From a virus, in IMG/VR virus record IMGVR_UViG_3300042293_000071, positions 1 to 40,549 of that record: a stretch of 40,549 bases of DNA. The stretch is one strand, 5' to 3'. The notes beneath the pieces were generated by a model, which was not told where the DNA came from, ran no database searches, and saw nothing but the letters and a program-made list of their open reading frames with translations. The position numbers and the translations under genes were made by a program. Position 1 is the first letter of the stretch. The number at the start of each line of letters is the position of its first letter. Positions 1 to 40,549 of the stretch are shown one piece after another.

Positions 1-508
1 GCAGCAAAACACCATTTGTGCTGCTCCATTGAATTGACCTAACATGTTGATTAACATGTTGATGGTCTGTACCTACAATTGGACCAGTAGTTGCGTGTGT
101 ATTAATTACACTTTTAAGAAGTGTCACTTCTCCTTCATCAAATACATTTACCCCTTGACTGTCTGCAAAGCGGTACGAATTAGTAGAAATAGTTGTAGCA
201 TATGGGTTAGATAGTGGGTCATAAAACTTAACACCTTTACCAGTATGAAATGAGTTTTGACTACGCAGCCACCAACCAGTAAGCGATTGCTCACCTGGAT
301 TAGTTTGTGAATCAAACTGTTCTTTACGAAACGGTGCAGTAGCACGCTCATAAGGACGCTCATCTTTAATCCCTAAGAAAAATGGGATACCTGCAATGGC
401 TACGTCATAGGCTATGCCAGTGTTTTGCCAGATAGTACCTGTACCAATACCAAGGTCAACAGCAATGGCGCGGGTAGCGCGACCATCCGTAATATCTCTG
501 CCTGCCAC
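1..508 (-). CDS. Tail nozzle-like protein, N-terminal part of a second allele or paralog (cut by window edge)
   Basis: Translation starts at GTG 508, with AAAGGAG 5 nt upstream, and runs off the window edge after 169 codons. The product aligns along its whole visible length with the first ~165 residues of the 738-residue protein at 37041-39257. Both share the blocks GRATRAIAVD, TAPFRKEQFD and PGEQSLTGWW and both reach a GVLL block, but intervening residues differ widely. Like its counterpart it is probably a wall component of a short tail (T7 gp12-like nozzle); that is inference. Here the next upstream gene is the 77-residue protein directly, whereas in the right-hand copy a glycosyltransferase gene lies between. 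It is either an allelic arm from a mixed population or a real second copy. A small DNA tandem repeat (AACATGTTGAT twice, near 41-62) lies inside it. Confidence 0.75.
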   Translation of the reverse strand, partial: MAGRDITDGRATRAIAVDLGIGTGTIWQNTGIAYDVAIAGIPFFLGIKDERPYERATAPFRKEQFDSQTNPGEQSLTGWWLRSQNSFHTGKGVKFYDPLSNPYATTISTNSYRFADSQGVNVFDEGEVTLLKSVINTHATTGPIVGTDHQHVNQHVRSIQWSSTNGVLL

Positions 509-534
509 CGTATCTCCTTTAGTTGAAAGTTAAA

Positions 535-768
535 TTACTTAGATAGTGCTGCGATTTCCTCGGCTGTTAAACCAAGTGTTGCTAGTTTAGCCTTAGCAGA
601 TTCTTTGGCTGCTTCTTCGGCAGCAATCGCTGCATCTTCTGCTGCTTTGCGCTCTGCAAATACTGCTGCATCTGTTTCACGCTGTGCAATTTCTTCACCA
701 GTTAATGGCACTTCTGCCACTACACCAGTCTCACAGTTAACGATAATTTTTGTTAGTGTCTCTGACAT
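535..768 (-). CDS. Small tail-module protein, left copy
   Basis: A 77-residue protein with a short β-type N-terminus, an acidic Ala-rich stretch (residues ~25-57) likely to form a helix or coiled coil, and a C-terminal KLATLGLT/EEIAAL segment. Similar short proteins sit beside fibre genes in many aquatic phages, but no function is established that I know of; a virion or chaperone role is a guess. The start ATG at 768 overlaps the stop of the preceding 95-residue gene by one base, so translation is probably coupled. A second copy at 40006-40239 is about 84% identical in protein, with differences clustered in the Ala/Glu-rich middle while both ends are conserved. Confidence 0.7.
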   Translation of the reverse strand: MSETLTKIIVNCETGVVAEVPLTGEEIAQRETDAAVFAERKAAEDAAIAAEEAAKESAKAKLATLGLTAEEIAALSK

Positions 769-1055
769 TAGTTTATCTCCTTCATAGTGTGTGCTTCGTT
801 ATTACAAATCCATAATGCTGTTGTCTCATCTAGTACCGCTTCATCGTGGCATTTAGGTGGAACAAAAGCATCTAGTGTTAAGTTGTATAAATAGCCAATA
901 CCTGCAAAGTTTTTACGGATATTGTTGTTGTAACTTGTTTTAACCCAAGTGCCGCCAAGTGCGTTAAAGAAGGCTTCGCCTTCATCTCCATAGTTAGGTC
1001 CTACTAGAACACGTAGTACTACGTTGTTGTTATCTACTTCTGCCCAATGACTCAT
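768..1055 (-). CDS. Small conserved phage tail-module protein, left copy
   Basis: A 95-residue protein beginning MSHWAEVDNNNVV, with a GGTWVKTSYN block and the segment NFAGIGY followed by PPKCHDEAVLDE. This arrangement (short β-strands, an AGIGY turn, a Trp-rich end) occurs in small proteins next to fibre genes of many marine and freshwater phages; function unknown. The start overlaps the stop of the upstream fibre gene as ATGA. The copy at 40239-40526 has an identical first 55 residues but about 10 substitutions in the last 40, so divergence begins abruptly and is confined to the C-terminal part. Confidence 0.75.
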   Translation of the reverse strand: MSHWAEVDNNNVVLRVLVGPNYGDEGEAFFNALGGTWVKTSYNNNIRKNFAGIGYLYNLTLDAFVPPKCHDEAVLDETTALWICNNEAHTMKEIN

Positions 1056-1078
1056 ACTGTATACCTCACAATCACAAT
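952..1078. repeat. 127-bp sequence identical to the right end of the window
   Basis: Bases 952-1078 are identical, base for base as I read them, to the last 127 bases of the window (40423-40549), in the same orientation. Base 951 is the first mismatch (G against A), and identity falls further left of it. The match covers the start of the 95-residue gene and the last codons of the upstream fibre gene. Because it ends exactly at the window end, it looks like an assembly-graph overlap that closes the genome on itself rather than a biological terminal repeat, since nothing comparable begins at base 1. Confidence 0.9.
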
Positions 1079-2326
1079 ACCTGAACCTCCGCCTGTGCCG
1101 TTTGTAACGCCTTTACCGCAACCGCCACCGCCGCCAGTGTTAGCCACTCCGCTAGAAGCATTTGCACCACCACCACCTGAGCCACCTGTTAACCAACCAC
1201 CACCACCTGCATAGTAATAAGTTCCTGACACATTTTGACCTGTGCCTGTTACTGACCCCCAAGAAGAGTAAGTCGATGAACCGACACCGCCCGCGCCACC
1301 TGATGCACCCGCTTGACCCGCACCACCCGCACCGCCACCGCCACCAGCAACCGTTGTGCCGTTTCCATTTGCTCCTGCATTACCTTGACCTGCTGTTCCT
1401 GCCGAACCGCTTGTGTTGTAATCCATTCCGCCGCCGCCGCCTGAACCGCCAACCTGTGAAAGCTTTGTGTAATAACTTGAACCAGCGCCGCCGCCAACAG
1501 AGGCGGTTAAACCTTGAAATGTTGAATCGTTGCCGTTTGATGAATCAACGTAACCCGCTGGTTGGGGCGCACCTGCACCAATAGTAATTGTTTTACTGCT
1601 TGATATAGATTGACTAGTAAATGCTTGTAATCCTCCAGCACCACCACCACCACCGTTGTAGTAACCACCTCCACCGCCACCTGCTATTACAAGCACATCA
1701 CAAGATAAAGTTTCAACAGGAGTAAATGTTCCTGATGACAGGAATGCGTGATACCAGTAAGTACCATCAGTTTCAATAATGCTTCCACCTAATGCTTTAG
1801 GTGCAATGGCAGGAGTTGTACCTAACTTTGCTACACCGTATAGGTAAAAGGTTGAACCTTCAATAAATCCTACAGCACCAGGCATAATTTCTAATGAAGT
1901 AATTGCTGCAGTATTTGACCATAAAATGCTACTAAATCCCATATATGTATCATTTGTTTGGTTTCTTTCGCCAGTACTTTCCGATGTAAATGTTTTGAAA
2001 TTTGAGCCTGCGTAATTTGTAATGTATGTTTCAAAACTTCCAAATGTATTTGTTTCAGTAGATGTACCACTTATAAAAGCAAGAGTAGCCGTATCGTCAG
2101 CGTAAGCATTACCGTCTCCACCATAAACTCTTATGCCAGTTAAATTAGTACTACTTCCATTAGGTCGTATTGAAAGTAAACCATAAGTTGCAGCCTGTGT
2201 TGTTTTGACAGAACCCTTAAGTACTAAATCTGTGTAACCAGTTTGAGGTATGTTAGAAAATACTACAGAAGATGGGCTTGATGCACCAATGGTAATTTTT
2301 TCTAAAAGGATATAGTTATCAGGCAT
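1052..2326 (-). CDS. Tail fibre / adhesin with C-terminal glycine-rich tip
   Basis: A 424-residue protein in two parts. Residues ~10-165 form a β-sandwich-like module shared with the next two upstream genes (SSVVFSNIPQ..YTDL, then LWSNTAAITSLEI, ending FYLYGVA). Residues ~209-424 are extremely Gly-rich, opening with DVLVIAGGGGGGYY and closing with GGGSGIVIVRYTV. That opening and closing are typical of glycine-rich fibre-tip domains; in phage adhesins such as S16 gp38, glycine stretches form a polyglycine II helix bundle that carries variable receptor-binding loops. It is therefore the best candidate for host recognition. The strong base bias (GGN codons) produces a long His-rich shadow frame on the other strand, which is not a gene. 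Confidence 0.8.
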   Translation of the reverse strand: MPDNYILLEKITIGASSPSSVVFSNIPQTGYTDLVLKGSVKTTQAATYGLLSIRPNGSSTNLTGIRVYGGDGNAYADDTATLAFISGTSTETNTFGSFETYITNYAGSNFKTFTSESTGERNQTNDTYMGFSSILWSNTAAITSLEIMPGAVGFIEGSTFYLYGVAKLGTTPAIAPKALGGSIIETDGTYWYHAFLSSGTFTPVETLSCDVLVIAGGGGGGYYNGGGGGAGGLQAFTSQSISSSKTITIGAGAPQPAGYVDSSNGNDSTFQGLTASVGGGAGSSYYTKLSQVGGSGGGGGMDYNTSGSAGTAGQGNAGANGNGTTVAGGGGGAGGAGQAGASGGAGGVGSSTYSSWGSVTGTGQNVSGTYYYAGGGGWLTGGSGGGGANASSGVANTGGGGGCGKGVTNGTGGGSGIVIVRYTV

Positions 2327-2328
2327 AT

Positions 2329-2853
2329 TTAAGCACTCGCAATTCCGTATAGTGAGAAAGTTGAACCTGCAGCAAAAGTTGATGCGCTAATCATTACTTT
2401 GACTGTGTTAATTGCAGAATTACTACGCCATAAGGCAACATCTGCATAAGTTACAGAACCAGCAGGATTGCCGCTGCGGATTAAAGCAGTTTTATTTGTT
2501 GTAGCGTTAGAGTAATTCATTATATTAATAATTGAAATTAAAGGAGATGTTGCACTTTGGAAGTTTGCACCTGCAACATTTAACCACCAAAGGCTTTGAG
2601 AAGTATCTCTATAACTATTTGTTGTTGTTGTATTACCATACATTGCAGTGTCAGAGTAATTAGAACCAGTGTCAACAGAACCGTTACCTACTTGAATTTG
2701 TCCATAGTTACCTGTTGCTGTCGTGGTTGGAAACATTGAACATACCAATATTAAATCAGTATATGTAGATGGAATTGATGAAAATGTAACAGATGATTGT
2801 GCTGATGCAAGGGTTTCTGTTGCTATTGCAACATATGTATTTCCTGCTGCCAT
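2329..2853 (-). CDS. Fibre-associated β-sandwich protein (paralog 2)
   Basis: A 174-residue protein made almost wholly of the module described for the downstream fibre: SSVTFSSIPSTYTDLILV at the start, LWRSNSAINTVKV near the end, closing with FSLYGIASA. No signal peptide, membrane segment or catalytic motif is visible. It probably decorates or trimerises with the fibre or distal tail; inference from position and homology to its neighbours. The stop lies 2 nt before the start of the downstream fibre gene, so the genes are co-translated. Confidence 0.7.
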   Translation of the reverse strand: MAAGNTYVAIATETLASAQSSVTFSSIPSTYTDLILVCSMFPTTTATGNYGQIQVGNGSVDTGSNYSDTAMYGNTTTTNSYRDTSQSLWWLNVAGANFQSATSPLISIINIMNYSNATTNKTALIRSGNPAGSVTYADVALWRSNSAINTVKVMISASTFAAGSTFSLYGIASA

Positions 2854-2855
2854 AA

Positions 2856-3479
2856 TTAATCTCCCTTAATTCCATATAGAGCAAATTGTGAGTATTGTTT
2901 TAGATTACCTGATAACGCTCTAATATTAATGCTTGTAATTGCAGCAGTGTTACGCCATAAACCTGATGTAAACTGAACCGCGCCACCACTGCCATTAAAA
3001 TCAACACCACTAAATGCTCTAGTTGTTGTGTTTTTACTAGTATTAGAATAGTCTAAAATATCCAAAAATCCTACACCAAAAACATTTGGATAAGTTGGAG
3101 ATGTTTGAGCACAAGTTGCATATACTTGTGAAACATTGGCATTAGCGCCGTAAGTAGCAACACCCCCACCACCTGCGCCATCTATGTAATGACGAGTATA
3201 GTTACCGCCAGTATCGGAATTAAATCTAAAAGCAAGATTATCTGCCGCTGTTGCGCTATTATCACACTGTGCTAAAAATCTAATTTGCAAATGTTTGTAT
3301 GTGCTTGGAATAGAAGTAAATGTAATATCCGCTGTGCTTGTTGTTAGAGTAGTAGTAGCAATAGAATCGTAGGCACCAGTAGGCTCAAATGGCGGTACGT
3401 ATGCTGTGTTTCCCGCAAGGAAAGAACTGTACGTTACCCTTGTCAGTAATCCAGAGTTAGACGTCTTATAGACTGCCAC
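2856..3479 (-). CDS. Fibre-associated β-sandwich protein (paralog 1)
   Basis: A 207-residue protein with a distinct N-terminal ~45 residues (possibly an attachment segment) followed by the same module as the next two genes: TADITFTSIPSTYKHLQI, later LWRNTAAITSINI, closing with FALYGI. The start is GTG at 3479, overlapping the TAG of the upstream 100-residue gene as TAGTG. Of the three module proteins it carries the clearest N-terminal extension, so it could link the others to the virion. Structural role inferred. Confidence 0.7.
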   Translation of the reverse strand: MAVYKTSNSGLLTRVTYSSFLAGNTAYVPPFEPTGAYDSIATTTLTTSTADITFTSIPSTYKHLQIRFLAQCDNSATAADNLAFRFNSDTGGNYTRHYIDGAGGGGVATYGANANVSQVYATCAQTSPTYPNVFGVGFLDILDYSNTSKNTTTRAFSGVDFNGSGGAVQFTSGLWRNTAAITSINIRALSGNLKQYSQFALYGIKGD

Positions 3480-3781
3480 TAGGAAATCTCCACTCCGCCA
3501 ATGTGAAAGTTAACTGTTGTAGCAGAGGCTAAGCCTTTGATTGTTTGAGTAGCAGCAAGAGGTTGCTTTACTTGAATAATAGTTGAGTCAGTTGCACCTA
3601 CAGTTACATTTTGAGCAAACACTACATCGTTAAAACTTAGAGTAAAGTTAGCAGTAGATGTTGCAGTATTAGTTACTACAATGTCAGTTACTACAGTTGT
3701 AGTTGCGGATGGGACTGTGTATAGAGTAGTGCTTGATGTTGCTGCTGCTGTGCGAGCCAGGGTCTTTGATACGGTAGCCAT
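3479..3781 (-). CDS. Small β-rich virion protein
   Basis: A 100-residue Thr/Ala/Val-rich protein with alternating hydrophobic residues and no Cys or charged clusters, consistent with a small β-sandwich such as a fibre collar, decoration or baseplate-type protein. I do not recognise a family. It sits between the long Ala-rich fibre and the three-module fibre set in an uninterrupted leftward gene string, which supports a structural role. The start is ATG 3781, 17 bp after the stop of the preceding gene. Confidence 0.6.
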   Translation of the reverse strand: MATVSKTLARTAAATSSTTLYTVPSATTTVVTDIVVTNTATSTANFTLSFNDVVFAQNVTVGATDSTIIQVKQPLAATQTIKGLASATTVNFHIGGVEIS

Positions 3782-3798
3782 TAGTTACTACGCCTTTC

Positions 3799-5478
3799 TT
3801 AGATTGCGCCCATAAGGACGAGGATATAGTTGTCTTGAATTGAAGTTATGTCAACGGCTGCCCAACTTGCTGCTGTTCCGTTGGTAGTTAAATATTTACC
3901 TGACTGTCCCGATTGTGATGGTACCACGTAAATAGAGGATGTGTCAAGTTGCACCGTTACTGCTCCAGATGTGCCTCCACCTGTAAGACCAGTTCCAGCC
4001 GTAACTCCCGTAATATCTCCAGGATTGGGCGCAGCCCATTCAAGCCCTGTAGCACTTGCTGAGTTTACGCTGAGAACGTAGCCATTAGTTGCCGCTACGG
4101 TTAGTTCCGCTGGGGTTGCAGATGAAGTTGCTGCAATAATTGAGCCCTTGGCACTAACTACAGTTTTCTGAATAAAGTTAGATGTGTCAGGTGCTACTAA
4201 ATCCCAAGAGGAACCATTGTAGACTTTCATAGCATTAATTACTGAGTTAAAGTATAAAGCACCAACCAGTAACGCATTGCCATCATTATCTAATGTAGGG
4301 TCAGATGTTTTGCTACCAAGATAGCGGTCATCGAAGGCATCGTATGATGCAGCAGCACTAGTCGCTGATGTTGCAGCACTTGCTGCAGATGTAGCAGCAG
4401 CAGTTGCTGAGTTGGCTGACGAAGTTGCATAGCCTGCGATTGTTGCTACTGAGTTAGCAGCAGTTACTGCGCTTGCTGCAGCAGATGTTGCTGACGTTGC
4501 TGCTGCTGTTGCGCTTGCTGCAGCGGATGTGGCTGATGTCGCTGCTGCTGTAGCGCTAGTTGCAGAACTGGTTGCGCTAGTCGCCGCTGCTGTCGCAGAG
4601 GCTGCTGCACTTGTAGCAGAAGTTGCTGCTGCCGTAGCGCTTGTTGCTGAGGCTGTAGCAGATGTAGCAGATGCCGTTGCACTTGCTGCTGCACTGGTTG
4701 CCGATGTAGCGGCTGCGGTAGCACTTGCTGCAGCAGATGTTGCACTAGTAGATGCTGCTGTTGCGGAACCTAGAATACTATCTACGTAATCCTTTGGAGC
4801 AGCAGATGATGTTGACATGCCAGCAGATGATAGACCTGTGATAACAGGGCTACCTGAAATAGTTGGGCTTGTTAAAGTCTTGTTTGTTAATGTCTGAGTT
4901 GCTGTAGCAATGACTACTGTACCAGTTGTATTAGGTAGGGTGATTGTATTATCTTGAGTTGGGTCTGTTACTGTGAGAGTAGTCTCATACGCATCTGCAG
5001 TAGCACCCTCAAAGACAATGCTTGCATCTACACCAGCACCTGAGATGCTAGGGTTAGTGATTGTAGGTGCTGTAAGGGTCTTATTAGTTAGTGTTTGGGT
5101 GTCGATTGTTCCGACTACAGAAGATGAGTTAGAGATACCGTGTACACCCGTAGAAGCCTCGATATGAGTATTGGCTTCGCGGTAGTCACGACCGATAGCC
5201 ATGTGACGAACAACAGCACCAGCAGAGTGAGCCTGGGCAGATGAGCCATCAATAGCACGTGTTATCGTGAAGGTATTGGTTGATACCGCGGTGGCATCTA
5301 CAATTTCTTCGAGTGCTGTATCTGGGTCTACTACGATAGTAAAGGTTGTTCCCGCAGGGATGGTTACACCACCCAAGAGCGCTGTACCTGAAACGACAAC
5401 CATTGACGATGCGCCAGCGGTAACGGCGCTTGTCAGTGTTGTTTGCTGGGAGCGAGAGGAGTAATTGCGTGTTGTCAT
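3799..5478 (-). CDS. Long tail fibre with Ala/Ser/Thr repeat shaft
   Basis: A 559-residue protein. Residues ~1-110 form a β-rich N-terminal domain that probably anchors it to the tail. Then come two TQTLTNKTLT segments typical of phage fibres, a long shaft (about residues 235-375) built almost only of Ala, Ser and Thr in SATAAATSATSAAA-like repeats, a DRYLGSKTSDPTLDNDGNAL segment and a YFNS...MKVYNGSSWDLV segment, both common in phage fibres, and a β-rich tail. The Ala/Ser/Thr shaft resembles side tail fibres of lambdoid phages and probably forms a trimeric coiled structure. The repeats could allow shaft length to change by recombination. It lies 8 bp downstream of the connector gene. Confidence 0.8.
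   Translation of the reverse strand: MTTRNYSSRSQQTTLTSAVTAGASSMVVVSGTALLGGVTIPAGTTFTIVVDPDTALEEIVDATAVSTNTFTITRAIDGSSAQAHSAGAVVRHMAIGRDYREANTHIEASTGVHGISNSSSVVGTIDTQTLTNKTLTAPTITNPSISGAGVDASIVFEGATADAYETTLTVTDPTQDNTITLPNTTGTVVIATATQTLTNKTLTSPTISGSPVITGLSSAGMSTSSAAPKDYVDSILGSATAASTSATSAAASATAAATSATSAAASATASATSATASATSATAAATSATSAAASATAAATSATSSATSATAAATSATSAAASATAAATSATSAAASAVTAANSVATIAGYATSSANSATAAATSAASAATSATSAAASYDAFDDRYLGSKTSDPTLDNDGNALLVGALYFNSVINAMKVYNGSSWDLVAPDTSNFIQKTVVSAKGSIIAATSSATPAELTVAATNGYVLSVNSASATGLEWAAPNPGDITGVTAGTGLTGGGTSGAVTVQLDTSSIYVVPSQSGQSGKYLTTNGTAASWAAVDITSIQDNYILVLMGAI
4356..4770 (-). repeat. Low-complexity repeat encoding the fibre shaft
   Basis: Imperfect GCN/ACN/TCN codon repeats with a 7- and 14-codon periodicity (21/42 bp). 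On the plus strand this reads as recurring GTTGCTGCTGCTGTTGC-like units. It lies inside the fibre gene and gives long open shadow frames on both strands. Copies have diverged at third positions, so they are old rather than recently amplified. Confidence 0.8.
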
Positions 5479-5486
5479 TTATATTC

Positions 5487-6404
5487 CTATCGAGTATAAT
5501 GAATTCGTGGCGGATATTGGTTTTGCAGTGTTGCAACTTCCTCATTAAGACGCTGTGAGTAAAGAGCAAAGAGTTGCTTTGTTGCTGATGCACTTGCACC
5601 GTATGGGCGCTTGCCATCTGTTTCGTCCGCCTGCGGGCTAATCTGACCTGCGCGTGCTGGGTCAAGGTAAGCCAATAACCTGTATGATGCACCAAGAATT
5701 ACAATGTCACGCGCTGATTCAGCGTAACCTGTAGTAGTCGTGAATACATCTGAACTGTTCTCTAGTGTTGATGGTGGTGTTGCATACATAACCTTTACTG
5801 TACGTCCTGGAGTAATCCAGTCGTAGATAGTAACTGTCTGTGAGCCTGAACCCCAAGTGTCTACATCTGCAAATGGGTCAAAGTCCCAACGACGAATACG
5901 AATCCACTCTTTAGAAGGACCTGTATCCTGCCATGACATAGTAAGAATATTTTCAATGCTTAGGTTCTCAAATTCATATGTATTGATTGCCGCATTAAAT
6001 GTGAAGGTGGTCTGCTTGATAGACAACAGGCTTGCACCCATTGCTCGGATAGTATCGTTGATTGCTTTCTTAACTACATAGCGTGGGAAGATAGGTGAGA
6101 TAGTTACCTTTGTATCAGCAGCGTGTGTAGTTGCTGGTGTTCCCAAATACCCACGTCCATATGGTGAGACAGTTGCTGTATTAGATACGCGGTCAAATGA
6201 ATCAACCCACATTAACTCTTCATCAATCTCAAGGATACCTTTACCTACGTTGCTCGTATCTCCTAGAGATAGGATTGTAGGTGCTGTACTTGGTGATGTT
6301 AGTGTGGTGACTGCAGTCTTAAGATATGTTGAGCGGTCCTGTTGGTATGTATAACCTGAAAGGTTGATAAGGACTTCATCAATCATCTGTGCTAAAGTTG
6401 TCAT
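5487..6404 (-). CDS. Head-to-tail connector / adaptor-like protein
   Basis: A 305-residue protein starting MTTLAQMIDEVL. It has an N-terminal helix, a β-rich middle and a C-terminal helical region ending RLNEEVATLQNQYPP. In actinophages and podoviruses proteins of this size and layout, placed between capsid and fibre genes, act as the adaptor joining portal to tail (T7 gp11-like). I cannot confirm the fold by eye, so this rests mainly on position, size and the apparent absence of tape-measure, tube or sheath genes. It overlaps the upstream 91-residue gene by 4 bp (ATGA). Confidence 0.5.
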   Translation of the reverse strand: MTTLAQMIDEVLINLSGYTYQQDRSTYLKTAVTTLTSPSTAPTILSLGDTSNVGKGILEIDEELMWVDSFDRVSNTATVSPYGRGYLGTPATTHAADTKVTISPIFPRYVVKKAINDTIRAMGASLLSIKQTTFTFNAAINTYEFENLSIENILTMSWQDTGPSKEWIRIRRWDFDPFADVDTWGSGSQTVTIYDWITPGRTVKVMYATPPSTLENSSDVFTTTTGYAESARDIVILGASYRLLAYLDPARAGQISPQADETDGKRPYGASASATKQLFALYSQRLNEEVATLQNQYPPRIHYTR

Positions 6405-6676
6405 AGGTCTATGCTCCTTAGTGCAACAACGGCTGATAGCCCAGTAGTTCCTGCTAATTCATTACAGATGGCGTTCATCATCTTGTAATCATCAGGCTGA
6501 CGGTTTGTGTCGGCTTTAATATTTAATGCTGCTATAATACCCAAGCCACTAGTATCAGCATAGTTATTTGCTGCACCTTGCTCAGATTGGTACTTATCTG
6601 GTGTGGGGTATGTTCCACCATTTGCAAGACGATTTAACTCGTCAGCAAATGTGCTACCTGCTACTCCTACTGCCAT
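6401..6676 (-). CDS. Small structural-module protein of unknown function
   Basis: A 91-residue protein beginning MAVGVAGSTFADELNRLANGG, with helical character in the second half (DDYKMMNAICNELAG). I do not recognise a family. It lies between the Lys-rich cluster and the connector and overlaps its neighbours by 1 bp upstream and 4 bp downstream, so it is translated with them. A head-completion role is possible but unproven. Confidence 0.6.
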   Translation of the reverse strand: MAVGVAGSTFADELNRLANGGTYPTPDKYQSEQGAANNYADTSGLGIIAALNIKADTNRQPDDYKMMNAICNELAGTTGLSAVVALRSIDL

Positions 6677-6912
6677 TATCTAAACCTCGCAGCCTTCTTT
6701 GCTATTGACTTTGGTTGTTTTACAAACTGCTTACCTTTAGCATTACCTTTAGCCTTGGCCTTATTGGTTGCTGCTTTTTCTGCAGGACTCAGTGCAGCCC
6801 ATGCTGCTTCTGGTAAATATCTTTTCTTTCCTTTAGATGGCTTGCCATCAGAGGTCTTCCACTTCTGCGCAGTCCACTTCTTAAGTGACTGCTGTGACTT
6901 AGCAAGTGCCAT
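6676..6912 (-). CDS. Small Lys-rich basic protein
   Basis: A 78-residue, strongly basic protein with KKWTAQKWKTSDGKPSKGKK, then ALSPAEKAATNKAKA and a C-terminal KSIAKKAARFR. Similar short proteins, with the same Trp/Lys start and KGKQFVKQPK end, occur in many marine and freshwater phages, without established function. Net charge suggests contact with DNA inside the head or with nucleic acid at entry; inference. It overlaps both neighbours by a single base (stop and start share an A), part of a tightly coupled string of five such genes. Confidence 0.65.
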   Translation of the reverse strand: MALAKSQQSLKKWTAQKWKTSDGKPSKGKKRYLPEAAWAALSPAEKAATNKAKAKGNAKGKQFVKQPKSIAKKAARFR

Positions 6913-7100
6913 TACTTGTAGCCTCCGCCTGCCTTCTTATACTGAACAGCAAGTAGTTGTGCTTTACGAGCAGACCATTCTCCAGGGTCTCCACCCTTAG
7001 AGCCAGCCTTAATCTTCTTAAACAATGAAGCACGCATGCCAGGCTTGGTATAGTTGCCAGCAGCATTGACTTTTGACTTAGCCTTTTTCTTTGCTACCAT
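6912..7100 (-). CDS. Small Lys-rich basic protein with WSARKAQLLA motif
   Basis: A 62-residue basic protein: Lys-rich start, a YTKPGMR segment, then AGSKGGDPGEWSARKAQLLA and a YKKAGGGYK end. This motif block is widespread in aquatic phage genomes, next to other small basic proteins; its role is unknown to me. A head-packaged DNA-binding protein is a guess from composition and position. It starts inside the end of the preceding 85-residue gene (7-bp overlap). Confidence 0.65.
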   Translation of the reverse strand: MVAKKKAKSKVNAAGNYTKPGMRASLFKKIKAGSKGGDPGEWSARKAQLLAVQYKKAGGGYK

Positions 7101-7351
7101 TTTACTTTATCCGCCCAGTATGCAGCAGACATCTTGCCCTTAGCAATATTCTTTGCGTGACGTGCCTTAAAGGAGGCTTGGCGTTTAGTTGGTTGTCTAT
7201 CGCCAGTCACACCCTGTTGACCAAAGCGAATAGTCTTAACCTTGCTACCTTCTTTAGCCACAACTACGTGGCTCTTCTTGGGGTGGTTTGGTGTACGCTT
7301 AGGCTTGTTGAAGCCTGATACTCCTGCTCGCTTTAGTCTTGGGTCTGACAT
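7094..7351 (-). CDS. Small basic phage protein with GFNKPKRTP / KMSAAYWA motifs
   Basis: An 85-residue basic protein: DPRLKRAGVSGFNKPKRTPN, then SHVVVAKEG, KTIRFGQQGV, and a C-terminal ARHAKNIAKGKMSAAYWADK. These blocks are well conserved in phages and some cyanobacterial sequences (possibly the DUF6321-type family; name not verified). Function is not known. Co-occurrence with the WSARKAQLLA protein next door is a recurrent association in my recollection. It begins 1 bp after the stop of the 52-residue gene. Confidence 0.65.
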   Translation of the reverse strand: MSDPRLKRAGVSGFNKPKRTPNHPKKSHVVVAKEGSKVKTIRFGQQGVTGDRQPTKRQASFKARHAKNIAKGKMSAAYWADKVKW

Positions 7352-7352
7352 T

Positions 7353-7511
7353 TTAGTCCTTCTTTGTTTTCTTCTTGGCTAACTTTGCTGCGTTCTGTCT
7401 GCGTGCGCTATCCGCTGTTGATGCACGAACTGGTGACGGATATACCATTGTGCCGTATTCCTTCTGAAAAATCTTAAGCATCGCAGCATCCTGCGGTGTC
7501 ATCTTAGGCAT
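7353..7511 (-). CDS. Small basic protein, 52 residues
   Basis: ATG at 7511 to TAA at 7353. The product begins MPKMTPQDAAMLKIFQKEYG, passes through a PSPVRASTADSARRQN middle and ends in a Lys cluster (AKKKTKKD). It sits directly between two other basic small genes (starts at the base after the stop region of the 50-residue gene, and its stop is 1 bp before the next start), so it fits the operon although short. The family is not recognised; a DNA- or head-associated role is inferred from composition and neighbours. Confidence 0.6.
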   Translation of the reverse strand: MPKMTPQDAAMLKIFQKEYGTMVYPSPVRASTADSARRQNAAKLAKKKTKKD

Positions 7512-7664
7512 TTACTTCTTCTTGCCCATCTTCTTCATAACCATCTTCTTAGCAACTTTCTTAGCAGCCTTCTTCATTGGCTTGCCAGTTTTCTTAGCCT
7601 CAGCCTTAGCCATTGCCATTCCTTTTGCTGTGTATGCAAATTCCTTCATTCCTACTTTTGGCAT
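7512..7664 (-). CDS. Very Lys-rich 50-residue protein
   Basis: ATG at 7664 shares its A with the TAA of the upstream gene (TAATG), and the TAA at 7512 abuts the next ATG. The product is MPKVGMKEFAYTAKGMAMAK followed by a Lys/Ala/Met-rich tail in which about half of the residues are Lys (ending KKMGKKK). The repeated KKxxKK pattern resembles small histone-like or DNA-condensing tails. No domain is recognised. Composition, coupling and conserved position in a string of basic genes are the only evidence of function. Confidence 0.6.
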   Translation of the reverse strand: MPKVGMKEFAYTAKGMAMAKAEAKKTGKPMKKAAKKVAKKMVMKKMGKKK

Positions 7665-8110
7665 TATACTTGTCCTATCTCTTTCATTACCGCTGCGGTT
7701 GATTGATTTACGTGTTTTGCATCTGGCATTGAATTAGCATTGTATGGCTTATTCAATACTTCGGAGGCTCTTTCTGCCTCACGAATCTTCTCCATCGAAG
7801 TGCCACCAGGTTGGATTCCTTGTGCCTTCGCATTAGCGTATGCTGTTAATTCGCTTTCAAATCTTTTACGAGGAGCATTTCTTTGACTATTGGCATCGCC
7901 AGTATTCATTTGAAGCCCTCTTGCTTTGCACCCGAAACATTCAGGACCACACTTGGTATGGTCTACAAAGATGTCATTCTCATCAGGAAAAGGTTCTGTT
8001 GATGTAGCATCACAGTACACACACCCATAAAGAGCAGAGTATGGAATCATATCTCCGTCTACTAGTTTGTATGCCCATTCAAGAACTTTGCTTGCGTGTT
8101 CGTGTCCCAT
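7664..8110 (-). CDS. Cys-containing protein between capsid and Lys-rich cluster
   Basis: I place the start at ATG 8110 (MGHEHASKVLEW), preceded by AGGGG 5 nt upstream; the longer frame to 8152 would overlap the upstream gene and has a poorer ribosome site. The 148-residue product carries two Cys pairs, GCVYCDAT and KCGPECFGCKARG (residues ~30 and ~54-65), likely one zinc-binding site, then a Lys/Arg/Asn-rich helical C-terminal half. Function unknown. It follows the 89-residue gene by 7 bp in the head operon, so a head-assembly or minor virion role is possible. Confidence 0.6.
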   Translation of the reverse strand: MGHEHASKVLEWAYKLVDGDMIPYSALYGCVYCDATSTEPFPDENDIFVDHTKCGPECFGCKARGLQMNTGDANSQRNAPRKRFESELTAYANAKAQGIQPGGTSMEKIREAERASEVLNKPYNANSMPDAKHVNQSTAAVMKEIGQV

Positions 8111-8117
8111 ATGTCCC

Positions 8118-8387
8118 CTATATTGCGGTAAAGTTTGCTGTCGTAACTCCAACGTTTCCGTTAATTAGATTCTCTCGAGTTGTCTCATCTACAGTGTACT
8201 TGCTACCACCAAGATATACTTCTTGATAAGTATCTAAGTCACCATCGTATGGATAGCGAACCTGACGGTAAGTTCCATTGACTCTGATAATACTGATACC
8301 ACGTGCTAACTTGTAAAATGTAAAGAGTCGTTGAACTCCTTCAAAGCCTTCATCGACAGTTGGTGTCTCGAAGATGTAATCTGTCAT
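8118..8387 (-). CDS. Small head-module protein of unknown function
   Basis: An 89-residue protein, MTDYIFETPTVDEGFEG start, with a KLARGISIIRVNG strand and RYPYDGDLDTYQEVYLGG segment. The pattern of short β-strands with conserved aromatic residues recurs in actinophage head regions, as far as I recall, but I can give no verified function. It is the first gene after the capsid gene, separated by a 63-bp gap that holds a GAAA-loop hairpin. The start ATG 8387 has GGAGG upstream (complement of cctcc at 8392-8396). Confidence 0.6.
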   Translation of the reverse strand: MTDYIFETPTVDEGFEGVQRLFTFYKLARGISIIRVNGTYRQVRYPYDGDLDTYQEVYLGGSKYTVDETTRENLINGNVGVTTANFTAI

Positions 8388-8415
8388 GACTCCTCCTTTA
8401 GTGGACTCACCACCA

Positions 8416-8433
8416 GACAGGGTTTCCCCTGTC
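8416..8433 (-). promoter_or_regulatory. Hairpin with GAAA tetraloop just downstream of the capsid gene
   Basis: On the minus-strand transcript GACAGGG pairs with CCCTGTC around a GAAA loop (7 bp, GNRA tetraloop), 18 nt after the capsid stop. No U-run follows, so it is less likely a terminator than an RNA-stability element or processing site at the 3' end of the capsid message. Function is inferred from placement. Confidence 0.55.
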
Positions 8434-8450
8434 CAGCAGTCAATTAACTA

Positions 8451-9653
8451 CTAGAGAGCAGCGATTGATGAACCTGATGTGATTCGGTATAGAGCCTCAT
8501 CGCGGTATACTGAGAAGCCAAGTACGCCGTACCAACCCATTGGGCGGAAGCGCATCAACTTATCAGTTACGTTACCGATAACTACGTGTGGCTCTTCAGC
8601 TACAGCTTCTGCCATTGCCTGTGAACCTGCAACGATTGTGTCGAAGACACGTGTTACTGGTGTTACAGTTACAGTTGTTGAAACTGTTACTGCTGCTGTG
8701 TTTGCTGTGTCTACAGTAAATGTAGTTGTTGAACCTGATGTAGTGATAGCAGTAATCTTAGCACCTGAAGCGATACCTGTTCCTGCAATCTTGTCACCAA
8801 CTTCAGCGCGTGTTGCGATAACTGCAGATGAAGCAACGCCGAATGTGAATCCAGCTGATGTTCCTGCTACTGTTACTGCTGTTGTTGCCAATGCTGACTG
8901 GTCTGCACCTGTCTTAGCGTTGTACAGACGTGATGACTCTACGAAGAATGCGCCTTCGTACTCACCGATTTCTCCAGCCCAAATCTTGCTTGCTTCTGAA
9001 GCAGACTGTGACTGTGGGTAGCGCCATCCAAGGTCGCCTGTTTCTGCACGAAGGTCGTGTGAAACTTCTGGGTGGATACCAACCCAGTATGCATTTCCGC
9101 GACGGCCCTTAGCCTTGTTAGAACGTAGCTTAGCAACAGCCTTGCGGATGTCTGCTGAGTCTAGTGTATCGGCTGCATCTACGTTAGCAGTTGCTGTTGC
9201 ATTGCCTGCGAAGATGTTGTTTGAGCCTGAGCGAAGTGTGTTCATTGCAACTACGTCGATAGAATCGGCTAGGTTGTATGCAATGATGTTTGCGATTGCT
9301 GGGTCTACATCTGCTAGAGAGAATAGTTCCAATGCGCGTGTTACAAGTACAGCGTTACCGTACTCGTTAAGTGTTACTGTAACAGATGTTGGTGTTGACA
9401 ATGCTACTGCATCTGGGTCAACTGTTTCTGTTAGAGTAGATGTCTTTGTGTCTAGGTCAACGTACTTCTGTAGAACTACAGTTGAACCTGGGATTGCTTG
9501 ACGTGCGGGGCGCTTATCTGCGACAGAACGAATTAGGGGTTCTGAACGGAGAGCGAACTCGAGAAGGCGGTCATATGCCTTCTGTACGAGGCCTGCGCCG
9601 CCTACTGTACCGCCGAATGATGTGCTCGACGTATCTGTATATGCGTTAGGCAT
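8451..9653 (-). CDS. Major capsid protein (HK97-fold, N4 gp56-like) with an inserted β-domain
   Basis: A 400-residue protein with the layout of N4-gp56-type capsid proteins: an N-terminal region (to ~60), TETVDPDAVALSTPTSVTVTLNEYGN, the helical spine LADSIDVVAMNTLRSGSNN (~129-147), VGIHPEVSHDLRAE, and EGAFFVESSRLYN (~233-245). Between about residues 255 and 335 sits a Thr/Ala/Val-rich stretch (VGDKIAGTGIASGAKITAI...) that reads as an inserted Ig- or head-decoration-like β-domain. The shell sequence then resumes with FDTIVAGSQAMAEA. No N-terminal delta domain is obvious; a separate scaffold gene lies directly upstream. Fold assignment is confident, family naming moderate. The insert would probably sit on the outer capsid surface. 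Confidence 0.85.
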   Translation of the reverse strand: MPNAYTDTSSTSFGGTVGGAGLVQKAYDRLLEFALRSEPLIRSVADKRPARQAIPGSTVVLQKYVDLDTKTSTLTETVDPDAVALSTPTSVTVTLNEYGNAVLVTRALELFSLADVDPAIANIIAYNLADSIDVVAMNTLRSGSNNIFAGNATATANVDAADTLDSADIRKAVAKLRSNKAKGRRGNAYWVGIHPEVSHDLRAETGDLGWRYPQSQSASEASKIWAGEIGEYEGAFFVESSRLYNAKTGADQSALATTAVTVAGTSAGFTFGVASSAVIATRAEVGDKIAGTGIASGAKITAITTSGSTTTFTVDTANTAAVTVSTTVTVTPVTRVFDTIVAGSQAMAEAVAEEPHVVIGNVTDKLMRFRPMGWYGVLGFSVYRDEALYRITSGSSIAAL

Positions 9654-9684
9654 TTCTTTTAGTCTCCTTGACTATGAACGGATA

Positions 9685-10158
9685 TTATTGTTGTGACTGC
9701 ATCAGGGTGAGGAGTTCCTCCATAGAGTTTGCATTATCCATGCGTTGCTCTAAGTCCTGTGCTCTGTCTGGGGTGGAAGCATTTTGAGTCATGACGTCCT
9801 GCTGACGTAGCGTCGCTAGGTTTTGTTCGTCAGGTCTGTTTGATACTTCTAAACCAAATAGTTCGCCGTTATCGTTGAGCCAGTTAGAAACTGATTCTTC
9901 AGAGAAATCTCCATCTAAATCCTTAAGGATTAGACGTGCTGCCTTTTGGTTTACACCCTTCTTTTCTAGTACTGACTTAACGGTAGACTCACGCTGCGCC
10001 TTGGAAAATCCCTCAAGTTGCTCAGTGAGTTCCTTAATACGCTTTTCATCTGCACGCTTGGCTTTACGTAACTTTTTAAGTAAGTCACTGCCGTCCATAT
10101 GTGTATCTGTGTCGGTATCTTGGTCTTCGTCTTCGTCGTCCCAGTAGTTGTTGCTCAT
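9685..10158 (-). CDS. Scaffolding protein
   Basis: A 157-residue acidic protein. An Asp/Glu-rich N-terminus (DDEDEDQDTDTDTH) is followed by a long charged helix (DLLKKLRKAKRADEKRIKEL...), a KGVNQKAARLILKDLDGDFS segment and a Gln-rich C-terminal helix (NSMEELLTLMQSQQ). Coiled-coil character, acidic N-terminus and position immediately upstream of the capsid gene are standard for capsid scaffolds. It may be the substrate of the Ntn-type protease encoded at 18916-19461; that is inference. Confidence 0.75.
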   Translation of the reverse strand: MSNNYWDDEDEDQDTDTDTHMDGSDLLKKLRKAKRADEKRIKELTEQLEGFSKAQRESTVKSVLEKKGVNQKAARLILKDLDGDFSEESVSNWLNDNGELFGLEVSNRPDEQNLATLRQQDVMTQNASTPDRAQDLEQRMDNANSMEELLTLMQSQQ

Positions 10159-10275
10159 AGCAACCCACCCTTCTATTCGTTGTTAGTTCGCAGGCCACAG
10201 TTCAATTCGGGGAAATTGGCTGGCTCCTACTATCGGTCTATTACTCTGACGGGGCCGATAGGTCCGTTCAGGATT
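10159..10275 (-). promoter_or_regulatory. 117-bp intergenic leader of scaffold/capsid genes with an inverted repeat
   Basis: This is one of the few sizeable gaps in the late gene string. It contains the inverted repeat CTATCGG (10230-10236) / CCGATAG (10255-10261), 18-nt loop. I see no good TTGACA/TATAAT pair on the minus strand. Its position suggests a processing site, attenuator or a promoter of non-sigma70 type giving extra scaffold and capsid message; evidence is limited to the gap and the repeat. Confidence 0.35.
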
Positions 10276-11670
10276 CTAGAATTGTCCTACTGCAGATGTA
10301 GTAAGACTTGTTTTGTTCGTGCCTGCTGCACCACTAAAGGATGCAATTTCACGTTGTGTAAGTTTTTGACGCTTACGTTGTGCTGATGCTAGACTATTAA
10401 ATACCTCTTGCTCAGCTTCTGTCTGGCCATAACTATCAAGAGTTGTGCCATAGATATCAGATAGTTTCTCAGCAGTTGGAAGGATATCTGCAATAGTTGC
10501 GTAACCCTTTTGTGCTTCTGCCTGTGTAACACCTTGTGCTGCTAGTTGTTCAGCAACTGATACACCAGTCTTTAGCCCTTGACGTGCCGCTGCTACACCA
10601 ATTTCAGATGCTGCAACCTGACGTTCAATCTTCTGGAACTGCTGGTTAGGGTCTAGTACATAAGCAACTAGGTCTGCTTGGCCAATGCCATAGAAATCAC
10701 GTAGTTGCTGTGAGATAGCAGGGTCAGCATTCTGTACACGCTGTACTGCTGTAACCACACGGTTAGAAAGTTCTGCAGCAGATACGTCATTAGCGATGAA
10801 CTGAGATACATAATCATCAGTATCAAACTGCTTGAGTCCATACGCACGTAGAACCTGGCGATAGCCATCTTCAACATTAAGGTACTCTCCAGGATTAAGA
10901 ACTGCTAAGCCCTTCTTAATGCGTGCTTCATTTGCCTTGAAGCGCGTCTTGTACTCTTGAGTCTCTTGCAAGCCTAATGTAATCGTTGCTTCAGTTGCGC
11001 CATCAATTGCTAGTTCTTTAATCTTATTAACAAGACTGCCTAGACCATAACGCTGAAAGCGCTCAGTAAGAACATCTATAGCATTCTTACGTGTAGTCTC
11101 TGCTGCAGCTTTCTTCTCAGCTGCCGCTAAGTCTGCGGCTGTTTTGTTTGCATTAGATAAGTTAGCAATTTGAGAATTTAATGATTGAATCAGAGCAAGT
11201 ACAGCAGGGTCAGTTATGTTATTAATAATAGTTTGCGGTGACGGAGCATTTGGTACAACTCCTGGAGGAGGTGGTGGGGTAGCGGTTGTGGTCTTTTTGG
11301 TAGTTACTTGACCAGTTATTGGGTCTACAGTTGACTTATATCCAGGCACGTTTTGGTTAATTACTGTAGCAGTATTAGTAGCATTCTCAAATGCTGCCAA
11401 TTGTGCAGAGGTTTTACCAGTTGAGCCGACCTTCATTGTGTAGTAACGTGGGTCGTCCATGCCCACTGGTCCACTTAGAACTTCACTTGGTGCAGCAGCA
11501 GGGCTTACGCTTACTGGAACACCTAATGCAATTTTTTCAGCATCAGTTAATGGCTGACCTGCTCCTAGTTTTCTAACAGCTGTTTGCATCTGTGCTGGAG
11601 TTAGCGTAGGGTTATTGGGTACACCGCCACCTTCACCATCAACCATCATTAATTCTGGATTGTATCTCAT
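10276..11670 (-). CDS. Probable internal virion protein
   Basis: I choose ATG 11670 (MRYNPELMMVDGEGG), whose A is shared with the TAA of the upstream gene (TAATG); a TTG 15 bp further upstream is also open. The 464-residue product has a Pro/Thr-rich linker near residues 125-140 (TTATPPPPPG), then helical stretches rich in Ala, Gln and Lys, including LQETQEYKTRFKANEARIKKGL and QQLRDFYGIGQADLVAYVLD, ending AAGTNKTSLTTSAVGQF. No catalytic motif is seen. It is the third of four large proteins between portal and capsid, likely carried inside the head and ejected with DNA, as in podoviruses; inference from position and composition. Confidence 0.55.
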   Translation of the reverse strand: MRYNPELMMVDGEGGGVPNNPTLTPAQMQTAVRKLGAGQPLTDAEKIALGVPVSVSPAAAPSEVLSGPVGMDDPRYYTMKVGSTGKTSAQLAAFENATNTATVINQNVPGYKSTVDPITGQVTTKKTTTATPPPPPGVVPNAPSPQTIINNITDPAVLALIQSLNSQIANLSNANKTAADLAAAEKKAAAETTRKNAIDVLTERFQRYGLGSLVNKIKELAIDGATEATITLGLQETQEYKTRFKANEARIKKGLAVLNPGEYLNVEDGYRQVLRAYGLKQFDTDDYVSQFIANDVSAAELSNRVVTAVQRVQNADPAISQQLRDFYGIGQADLVAYVLDPNQQFQKIERQVAASEIGVAAARQGLKTGVSVAEQLAAQGVTQAEAQKGYATIADILPTAEKLSDIYGTTLDSYGQTEAEQEVFNSLASAQRKRQKLTQREIASFSGAAGTNKTSLTTSAVGQF

Positions 11671-12527
11671 TACATCAGACCCCAATCGCTGAATACTTTA
11701 GTAGTAAGTGAATCAATAGTGTTACGTGCATTGTTTGTATATACCCAGTCAGGTGAACTCTTGATTGTCTTGTCAACCATCCATTGTGGCATTATCTCTT
11801 GCTTGCCAGTAGTAGGGTTAATGTAACCCATGATTCTTTTAACCAAAGGATTATTAAAGTCTACTGTATCTGGGTCTAGTTCTAGAATGTTAGCTACTGA
11901 AGATGTTACGTTAGATGCAAGGGCTGACAAAGATACGTTATTCTTGATTCCTTCTGCATATGCAGGGTATGCGCTAGCGGAAAGATTCTTAATATCATTC
12001 ATGATATCGTCTGTTGTAGTCTCACCAGCAAATAATGCTGTCGACTTTGTATCCCAATATGCAGTGTTTAGTAGGTTGCCAACGCCGTAGGCGTTAGCGA
12101 ATGATTGCAATGCCGATACGGAACTCATGGTGCTTCCACCAAGTTTGCCCATAGAGCCAGACTTGACAATTAACTGGTCAACCTGGTCTTCACTCATACC
12201 ACTCTGGTAACCAATTTCTACTTGCTTTTCAACACCAGGTGTCCATTGAATACCTTGCTGAATCAAACGCTTCTTTGACTTTACCTTGTATGCATTTAAG
12301 TCTTGTGCATATACGCCAGGCTGATTAGTCGCCGCAGTTTGTCTGGTACGAGCAATAGAGTTATTGTTTCGGTAGAATGCACTTCCTAAAACGAAAGAAC
12401 GGAAGCCGTCCATGTCCCCTTTAAGATATGCCTGCCATGCTTTCTCAAGGTCTGGGTCAGTAGCCTTGAGAGCAAGAATCATTTGAAGTTGTTCTGCTAC
12501 GGTAGCATCGTTGTCGCTAATAGCCAT
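11670..12527 (-). CDS. Probable internal virion protein
   Basis: A 285-residue, mostly helical protein with no recognised enzymatic motif. Segments include DLEKAWQAYLKGDMDGFRSF, an ALQSFANAYGVGNLLN stretch and a C-terminal TIDSLTTKVFSDWGLM. It lies between two larger proteins of similar style, overlapping the upstream gene by one base and the downstream gene by one base, so all three are translated together. Injection or inner-core protein is the best guess for a phage without visible tape-measure gene. Confidence 0.5.
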   Translation of the reverse strand: MAISDNDATVAEQLQMILALKATDPDLEKAWQAYLKGDMDGFRSFVLGSAFYRNNNSIARTRQTAATNQPGVYAQDLNAYKVKSKKRLIQQGIQWTPGVEKQVEIGYQSGMSEDQVDQLIVKSGSMGKLGGSTMSSVSALQSFANAYGVGNLLNTAYWDTKSTALFAGETTTDDIMNDIKNLSASAYPAYAEGIKNNVSLSALASNVTSSVANILELDPDTVDFNNPLVKRIMGYINPTTGKQEIMPQWMVDKTIKSSPDWVYTNNARNTIDSLTTKVFSDWGLM

Positions 12528-13795
12528 TATAGACCTCCAGACAAGATACTAGTCATATCTTTCATAAACTCAAATCCCTTGCGGCGTTCGAATTCCTCAG
12601 GATTTGATTCCTTAAGTTTCTTTTCAACAATTGCTTCAGATGCTTCAGCAGTAAGACCAGGTGTAGTAACCTGTACATTCTCCAACTTTCCAGTCTTCTT
12701 GTTCTTAACCTTCTTGTAGGTAGTAAGAGTACCAGTGTTGGCCTTGTTAAGTAGGTCAAACAGTTCTTCTTTTTGGGTGGCATCTAGCTTCTGACCAATC
12801 TTACTGAGACCCCATTGGTCTAATGCTTCGAATGTTTTAACCTTGTCTAACTCTGAAATAGAACGAGTTGGAAGAGTTGGCTCATCTCCCTTTACAGACT
12901 TTAATGAATCATTTAGTAACTGAAGTGGAGTAACCTTAGGTCCACGCCCACCTTGATAGATTGTAGCTGCAGTTGTCACTAGTTGTGACCATAAACCGTA
13001 TGCCTCTACAGTGCTAATAGTTTTGCCTTTGGCAGCATATGCACCAATAATTCTATTCTGTAAATCCTGGTTATTCCAAAAGTCAGCCGCATAATTTGAA
13101 GCCAACTTTAATGTAGGTGTAACTGATGATACTGGTTTGCCATCCTTAAAAGTTAATCCTTTTGTAGGGTCATTAACTTCTCCAGTATATACAAACGCTG
13201 TACTTCCAGCTGCTCCTGCTGCCCATACAGATGGGTCATTCATGTCAAGACCAGTGGCTGCTCTAAGGTCTGCAGCTAAATCATCAGTAATACCGACAGG
13301 TGCATTCGGTGCAAGGGCTGGTCCCTTAAGCGAAGGTACAGGTTTATCAGACTTTGGTGGAGTCTTGGCTTCTCCTGCTAATTGACGATTAATCTCAGCC
13401 AGTCTAGCACGGTCTGCTTTTGTAGCCTCCATAGAAGCAATACGTTCCGCTGCAGTATTTGCAGTAATATCTACTTTAGAATTAGCAGCAATTCTTGCTG
13501 TTAATTCCTTTTTTTCAGCAAGCAACTTTTCTGTACTGCTTGATGATGTAGAGCCAGTTGGTTTTGGTTTAGGCGCTAATGAGGGTGTTTGCAATGGTGT
13601 AGACTTTATAGTGCCATCTGGATTAAAACTAAGTCTAACTGGGACTCCATCAGCATTTGCTGGAAGGCCATCACTGTAATAGGATACGATACCAGTGCGT
13701 GGATTTTTGTATTCACCGTTGGCTCTCTTACCCGTTACTGTGTCAATTACATATCCCTTGGAATCTGGTCCAAGTTTTGATGAATCTCCAGCCAT
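12527..13795 (-). CDS. Probable internal virion protein with disordered linkers
   Basis: A 422-residue protein beginning MAGDSSKLGPDSKGYVIDT. Residues ~75-150 are Pro/Lys/Ser/Thr-rich (including a coiled stretch KLLAEKKELTARI), residues ~170-330 are helical, and the C-terminal part has KKVKNKKTGKLENVQ. It has no signal peptide or recognised motif. It follows the 1537-residue protein after a 49-bp gap with no strong structure and belongs to the same leftward string. Structural or ejected protein inferred. Confidence 0.5.
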   Translation of the reverse strand: MAGDSSKLGPDSKGYVIDTVTGKRANGEYKNPRTGIVSYYSDGLPANADGVPVRLSFNPDGTIKSTPLQTPSLAPKPKPTGSTSSSSTEKLLAEKKELTARIAANSKVDITANTAAERIASMEATKADRARLAEINRQLAGEAKTPPKSDKPVPSLKGPALAPNAPVGITDDLAADLRAATGLDMNDPSVWAAGAAGSTAFVYTGEVNDPTKGLTFKDGKPVSSVTPTLKLASNYAADFWNNQDLQNRIIGAYAAKGKTISTVEAYGLWSQLVTTAATIYQGGRGPKVTPLQLLNDSLKSVKGDEPTLPTRSISELDKVKTFEALDQWGLSKIGQKLDATQKEELFDLLNKANTGTLTTYKKVKNKKTGKLENVQVTTPGLTAEASEAIVEKKLKESNPEEFERRKGFEFMKDMTSILSGGL

Positions 13796-13844
13796 TATAA
13801 ACCTTTTCCATTGCTATTAAATGTTTGTTGGTAAAACATGATTA

Positions 13845-16800
13845 CTATAGTCCTGAACCTAGATATTTGTCATAGATTCTATCTTGTGATAAGAATCTGT
13901 CATAGATATTAGCAAACTCTAAATCACCAGCTTTAAGTTGGTTAACATAGTAGTCAAGAATTATACGCAAATCTATGTTATCTTTAGCATCGATATTATT
14001 AGATGCTCGTCCACGTAATCTTGCTGCAACTGCATCTCTTGCCTTCATATATACAGCAACTGATTTCCATGTAGGGTCATCAGCATTATCTGCCATGAAC
14101 TTCTCATTAGCAAGAATCTTCTTGAATCCAATGATTGTCTTTGCACCCTTTGTGCCATCAACATCACGGTAGTCTTGGTACCATGCACTAGGTGAGCCTG
14201 TTGGCTGACCTGTAACTGGGTCAATTTCAGATGCTAGTTGCTTAACGATAGCCTGCTTCGCAGCGGCCAAGTCTTCAGCACCTGCCTGTTGTAGTGATGT
14301 AAGTCCACGCTTGTCAAGGTGTGCATCAAGAACTGCCATGGCACGGCGGTACTTAGCCCAGCCTTCACGAGCAGCATTCTGTTGCTGTGCTTCTTGAGGG
14401 TCTTGCTTACCGCGGTACTTCTCGGAACTTCCTGGTGAAATAGATGTCTCTGATTGCCACCAGTATGCTGTAGGATTAAACTTGGCAGCACCTGAACCCT
14501 TGGTAATTAGGCCAATAAGGTATGAGTTATCACCCTTTACGTCAGCGATTAAGTCTGTATAACGCTTAGCATTCTGTACATCATCCATTGTAGCCTGTGA
14601 ACCTGTAGGGTTCTTAGACAAAGATGTAGCAAATCCGAAGTACTCAGGATAATCTTCAAGGAACTTAGCATCTGCACCCAAGCCATAAGTCTGGCTGTAT
14701 TCACGCCACTTATCCATATAGAAACGGTAAGGGCTTTCGAATTGTGGTGCAAATGGTAGGATTAAGTTAGCAGCTACACGCATCTTGTAGAATGCGTCAG
14801 TCTTCTTCTTAATCTCTCCATCTGTAAGATAGGCAGTACCAGCTTCTTGAGCCTTTTGCTGTTCCGTTAACCAGATAAGTTGATATGTCTTAGCATAGTC
14901 ATCGTTGTTTTGGCCTTGTACAGCCTTCAAAGAGTTGCGCATCCATGTAGGTAGGAACTGAGATAGTGATGCATCAGGTCCGTATGGGAATGCAAACGAT
15001 ACTACTTCAGATAATTCTGGCTTTAACTTCAAAACATTTGCTACAGGAATTGCAGCGAATGGTCCGACAGATACGCCAAACGGATTACCCTGGAACATAA
15101 CATCAAGGCTTCGCTTACTAATACCTATCTGGTCAAGTGACGATAGCCCCTCACCAATGATAGGAAGTTTCTTTAATGCCTTAGGCACAGGAAGCCACAT
15201 TGTGTTGTTAGGGTTTAGTGTCTGTCCTGGTGGGACTGGCTCACCCTTTTCATCGGTAATTAGACCTGAACGCTCAGGTGCATTCCATATAATGTTAGCA
15301 CGGTTAAGAATAGTAGGGTTGTCCATAGCAATTCCGAACCATGTCTTAATTGCATTCTCTTGTGCAGAGAAAAATGGTGATACAAAGCGTAGCATATGTG
15401 CAGCATTTGAGCGACGTTCTACGTTATAAAGGATTCCCTTTACACCTTTAAGAGCATCTGCTCGTGCACCTGCAGTTAAGTTGTATTGTAGGTCAGCGAA
15501 CTCTTCACGAGTAAATGTTCCACCCTTTAAGAACTCTGCCGTCTCAAGACGCTTCTGAATAGACTTCTCATATAGGTCAATGAACAATGGATGACGTGCC
15601 CAGTTATCTTCAGGTATTTGCGCTAGATACTTAAACAATGATGATGTAATTTGTCTAGTAACAGCCCGTGGCCTAAGATTCATGTTAGCATCCAGTAAAT
15701 GACCGTGCACAATAGGTAGTGCATTAGGGTCACGTACTGCATTACGGAGGAAATCTTCTGTTACCTTGCCAACTTCTTCTCCAGGAAGCGCTGACATAAT
15801 CTTCTCACGTATGCCGTAACCGTCAGGTATGTAGTTGTCTAAGAACTTCTGCGCTGTAACAACATACTCAAGTGAGTCGGCACGGGCAATACCCAAGCGA
15901 GCACGAAGTTCTTTGTTGTCTGCAAGTTCCTTTGCTACTTCATCAACACTCTTGCCAGCCATAAGTCCACGAGGAACTGCAGCATTAGCAAATGTCTCAT
16001 TAATGGCATTTGTCCACTCTTGGTAGTAGTTAACATCGCCTGGACGCACAGCACCACGGCCCTTACTTGCTACGTTTGCACCATAAATGGTAGAGTAGTC
16101 CTCAAGGAGTGAATAGAAAGTCTGCTGTGATGAGTTCAACTCACGGAACAATCCACCATTAGGGCCGCCAAAGGCACCCCAGATTGTGTACTTGGTTCCG
16201 TCTGGACTATCGACAGTTGATGTAAGTTCAATGTCCTGCTCGCCGATGCGCTTCTTGCGTGAAGCAACCTTTGATTGTTCCAACTTAGTAAGTGCCACAT
16301 TGTTTGACTCGTAAGCAGCATTTGCTGTATCTAGTGACTTTTGCTTTACAACTAATTCACCGATTAAATCTGCATTTTCTGGTTCTAGTACAATGCGTGA
16401 TTCAAGACCAGCAACTTCCTTTGACAAGCGTGCAATTTCTGCACCACTCTTTTGAAGTTCATCTTTAAGTGCCTTGTAATCTACCTTAGTTGGCGCTTGA
16501 TAATTATCAACCATGCGATTCTTGGCAGTTCTAGTATTGTCAACTAGATTTCTCATTCCTTCACCTGCGTGACGCAAGGAAGCCATAGCACCTACTGTAG
16601 CCCAGATGCGCAACTGCGAGTCAACTGCGTTGCGGATAGGATATCCAAGGCGCAGAAGAACTGCAGCCTTCCACAGGTCAGATGTTATTGCAATTGTGTC
16701 ATGCAAACTACCGCCGACTGCACGTAATGTGCTGCCATTTCTTTTAATGATTGCATCAATTGAATCAAAATCTGCAATTGGTAAAAAGTTTGCTGTTTGA

Positions 16801-18458
16801 GATTCAAACAATGGTACCTTAATCATTTGATTAAGTTCATGGTCGTACATAAATCCTTCTTCTTTGGATTCACGTAGTTTACCAGCGCGCAATTGTGTGT
16901 GATAATTAAAAAGTTGTTCAGCCTGTTCTTCAGAAACGCCGTTTTTGGCAGCAACAATTCTGTAGCCAGTCTGCTCTAGGTCATTAATGACACGAGCACG
17001 CGCTTCTGGTGTTGTTGCGCGAGCGTATCGTTCGACGTATGATAGGGCATCTTGAGTCGTAAAGGTTCCAGTTTGCAAACGAGTGATAAAAGCTGCACCT
17101 TTTGTAGGCACTGGCCTAGATAACTGAATCAAACGGTCAGTAACTGCTGTTACCTCGCGGATTGAGTCACCTTCGTTAAGATTAATTACACCACTTGGAC
17201 GTTCCTTTTGTCCCCAAGTTACCTTGTAGTACAATTTATGGAACGGTGTCGGCTGATACATTGTAATTTGTGCATCAGCTACAGCATTTGAGTGATATGG
17301 TAGGCTGCGTGCTGTTGCAAGGAAACGACCTGTACCCTGGAATAAACCACCTGCACCTTCTGCAAGTGCTGGAGTTTCTGAAACTCCCAGTAATGTGTCT
17401 ACATAACGGTCATGCTTAGCCCATGCAGAAATAAAATCACGGTCAGCCTGAATCTCATCGGGTGTGCGTAGGGCAAACTGCAACATATCATCAGTTGTAG
17501 CATCGACTAACTTTGCTTCTTCGTTGAGTAAAACTTTGTAATCGCTCATTGACATCTCGCCATTTGCGATACGCAAAGGTGCAGCGATGTCTGGGCGCTT
17601 CAACTCATCAAGAATATCTATACCGCTCTTGTCGCCCATAACTGCAAGCATTGTGTTGACTGCTTCTTCTTTAGTCGCAGCAGTTCCCAATAAATAAGAA
17701 ACAGTAGCTTCATTGTTGCTACCCTTAATCCAAGGGTGATTCTGCGCCCAAGCAATATCATTGTTAGCGAAATCTTCAGCAAGTCTATTGTACTTATCTG
17801 ATAACTTGCTAGTTGTTGGAGCACCTGCACGAACCTCACGAAGTGCAAGGATTGCATCCTTAGCAGAATCTGCAGCACGCTTTGTTGCAACAAACTTTCC
17901 ACCGATAATTGAAACGTCCCCAGCAAACTGAGTGATTGTGTCAACAGTACCTGATGTCAATCGACCCATAAGGCTATTACTAAAAGCTTCTTCGCGTTGC
18001 TTGTCATCGTAGATATCAAAGTCAGAGTCCATAAACTTTGGAGTTAAATCATCTGGTAAGAAATCTCCGACGGCCTGACCGAATTGTGCAGTTAATGCCT
18101 GACCAAAAGAAATTTCATTACGTGCTTCCCAGGCCTTTTTCCATTCTTCAGATATTGAACCTTTGCCACGGCTTGAACCAAACAATGTTATAGCAGAAAG
18201 TGGCTCGCGAATAAGGTTGCGGTTGGTTGCTTCAATAGCACCAAGAACGCCACCGATTGGGCGTAAAGCATTCTTACCTAGGTCAATAGTTGCTTGCTTT
18301 ACTGTACTAAGAAAGCCGTTGTATTCTTTTCTGTCATTCCATGGAGCTGTTGCAATATCCCATGCAAATTTTGCTGGAGATGCAATTGCAAGACCGATGT
18401 CTAAACCCCAGTCCCTGGTTCCTTTTACAAGGTCACCAATACGGTTCCATACGTCCAT
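13845..18458 (-). CDS. Very large virion protein (1537 residues), probable ejected or inner-core protein
   Basis: This is the longest gene here, starting MDVWNRIGDLVKGTRDWG. It has predicted amphipathic or weakly hydrophobic stretches near the N-terminus (GLDIGLAIASPAKFAWDIA) and again near residues 615-650 and 1080-1220, a coiled-coil-like region (~660-745, DELQKSGAEIARLSKEVAG), and a C-terminal helical half. There is no clear catalytic signature. Size, location between portal and scaffold, and amphipathic N-terminus fit a podoviral internal protein that helps form the DNA conduit across the envelope; a giant polyvalent protein is the alternative. It overlaps the preceding gene by one base (ATG at 18458). 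Confidence 0.55.
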   Translation of the reverse strand: MDVWNRIGDLVKGTRDWGLDIGLAIASPAKFAWDIATAPWNDRKEYNGFLSTVKQATIDLGKNALRPIGGVLGAIEATNRNLIREPLSAITLFGSSRGKGSISEEWKKAWEARNEISFGQALTAQFGQAVGDFLPDDLTPKFMDSDFDIYDDKQREEAFSNSLMGRLTSGTVDTITQFAGDVSIIGGKFVATKRAADSAKDAILALREVRAGAPTTSKLSDKYNRLAEDFANNDIAWAQNHPWIKGSNNEATVSYLLGTAATKEEAVNTMLAVMGDKSGIDILDELKRPDIAAPLRIANGEMSMSDYKVLLNEEAKLVDATTDDMLQFALRTPDEIQADRDFISAWAKHDRYVDTLLGVSETPALAEGAGGLFQGTGRFLATARSLPYHSNAVADAQITMYQPTPFHKLYYKVTWGQKERPSGVINLNEGDSIREVTAVTDRLIQLSRPVPTKGAAFITRLQTGTFTTQDALSYVERYARATTPEARARVINDLEQTGYRIVAAKNGVSEEQAEQLFNYHTQLRAGKLRESKEEGFMYDHELNQMIKVPLFESQTANFLPIADFDSIDAIIKRNGSTLRAVGGSLHDTIAITSDLWKAAVLLRLGYPIRNAVDSQLRIWATVGAMASLRHAGEGMRNLVDNTRTAKNRMVDNYQAPTKVDYKALKDELQKSGAEIARLSKEVAGLESRIVLEPENADLIGELVVKQKSLDTANAAYESNNVALTKLEQSKVASRKKRIGEQDIELTSTVDSPDGTKYTIWGAFGGPNGGLFRELNSSQQTFYSLLEDYSTIYGANVASKGRGAVRPGDVNYYQEWTNAINETFANAAVPRGLMAGKSVDEVAKELADNKELRARLGIARADSLEYVVTAQKFLDNYIPDGYGIREKIMSALPGEEVGKVTEDFLRNAVRDPNALPIVHGHLLDANMNLRPRAVTRQITSSLFKYLAQIPEDNWARHPLFIDLYEKSIQKRLETAEFLKGGTFTREEFADLQYNLTAGARADALKGVKGILYNVERRSNAAHMLRFVSPFFSAQENAIKTWFGIAMDNPTILNRANIIWNAPERSGLITDEKGEPVPPGQTLNPNNTMWLPVPKALKKLPIIGEGLSSLDQIGISKRSLDVMFQGNPFGVSVGPFAAIPVANVLKLKPELSEVVSFAFPYGPDASLSQFLPTWMRNSLKAVQGQNNDDYAKTYQLIWLTEQQKAQEAGTAYLTDGEIKKKTDAFYKMRVAANLILPFAPQFESPYRFYMDKWREYSQTYGLGADAKFLEDYPEYFGFATSLSKNPTGSQATMDDVQNAKRYTDLIADVKGDNSYLIGLITKGSGAAKFNPTAYWWQSETSISPGSSEKYRGKQDPQEAQQQNAAREGWAKYRRAMAVLDAHLDKRGLTSLQQAGAEDLAAAKQAIVKQLASEIDPVTGQPTGSPSAWYQDYRDVDGTKGAKTIIGFKKILANEKFMADNADDPTWKSVAVYMKARDAVAARLRGRASNNIDAKDNIDLRIILDYYVNQLKAGDLEFANIYDRFLSQDRIYDKYLGSGL

Positions 18459-18907
18459 TAAATGCCATTCATCAAGGTTGCTAGTGCGCGACGGGTTTCT
18501 GATGAAGTGTTAGGACGGGAAGCAATGTAACTTAAAACTGGATAATATGATGCAATGCTCTTATTGAACTCGGCATTGTTGTCAGCGTCACTTGGAAGCA
18601 TAAGCGCTTCTGAACCTGGACCTGCGCCCATATTAATACCTGCTGTAATTGGTTCATCAGGATTCATTGTTGGTTCGGTTAATGTAGTAATAGGTGGCTG
18701 TGTTGGTGCTACATCCATTGGACGTGCAACGGTTGCAGCAACTTTAGCAAGAGGAGCAGCGGCGGCTTGGTCGTTAATCTGCTTGTTCATGCCATAAGCA
18801 TAACCTTGTGCTACGCGTCCAGATTGACCCGCTCCGCCTGTACCAGAAACATTAGTAGGACTATACTGTGGGCCACCATTAGCACCACCACGATTTTCTA
18901 CAGCCAT
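18458..18907 (-). CDS. Small Gly/Pro-rich head-module protein
   Basis: A 149-residue protein with a Gly/Ser/Asn-rich disordered start (VENRGGANGGPQYSPTN), an Ala-rich middle, a Pro/Thr linker (APTQPPITTLTEPTM) and a helical C-terminus (NTSSETRRALATLMNG). Unrecognised. Disorder plus its position right behind the Ntn hydrolase (8 bp gap) suggest either a substrate or inhibitor of that protease, or a portal-associated minor protein; no direct evidence distinguishes these. Confidence 0.5.
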   Translation of the reverse strand: MAVENRGGANGGPQYSPTNVSGTGGAGQSGRVAQGYAYGMNKQINDQAAAAPLAKVAATVARPMDVAPTQPPITTLTEPTMNPDEPITAGINMGAGPGSEALMLPSDADNNAEFNKSIASYYPVLSYIASRPNTSSETRRALATLMNGI

Positions 18908-18915
18908 GTTTCCTC

Positions 18916-19461
18916 CTACTTAGTAAATTGTTCAAAGATATGAAACGGCGGAGCCGTCTCGTTATTATTAACTGCTGCAATTCTCATTGCATCTAGCATT
19001 GTAGTTCCTGCATGTAGCGCTCCAACTGCAAAGTCACCACCAGAACCAATACCATAAAATCCTGTGTTATTCATTCCAACTGAAAAATCAGAATCTATTT
19101 CAAAGATAGTTCCATTGATTCCTAGTAGAAGACTTAGTTCAAACTTGTTATCATCATCGTCTGATGTTTTATTAAAGTCTACGCCTGCTTCAGTAAGTGC
19201 CGCTTTAAGCGATGGCACTACTTTGTTAATTGCAAACTCGTATAAGTTTGCTTTAGCCTTTACTGTAACTAGTGGAGGCGTCCACCCATGGAGTACCACT
19301 TGTAAACTACGATAGTTACCAGCACCAGAAATAATATAACTTCCACGTTCAACTGCCTTTGTCATGTCGGGGTGAGTGTAAACTTTACCAGCAGCGTTGA
19401 TTCGACTGTCTGCTACGATTACACACTTGTCTTCGTGCTGAACACCAATAATCGTAGTCAT
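18916..19461 (-). CDS. Proteasome/HslV-like Ntn hydrolase, candidate head-maturation protease
   Basis: A 181-residue protein with the 20S-proteasome-β/HslV pattern: MTTIIGV start, so that removal of Met exposes a Thr nucleophile (T2); VIVADSR with D18 matching the conserved Asp17; K35 near the conserved Lys33 position; ISGAG at 45-49; and the typical GSGGDFAVGAL block at 139-149. Length equals HslV. It lies between portal and a disordered head protein, where tailed phages usually encode the prohead protease, and no S14/S49/S78/U35-type protease is visible elsewhere. A role in scaffold or head processing is thus inferred. Alternatives: a protease against host proteins or an inactive structural homolog. 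Start chosen because only ATG 19461 puts Thr at position 2. Confidence 0.75.
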   Translation of the reverse strand: MTTIIGVQHEDKCVIVADSRINAAGKVYTHPDMTKAVERGSYIISGAGNYRSLQVVLHGWTPPLVTVKAKANLYEFAINKVVPSLKAALTEAGVDFNKTSDDDDNKFELSLLLGINGTIFEIDSDFSVGMNNTGFYGIGSGGDFAVGALHAGTTMLDAMRIAAVNNNETAPPFHIFEQFTK

Positions 19462-19475
19462 TGTCCCCTCCTAGA

Positions 19476-21242
19476 TTATATGCGTCGCGTTGAACGAACG
19501 CTTGCTGTTGGCTTTCCACTACCAGTAATACCTGATAGTAAGCTCATAATGTCTGGTGGTGCTGCCTCAATTTCAGGTGTAGCGCCTCCTGCTGGAACAC
19601 CAGCGGGAACAGGGGACGGTTGCTCAACCGCTTGTTGGGCTCCAGCAGGAGGAACTGGTTGCGGCTGTGGCGTAAAGACTTCTTCAATGACGTCCTCTAG
19701 TGCCTGTCCCTTTTGGCGTGCCTTAATGACAGCCGCAATCTGTCGCACAACTTCAGAAGCGTCCTGGCCTTGCATAGCCATCTGTGGTATCGCTTGAGAG
19801 AGTGCATTAATGGAACCGAGAAGCGAAGCTCGCATACTCTCGATTTCAATCTTTTCTACTTCCTGGGTTACGTTAACTGTGAATGGAAGTTCACGCATTG
19901 CCATATCCTTGGAGATGAGTCCACCACCAAGTGCCTGTAACATAAAGATAAGTCCCTGTGCAGGATTAAGTCCTGCCAACATACCGTAACGGACATCGGC
20001 TGAGTAGTCACCCTTAATGTCCTTCTTAGGGTTGTATGTAATTTCATATGGTGAACCTGAGTCTACACCACGAATTGTCTTTTCGTCTGGGAAAATTAAT
20101 TCATCAACTTGGAAACAAAGTTGGATTACATCGCGCAGTGCGGATGCAAAGATTGCTTGTGCTGACTTGACCTGTGTATCAAAGGCTCCCATAAGAGCCT
20201 GAACACCTTGTCCAGTAACAACTGATGCACTGATGTTTCCTGTACGTGATTCAGGGTAACGTGTACCAACACGCAATTCTTGACCAAGCAAGGTCTGCTC
20301 AGTAAACGCACCTGCTGGAATATTAAGTTCTACGCGGCGTACGCCTGCTGGGTTTGCTGTACGGATAACAGCATCGCCACCAAGTTGCAACTCCTGCACA
20401 TCTTGTGGAAGTACGATAGGAGCCTGTACAGATTTCTCTGCAGCTTCCATTGCAAGCAACGCAAAGCGATTGCGAAGCAACTGGATACCAAGAACGTCAT
20501 CAAACTGTCCACGTAGTTCATCATCAATAGATGGTTTACGTGCCACTACAACCATCATCTTACCCAATGGATTTGTAGCACGTGATAGTACTAAGTTATT
20601 TTTTGTAGGGATATAGATGATTGATTGGTCTTTGTCGTAGTAACGAATCATTTCAACTTGAGTATTTAAGTCTTGTTTGTAGCCGTAGCCACCTAACAAG
20701 GAGTATTCGTACTCAGGGTATAATGCAACTAACTCAGCCAAAGAGGTCATGTAACGTTTTGCAAAGGCAGTGCAGCGTCCGTAGCGGTCGAATTCTGGGT
20801 AAGCACCCACAGGGTTTTCTAGGCGGATGCGCGGCAACTTTGCTTCCTCATCCAATTCAATAAAGAATGGGAGGAAACCATAAGTGATATACCAGTCCGC
20901 ACCTTGATACATGTGGACTGAAAGGTCAGAATGTGAAAAATAATTAGAGGCAATACGTGTGCGCTTATCAGCAAATGAACGTGCTCTATCTGAAACAGAG
21001 TTAGCAGCAGAACAGTTGACCGCAGGTAGTGGTGCCATAACTTCTGACAGGTCGCTTGCGACAACGTCAATAAAGTTTGCAACTACGTTAGCATCTACTC
21101 CGTCTGGGAAGAAGTCAGGATAGACAGATGCAATATTACCTTTACGGACCGAAAGAACGTCTAGGTTGCGACCGTCGCGTTCAGCGTTGCGGAAGCGAAG
21201 GTTCTCGACCCGCGCTGCAACTTGTTCCATTGATAATGCCAT
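19476..21242 (-). CDS. Portal protein
   Basis: A 588-residue protein placed between the terminase block and the head protease. It has a helical and β mix with a SYR-like core (RIRLENPVGAYPEFDRYGRC, ~150-170), a long helical region near FDDVLGIQLLRNRFALLAMEAAE (~240-265), GAFDTQVKSAQAIFASALRDV (~355-375) and a disordered Pro/Gln-rich C-terminus (QPVPPAGAQQAVEQPSP). Size and context match podoviral or actinophage portals, which form the dodecameric DNA gate. The identification relies on overall pattern and context rather than on a single motif. The ATG at 21242 overlaps the upstream stop by one base. Confidence 0.75.
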   Translation of the reverse strand: MALSMEQVAARVENLRFRNAERDGRNLDVLSVRKGNIASVYPDFFPDGVDANVVANFIDVVASDLSEVMAPLPAVNCSAANSVSDRARSFADKRTRIASNYFSHSDLSVHMYQGADWYITYGFLPFFIELDEEAKLPRIRLENPVGAYPEFDRYGRCTAFAKRYMTSLAELVALYPEYEYSLLGGYGYKQDLNTQVEMIRYYDKDQSIIYIPTKNNLVLSRATNPLGKMMVVVARKPSIDDELRGQFDDVLGIQLLRNRFALLAMEAAEKSVQAPIVLPQDVQELQLGGDAVIRTANPAGVRRVELNIPAGAFTEQTLLGQELRVGTRYPESRTGNISASVVTGQGVQALMGAFDTQVKSAQAIFASALRDVIQLCFQVDELIFPDEKTIRGVDSGSPYEITYNPKKDIKGDYSADVRYGMLAGLNPAQGLIFMLQALGGGLISKDMAMRELPFTVNVTQEVEKIEIESMRASLLGSINALSQAIPQMAMQGQDASEVVRQIAAVIKARQKGQALEDVIEEVFTPQPQPVPPAGAQQAVEQPSPVPAGVPAGGATPEIEAAPPDIMSLLSGITGSGKPTASVRSTRRI

Positions 21243-21550
21243 TATTTACCCTTAATTCTACTTTTGTATAACTGAGCCTCTGCTGCACGCTTGCGTGCCT
21301 CATCAGCATTCTTTGCAGCTGTAGTTCCTTTAGCTGGCATCTTTAATGCTGCTCTTGCTTTAGCAATGCCTTCTGCATTAATCTGTGACTGACTTTTTGT
21401 TGGAGCACTTACAATTGGAGATGCAGAACCTTCTCTATAAATTTTTTCTACAGTCTTAGCAGTTTTAATACCAGAGGCAGTTCTTGTTGCTACTTGTGCT
21501 GCACGAGCAAGTCTTGCTGCTGCAACTATTCCTGCAATTGGTAGTACCAT
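21242..21550 (-). CDS. Small basic protein between terminase and portal (third of three)
   Basis: A 102-residue Ala/Lys/Arg-rich protein. Its N-terminus (VLPIAGIVAAARLARAAQVA) could be a short hydrophobic or amphipathic helix; a Ser/Pro/Gln linker and a charged helix (AAKNADEARKRAAEAQLYKSR) follow. It contains SGIKTAKTVEKIYRE, which resembles a motif in the two genes just upstream (GI-x3-K-x-V-x2-[VI]-Y-R). Unknown function. Position could suit a small terminase subunit-like or portal-associated basic protein, but no HTH is visible. Confidence 0.55.
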   Translation of the reverse strand: MVLPIAGIVAAARLARAAQVATRTASGIKTAKTVEKIYREGSASPIVSAPTKSQSQINAEGIAKARAALKMPAKGTTAAKNADEARKRAAEAQLYKSRIKGK

Positions 21551-21575
21551 TGTTATCCTAACGTAGATTCAAAAA

Positions 21576-21788
21576 TTATTTAGTCATGTTCCTGTAAACT
21601 TTGTTTACATACTTAGCACCCTTTTTTGTGATGCCACCAATTGCACGAAGCCCAGGACCACCAACAGCAAGAAATGCGACATCGGCAGCAGACTTTGGCA
21701 TTACATACTCATCAACAATTTTCATTGCCTTGAGTGTGTTGCCACCAATGGGTGTTTTATTTACTTTAACTTCGGTACGTTTTACCAT
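21576..21788 (-). CDS. Small basic protein between terminase and portal (second of three)
   Basis: A 70-residue basic protein starting MVKRTEVKVNKTPIGGN, with a helical middle (SAADVAFLAVGGPGLRAI) and the C-terminal motif GGITKKGAKYVNKVYRNMTK. That end closely resembles the N-terminal motif of the upstream 70-residue protein, suggesting descent or shared binding of one partner. SAAD also recurs in both. Function unknown; likely a minor virion or packaging-associated protein. Confidence 0.55.
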   Translation of the reverse strand: MVKRTEVKVNKTPIGGNTLKAMKIVDEYVMPKSAADVAFLAVGGPGLRAIGGITKKGAKYVNKVYRNMTK

Positions 21789-21797
21789 TAGTTAAAA

Positions 21798-22010
21798 TTA
21801 AAGACCCATACGCTTTAGGTCTGCCGCGCTGCGTGGAGCAAATGCGTGGTATGGAACGTTTGGTTGTGTTAAAGGCTTTGTTCCAGGCTTAATAACCTTA
21901 ACAGAATTGCCAGTCTCTCTGTAAACAGGGTCAACATTCTTTGCACCCTTTCCTGAGATTCCGCCTACTCCGCGAACTACTGCTTTAATAATTTTAACTG
22001 GATTTGCCAT
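21798..22010 (-). CDS. Small basic protein directly downstream of terminase (first of three)
   Basis: A 70-residue basic protein, MANPVKIIKAVVRGVGG start, with the motif GGISGKGAKNVDPVYRETGN (residues 16-35) and a Pro-rich C-terminal half ending SAADLKRMGL. It starts 9 bp after the terminase stop region. The motif is shared with the next two genes. No known domain is recognised; conserved small size and coupling to TerL and portal suggest a packaging or portal-vertex role. Confidence 0.55.
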   Translation of the reverse strand: MANPVKIIKAVVRGVGGISGKGAKNVDPVYRETGNSVKVIKPGTKPLTQPNVPYHAFAPRSAADLKRMGL

Positions 22011-22019
22011 TTTTTTTCC

Positions 22020-23888
22020 TTATCCGTAAGTGTCAGCCCACTGTTCAGCAAAGGCTTCATCAAGATTGAGTGACATGCGTTGTTGTTTTTGACTTCTGGT
22101 TGCCCAGCGATTGTTTTGGAACTGACCTACTTTACTGCTTTGTTGCATCAACTCACGTATACGAATGATAGCAAACCATAAAGCCATCACGCAGTCAGTT
22201 GGGTTCTTGGTATCTGGCTTCCAGGTAATGAGCTGTTGTACAAGAGATTTAAGTCCCTCTGAGCCTTCATTGCTTGGTAGTTCGATTAAACCATTGTCTT
22301 GGTAGCGACCATCATGGATAGTACCAAAAAGGCTAGCCATAGATGCCACACCAAAAGATGTGTCCCATTTGTTTTTACCAGTAAAGTGTGAGTTTAGTTG
22401 ACAGCCATAACTTGCTAGGTAGTTACGCAAGTCAGTGTCCATAGCATAGTACTTCTGGTGTGCGTTAATTTCTACACGAAATTCTTGAGGGCTATACCTC
22501 TCAACCCATTCACGAATTAAAGCGTTCTCCTTTTGAGGAGTAGGGTCTGCCATGTTGACGCAGTCAAGTACATAGATTGTGCTGTCATCTCGGTTAAGAG
22601 TTACGGCTACAAATGCTGAACGACCAGATACGGCAGGGTCAAAACCAATTACCGTGTAGGTGGCGTTTCCGCTGCGCGGGTGCCCTGGAGCACCTGGTTT
22701 AAGCGGTCCACGCTTTCGCATACCGTTAACACATCCTGCAATTGCTGCTGGCGCGAATATAGAATCGGACTGGACGTCTTCTTGTTGGTAGACCATAGCC
22801 CAGACAGATGGCGCAACTTCAGAGCGGCGCGTAAATAAAGAGGGTCCATCCCATTTCGGATAAAGTCCATTGTCATCAGGCTCATCAATCTCGTTCTCCT
22901 GCATTGTGGTCTTAGGCCACAGCGTCTTCCAGTTATCAGGCTTCTCGTCAAACTGAAGTACGGCAGGCATCGCAAAGTAAGTAAAGGGTGACTTGCCACC
23001 AGACCACTGTTGAGGGTCACGTAGCATTTTGTATAGGTCAATTGGTGCAACTCGAGTGCCAACGATAATTAATTTACCATGTCGCCCAAGGCGGGTAATA
23101 ACTTCCTTTTGAATCCACTCGAGCTGCTTTTCCCACTCGTGGGCGTTTGAGCCCATCACAGCATCGTCGATAATAATCAGGTCAGCGCGAGCACCGTAAA
23201 TCTGTGAGCCCATACCTAGGGCCTGGACCGTTGGGTCTTTTTCGCCAGAGTCGCGTCCTGTACCCAGATAAATCATGTCAGCAGACCATTGTGTTGAGTC
23301 TGCCTTATACCCTCCATTTGGGCCGAAGGCTACTTGGAGTTTGGTGTAGGCTGGGTGGGAAAGTCTTGTTTTGATTGCGCCAAGGAATTTGCGAGCCATA
23401 CCCTGAGTCTTAGAAACAATAATGACTCGCGCATTGGGGTTGGTAACAATCTTATAAACGACGTAGTTAGTCGTAATGACCGTACTTTTAGCATGCTCAG
23501 GCGGTACGTTAATGAGAACACGGTTAGCCGCTCCTGGCTCGTAGGTCATGGCTGGGTCTAACCAGCGAGGCTCACGGCCCTCAATTAGGTCTACCCAGTC
23601 AAGGTGATGGTCAAAGAGCTTAGTGTCTAGAAACTGCTCAGAGAAGTCTGGAAAGGAAATATCTCCCAGCTCCTTTAGGTCAGTCTTGATGCCTTTACCC
23701 TCGAGGCGAGCAGCCTCGGCACGTGCTTTGAACTCAGGGTCAGTTGCTGACCATTGGCGGAATGCCACATCTGAGCGGCCCACGGAGGCCATAGCCTGGG
23801 TAATCGTGCTACCCTGACTCAGTTGCTGCAAGGCCTTCTCTTGCGCCTCGCGCTTAGGGATATTCTGAATCCCAGGTTTTCTACCCAT
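22020..23888 (-). CDS. terL: Terminase large subunit with N-terminal helix-turn-helix
   Basis: The DNA-packaging motor: ATPase plus nuclease at the portal. Residues ~12-62 (EKALQQLSQGSTITQAMASV, then FRQWSATDPEFKARAEAAR) read as a helix-turn-helix of the type usually seen in small terminase subunits. The ATPase has a Walker-A-like PPEHAKST (129-136), LIIIDD Walker B (237-242) and a VGTR coupling-type segment (276-279). The nuclease starts with IGFDPAVSGRSAF (414-426, catalytic Asp 417). At 622 residues it is longer than many TerL proteins because of the N-terminal part. I see no separate small terminase gene, so the HTH may do that job. ATG 23888 has GGGGA upstream. Confidence 0.9.
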   Translation of the reverse strand: MGRKPGIQNIPKREAQEKALQQLSQGSTITQAMASVGRSDVAFRQWSATDPEFKARAEAARLEGKGIKTDLKELGDISFPDFSEQFLDTKLFDHHLDWVDLIEGREPRWLDPAMTYEPGAANRVLINVPPEHAKSTVITTNYVVYKIVTNPNARVIIVSKTQGMARKFLGAIKTRLSHPAYTKLQVAFGPNGGYKADSTQWSADMIYLGTGRDSGEKDPTVQALGMGSQIYGARADLIIIDDAVMGSNAHEWEKQLEWIQKEVITRLGRHGKLIIVGTRVAPIDLYKMLRDPQQWSGGKSPFTYFAMPAVLQFDEKPDNWKTLWPKTTMQENEIDEPDDNGLYPKWDGPSLFTRRSEVAPSVWAMVYQQEDVQSDSIFAPAAIAGCVNGMRKRGPLKPGAPGHPRSGNATYTVIGFDPAVSGRSAFVAVTLNRDDSTIYVLDCVNMADPTPQKENALIREWVERYSPQEFRVEINAHQKYYAMDTDLRNYLASYGCQLNSHFTGKNKWDTSFGVASMASLFGTIHDGRYQDNGLIELPSNEGSEGLKSLVQQLITWKPDTKNPTDCVMALWFAIIRIRELMQQSSKVGQFQNNRWATRSQKQQRMSLNLDEAFAEQWADTYG

Positions 23889-23950
23889 CAGTTGTCCCCA
23901 TCATTTACAGTCATTTAACGCTGGCCGATTAACGGCAGAACTTCCCCATA

Positions 23951-23968
23951 TATATAATATATTATATA
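23951..23968. repeat. Perfect 18-bp AT-only palindrome
   Basis: TATATAATATATTATATA equals its own reverse complement. It lies 63 bp upstream of the terminase start within a pure A/T tract (23948-23976). It could be an easily melted site or a protein-binding operator for the late transcription unit. A comparable AT-rich tract occurs at 35794-35864 at the start of the other leftward unit. Confidence 0.6.
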
Positions 23969-23982
23969 ATATATAAGAGTCG

Positions 23983-24029
23983 CGGAGTCTTAAACGGAGC
24001 GACTCCGTATATGTATTTCTATACATATA
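23983..24029. repeat. Two adjacent perfect hairpins upstream of terminase
   Basis: First stem: CGGAGTC (23983-23989) with GACTCCG (24001-24007), loop 11 nt. Second stem: TATATGTAT (24008-24016) with ATACATATA (24021-24029), loop TTCT. They abut without spacing. An overlapping alternative stem GAGTCGC (23977-23983) / GCGACTC (23999-24005) can replace the first, so the element could switch between two folds. Operator, origin hairpin or 5'-leader structure are all possible. Confidence 0.6.
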
Positions 24030-24083
24030 AGATAACCTGTTCAAATCGTAAAACCGAACAACTGAAACCAATATATTTTTAAA

Positions 24084-24099
24084 AGCCCTGGTCAGGGCT
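24084..24099 (-). terminator. Possible weak terminator or GC hairpin
   Basis: AGCCCT pairs with AGGGCT across GGTC. On the minus strand the stem is followed by TTTTAAAAAT, a short U-run, so it could stop leftward transcripts that originate in the control region before they enter the terminase leader. On the plus strand it is followed by TATATATAGGGG. No minus-strand gene upstream needs it, so the role is uncertain. Confidence 0.4.
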
Positions 24100-24255
24100 A
24101 TATATAGGGGGGCTATAGTATTATATAACAGAAATTTTTTATGGGATACTATATCCGACCCGTGCACTCGAATTAAACAATCGGGGGTCATAATGTCTAA
24201 GTCTCTAGTATAGGGTTAGGGTATCTATGAATTGTCGATAAATCTCTTTAGCGTG

Positions 24256-24282
24256 TTATCTATTTAGGTATTTATCTATTTA
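24256..24282 (+). repeat. Direct repeat TTATCTATTTA, two copies
   Basis: Identical 11-bp copies at 24256-24266 and 24272-24282 (16 bp centre to centre), about 30 bp left of the TCTCAGG array, in AT-rich DNA. Such short spaced repeats next to iterons are a common feature of origins and of multi-site operators. A partial third match (GACTATCTACCC) follows. Confidence 0.5.
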
Positions 24283-24308
24283 CCGACTATCTACCCGACA
24301 CAGTAATT

Positions 24309-24386
24309 TCTCAGGGGGCACACAATAATTTCTCAGGAAACTCTCAGGTAGTTATCCTCTCAGGAAACTCTCAGGAAACTCTCAGA
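24309..24386 (+). repeat. Phased TCTCAGG repeat array (iteron-like)
   Basis: TCTCAGG starts at 24309, 24331, 24342, 24358 and 24369, with a last copy TCTCAGA at 24380. Steps are 22, 11, 16, 11 and 11 bp, so most copies are one or two helical turns apart and face the same side of the DNA. The longer unit TCTCAGGAAAC is complete at three positions. The spacing suggests cooperative binding of one protein, for replication initiation or control of the adjacent promoters. A TATACC at 24405-24410 lies 19 bp beyond the last copy. Confidence 0.65.
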
Positions 24387-24485
24387 CTTCTAGGGGTCTT
24401 GGGTTATACCTTTCTATTTAGCGTCTATGCGTGTATGCGATTATGGGGTGTGACCTAAATCACAAAGGTTGAGCGTGTGTCGGGC

Positions 24486-24514
24486 TTGACTTTGGCATGG
24501 TGAGCGTGTAGTCT
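24486..24514 (+). promoter_or_regulatory. Rightward early promoter P1
   Basis: TTGACT (24486-24491), 17-bp spacer, TAGTCT (24509-24514). Predicted start near 24521. The small stem GGGG/CCCC (24533-24536 / 24542-24545) follows. Weaker than the downstream copies but with the same CTTGAC context and spacer. Confidence 0.5.
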
Positions 24515-24586
24515 TTGTCTTGTAATCGGATAGGGGAATAACCCCAAAGGGTCACAAAGTACGACACGCCCGACAAGTCGTGAGAC

Positions 24587-24615
24587 TTGACAAAGGCTAG
24601 GGGATAGTGTAAAGT
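24587..24615 (+). promoter_or_regulatory. Rightward early promoter P2
   Basis: TTGACA (24587-24592), 17-bp spacer, TAAAGT (24610-24615); predicted start near 24622. The -35 box lies in an inverted repeat CAAGTC-GTGA-GACTTG (24574-24589). A hairpin CTAAC-GAGA-GTTAG (24637-24650, GNRA loop) follows the start. Confidence 0.65.
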
Positions 24616-24661
24616 TATCTCCAACAAGTGAAAGACCTAACGAGAGTTAGAGCGTCATCAC

Positions 24662-24690
24662 TTGACAAGTCAATAGAGACATGATAGGCT
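24662..24690 (+). promoter_or_regulatory. Rightward early promoter P3
   Basis: TTGACA (24662-24667), 17-bp spacer, TAGGCT (24685-24690); predicted start near 24697, exactly at the first base of the stem GTTACC (24697-24702) / GGTAAC (24725-24730), which encloses a small ACCC/GGGT stem. The -35 is embedded in ACTTGACAAGT, a near-palindrome centred on the box. Confidence 0.65.
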
Positions 24691-24750
24691 TGACTCGTTA
24701 CCTAGTAGCAGACCCTCGGGGTTGGGTAACACGACTCTATTGTGTCCGAC

Positions 24751-24779
24751 TTGACAAGTCGCGTAGCGTAGGCTATACT
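24751..24779 (+). promoter_or_regulatory. Rightward early promoter P4, near-consensus
   Basis: TTGACA (24751-24756), 17-bp spacer, TATACT (24774-24779); predicted start near 24786. This is close to an ideal sigma70/SigA promoter. The -35 lies in GACTTGACAAGTC, the same near-palindrome as P3. The leader then forms CCTAGC-ATGTT-GCTAGG (24807-24823) just ahead of the first early gene at 24830, where the stem's last AGG is the only ribosome-site-like sequence, so folding could limit translation. Confidence 0.8.
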
Positions 24780-24829
24780 AGGCTCACAACCTAGCGCGAC
24801 ACTAGACCTAGCATGTTGCTAGGCTAAGC

Positions 24830-25153
24830 ATGAGAGAGGATAGACACTTGACCTACAACCCTTACGGGGGTTTAGGTAGTATCGTAGTCACGCCACGCAA
24901 GGTTCATGCGTCTGATAGACGCTTGGGCACTATCGGGGCACGACTTACGGACACGCAACATGGTAAAGCCGTACGCATTAAGCGCACACGCACACGCCAT
25001 GCCGTCACGACCAACCGCCCTAAGGTTGAGCGCGTACTACCTACCCTTGATGAAGCCACACAAGAACGCCTAGCGCGTGAACTTGCACTAGCCGAACGCG
25101 AGCAGACCTTTCGCGCCACGCTACCTAGCGTCCACATAGACGCGAACGACTAG
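24830..25153 (+). CDS. First early protein, basic, unknown
   Basis: A 107-residue basic protein: MREDRHLTYNPYGGLGSIVV, an Arg/Lys-rich middle (VRIKRTRTRHAVTTNRPKVE) and a C-terminal helix (TLDEATQERLARELALAERE). Basic middle plus charged helix suggest nucleic-acid binding or a partner-binding adaptor. It is the promoter-proximal early gene behind the four-promoter array, a position commonly used for host-takeover proteins; function is otherwise unknown. The ribosome site is weak (AGG 6 nt upstream, inside a predicted hairpin). A 96-bp gap with an inverted repeat GCCACGC (25160-25166) / GCGTGGC (25198-25204) follows. Confidence 0.6.
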   Translation: MREDRHLTYNPYGGLGSIVVTPRKVHASDRRLGTIGARLTDTQHGKAVRIKRTRTRHAVTTNRPKVERVLPTLDEATQERLARELALAEREQTFRATLPSVHIDAND

Positions 25154-25209
25154 AATTACGCCACGCCTAGCGATAGGCTACATAGGTTCACGACCTAGCG
25201 TGGCACGAC

Positions 25210-25238
25210 TTGACAAAGCGTCAAGCCCATGATAAGAT
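25210..25238 (+). promoter_or_regulatory. Rightward promoter P5
   Basis: TTGACA (25210-25215), 17-bp spacer, TAAGAT (25233-25238). Predicted start near 25245, only ~5 nt before GTG 25250, so the next message would be leaderless or nearly so. The -35 context ACTTGACAAAG matches P2. Confidence 0.65.
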
Positions 25239-25249
25239 AGGGGTATCAA

Positions 25250-25348
25250 GTGGCTAGTGAAAGCGACCCACGCAAGGATAGGTTTTGGACTTGTCCTAAG
25301 TGTGGCAAACTTAATCTAGGCTCATGGTGTCCTTGTGAGAGAGGTTAG
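25250..25348 (+). CDS. Tiny zinc-ribbon protein (32 residues)
   Basis: GTG 25250 to TAG 25346-25348. The product is short, MASESDPRKDRFWTCPKCGK at the start and ending SWCPCERG, i.e. CPKC and CPC pairs 12-14 residues apart, a minimal zinc ribbon. The start follows P5 so closely that the transcript is probably near-leaderless, as is common in actinobacteria. The ATG of the next gene is 2 bp after its stop. Possible role: binding a host enzyme or nucleic acid. Being below usual annotation cut-offs, it needs comparative support. Confidence 0.5.
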   Translation: MASESDPRKDRFWTCPKCGKLNLGSWCPCERG

Positions 25349-25350
25349 AC

Positions 25351-25491
25351 ATGACACTATCTACAAGTGACATGTTCGCCCTAATGATAGCCTTGCTATC
25401 GGTGAACATGGTACTATTGATAGCCTTTCGTAGAGTCTATGTGTTAGAACGTAGACTACGCCGTTACGAGGGGTACTATGACGCACGATAA
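25351..25491 (+). CDS. Small single-span membrane protein (46 residues)
   Basis: ATG 25351 to TAA 25491. Residues ~7-26 (DMFALMIALLSVNMVLLIAF) form one hydrophobic helix, followed by a basic cytoplasmic tail (RRVYVLERRLRRYEG), so the C-terminus should be inside by the positive-inside rule. It overlaps the next gene by 14 bp. Early single-span proteins of this sort may affect host membrane processes or exclude other phages; unproven. Confidence 0.55.
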   Translation: MTLSTSDMFALMIALLSVNMVLLIAFRRVYVLERRLRRYEGYYDAR

Positions 25492-25666
25492 CCTATTGTT
25501 AGACCTTACACAACGTGAGGTCGAGGTTATCCGACTTGCACTACGATTGCAAGAGGATACCCATAAGCGCAACGATTTCCCTAGCCTAGTGCTAGAGGTA
25601 CAAGGCTTGCGCTCAAAGATTGCGGACGCAATTATAGACAACGCGAGAGAATTGACAAAGGCTTAA
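25478..25666 (+). CDS. Small helical early protein
   Basis: A 62-residue protein, MTHDNLLLDLTQREVEVIRL, almost entirely α-helical and charged, with heptad-like Leu/Ile/Val spacing through VLEVQGLRSKIADAIIDNA. GAGGGG 4 nt upstream of ATG 25478 is a good ribosome site, within the end of the membrane-protein gene. It could be a small coiled-coil dimer, adaptor or regulator. Unrecognised. Promoter P6 begins inside its last codons. Confidence 0.55.
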   Translation: MTHDNLLLDLTQREVEVIRLALRLQEDTHKRNDFPSLVLEVQGLRSKIADAIIDNARELTKA

Positions 25667-25680
25667 CGCCATGCTATACT
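25652..25680 (+). promoter_or_regulatory. Rightward promoter P6, near-consensus, ahead of the amidoligase gene
   Basis: TTGACA (25652-25657), 17-bp spacer, TATACT (25675-25680); predicted start near 25687. It has the same boxes and spacer as P4. The leader contains AGAGGGGG, 8 nt before ATG 25711. It gives the amidoligase/amidotransferase gene set its own strong supply of message. Confidence 0.8.
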
Positions 25681-25710
25681 ACGACTATACAGCGAGAGGG
25701 GGTGAGATAC

Positions 25711-26997
25711 ATGGAGGATAACGAGACTTTAGCATGCCACACATGCTCTAACAAGATAGAGTCGGGTGATGAGTTAGTCCTCAACGACTACACTTACTGC
25801 ACCGATTGCGTGTTCAGTTGCCATGAGTGCAACGACATACGCGACACTGAGGACAACATCATTGTCAATGGTGAGTATTGGTGTACAAGTTGCGCTAGTC
25901 ACTGTGACCGCTGTGAGGACGGCATGCCTAGTGAGAATAGCCACACAGTAGATAACGAGGATTGGTGCGACTATTGCTACGAGAATTACAGTTACTACTG
26001 TGAGAATTGTTGCGAGTCGTCATCAGAGAGTACAACCTACGTTGGGGATAACCCATACTGTGAGAGTTGCTTCTCTGATAACTGCTACTACTGTGATGAC
26101 TGTGATGAGTCATACCACAATGATTACCCTTGCGATTGTCGTGAGAGCGATAGTGTAGAGGGTAAGTGTTGCCGTGGCTACCGCGCAAGCGGTACTATCC
26201 ACGACTACTCATGCAAGCCAGCACCTATCTTTAAGGGTGTCAGTAAGCGCAAGATGTATCTCGGCTTTGAGCTAGAGACAGAGATGCCACGCGTAGATGA
26301 GGGTGCGTACTTTGCTTCTAGTGCCTTGCAAGGTACTGCCTACCTCAAACATGACGGAAGTATTACTAGTGGGTTCGAGATAGTTACTCACCCACATACG
26401 CACCAAGAATACCGCGACAATAGTGCAACGCTATGGAATACCATAGAGACACTACGCAAGGACTATGACGCTAGGTCGTGGGATACAGACACATGTGGTC
26501 TGCACATACACCTAAGTCGTGACGGATTTAGTAGTGGCGCACACTTGCATAGGTTCATAGCCTTTGTGTACCACAACGCACCACACATGATGAAGTTTGC
26601 GGGTCGTAAGTCACGCTTCGCAAGGTTCAATGATGTGTACACCTTTGACGAGTATGACCGCCCCGTATTCTCTATCAAGCACAAGGTCGGCAACCCCGAC
26701 CGACACAGCACAGAGAGATACTCAGCCGTCAATACGCAGAACAAGAACACCATAGAATTGCGCTTCTTCAGGGGCACAATGAAAACAAGTGGCGTGTTAA
26801 GTGCCCTAGACTTAGCACAAGCCATGGTAGAATACACTAGGGAACTACGACTAGATGACGTCAAACTTGGCGCACTATCTTGGGAGTGGTTTGCTGACTA
26901 TGTAGTGTCCAACAATGGACTCTACCCCGACCTATACTCTAGGTTGGACAAGATACAATCAGTAGACATCAACAACAAGATAACTGCTAACGCTTAG
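25711..26997 (+). CDS. Cys-rich zinc-binding region fused to a glutamine-synthetase-fold amidoligase
   Basis: I choose ATG 25711 (GTG 25702 is also open but lies within the ribosome site). Numbering from the GTG start: residues ~12-171 hold about 25 Cys, mostly CxxC pairs (C12/C15, C33/C36, C40/C43, C61/C64, C68/C71, C89/C92, C131/C134), consistent with several LIM- or treble-clef-like zinc knuckles. Residues ~185-400 match Amidoligase_2-type COOH-NH2 ligases: YLGFELETE (186-193), LKHDGS (215-220), GFEIVTH (224-230), CGLHIHLS (265-272), and IELRFFRGT (351-359). Known members of this superfamily use ATP to join a carboxylate to an amine. The next gene is a glutamine amidotransferase, so the pair may carry out glutamine-dependent amidation or ligation. 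Target unknown: cell-wall peptide, host protein or phage protein. Confidence 0.8.
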   Translation: MEDNETLACHTCSNKIESGDELVLNDYTYCTDCVFSCHECNDIRDTEDNIIVNGEYWCTSCASHCDRCEDGMPSENSHTVDNEDWCDYCYENYSYYCENCCESSSESTTYVGDNPYCESCFSDNCYYCDDCDESYHNDYPCDCRESDSVEGKCCRGYRASGTIHDYSCKPAPIFKGVSKRKMYLGFELETEMPRVDEGAYFASSALQGTAYLKHDGSITSGFEIVTHPHTHQEYRDNSATLWNTIETLRKDYDARSWDTDTCGLHIHLSRDGFSSGAHLHRFIAFVYHNAPHMMKFAGRKSRFARFNDVYTFDEYDRPVFSIKHKVGNPDRHSTERYSAVNTQNKNTIELRFFRGTMKTSGVLSALDLAQAMVEYTRELRLDDVKLGALSWEWFADYVVSNNGLYPDLYSRLDKIQSVDINNKITANA

Positions 26998-27009
26998 GGA
27001 GATGATACT

Positions 27010-27813
27010 ATGTGCTTACTTGTAGTGTGCGAGCCAAACTCCACACCAAACAAAGCAGACTTACACGCTGGTGCGTGTAGTAATCCACACGGATTTGGCT
27101 TTGCTATTCATGCTGGTGATAGGATTATCTCAGAGCGTAGCATGTCTGCTAAAAAATCTATTGCACGCTTCTTGGAATTACGCAAGCAATTCCCTGACGG
27201 CTACGCCATGTGGCATGCACGATACGCCACACATGGTGTTAAGAACGAACAGAATTGCCACCCCTTCAAGGTTGGTGATGATGAGCGTACTTACTTAGCA
27301 CACAATGGTGTGCTTGACATAAGTATCGGCAAGTCCGACAAGCGTAGTGATACGCGTGTCTTCGCTGAGGATACACTACCTAGAATTGGTGGCGTGTCCG
27401 CACTTGATGACGATAACGTATGGATTATGGCTGAGACTTGGGCTAAGGGTAGCAAGATTGCTATCATTACATGTGACCCAGCAGCACAACACCCTATGTA
27501 TCTACTCAACGAGTCGGCTGGTTCATGGGACAATGAAGGTATCTGGTGGAGTAACCAAAGTCATAAGCGTACTACCTACCTAGAGCCTGTCAAAGCCATA
27601 GATTATACCGACAAACTGTGGGACTACACAGTAGATGTAGACTTAGAAGTCTGCCCCTACTGTGAGTCTGCCACGGATTTGACAGACAACCCGTACTACT
27701 GTAACATGTGCAAGTCATGCTTTGATTGTTCAATCATGATAGATGACTGCCTATGTTACACACCGAACAAAGATTGGCAAAGCAAACGAAGCCTTGCCGA
27801 TTTCCTATACTAA
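27010..27813 (+). CDS. Class II glutamine amidotransferase-like protein with C-terminal zinc cluster
   Basis: A 267-residue Ntn-type glutaminase domain: MC start so Cys2 becomes the N-terminal nucleophile, HGFGFAIH (27-34), WHARYATHG (68-76), NCHPF (82-86) and LAHNG (96-100). These are the usual GATase-II blocks, including Arg/His/Asn/Gly glutamine-pocket residues. The C-terminal ~50 residues hold CPYC, CNMCKSCFDC and CLC, a zinc cluster in the style of the amidoligase N-terminus. That shared type suggests the two proteins dock on each other or on one target. The gene starts 12 bp after the amidoligase stop with GGGAGA upstream. Expected reaction: Gln to Glu plus ammonia. Ammonia delivery to the amidoligase is inference. 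Confidence 0.8.
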   Translation: MCLLVVCEPNSTPNKADLHAGACSNPHGFGFAIHAGDRIISERSMSAKKSIARFLELRKQFPDGYAMWHARYATHGVKNEQNCHPFKVGDDERTYLAHNGVLDISIGKSDKRSDTRVFAEDTLPRIGGVSALDDDNVWIMAETWAKGSKIAIITCDPAAQHPMYLLNESAGSWDNEGIWWSNQSHKRTTYLEPVKAIDYTDKLWDYTVDVDLEVCPYCESATDLTDNPYYCNMCKSCFDCSIMIDDCLCYTPNKDWQSKRSLADFLY

Positions 27814-27828
27814 CTAGAGAGGTAACAA

Positions 27829-28092
27829 ATGTCTAACGACACAATCCTAAATCTTGCTGAGGAATTACGCATTATCGCAGACGAGATTTCATACAACGCA
27901 GTTGATACATCAAGTGACTACCCAAAGCGTGGCACTATCGTGAAAGCACTACCTTCACAGACACGCTTCAAGCCTAAGTCTATGTGGGTATCACTAGGCA
28001 ACGGCACATACAAGCACCTTACTGGTAGCAAGGGTCTCATCACTACACATGAGAGACTATCAGGCTACACAGAAGTGGTGTTCGAAGCGTAA
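27829..28092 (+). CDS. Small protein following the amidoligase/amidotransferase pair
   Basis: An 87-residue protein: acidic helical N-terminus (LNLAEELRIIADEISYNA), then a basic β-type part (KPKSMWVSLGNGTYKHLTG) reminiscent of a small barrel. Unrecognised. It begins 15 bp after the amidotransferase stop with GAGAGG upstream and is probably co-transcribed, so it could be a substrate, carrier or specificity subunit of that pair; a guess from position alone. A 66-bp gap follows with no strong promoter or terminator that I can see. Confidence 0.55.
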   Translation: MSNDTILNLAEELRIIADEISYNAVDTSSDYPKRGTIVKALPSQTRFKPKSMWVSLGNGTYKHLTGSKGLITTHERLSGYTEVVFEA

Positions 28093-28158
28093 TAACTTCG
28101 CCACCTGTCCTGAGCACGACATAAAACTGCTCACTTAACTTTATAGATTGGAGATACT

Positions 28159-28485
28159 ATGACAGAGTTTCTACATGAGGTTGTTGCTCAACGTGAGCGT
28201 CAATCATCACCAGTATTCCCTGCACAGTACGCTCCACTCTATCGTGGCGTATACATACCAGCATGTTATAGTAACCTTATCTATAATCTGCCTGAAGTTA
28301 TACGAAATGTTCAAGATTGGTGGGATACCCCGTCATGGCGACTAGTGCGTGCTATCTTTAGCACTATTGGTTGCGAACATAGGTGGGTATTTGACATTAG
28401 TCTAAGTAATACAGTACAATACAAGTATTACTGCATGGATTGTAGGTCAGAACACACACAACAACTAAGAGAGGATAGACAATGA
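28159..28485 (+). CDS. Early protein with zinc-ribbon end and MTEFLH start
   Basis: A 108-residue protein. The N-terminus MTEFLHEVVAQRERQ recurs almost exactly in the 60-residue protein at 29859-30041. The C-terminal part carries GCEHRW and YYCMDCRSEH, i.e. CxH plus CxxC, a likely zinc ribbon. The middle contains Trp-rich helices (VRNVQDWWDTPSWRLV-like). Function unknown. Its last 4 bases overlap the next start (ATGA). GGAG lies 7 nt before the ATG. Confidence 0.6.
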   Translation: MTEFLHEVVAQRERQSSPVFPAQYAPLYRGVYIPACYSNLIYNLPEVIRNVQDWWDTPSWRLVRAIFSTIGCEHRWVFDISLSNTVQYKYYCMDCRSEHTQQLREDRQ

Positions 28486-28673
28486 GCACAGTAACAGTAC
28501 AAGGATTTGAATACAGTAGCGAACAGCCACCTGTTGGATTTGTAACGCTAACCACAGTAGATAGCGACCGCATACTATACGGAGTGTTCGCTAGTATCCA
28601 AGAAGCAACAACGTTCGGTAGCAAGCTGGTCAATGCTACTGTCATACCTATCTACCGACCAGTACTACACTAA
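28482..28673 (+). CDS. Small early protein, unknown
   Basis: A 63-residue protein starting MSTVTVQGFEYSSEQPPVGF with alternating β-type residues and a short helix (SIQEATTFGSKLV). There is no Cys and no charged cluster. It overlaps the previous gene by 4 bp and is followed 9 bp later by a tiny acidic gene. I do not recognise it; a β-α-β mini-domain would fit its pattern. Confidence 0.55.
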   Translation: MSTVTVQGFEYSSEQPPVGFVTLTTVDSDRILYGVFASIQEATTFGSKLVNATVIPIYRPVLH

Positions 28674-28682
28674 GGGGAGAAC

Positions 28683-28790
28683 ATGAGTTACGAGCCACCA
28701 CTTGACGACGACATAGCATTAGGGCATGATGATGAAGAAGAACTCGACGAAGAATTCGACGAGATGACAGAGATAGCACTAGAGAGATAG
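28683..28790 (+). CDS. Tiny, extremely acidic protein (35 residues)
   Basis: ATG 28683 (GGGGAGA upstream) to TAG 28790. The product is MSYEPPLDDDIALGHDDEEE followed by LDEEFDEMTEIALER; nearly half of the residues are Asp or Glu. It fills the gap between two clear genes and has a good ribosome site, so I consider it real. Very acidic small phage proteins sometimes mimic DNA or bind basic host proteins; that remains speculation for such a short chain. Confidence 0.5.
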   Translation: MSYEPPLDDDIALGHDDEEELDEEFDEMTEIALER

Positions 28791-28800
28791 GAGATAGAGT

Positions 28801-29130
28801 ATGCAAGGTCTATGCACAGGTCATGAGAACCCTGACCTATGGTTCAGCGAGTCTATCGACAGCGACGCTGAGAACAATCGCGTCAATGAAAATAGTCCAG
28901 AGTACAAGCAACGTATCGCTAACGTAAAGACCGCGCTATCTATCTGTAACGCATGCCCAGCCAAGGCTGAATGCTTTACTGAGGGTATGAAACGAGAGAA
29001 CTTAGACAATGGTATTTGGGGAGGCACTCTACCTGGTGAGCGTGTCCTACTTGCATCTGTCCCATTAACATGGAACAATCGCAGGTCTATGATTAACTTC
29101 GCACACAGAGTAAGGGCAACTACCAAATGA
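28801..29130 (+). CDS. WhiB-like (Wbl) Fe-S transcription regulator
   Basis: A 109-residue protein with the Wbl pattern: Cys at 5, 49, 52 and 58 (CxxCxxxxxC as CNACPAKAEC) for a 4Fe-4S cluster, a DLWF after the first Cys, and the GIWGG turn (71-75) followed by a short basic tail. Wbl proteins bind the sigma factor SigA region 4 and modulate transcription, and they are essentially confined to actinobacteria and their phages, so this is the strongest host indicator in the window. A role in redirecting host RNA polymerase is likely. Spacing between the first Cys and the triad is longer than in many host Wbl proteins (43 residues). It overlaps the next gene by 4 bp. Confidence 0.88.
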   Translation: MQGLCTGHENPDLWFSESIDSDAENNRVNENSPEYKQRIANVKTALSICNACPAKAECFTEGMKRENLDNGIWGGTLPGERVLLASVPLTWNNRRSMINFAHRVRATTK

Positions 29131-29519
29131 AATCACTAACATTCTTACTGCTCGTAGTAGTAGCTCTGCTATTAACCGACAACTCAAAGACAGCCACGGA
29201 CACAACAGACAAAGGCGTGCAAGTCATTTGGAGTAAGGCAGATAGCAAGGCATACGCTAGAGATAAACTCAACGAGTGGAAAGATAATCAGGTGTCATGT
29301 CTCAACAGATTGTGGGGTAAGGAATCCGCTTGGAATCCTGATGCCTTTAATCCTATCCGTGTAATGGGGAAGCATGCGGGTGGGATTCCACAACTGTTGG
29401 GGCTTGACCCTGACACACCAGCACCACGACAGATAGAGCGTGGGCTTGATTACATTTTCTACAGATACGGCACACCATGCGATGCATGGACTCATTGGAA
29501 AAGGAATGGTAACTACTAA
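29127..29519 (+). CDS. Secreted lytic-transglycosylase-like protein
   Basis: A 130-residue protein. Residues 1-18 (MKSLTFLLLVVVALLLTD) are a signal peptide or membrane anchor. The remainder matches SLT-type transglycosylases of actinobacteria: SCLNRLWGKESAWNPDAFNP (catalytic Glu ~67), GGIPQLLG, and RGLDYIFYRYGTPCDAWTHW. It would cleave glycan strands outside the membrane. It sits among early genes, far from the late endolysin, so it may act on envelope remodelling or superinfection rather than final lysis. The start overlaps the WhiB gene (ATGA), so expression is coupled. The Cys pair around the domain could form a disulphide. Confidence 0.75.
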   Translation: MKSLTFLLLVVVALLLTDNSKTATDTTDKGVQVIWSKADSKAYARDKLNEWKDNQVSCLNRLWGKESAWNPDAFNPIRVMGKHAGGIPQLLGLDPDTPAPRQIERGLDYIFYRYGTPCDAWTHWKRNGNY

Positions 29520-29629
29520 TGGAGGAAGAAACAATTAACTGCACTCGGTGTGAAGAACCAACACCCGAGAGTGAGTTATTGGAACTGCTTTCATGGTGGG
29601 TATGTGGTATTTGCTATGATGATTTATAG
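29519..29629 (+). CDS. Tiny zinc-ribbon protein (36 residues)
   Basis: ATG 29519 overlaps the TAA of the transglycosylase gene. The product MEEETINCTRCEEPTPESEL ends in a WWVCGICYDDL segment, so two CxxC pairs lie about 18 residues apart, a minimal zinc ribbon. The acidic spacer separates it from typical DNA-binding zinc ribbons. It is too short for standard gene finders; the overlap and Cys pattern argue for a real gene. Confidence 0.5.
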   Translation: MEEETINCTRCEEPTPESELLELLSWWVCGICYDDL

Positions 29630-29641
29630 AGAGGATAGATT

Positions 29642-29866
29642 ATGGCTAAGCATGTAACGGAAATGAAGCCTGATTATACACAGGCTATGGACATACGCGG
29701 TGAGCCTACACTAGTGTGCCCATGTGGTTGTGAGATTTGGAATCTCAAGACTATCTTTGATGATGACGGAGAGATTGGTATGTACTTCCTTGACATGGAA
29801 TGCGCTGAGTGTGGTACACTAGCAACAGCACCAACACCAGAAGGAACGGAGATAGAAGATGACTGA
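29642..29866 (+). CDS. Small zinc-ribbon protein
   Basis: A 74-residue acidic protein with CPCGCEIW (residues ~26-33) and CAECGT (~54-59), a two-knuckle zinc ribbon, flanked by an Asp/Glu-rich C-terminus. GAGAGGATAGATT precedes ATG 29642. It overlaps the next gene by 8 bp. Function unknown; fits the pattern of small metal-binding early proteins in this module. Confidence 0.6.
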   Translation: MAKHVTEMKPDYTQAMDIRGEPTLVCPCGCEIWNLKTIFDDDGEIGMYFLDMECAECGTLATAPTPEGTEIEDD

Positions 29867-30041
29867 GTTTCTACATCATATAGTTAAGAAGCGCGAGCGC
29901 GATGAAGAGTATCGAACATTAATGATAGAGCCACCAACTCTAAGAATACCTAGTGCTCTGCTAGATGCAATCAATCGTGACATGGAAAGACAGTACAGGT
30001 ACAGAGACCCATGGGCTGGAGAGGAAGAAGCAAATGGCTAG
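29859..30041 (+). CDS. Small early protein sharing the MTEFLH N-terminus
   Basis: A 60-residue charged protein. MTEFLHHIVKKRERDEEY parallels the start of the 108-residue protein at 28159 (MTEFLHEVVAQRERQ), but this one lacks the zinc-ribbon end. The rest is helical with many Arg and Glu residues. The shared N-terminal ~14 residues suggest a common docking or localisation signal. It overlaps the upstream gene by 8 bp and the downstream gene by 8 bp. Confidence 0.55.
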   Translation: MTEFLHHIVKKRERDEEYRTLMIEPPTLRIPSALLDAINRDMERQYRYRDPWAGEEEANG

Positions 30042-30210
30042 CTATGAATACAAGTGTGAGGTTGACTCAAGCACTATCACAATCAGTAGGGGTATGACCG
30101 AACAGGAAATCATACCTTACTGCGACAGTTGTAATGAGCCAATGGTAAGGGTGTACAGTGCACCACCTGTCAAGTTTAATGGCAGTGGATTCTATTCAAC
30201 AGGAGGATAG
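30034..30210 (+). CDS. FmdB-like zinc-ribbon protein
   Basis: I start at ATG 30034 (MASYEYKCEV), because residues from there match the family; the open frame upstream to 29965 is a shadow of the preceding gene. The 58-residue product has YEYKCEV, then CDSCNEPMVRVYSAPPVKF and ends GSGFYSTGG. This is the layout of FmdB-type regulatory zinc ribbons, although the first CxxC pair is reduced to one Cys, so metal binding may differ. Small FmdB-like proteins are frequent in actinobacteria and their phages. Role unknown. Confidence 0.7.
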   Translation: MASYEYKCEVDSSTITISRGMTEQEIIPYCDSCNEPMVRVYSAPPVKFNGSGFYSTGG

Positions 30211-30213
30211 CAA

Positions 30214-30432
30214 ATGGTATGTGAAGTATGCGAAGCTGGTGGTTGTTCAGCCTGTGACTTACAGTCTGATGAGCTACAGTTTGCTAGCATGAAAGAGATT
30301 GAAGAGTTCTACAATGTAAATGGGGAAGCGTTACATGTTGACCCAGCAGAGTTGGACTTGGAAGGTATGATACAAGAGATGATAGACTCAGAGGTTGACT
30401 TCGACAGGGAGTTTGACCCTGATGCAGAGTAG
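30214..30432 (+). CDS. Small acidic protein with Cys-rich N-terminus
   Basis: A 72-residue protein: MVCEVCEAGGCSACDL has four Cys in two CxxC pairs within 14 residues, a compact metal-binding start. The remainder is strongly acidic and helical (IQEMIDSEVDFDREFDPDAE). GAGGAT precedes ATG 30214, 3 bp after the preceding stop. It overlaps the next small gene by 11 bp (shared ATGCAGAGTAG). Unknown function. Confidence 0.6.
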   Translation: MVCEVCEAGGCSACDLQSDELQFASMKEIEEFYNVNGEALHVDPAELDLEGMIQEMIDSEVDFDREFDPDAE

Positions 30433-30565
30433 AAAGCGCAGTACTAGTACATTCCGTGCCTTCGCAATCATAGTGGTAACATTCTTTACTGTTCTGACTC
30501 TTGCGGTGTACCTAATTCTTGGTATGATGAGTCTTCTGATGGCTCTGTTTCCGTGGGCTCCATGA
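30422..30565 (+). CDS. Small membrane protein overlapping the convergent sigma-like gene
   Basis: ATG 30422 to TGA 30565, 47 residues. A basic start (MQSRKRSTSTFR) is followed by a long hydrophobic stretch (AFAIIVVTFFTVLTLAVYLI and beyond) giving one or two membrane helices, ending PWAP. It is the last gene of the rightward module; its final 80 bp run antisense to the end of the sigma-like gene. The start overlaps the previous stop, supporting coupled translation. No family recognised. Confidence 0.5.
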   Translation: MQSRKRSTSTFRAFAIIVVTFFTVLTLAVYLILGMMSLLMALFPWAP

Positions 30566-31178
30566 TGTCGTTATCATAGAATGGTTTGAAGCCACCAAGT
30601 TTATTGACCAGTCGCTTGACAGCTCTGTTACCTCTCATGCGTGCTGCGTCATCACTACCTAGTGATAAGTAATTGCTTATCTCTTTGTAGTCCATAGACT
30701 CTGCATATCGGAAGAAGAGTATCTTTCTATCCTCCTTACTCAACTTCCAGTATGCGGAGTCTATCTCCATCATCATGACAGATAAGTTTCCACCCTCAGA
30801 AGGGGCGCTTGGTCGCCCTGGTCTACCCAAGTTTAACTTATGAGTAACACCATACTCACTACGCAACACAGCAGGGAGCAGTGCTTCTACAACATCTGCC
30901 TCATAGTAATAGATATCCGACACGTCATATCCGACACTCTTAGCCTTCCATCTCTGACAATAATCTAATGCATGGTTGCGAAGGCTACGATAGATAAGGT
31001 TCTTTGCATCCTTGTTACCTATCTTCTCCCACTCAGCCACCTTGTTAGGGTGCTTAGCAAACCACTCATATAAACTCTGCTTGATATCTTCGAGTTCAAC
31101 CATGTCAAACTTACGATGATATTCAGAGGCTACTGCCGTAATTACATATTCCCAAGGCTCAATTTGTTGCCAGTTCAT
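30486..31178 (-). CDS. Sigma-factor-like protein
   Basis: A 230-residue protein in the style of small sigma70-family factors. Residues ~25-95 resemble region 2 (DIKQSLYEWFAKHPNKV, then RSLRNHALDYCQRWKAK). Residues ~141-196 resemble region 4: YWKLSKEDRKILFFRYAESM followed by YKEISNYLSLGSDDAARMRG and AVKRLVNKLGG, a helix-turn-helix. A Gly/Arg/Pro linker separates the two, and an acidic Ser/Glu/Pro tail ends the protein. It is the last gene of the replication unit, a sensible position for a middle-time regulator that turns on late genes; that role is inference. A generic HTH regulator is the alternative. Confidence 0.65.
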   Translation of the reverse strand: MNWQQIEPWEYVITAVASEYHRKFDMVELEDIKQSLYEWFAKHPNKVAEWEKIGNKDAKNLIYRSLRNHALDYCQRWKAKSVGYDVSDIYYYEADVVEALLPAVLRSEYGVTHKLNLGRPGRPSAPSEGGNLSVMMMEIDSAYWKLSKEDRKILFFRYAESMDYKEISNYLSLGSDDAARMRGNRAVKRLVNKLGGFKPFYDNDIMEPTETEPSEDSSYQELGTPQESEQ

Positions 31179-31569
31179 CTGCCTTTGCTCTCTTGTATAG
31201 TCGTGTCGCTGACATTAAATCATCTACTGTAATTAAGAATCCCTTAGACAAATTAGGTGGGATGTTACACGTAATCTCTCTACCAAATTCTTTAACTGCA
31301 TAACGCAACGCATCTGTTGGGACAATGAGTGTGCTCTCTTCAAGCACGAACGCCCAGTATGCTGCTTCTGTCACACCTAACCCTGATGGTGCCCAGTCCT
31401 CAATCTTCTTGAAGAAGCACTCAGTCTCAATGTATAGGTTGTTAGTCTTAGCCCACTTGCGGTCACGCTTTACTTCGACAGTACGTCCACCAGTAAGCAA
31501 CTCATCTACTAACTGCTCGCCCTTGCGTCCGTATCCAAAGTCTAAATCGAATGAAGATTTGTTAGTCAT
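31159..31569 (-). CDS. PD-(D/E)XK nuclease-like protein
   Basis: I start at ATG 31569 (MTNKSSFDLDFGYG), which overlaps the upstream stop by 8 bp; the longer frame lies over the upstream gene. The 136-residue product carries GYGRKGEQLVDELLTGGRTVEVKRDRKW, read as an E...(D/E)-x-K arrangement (GE in the first helix, VEVK in the strand), followed by TNNLYIETE. That is a reduced PD-(D/E)XK pattern like VSR or resolvase-type nucleases. Its cutting activity and target cannot be told from sequence. Overlap with both neighbours marks it as part of the replication operon. Confidence 0.6.
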   Translation of the reverse strand: MTNKSSFDLDFGYGRKGEQLVDELLTGGRTVEVKRDRKWAKTNNLYIETECFFKKIEDWAPSGLGVTEAAYWAFVLEESTLIVPTDALRYAVKEFGREITCNIPPNLSKGFLITVDDLMSATRLYKRAKADELATN

Positions 31570-31948
31570 TGTCCCATTGCTTTCGTAAAACCAGCAACCC
31601 AATGATTGCATAGTTAGCCATGTCCTTGAAGGAATCTTCTAAGGATTCGTGCTCAGGGTTTGCACCACTGTCAATCAGGTTATTGATTCGTGCTAACTTA
31701 TCATGCATACGTACACGCAGACCATTGATTGCACCACCTGGTGCTTGGGAAATATTCTTAGGACCATAGTCCTTATGCTTGCTCAGCAACAACTCAGACA
31801 ACTCATTGATTGTGTTGCTAAGGTGCACCTCTAGGTGGACTTCGCGTGCAATAGCGGTATTGTTAAAGTTATTTTTAGCTGAGTGTTTTCCTTGTGATAC
31901 GACTGTATCTTCAATCCCAGTCCTGATACGTATTGGATAATCTGCCAT
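31562..31948 (-). CDS. DUF1599-like (nucleotide-modification-associated) protein
   Basis: A 128-residue helical protein with LLLSKHKDYGPKNISQAPGG, RMHDKLARINNLIDSGANPE and ESLEDSFKDMANYAIIGLL. This order (KxxDYG, then R..DKL.R, then D...D.ANYAI) matches the DUF1599 family, which in phages is associated with nucleotide metabolism or modification and resembles MazG-like all-helical pyrophosphohydrolases. A hydrolase role on a (d)NTP is therefore plausible but not shown. No base-modification enzyme is otherwise evident here. The gene stands 6 bp after the upstream stop. Confidence 0.65.
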   Translation of the reverse strand: MADYPIRIRTGIEDTVVSQGKHSAKNNFNNTAIAREVHLEVHLSNTINELSELLLSKHKDYGPKNISQAPGGAINGLRVRMHDKLARINNLIDSGANPEHESLEDSFKDMANYAIIGLLVLRKQWDND

Positions 31949-31954
31949 ATCTCT

Positions 31955-32293
31955 TCACTCTCCATCTTCGAGTAGCTGTTTAAGTTCATCATCAATTCCT
32001 ACCATGCTAGAGCCAACAATCATATCTTCAATAACTTCAAGTACTGTACCTGGGTCTGTCTCTGCGGAGAACAGGGTCATGTACGTGTCCTGTGTTATCG
32101 TTCGTATCTGTTCAGGTTGCTCTGCGTAGCGGTACATACAACGTAACAACGAACCAATCATAAGGCGATAGCCGTTAGGCAATACCAATGCTGGGTCGAA
32201 CTCTTCATCATCTTCAAGTAGATGGTCTGTTGCTTCGAACACATTATCAAAGTGCTGTCCACATTCTGGACAAGGATTAATCTTATTCTTCAT
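31955..32293 (-). CDS. Zinc-finger protein of the replication operon
   Basis: A 112-residue acidic protein beginning MKNKINPCPECGQHF; C8/C11 with a later His (HLL, residue ~24) may form one C2H2- or C2HC-type knuckle. The rest is helical with EQPEQIRTITQDTYMTLFSA and an acidic tail. I recall similar proteins next to actinophage primases, though no function is established. It overlaps the primase TOPRIM gene by 11 bp. Confidence 0.55.
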   Translation of the reverse strand: MKNKINPCPECGQHFDNVFEATDHLLEDDEEFDPALVLPNGYRLMIGSLLRCMYRYAEQPEQIRTITQDTYMTLFSAETDPGTVLEVIEDMIVGSSMVGIDDELKQLLEDGE

Positions 32294-32921
32294 TTGTTAA
32301 TCCCATCTTCTCTTTAATAAATGATGCTCCGTATTTGGTATATGCCGAATTAACATCTTCTCCGTCGCCGAATCCAACAATGGTGACTGGCAACTCTCGA
32401 GCCAAACTGTTTGCGAACTCCCTGCCTGGCCCATCACCATCTGCGAATACAAAGATTCGTTCGAAGTCAGCAAGCAATCGTGTGTAGTGTTTCTTCCAAC
32501 TGTTTGCACCTGGTACTCCAACACAAGGTATGCCAACACAACGAGACATAGTAAGTGTATCGAGTTCACCTTCGCATACTCCAATCCAATCACCTGCTCG
32601 TTCAATGTCTAACACATTGTACATCTTAGTATCAGCTCCTACCATACCCATGTACTTAGGTTCAACGGCAGGGTTGAGTGAGCGAAAGCGTATGTCTACA
32701 ATGCCTGACTTAGTTACATAAGGTATACTAAGCCTGCCAGTATATTGTTCGTGTCCTGGTTCAGGCTCCGCGACTACGCCTAATCGTGCCAACCGCGCTA
32801 CCTCCAGAGTTATACCTCTGCTTCGAAGGTAGACCTCTGCCTGATAGATGCTTTCCTGGTACTTTTTGGACGCTATGCCCAAGAGTTCCTTCTGCGAATT
32901 TTGCTGCCCCACGTATGTCAC
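32283..32921 (-). CDS. Primase catalytic (TOPRIM) part of a split DnaG-like primase
   Basis: Contains YLRSRGIT (31-38), GRLSIPYVT, DIRFRSLN, the TOPRIM acidic motifs CEGELD (116-121) and FADGDGPGREF (159-169), and GVPGANSW. The zinc-binding half is encoded by the gene at 32761-33135 in another frame; the two overlap by 161 bp. Removing one A from the A5 run at GTCCAAAAAGTACC would join them as VQKYQES. If translated alone, GTG 32921 has a poor ribosome site, while TTG 32882 has AAGGA at 4 nt spacing, so independent initiation there is plausible. Function: RNA primer synthesis for replication with a host polymerase. Confidence 0.8.
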   Translation of the reverse strand: MTYVGQQNSQKELLGIASKKYQESIYQAEVYLRSRGITLEVARLARLGVVAEPEPGHEQYTGRLSIPYVTKSGIVDIRFRSLNPAVEPKYMGMVGADTKMYNVLDIERAGDWIGVCEGELDTLTMSRCVGIPCVGVPGANSWKKHYTRLLADFERIFVFADGDGPGREFANSLARELPVTIVGFGDGEDVNSAYTKYGASFIKEKMGLTNEE

Positions 32922-33135
32922 ATCCTTCTTGTTGTGCTATGATTTGTAAACTGTTTCCTTGTACACCGCAGGCAAAGCATACGAATAAGTTCTCGTCTAA
33001 GTTTGCCGTTCCACTTTGATGTGAGTCACCATGAAACGGACACTTAAGATTGACTTGCCCATGGTCGCGACGCATACTAGCACCATAGTGTTCTAGTACA
33101 GCCTTGATGCTGGGTAAATCATTCACCGAATACAT
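32761..33135 (-). CDS. Primase zinc-binding (CHC2) part of a split DnaG-like primase
   Basis: A 124-residue protein with SIKAVLEHYGA, then CPFHGD (C32, H35), and FVCFACGVQGNSLQII (C53, C56): the CHC2 zinc ribbon of DnaG-like primases, which reads template DNA. After about residue 80 the frame leaves the homologous sequence and runs into a Ser/Arg/Gly-rich tail (GSAVGTIRRSRGA), as expected for out-of-frame translation past a frame change. The homologous continuation is in the frame of the TOPRIM gene. The start ATG 33135 overlaps the resolvase-like gene by 17 bp. Confidence 0.8.
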   Translation of the reverse strand: MYSVNDLPSIKAVLEHYGASMRRDHGQVNLKCPFHGDSHQSGTANLDENLFVCFACGVQGNSLQIIAQQEGCDIRGAAKFAEGTLGHSVQKVPGKHLSGRGLPSKQRYNSGGSAVGTIRRSRGA

Positions 33136-33487
33136 CTCCTAATCGTAATACTAAATATGAATCTGCTATTGACTTTCCTCTAGCCTTGATAAGTAACGCT
33201 GGGAGGACGGTGTCACGGTCGATACCCCTTGCTTCCGCATAATGCGTTGCTTCAATCTGTGCTTCTTTCGTCCACCCACTAAGGTCAATGGCGTTGCCTG
33301 CACCTGGTGCTTTACATTCGATGATGCCAATGCTTCCAAGGAAGTCTTTGCGGACAACAACGTCGCCCTCATCTCTTGCACCTGTTCGAGCAAGTCGTTC
33401 ACTATCGTATCCATTTGCTCGAAACCAATCTCTGATGTCGGTTTCAAAGGTTGCACCTCTAGCCTTGTGGCTTTTCCGTGTCGTCAT
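33119..33487 (-). CDS. Holliday-junction-resolvase-like PD-(D/E)XK nuclease
   Basis: A 122-residue protein: ARGATFETDIRDWFRANGYD (E15), LARTGARDEGDVVV (D42) and GIIECKAPG (E57-x-K59). Size, order and spacing match archaeal Hjc and phage resolvase-like nucleases. Likely role: resolving branched recombination or replication DNA ahead of packaging. Its start at ATG 33487 lies inside the end of the upstream 58-residue gene (29-bp overlap), and its end overlaps the primase start. Confidence 0.75.
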   Translation of the reverse strand: MTTRKSHKARGATFETDIRDWFRANGYDSERLARTGARDEGDVVVRKDFLGSIGIIECKAPGAGNAIDLSGWTKEAQIEATHYAEARGIDRDTVLPALLIKARGKSIADSYLVLRLGDVFGE

Positions 33488-33635
33488 CTACTTCGTATTC
33501 CTTTGGTAGTTCGAACTTCTCAATGACTGAACGTAATCTATCTTCGTACTCTTTAGTTAATGCAGCTACTGCATCTTGCCAACCTTCGACATATGCTTCT
33601 TGCTTCATAATCTTAAGCGTCTTTTCCATTAGCAT
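33459..33635 (-). CDS. Small helical protein of the replication operon (58 residues)
   Basis: ATG 33635 to TAG 33459, with AAGGAG 4 nt before the start. The product MLMEKTLKIMKQEAYVEGWQ continues DAVAALTKEYEDRLRSVIEK and ends in an acidic tail. Nearly all α-helical with charged heptads, so probably a coiled-coil partner of the helicase or nuclease. It overlaps the resolvase-like gene by 29 bp and lies 8 bp after the ATPase stop. Unrecognised family. Confidence 0.55.
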   Translation of the reverse strand: MLMEKTLKIMKQEAYVEGWQDAVAALTKEYEDRLRSVIEKFELPKEYEVDDDTEKPQG

Positions 33636-33643
33636 TATTCTCC

Positions 33644-34426
33644 TTAAACATTCTCTGGTATATCATCAATGAACATGTACTCAGGATTGAAAGCAACCCA
33701 TGTCATGAGTCCTCCTCCTGCGTCAGCTCTACCGTATCTATTCTTAACAGGTGCAACACCCATAGAAGTACCAACAACGCCGAGGGTGCATATAAGAGCA
33801 GGAAGTTGAGCAACCTTACCCTGAATAGCGGAGCGCGGTTGACACGGGCTACCTTGGACAGCCTCCGAAGTGTGATGTAGTACAACCACTGCAGCATTAG
33901 TAGCCCTCGCAAGATACTTCAACTCCTTCATGATTGCACGCATAGATGCAAACTCTTCGCCACCATCGGTGGCTACATCCATTAAGTTATCTACAACAAT
34001 CAATGTTGGTGGGCAACCCCATAGTTCTTCGAAGGCTTGCACTTCTTCATCAATATCTTGTAGTGTTGGTGCTGATTCAAACGACCATACAATGTGGCTA
34101 CCCTTTGCAAGTGTTGCCTTTGTCCAACCATGGTCTGTATTCATCAATGCTTCAACGTCAGTCTGTGACTTACCTGAAATCATTGAGGCTAATCGCATAG
34201 CCATCGTGTGTGCATTGGTATCTGCTGAGATGTAAAGTGTTGGAACTTTCATCTTCAGTGCTAAAGCCAGTGCTAGTGTTGACTTTCCGACTCCAGGTGC
34301 GGCTGCGAACATCGAAACCTCAGAGCGCCTAATGATAATCTTGTTACTTTCGAATGCCTTAAAGCAACTAGGGAGCGGTTCTCCACCAATACTGGAACGA
34401 CCAACTGAGCGGACAAGTGTACGCAT
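33644..34426 (-). CDS. RecA/DnaB-superfamily ATPase, probable replicative helicase or recombinase
   Basis: A 260-residue P-loop NTPase with Walker A AAAPGVGKST (41-50), a TLYISADTN strand (63-71), Walker B PTLIVVDNLMD (140-150), and VVVLHHTSEAVQG (sensor/glutamine-type segment). It matches the RecA-like core of DnaB or RepA-type helicases but lacks a DnaB N-terminal domain, so it could be a hexameric helicase or helicase-loader-like recombinase. Gene order next to primase and nuclease supports a replication role. It lies downstream of an 81-bp gap with a 10-bp hairpin. Confidence 0.75.
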   Translation of the reverse strand: MRTLVRSVGRSSIGGEPLPSCFKAFESNKIIIRRSEVSMFAAAPGVGKSTLALALALKMKVPTLYISADTNAHTMAMRLASMISGKSQTDVEALMNTDHGWTKATLAKGSHIVWSFESAPTLQDIDEEVQAFEELWGCPPTLIVVDNLMDVATDGGEEFASMRAIMKELKYLARATNAAVVVLHHTSEAVQGSPCQPRSAIQGKVAQLPALICTLGVVGTSMGVAPVKNRYGRADAGGGLMTWVAFNPEYMFIDDIPENV

Positions 34427-34452
34427 CCTGATTCATTCCCTTCTGTGTAGAA

Positions 34453-34495
34453 AGAACGCAGCCACTTCTGTGGTGTGCGTCGGTAGCTGCGTTCT
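34453..34495 (-). promoter_or_regulatory. Ten-bp stem-loop between Zn-ribbon and ATPase genes
   Basis: AGAACGCAGC (34453-34462) pairs perfectly with GCTGCGTTCT (34486-34495), with a 23-nt loop that itself can form CAC/GTG. No U-run follows on the minus strand, so it is more likely an RNA processing site, attenuator or protein-binding element than a simple terminator. The stem ends 27 nt before the ATPase start. Confidence 0.5.
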
Positions 34496-34507
34496 CTCAT
34501 CAACGTT

Positions 34508-34924
34508 TTAGTTTACTGGCTTGCACTGGTCGGGTGTCCCCTGTGGGGTTGGGCATGCCCAGAAAGCGTAAGGCTTTCCACTGGCTTTGCTCACTCCCTG
34601 TCGGAAGATTCTCGCTCCGTGTATGCACGTCGGACTTGCTGTTCCTGATGGAGTTACCGCGCTTGGTGGAGGTGTAAGTGACGGACCCTGCCCCTGGCTG
34701 GGAGCGGAGGACGTGAATTGCGTAGTGCTTGGAGTTGAAGGCGTGGTCCCCAAAGGGGCTGCATTGTAAGCACCTACAACCAATCGTTGTACCGCTGCTA
34801 CTTGTGTTGAGTAGTCACCAACACCTTCAAGCAACACACTTAGTTCGTCAGCAGTGTTAGCGCGGACGTTAATCATGTCACCAGCAGGTGTCTTGTAACT
34901 AACTTGTAGTTTCCATTCTTCCAT
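34508..34924 (-). CDS. Small protein with C-terminal zinc ribbon and Pro/Ser/Thr linker
   Basis: A 138-residue protein: an N-terminal β/α module (EWKLQVSYKTPAGDMINVRA ... ELSVLLEGVG), a long Thr/Pro/Ser/Gln-rich linker (~57-92) and a zinc-ribbon-like C-terminus with CIHGARIFRQGVSKASGKPY and FWACPTPQGTPDQC. The same two-end layout occurs next to Cas4-like nuclease genes in actinophages, as I recall. The GKPYAFWAC pattern resembles ssDNA-binding zinc ribbons, so a ssDNA-binding accessory is possible; inference. Confidence 0.6.
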   Translation of the reverse strand: MEEWKLQVSYKTPAGDMINVRANTADELSVLLEGVGDYSTQVAAVQRLVVGAYNAAPLGTTPSTPSTTQFTSSAPSQGQGPSLTPPPSAVTPSGTASPTCIHGARIFRQGVSKASGKPYAFWACPTPQGTPDQCKPVN

Positions 34925-34927
34925 TTG

Positions 34928-35533
34928 TTATCCTATCTTCGTTGAGAACTGACAGTGTGCTGTCAATCCACATTTATATTGGCAGTTGTTTGTGTTCGGT
35001 AAAAATATTCCAGCCTTACGAGCCTTGTCAAATCCTGCTACAAGGTACTCAAGTTTATCCTCTGTGTACTGCTCGAGGCTAACAAGAGGTGACACACCGT
35101 GCTGACGTGCCATCCAATAGGTCCCCCACTTAACATCGATACCAAAGGTCTTTAATATACCGACCTTGTAGAATCCAAGTTGCAGTGTATTGGTTGGTGT
35201 TTGCTGAGAGGTTTTCAAGTCGACGATAACCAGTTCGCCATTGACTTCAAACACCCTGTCAAGAATCATCTTGACTGGCACGCCAGCAAATTCAGGTAGC
35301 ATCGCTAACTCAATGGCTGGTACGCCCTGTGGTGTTTTCCACAGCTTCCAGTTAGGGTTAGCCTTACGCCAATCAATGTACGCCTGTACCCATTGAGGTC
35401 CAGTCGCTTGCCAAAAGTTAACATCTTCCTTCTGTGGGTTAGCCTTGGTTGCTCGACCACCAACACGTGCATTGGTCAGGTCCTTGTCACCAAGTTCTTG
35501 TGCCCAGGCCTTAGCCCATAATTCATTCTGCAT
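34928..35533 (-). CDS. Cas4/RecB-like Fe-S nuclease, C-terminal (catalytic) part of a split gene
   Basis: A 201-residue protein carrying most of a PD-(D/E)XK nuclease: GRATKANPQKEDVNFW, KMILDRVF (D92), IVDLKTS (D105, K107), the QLGFYKVG (Q118-Y122) motif, and three Cys (184, 188, 194) for a 4Fe-4S cluster. The missing N-terminal elements, one Cys and the GGSAFHTATE His motif, are in the frame of the neighbouring gene at 35523-35714. The frames overlap by 11 bp; dropping one A from GAAAATGC joins them. Actinophage homologs I know of are single genes. Likely 5'-3' exonuclease or recombination function. ATG 35533 is a possible restart, with GGGA about 10 nt upstream. Confidence 0.75.
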   Translation of the reverse strand: MQNELWAKAWAQELGDKDLTNARVGGRATKANPQKEDVNFWQATGPQWVQAYIDWRKANPNWKLWKTPQGVPAIELAMLPEFAGVPVKMILDRVFEVNGELVIVDLKTSQQTPTNTLQLGFYKVGILKTFGIDVKWGTYWMARQHGVSPLVSLEQYTEDKLEYLVAGFDKARKAGIFLPNTNNCQYKCGLTAHCQFSTKIG

Positions 35534-35714
35534 TTTCTAAGTCCCACATTTCTGTCGCTGTATGGAAGGCAGAGCCACCTACTGACCAGACTGATGGTTC
35601 CTCAGGAACCTGCATGAGTCGACCAAGGTAGTACTGGTAACCGCAATCGACATAGGTACTGAACGCTGAGTAACTCACGTGTTCAGGTAATTCGTAATCT
35701 CCAAGTTGTATCAT
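35523..35714 (-). CDS. Cas4/RecB-like nuclease, N-terminal part of a split gene
   Basis: I start at ATG 35714 (MIQLGDYELPEHVSYSAF), 14 codons inside the longest frame, because homology begins there and a promoter -10 box lies 6 nt upstream (leaderless message). The 63-residue product contains SYSAFSTYVDCGYQYYLGRL (first cluster Cys) and GGSAFHTATE (catalytic-type His), then stops at TGA. It cannot be a complete nuclease; the catalytic residues are in the next frame. First gene of the replication unit. Confidence 0.7.
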   Translation of the reverse strand: MIQLGDYELPEHVSYSAFSTYVDCGYQYYLGRLMQVPEEPSVWSVGGSAFHTATEMWDLENAE

Positions 35715-35720
35715 GAGATA

Positions 35721-35749
35721 ACTATAACACACTCGGACATCGGTGCCAC
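35721..35749 (-). promoter_or_regulatory. Leftward promoter for replication unit, leaderless
   Basis: On the minus strand: GTGGCA (complement of 35744-35749, 4 of 6 matches to TTGACA), 17-bp spacer, TATAGT (complement of 35721-35726), then 6 nt to ATG 35714. That geometry puts the RNA start at or next to the A of the ATG. Leaderless messages are common in actinobacteria. There is no ribosome site before this ATG, which agrees. Confidence 0.6.
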
Positions 35750-35771
35750 TAGGCATATCCGAGTCGCTTAC

Positions 35772-35799
35772 TTACATGGTCAGATTCTATGTGTATAAT
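35772..35799 (+). promoter_or_regulatory. Rightward promoter ahead of the 52-residue membrane protein
   Basis: TTACAT (35772-35777), 16-bp spacer, TATAAT (35794-35799, perfect -10). It lies 75 bp upstream of ATG 35875; the leader would cross the CCCCC/GGGGG hairpin at 35823-35839. It is divergent from the replication promoter, 23 bp away. Confidence 0.55.
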
Positions 35800-35822
35800 T
35801 AAATATAATATATAATAATATA

Positions 35823-35839
35823 AACCCCCGAAGGGGGTT
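35823..35839 (-). terminator. GC hairpin in AT-rich DNA, possible terminator
   Basis: AACCCCC-GAA-GGGGGTT. On the minus strand the loop can close as a UUCG-type tetraloop and is followed by TTATATTATT, a modest U-rich tail, so it could stop leftward read-through from the late lysis genes into the replication unit. In the plus direction it lies in the leader of the small membrane-protein gene and might attenuate it. Confidence 0.55.
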
Positions 35840-35874
35840 ATTATATATATAATATATATACTATAGGAGATACT

Positions 35875-36033
35875 ATGTTAGAAGTTTTCTTTGGAGTATT
35901 ACTAGCCATCGCTGTACGCGATGTCTACTTAGAACTGATTGAAAGATACAGACAGTACCGATTCAAGAAAGATATGAAGGCATTCCAAGACCTAGTTGAG
36001 GACTTCGAAGCCGACGATGATGACATCAAGTAA
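35875..36033 (+). CDS. Small membrane protein (52 residues)
   Basis: ATG 35875 to TAA 36033, with AGGAGA 4 nt upstream. Residues 1-14 (MLEVFFGVLLAIAV) form a short hydrophobic segment, followed by a charged helix (LIERYRQYRFKKDMKAF) and an acidic end (DFEADDDDIK). It is the only rightward gene between two leftward units and has its own promoter and the strong terminator 19 bp after its stop, so it is a monocistronic unit. A regulator of lysis or a superinfection-exclusion protein are options; no family recognised. Confidence 0.55.
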   Translation: MLEVFFGVLLAIAVRDVYLELIERYRQYRFKKDMKAFQDLVEDFEADDDDIK

Positions 36034-36052
36034 CATTTAGAAACGACAAAAG

Positions 36053-36091
36053 ACCCCCCAACCTAGGGTGATTACCTTAGGAAGGGGGGTT
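36053..36091. terminator. Strong bidirectional intrinsic terminator
   Basis: ACCCCCC pairs with GGGGGGT, and inside it CCTAGGGT pairs with ACCTTAGG (one G-U) around GATT, separated by an AA/AA internal loop. Plus-strand transcripts then meet TTTCTTG; minus-strand transcripts meet TCTTTTG. It ends the 52-residue gene from the left and the whole leftward late/lysis unit from the right. Confidence 0.85.
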
Positions 36092-36127
36092 TCTTGTTGC
36101 TATGGACCTGCTAGGGCCCTTAAATGG

Positions 36128-36319
36128 TTACTCTGAGCCTTTGCCGTAGGCAGTCTCTTTAGAGTCTAGAGCCTTTAGGATAGGTGCAGCAAGTGATGCG
36201 AGGAATGCTGAACCTAATGCCTTAGGGTCTGTGATTCCTGCGATGTACATTGCTAGCACAGATGCGAAAGCTGCACGTAGGTATGTGCCTGCGATAGCAA
36301 CTAGTTTCTCTGTATTCAT
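36128..36319 (-). CDS. Small membrane protein, holin candidate
   Basis: A 63-residue protein with hydrophobic segments at ~14-28 (YLRAAFASVLAMYIAG) and ~35-50 (ALGSAFLASLAAPILKAL), with short charged ends. Two weak membrane helices and a position directly after the endolysin gene (9-bp gap) fit a small holin or pinholin. It is the last gene before the terminator. Function inferred from context; holins have little sequence conservation. Confidence 0.6.
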   Translation of the reverse strand: MNTEKLVAIAGTYLRAAFASVLAMYIAGITDPKALGSAFLASLAAPILKALDSKETAYGKGSE

Positions 36320-36328
36320 AAGTCCTCC

Positions 36329-36838
36329 TTAGGACGTAGGATTTGACGCATGGACTTTGCAACAAGTGCAAACTTCAGTCTTATACGTTTTCTTGCTTGG
36401 CGATGGTGTGAGTACCGCCTTCACCTGATTGATTACCTTAGGCTGATTAAGCCACCAGAACCAAGGTGAAGTATCATTGCCCGCCCCGTCATTGATTGAA
36501 ATATGTAGGTGCTTGTTGTGCTTGTTGCTACCTGTGTATTCACGGTCGCCTTCAGCTGCACGTTCCTTTGACCAAATCTTTCCCTTGAAAATCAGGTACT
36601 TGACTCGCTTGTCTTCCTTTAACTTCTGGAAGATATCGACGCAGTCGATGCCGTGCTTAGGGTCATGGGTTAAATCTACAGCAAGACCTGTGTTATGGTC
36701 GCTGGTTGGATTCTGTGCCTGATGTGCTTTCGACGGCAGAAGTCCATCGGATACTTTCAAACGAGAGGGCGCTATCGCTGTGGCTTGTCGAAGGACAGCA
36801 GTAGCGGCAGGTGTGGCTTTCTTGACAACAATTTTCAT
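36329..36838 (-). CDS. M15-family (VanY-like) peptidase endolysin
   Basis: A 169-residue protein. The zinc peptidase signature is clear: SDHNTGLAVDLTHD (H48, D55) and HNKHLHIS (H110, H112), with RVKYLIFKGKIWS between them, as in D-Ala-D-Ala carboxypeptidase or L-Ala-D-Glu peptidase endolysins of actinophages. It would cut the peptide part of peptidoglycan at lysis. No signal peptide is obvious, so holin-dependent release is expected. The C-terminal tail VCTCCKVHASNPTS with three Cys is unusual and may be a short wall-binding or zinc knuckle. Confidence 0.85.
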   Translation of the reverse strand: MKIVVKKATPAATAVLRQATAIAPSRLKVSDGLLPSKAHQAQNPTSDHNTGLAVDLTHDPKHGIDCVDIFQKLKEDKRVKYLIFKGKIWSKERAAEGDREYTGSNKHNKHLHISINDGAGNDTSPWFWWLNQPKVINQVKAVLTPSPSKKTYKTEVCTCCKVHASNPTS

Positions 36839-37041
36839 TCATTCTTCCCTCGCTGTAACATCATTTGGTATAGAATTTCTACTTTTTCTTCCAGTCTAAT
36901 GACGGAATCTTTAACACTTGAACCACCATTGGGCTTAAGTTCGTTGAGGTAGTGCTTGACTAGCCACTTAACGGCTCCAAGGAATCCACCTATAATTGTA
37001 AGTACTGCAACGGCTACCGTTGCGTAGTCTTGTGGTTGCAT
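36835..37041 (-). CDS. Membrane protein with C-terminal coiled coil, second holin-type candidate
   Basis: A 68-residue protein: one membrane helix (residues ~7-28, TVAVAVLTIIGGFLGAVKWL) followed by a helical charged tail (DSVIRLEEKVEILYQMMLQR). Similar small proteins stand next to actinophage endolysins as holin or lysis-accessory proteins. ATG 37041 shares its A with the TAA of the nozzle gene (TAATG), and its end overlaps the endolysin start by 4 bp. Confidence 0.6.
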   Translation of the reverse strand: MQPQDYATVAVAVLTIIGGFLGAVKWLVKHYLNELKPNGGSSVKDSVIRLEEKVEILYQMMLQRGKNE

Positions 37042-39257
37042 TAGACTGTCCTAATCGTGATATCAATGACACCACCATAGCCTGTGAAGCCACGGTCTGG
37101 AGGTGTGAGGCGGGTGAAAGAGATTTGTTCAATGACAGCCTGACGTGACTCACCTGTGGTTAAGTCTTGCCAAGTTACAACGTCACCATTTTCTTCAATG
37201 GATTCTAGCTGGGCAATTCTATCGAAGGCTCTGCCTTCATACCCAACCTGTACGTTGTATCGGTCTGTCTCCACGTCATAGCAATAGACGGGGAATCTCA
37301 TTACACGTTGGCGAGGCGTAGCGATAGTCGACTTAGCCTGATAGCCTTCCATGATTGGTCCCTTAGTGTTGTCAACACCATCACGGAATAAGAGGAACTT
37401 ATAAGCCAGATATTCCTGTGCTTCTTGTGGATTAGATGTAGTTACTTCTACTGGCGGGACTGACGCATCGTAAGATACGACATCGTACTCAGTGCCATCT
37501 GCTGTAACTGTTTCCAGTGTCATTGAGCCATAGGTATAGTCACCGCGTGCAATAAGACGCTTGAAGTTCTTTGGCTCTAGCGTGTTGTAGCGAATGTAGC
37601 CAGTCTGTATGTATCCAGTTGGTAGCAGTTCTGTGTCATCTTGAATGTATGTAGAGCCAGGAGTATTGGCTACTGCTGTCGCTGATGATACTGCAGTCGA
37701 TGCCACGGTTGAAGTCACCGCGCTAGTGTATGTAAAGGTTGTTGTTGTTGCACTCGTCACAGTCCAAGGACCAGTAGAAGAGTTAAAGTTAGAATCAACT
37801 CCCTCTACCCATACAGCATCTCCAGTAGTCAACCCATGGGCTGTAGCGGTTGTTAGTGTTGCAACACCTGATGTCATAACCTTATTGGTAATTGTGCCAC
37901 CAACAGTTAAACCAGTGGATGCAAATACTAATTGGTCAGTGCCGTTAGCAAATGCGCAAGCAGTAGTGACACGGCCTGTAACTCCACCATAATAGATATC
38001 GTTTGCATAAGCAAAGCGCAATGCTTCCAACTGTAGACTTAGGTCAATACGGATAACTCCAGGTTCGCCATCTACGCCAGTTGCACACCATACATAATGG
38101 TCACGGCTAGCAAAATCATAGCAAGGCTGGCTTGTCTCTACGATAAGAGGTCCATAAGTAAGTGAACCGTCTTGGTCTGAAACTACTGCAACGCGGATTC
38201 CCTTGTTAGTTCCAATAATCATATAACCTAAGTAGTAGTGAATCTTATGTACGATTTCACCTACTGGGAACTCTGCTGCAGTAATTGCAGATGTCAATGT
38301 TGGCATAACGCCAGCAGTTGATAGGGTAAACTTGATGATGCTAGACTGGATTCCATTGTAGCCAGATACGTAAATGGCAGGACCAGAAGCAGCAACAGAT
38401 GTGTACACATGGGTTGTTGATGGGTGTGTGTATACAGGGCTTGGCATCGCTACTGCAGATGCAGCAAACTCATACACCTTGTTATCGGCGCACATAACAA
38501 TACGCTCTTTTACATACTCCATAGCAGCGTTGTTGATTGTGCCAATCTCATCAAACATCAGTGTAACATCTGCTGTAGATGCAGAAGTGCCAGTCAGTGG
38601 CTTCTTGTATACAGTCTTTTTGGTTGATGTGTTAGTAATCCAGTAGGCAAATGTTCCATCGTCGCAGATAGCATATACCGCTGAATCTGTGCCAGCATTG
38701 TAGTTAATGAAGTGTGTCTCATTGCCATCGGTATCAATCTTATCAACATCATATTCATCTGCCAATAAAACGCCTGGAGTATCATTCCATCTAATCGAAC
38801 GTAGGTATTGATTTGGGCGACCATTAGATTTGATTGCTCCAGTTGTAATGTGTCCTACATTAACATTATTAAGTAGCGTTACTTTACCCTGTGTCCATAC
38901 ATCTACACCCTTGCTATCGGCAAAGCGATAGTGGTCAGGTGAGTTAGATGCAGTCTGGGCTGGGTCGTAAAAGGTTATACCGTCTCCACCGTGGAAAGAC
39001 TGCTGACTACGAATCCACCAACCAGTAAGTGATTGCTCGCCTGGTTCAGTCTGATTGTCGAACTGTTCCTTACGGAACGGTGCAGTCTGTCGGATATAAG
39101 GACGTGCATCGCTGATAGCATAAATAAACGGCATACCGCCAATAGCAGTATCGTATGCTACATCAGTGTTCTGCCAGATGGATGTAGTAGAAACTACACC
39201 AACATCAACAGCAATTGCCCGCGTTGCACGACCTTCGGTAATATCACGACCAGCCAC
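37041..39257 (-). CDS. Tail nozzle-like β-rich protein with an inserted domain
   Basis: A 738-residue β-rich protein starting at GTG 39257 (AAGGAG 6 nt upstream). It opens with GRATRAIAVDVGV and PGEQSLTGWWIRS; the middle has repeating WxxD/Y-type strands suggestive of a β-propeller (DDGTFAYWITN, GPAIYVSGYNG, DHYVWCATG). Around residues 455-535 lies a Thr/Ala/Val-rich stretch (GVATLTTATAHGLTTGDAV) that looks like an inserted Ig-like domain; the fold then resumes and ends DRGFTGYGGVIDITIRTV. In podoviruses the tail nozzle (T7 gp12) has this size and β-propeller core. That assignment is inferred. The left end of the window holds a diverged N-terminal copy. Confidence 0.6.
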   Translation of the reverse strand: MAGRDITEGRATRAIAVDVGVVSTTSIWQNTDVAYDTAIGGMPFIYAISDARPYIRQTAPFRKEQFDNQTEPGEQSLTGWWIRSQQSFHGGDGITFYDPAQTASNSPDHYRFADSKGVDVWTQGKVTLLNNVNVGHITTGAIKSNGRPNQYLRSIRWNDTPGVLLADEYDVDKIDTDGNETHFINYNAGTDSAVYAICDDGTFAYWITNTSTKKTVYKKPLTGTSASTADVTLMFDEIGTINNAAMEYVKERIVMCADNKVYEFAASAVAMPSPVYTHPSTTHVYTSVAASGPAIYVSGYNGIQSSIIKFTLSTAGVMPTLTSAITAAEFPVGEIVHKIHYYLGYMIIGTNKGIRVAVVSDQDGSLTYGPLIVETSQPCYDFASRDHYVWCATGVDGEPGVIRIDLSLQLEALRFAYANDIYYGGVTGRVTTACAFANGTDQLVFASTGLTVGGTITNKVMTSGVATLTTATAHGLTTGDAVWVEGVDSNFNSSTGPWTVTSATTTTFTYTSAVTSTVASTAVSSATAVANTPGSTYIQDDTELLPTGYIQTGYIRYNTLEPKNFKRLIARGDYTYGSMTLETVTADGTEYDVVSYDASVPPVEVTTSNPQEAQEYLAYKFLLFRDGVDNTKGPIMEGYQAKSTIATPRQRVMRFPVYCYDVETDRYNVQVGYEGRAFDRIAQLESIEENGDVVTWQDLTTGESRQAVIEQISFTRLTPPDRGFTGYGGVIDITIRTV

Positions 39258-39266
39258 GTAGACTCC

Positions 39267-39989
39267 TTAGTTTGGTTGTTCTTTCATTTTCTTTTGAATA
39301 CTATCCATTGTCCAGTACATACCATAGTAATCATAGTCAAGCGCAAAGCGCTTCATATGCTTTACTAGAGCACCAGTGTGTGCATGTAGTGGGATACCAG
39401 CAGCCTTCATCTTGCGGAAGAAGATGATATCTTCACCGATAAACTGGTCATCGGTTCCGCCTGCAGTCTCCATAAATAGGGACTGGTTAGGATGCTTGTC
39501 TCGCATAGTGGACACGATAGACCTGTGCATAAGCACTAGCCCAAATCCTGCTGAGTCACACTTGATAACTTCGTTCTGTGGTAGTGGGTGTACATACTGA
39601 ATCTCATACTCAGATACATCATTAAAGAGTACTGGATATGGCTTCATCAATGTGCCTTCATTCTCCTTAGAGATGAAGTACACGCCACTTACTACAGGAC
39701 GGTGATGCTTGTCAGCAGTTGCCCATAATTTCTGCATTACTTCTGGTGTTAGAACAATGTCTGAATCTACCCATAGTAGCCAGTCAGTCTTCATATTGTC
39801 AGCCCAGTAATCAAATAAAACTTGGCGTTGTCTGCCAATTTGATTACCTTGCACTCTGATGGATGTACTAATTGGCATCTTGTTAGCCCCGCCAGTAATT
39901 ACTGCAGACATCAGTCCCTCAGTAAATTTACCATCTACCATACCACCATCGCACCAGCCAATGGCTACTGTTTCTTTTGGTTGAATCAT
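39267..39989 (-). CDS. GT-A-type glycosyltransferase, present only in the right-hand copy
   Basis: A 240-residue protein with family-2-like features: VAIGWCDGG start, QRQVLFDYW helix, TDWLLWVDSDIVL with the DxD-type metal site (D75-S-D77), SAGFGLVLMHRS, and FIGEDIIFFRKMKAAG with the acidic acceptor-side ED. Soluble, no membrane helix. It could glycosylate a virion protein (fibre, nozzle) or host surface sugar. In the left copy of this locus the gene is missing and its neighbours are 26 bp apart, so it behaves as an exchangeable cassette. A short gap of 9-16 bp separates it from each neighbour. Confidence 0.8.
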   Translation of the reverse strand: MIQPKETVAIGWCDGGMVDGKFTEGLMSAVITGGANKMPISTSIRVQGNQIGRQRQVLFDYWADNMKTDWLLWVDSDIVLTPEVMQKLWATADKHHRPVVSGVYFISKENEGTLMKPYPVLFNDVSEYEIQYVHPLPQNEVIKCDSAGFGLVLMHRSIVSTMRDKHPNQSLFMETAGGTDDQFIGEDIIFFRKMKAAGIPLHAHTGALVKHMKRFALDYDYYGMYWTMDSIQKKMKEQPN

Positions 39990-40005
39990 TGCGTCCCCGC
40001 TTCCG

Positions 40006-40239
40006 TTACTTAGATAGTGCTGCGATTTCTTCTGGTGTTAGACCAAGTGTTGCTAGTTTAGCCTTAGCAGATTCTTTGGCTGCTTCTTCTGCGGCAACTG
40101 CTGCATCTTGTAGTGCCTTCTGTTCTGCTGCTGCAATAACATCAGCCTCACGCTGTGCAATTTCTTCACCAGTCAATGGCACTTCTGCCACTACACCAGT
40201 TGAGCAGTCTACGATTATTTTTGTTAGTGTCTCTGACAT
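40006..40239 (-). CDS. Small tail-module protein, right copy
   Basis: A 77-residue protein, counterpart of 535-768: the same start MSETLTKIIV and the same end of KLATLGLT-(P/A)-EEIAALSK, with about 12 substitutions, mainly in the Ala/Glu-rich middle (VIAAAEQKALQDAAV here). Ends conserved and middle variable suggest a helical spacer with two fixed contact points. It lies between the glycosyltransferase gene and the 95-residue gene, with which it shares one base (TAATG-type overlap). Confidence 0.7.
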   Translation of the reverse strand: MSETLTKIIVDCSTGVVAEVPLTGEEIAQREADVIAAAEQKALQDAAVAAEEAAKESAKAKLATLGLTPEEIAALSK

Positions 40240-40526
40240 TAGATTATCTCCTTGATAGTATGTTGTTCGTTATTGCAAATCCAAAGACAAGTTGCCTCAT
40301 CTAGTACTGCTTCATCGTGGCACTTAGGTGGAATAAATCCATCTAGTGTTGGGTCATATGCGTAGCCAATACCTGCAAAGTTTTTACGGATATTGTTGTT
40401 GTAACTTGTTTTAACCCAAGTACCGCCAAGTGCGTTAAAGAAGGCTTCGCCTTCATCTCCATAGTTAGGTCCTACTAGAACACGTAGTACTACGTTGTTG
40501 TTATCTACTTCTGCCCAATGACTCAT
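40239..40526 (-). CDS. Small conserved phage tail-module protein, right copy
   Basis: A 95-residue protein, counterpart of 768-1055. The first 55 residues are identical; the last 40 differ at about 10 sites (for example YAYDPTLDGFIPPK against YLYNLTLDAFVPPK). Its ATG overlaps the TGA of a fibre gene that continues beyond the window. Function unknown, as for the left copy. Confidence 0.75.
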   Translation of the reverse strand: MSHWAEVDNNNVVLRVLVGPNYGDEGEAFFNALGGTWVKTSYNNNIRKNFAGIGYAYDPTLDGFIPPKCHDEAVLDEATCLWICNNEQHTIKEII

Positions 40527-40549
40527 ACTGTATACCTCACAATCACAAT
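40423..40549. repeat. 127-bp right-end sequence identical to 952-1078
   Basis: The last 127 bases of the window repeat 952-1078 exactly in direct orientation. If the ends are joined through it, the genome unit is 39,471 bp and the partial fibre gene at 40523-40549 becomes the fibre at 1052-2326. Confidence 0.9.
40523..40549 (-). CDS. Last codons of a glycine-rich fibre gene (cut by window edge)
   Basis: The eight visible codons before TGA read IVIVRYTV, identical to the end of the glycine-rich fibre at 1052-2326. It is almost certainly the same gene reached again after going round a circular genome, or a second copy of it. Confidence 0.8.
   Translation of the reverse strand: MVIVRYTV

Follow-up and report, generated by a model that had tools for sequence, protein, structure and literature searches.

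A predicted glutamine-dependent amidoligase with a LIM-like cysteine-rich arm and its class II glutaminase partner in a phage of probably actinobacterial host

Background

In podoviruses of the phiEco32, LUZ24 and RIO-1 type, an Amidoligase_2 gene adjoins a gene for a class II glutamine amidotransferase (GATase) within a cluster of non-structural genes, an arrangement that is also found at the locus described here, and phiEco32 and LUZ24 additionally carry a COOH-NH2 ligase, an S6-glutaminyl-transferase/ATP-grasp protein and a GGCT. In two sources, genes of the phiEco32/LUZ24 type figure as a peptidoglycan modification cassette, a function that is predicted (PMC5498523; PMC11945000); the side chains of peptidoglycan are what it would alter (PMC5498523). 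The idea of superinfection exclusion was repeated by the authors of the OM43 phage study for their own pair (PMC10580990), and for Phage-ZRK32 a role in nitrogen metabolism was proposed for the amidoligase, GATase, glutathione synthase and GGCT genes (PMC10945688). The literature searched contained no direct enzymology of an amidoligase/GATase pair and no report of what any such pair modifies. A reading of the present locus made from its sequence only (the sequence-only reading) had stated that no characterised phage example is known, which holds with respect to biochemistry, but the combination had already been annotated and discussed in phages. What is new here is the LIM-like arm of the ligase and a smaller number of genes than in the longer cassette, the pair type as such being known and having been predicted in phages before.

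At the level of protein folds, EgtA and EgtC provide a further comparison, as they likewise combine a ligase of the GS superfamily, to which EgtA belongs, with a class II GATase-like Ntn enzyme, and are encoded together in actinobacteria. They differ by the lack of a Cys arm, and no other gene of the ergothioneine pathway was found among the proteins scanned.

The locus and its genomic setting

The window, i.e. the whole stretch of DNA that was analysed, comprises the 40,549 bases of the IMG/VR virus record IMGVR_UViG_3300042293_000071 and has a G + C content of about 45%. A near-identity search with the window returned no near match among sequenced phages. The presence of a WhiB-like gene and of a gene similar to L5/D29 gp49, together with the kinship to mycobacteriophage Marvin (see below), suggests from the sequence that it is probably a virus of bacteria with an actinobacterial host. 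The genes for terminase, portal protein and an HslV-type peptidase are located on the minus strand, and the amidoligase/GATase pair sits in a rightward cluster of small genes. The PADLOC profiles for anti-phage defence gave no match.

The gene of the HslV/proteasome-type Ntn peptidase (18916-19461, minus strand; phrog_1040, 2e-22) adjoins the portal gene and was present in 13 of the 13 genomes compared, and the N-terminus MTT of its product fits a Thr nucleophile. The minus strand also carries, at 31562-31948, a gene with DUF1599 ("nucleotide modification associated domain 1"), and 19 of 20 related contigs, with and without the pair, have this gene. Both ends of the window carry near-duplicate genes on the minus strand, 768-1055 with 40239-40526 and 2-508 with 37041-39257 (MSHWAEVDNNNVV... 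and MAGRDIT...), corresponding either to a duplication of tail genes or to a terminal repeat-like arrangement.

The following signals precede and connect the two genes of the pair:

25652..25680, plus strand: sigma70-type promoter (P6), TTGACA-17-TATACT, 11/12 match, with TG before the -10 (extended -10)
25694..25706, plus strand: purine-rich ribosome-binding site of the amidoligase gene, nearly invariant (GAGAGGGGGTGAG) among relatives
26998..27009, plus strand: 12-bp spacer ggagatgatact with the ribosome-binding site of the GATase gene, between the TAG at 26995-26997 and the ATG at 27010

The -35 hexamer of P6 overlaps the 3' end of the upstream gene for a 62-aa protein, and both hexamers show hardly any change across 16 relatives. 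While the near-consensus promoter of the sequence-only reading is thus present and conserved, the assumption that it feeds only this set of genes found no support, since there is no terminator-like site on the plus strand directly after either the GATase gene or the following 87-aa gene, the nearest one being at 28349. The 12-bp distance between the two genes, in turn, was reproduced exactly. In most relatives this gap measures 8-15 bp, and in most Firmicutes loci checked stop and start codons abut or overlap.

The amidoligase

25711..26997, plus strand: amidoligase gene, open reading frame with ATG start, 428 aa (PF12224, 1.2e-6; phrog_16683, 1.3e-31)
25735..26139, plus strand: Cys arm, residues 9-143, with five CxxC...CxxC units, LIM-like and presumed to bind zinc
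26242..26994, plus strand: GS-fold ligase domain, residues 178-428, delimited by predicted structure comparison and invariant residues

The coding part of the gene (25711-26994) ends at the above-mentioned TAG and is preceded by an in-frame GTG at 25702. With respect to its family assignment, the protein scores 29.1 bits against the Pfam profile Amidoligase_2 (PF12224; cut-off 22), which matched in all seven genomes searched including the window, and in NCBIfam it matches no named family. The AlphaFold2 model, computed from 86 aligned sequences, has a mean pLDDT of 88.4 and a pTM of 0.64, with a weak linker at residues 145-152. In this predicted model, residues 178-428 are most similar to YbdK (Z 12.5, rmsd 3.8, 226 residues aligned), followed by glutamate-cysteine ligase (Z 11.9), GS (11.6), GmaS (10.9) and Dop (10.4). 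The sequence-only reading had proposed a GS-fold amidoligase on the basis of the three motifs GFELETE (185-191), CGLHIHLS (262-269) and IELRFFRGT (348-356), and open reading frame, motifs, a PF12224 score over the cut-off and a YbdK-like fold were indeed all found.

Together, model and alignment show the fold type of GS as well as conservation of the acidic residues and of those of HxH and ExR. In particular, G185, E187, E189, D215, S217, E223, G263, H265, H267, N341, N344, E349 and R351 are invariant in all of the 96-98 sequences covering the respective positions, and all of them except G263 are presumed to be metal, ATP or substrate residues. Among relatives the catalytic part is 64-94% identical, with residues 361-420 being the most constant (87-100%), and dN/dS for the gene is about 0.16-0.25 in the pairs of sequences listed.

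As had been noted from the sequence, a region with about 25 Cys is fused to this domain: 25 of the 26 Cys of the protein were counted in residues 9-168. The units of the arm comprise the Cys at positions 9/12-30/33, 37/40-58/61, 65/68-86/89, 97/100-117/120 and 128/131-141/143, the last one ending in CxC. Foldseek pairs the arm with the LIM proteins FHL2, LMO2 and PINCH (E 3e-4 to 6e-4), and in a profile search it matched LIM proteins such as CRP1 (1.3e-5). However, the C2H2 fingers of CTCF score equally well, and therefore the arm is labelled no further than "LIM-like". Pfam returned no LIM-family match for the arm, which is barely covered by the Z-scored fold comparisons. By sequence and model it thus resembles tandem LIM-like zinc units, with zinc being presumed. 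Its sequence drifts among relatives (40-86% identity) with the Cys remaining fixed, and the number of CxxC motifs is mostly 7-10 in the phage lineage of the window and mostly 6-8 in the Firmicutes pairs.

The predicted class II glutaminase

27010..27813, plus strand: class II glutamine amidotransferase gene, open reading frame, 267 aa (GATase_6, 5.7e-8; phrog_25883, 3.9e-40)
27010..27567, plus strand: Ntn glutaminase domain, residues 1-186, with Cys2 as nucleophile, R71, T74, H75, G76, N99, G100 and D114
27652..27756, plus strand: Cys-rich C-terminal tail, residues 215-249, containing 8 Cys by count

The second gene (coding part 27010-27810) contains every element that had been claimed for it, namely Cys2 directly after Met1, WHARYATHG (68-76), AHNG (97-100) and the terminal Cys cluster, and exceeds the Pfam cut-offs both of GATase_6 (PF13522; 5.7e-8, 33.3 bits vs 27) and of GATase_4 (7.9e-7, 28.7 bits vs 23). 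For structural comparison a fusion model was available, in which, as the two genes share one frame, the TAG was read as Gln to yield a read-through protein of 700 aa. The GATase part of this model is most similar to the glutaminase domain of GlmS (Z 14.2, rmsd 3.5, 176 residues aligned), followed by EgtC (Z 13.1) and PurF (12.5). The motifs align to those of GlmS and PurF, the residues of a class II glutamine site are present, and C2, H69, R71, T74, H75, G76, H84, H98, N99, G100 and D114 are kept in 99 of 99 distinct viral GATases. In the pairs listed, dN/dS is about 0.05-0.13.

Related pairs in other phages and mobile elements

Adjacent homologous pairs are found in Marvin (gp105/gp106) and Marvin-like mycobacteriophages, in the OM43 (Methylophilales) phages MEP401/402 (gp06/gp07) and the podovirus ctgrD200, and in mobile elements of Firmicutes (loci L187-L197). 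The Marvin amidoligase is about 33-34% identical over 68% of the query and the GATase 34-37% over 96%; as in the other actinophage relatives, the Cys tail of the GATase is kept. It differs, however, by a shorter Cys arm (CxxC at 11, 28, 37 and 40), a gap of 79 bp between the genes and the lack of homologues of the 62-aa and 87-aa genes. In MEP401/402 and ctgrD200, the amidoligase is only about 24-26% identical and has a long N-terminal extension, and the CxxC tail is absent from the GATases of MEP402 and ctgrD200. Nevertheless, the catalytic residues are invariant, so that homologues with an identity of 24-37%, those of Marvin, MEP402 and ctgrD200, retain them. In the Firmicutes pairs, a Cys-armed amidoligase is directly followed by a Met-Cys class II GATase as well, but identity is about 24-34%, there are mostly 6-8 instead of 10 CxxC motifs, and the tail Cys columns are missing from the GATase. 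Among the loci of this kind that were viewed, two have a gene for a serine recombinase or a tyrosine integrase in their vicinity, as named by eye from the translations.

The amidoligases of phiEco32 and LUZ24, in contrast, lack a CxxC arm and are very distant, with E 1.7e-5 for phiEco32 and 0.09 for LUZ24 against a profile of the window's branch. In turn, GGCT (PF06094), RimK-type ATP-grasp (PF08443) and COOH-NH2 ligase (PF14395) were not detected in any of seven genomes, i.e. the window and six relatives, and the PF06094 and PF14395 profiles had no match in Marvin, MEP402 and ctgrD200 either; as positive controls, both were detected in LUZ24 and phiEco32. Therefore, the window's branch is a distinct, shorter and Cys-armed variant.

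The distribution of the tail also bears on the proposal that the two proteins dock through their zinc regions, which was not borne out. The tail-less GATases of ctgrD200 and MEP402 are still partnered by Cys-armed amidoligases, as are those of the Firmicutes pairs. In the 700-aa fusion model each domain is folded without confident packing between them, and with a pTM of 0.46 no interface can be claimed, although a linker of five residues and the blocked Cys2 make this a weak test.

Inheritance of the pair as a unit

The two genes are neighbours in each of the 173 viral loci with both genes in view. As some contigs are counted more than once, this number corresponds to 99 distinct loci; the remaining loci are cut by contig ends. 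To avoid selecting on the pair itself, relatives were also sampled by their terminase, and those with a right flank of 4.5 kb or more were counted. Among the 34 relatives so obtained, 21 have both genes, 13 have neither and none has a single one, and a search of ten pair-less contigs over their whole length for the two genes gave no match. The probability of two presence patterns agreeing in this way by chance is about 1e-9, a figure that overstates independence, since the terminase-matched phages are related and the all-or-none pattern hence represents fewer independent events than 34. The pairwise distances of amidoligase and GATase are correlated with each other at r = 0.96 and with those of terminase at 0.79 and 0.78. 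For either gene, dN lies well below dS. Pair-bearing and pair-less natural relatives have terminases that are about 80% identical.

As about 99 distinct loci keep both genes together with all predicted catalytic residues, and dN is far below dS, the pair is more than a chance neighbourhood. Accordingly, the invariance of Cys2 and of the acidic amidoligase residues in these relatives and the failure to find the two genes apart uphold the view of the sequence-only reading that amidoligase and class II glutaminase form one functional unit. Two neighbouring genes have to be considered in addition:

25478..25666, plus strand: p62, gene for a 62-aa protein upstream of the pair, co-inherited with it
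27829..28092, plus strand: p87, gene for an 87-aa protein downstream of the pair, syntenic within the clade but not obligate

The p62 gene matches neither Pfam nor PHROG families. Of the pair-bearing loci, 185 contain it and 11 lack it, and no pair-less phage carries it; it probably belongs to the co-inherited unit as its third member. The p87 gene, syntenic in 171 loci, had been suggested to encode one of several possible targets of the pair. As an obligate target it is rejected, because no homologue was detected in nine pair-bearing terminase-matched relatives (L253, L257, L240, L242, L270, L256, L245, L267 and L276) or in Marvin, MEP402, ctgrD200 and the Firmicutes pairs.

In a comparison of 13 genomes, the gene content tracking the pair consists of p62, p87, 24830-25153 and the virion genes at 11670-18458, a pattern that is confounded by relatedness. 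The latter are large genes of the structural region (minus strand; 285, 422 and 1537 aa), present in 6-7 of 7 pair-bearing and in 0-1 of 6 pair-less genomes, which relatedness alone could perhaps explain. One contig of 79,356 bases (L019/G034), about twice the usual genome size, carries one amidoligase copy that is 100% identical; the contig is possibly a chimera or a larger relative.

Proposed function and alternative explanations

Taken together, sequence and predicted structures favour, with a probability of roughly 55%, a glutamine-dependent, amide-forming enzyme of two subunits. Both subunits would be expressed from the rightward small-gene cluster, probably early, and the GATase, with its N-terminal Cys2 and Ntn fold, would split glutamine and release ammonia. 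The GS-fold amidoligase would then activate a carboxylate with ATP and join the ammonia to it, another amine being less likely, and the LIM-like Cys arm would probably select or hold the substrate rather than the partner enzyme. A plausible benefit might be an altered host cell surface or host protein during infection. As to the target, our guesses amount to somewhat less than an even chance for a peptidoglycan precursor or stem peptide, about one in three for a host or phage protein and one in four for a small molecule.

Seen as a short form of the phiEco32/LUZ24/RIO-1 cassette, the pair might amidate a carboxylate in the stem peptide or its precursor, either that of D-Glu or that of diaminopimelate, and thereby serve superinfection exclusion or self-protection, which would be one target within the main explanation. 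We regard this as a tentative reading by analogy. The neighbourhood of amidoligase and class II GATase in phiEco32 and LUZ24, the predicted effect of their cassette on peptidoglycan side chains and the extension of this idea to OM43 phages speak for it. Glutamine-dependent amidation of stem peptides exists in bacteria, as described for MurT/GatD of S. aureus. On the other hand, the window and its six relatives lack detectable GGCT, RimK-type ATP-grasp and COOH-NH2 ligase genes, and the phiEco32 and LUZ24 amidoligases are armless and remote. A bacterial enzyme of this kind is also LtsA/AsnB, which amidates stem peptides in a glutamine-dependent manner. No less tentative, and again by analogy, is the proposal that the arm is a protein-binding module bringing the ligase to a protein of the host or of the phage for amidation or conjugation. 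LIM domains are mainly protein-binding, and the similarity of the arm to them, its drift around fixed Cys next to a well-conserved catalytic part, as expected of a recognition module, and the GS-fold protein modifiers Dop and PafA as structural neighbours are consistent with this; but Cys-rich profiles draw chance matches, as illustrated by CTCF, zinc fingers may also bind nucleic acid or merely stabilise, and no target was found. A narrower version, in which the arm docks on one particular protein of the host (or phage) and the ligase, supplied from glutamine, amidates an acidic side chain or the C-terminus, appears rather doubtful.

Since the glutamine-binding residues would equally serve a gamma-glutamyl hydrolase such as EgtC, ammonia transfer is something that we infer, and a couple like EgtA/EgtC stays alive as a rival, in which the GS-fold enzyme makes a gamma-glutamyl conjugate from which the Ntn enzyme removes the gamma-glutamyl group, with no transfer of ammonia. 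The proximity of EgtC to the GATase model and of YbdK and glutamate-cysteine ligase to the amidoligase fits this explanation, which we nevertheless consider unlikely, as the GlmS glutaminase is at least as close, no other ergothioneine-type gene occurs among the scanned proteins, and such a pathway would leave unexplained why diverse phages and Firmicutes elements share the pair. Auxiliary genes boosting glutamate/glutamine turnover, as proposed for Phage-ZRK32 (PMC10945688), are very improbable here: that proposal was derived from what the phage as a whole does to growth, and the LIM-like arm and the inheritance as a unit better fit a specific target. Still less credit is given to a pathway of DNA base modification, to which the DUF1599 gene at 31562-31948 might point, because no further base-modification gene was recognised and this gene is present in pair-bearing and pair-less phages alike, so that its link with the pair was rejected.

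Significance for phage biology

Pairs of an amidoligase and a class II GATase recur in phages and mobile elements, and the window's branch is the simplest seen here, with two proteins, no other recognised cassette enzyme and an abundant phage lineage. Owing to this two-protein simplicity and to the existence of natural relatives with and without the pair, the old prediction of peptidoglycan or protein modification becomes testable. A GS-fold ligase with LIM-like fingers would represent an unusual phage enzyme design, and if it were a protein-amidating machine, it would be the reverse of a deamidase effector and might act as a step in early takeover or in self-protection.
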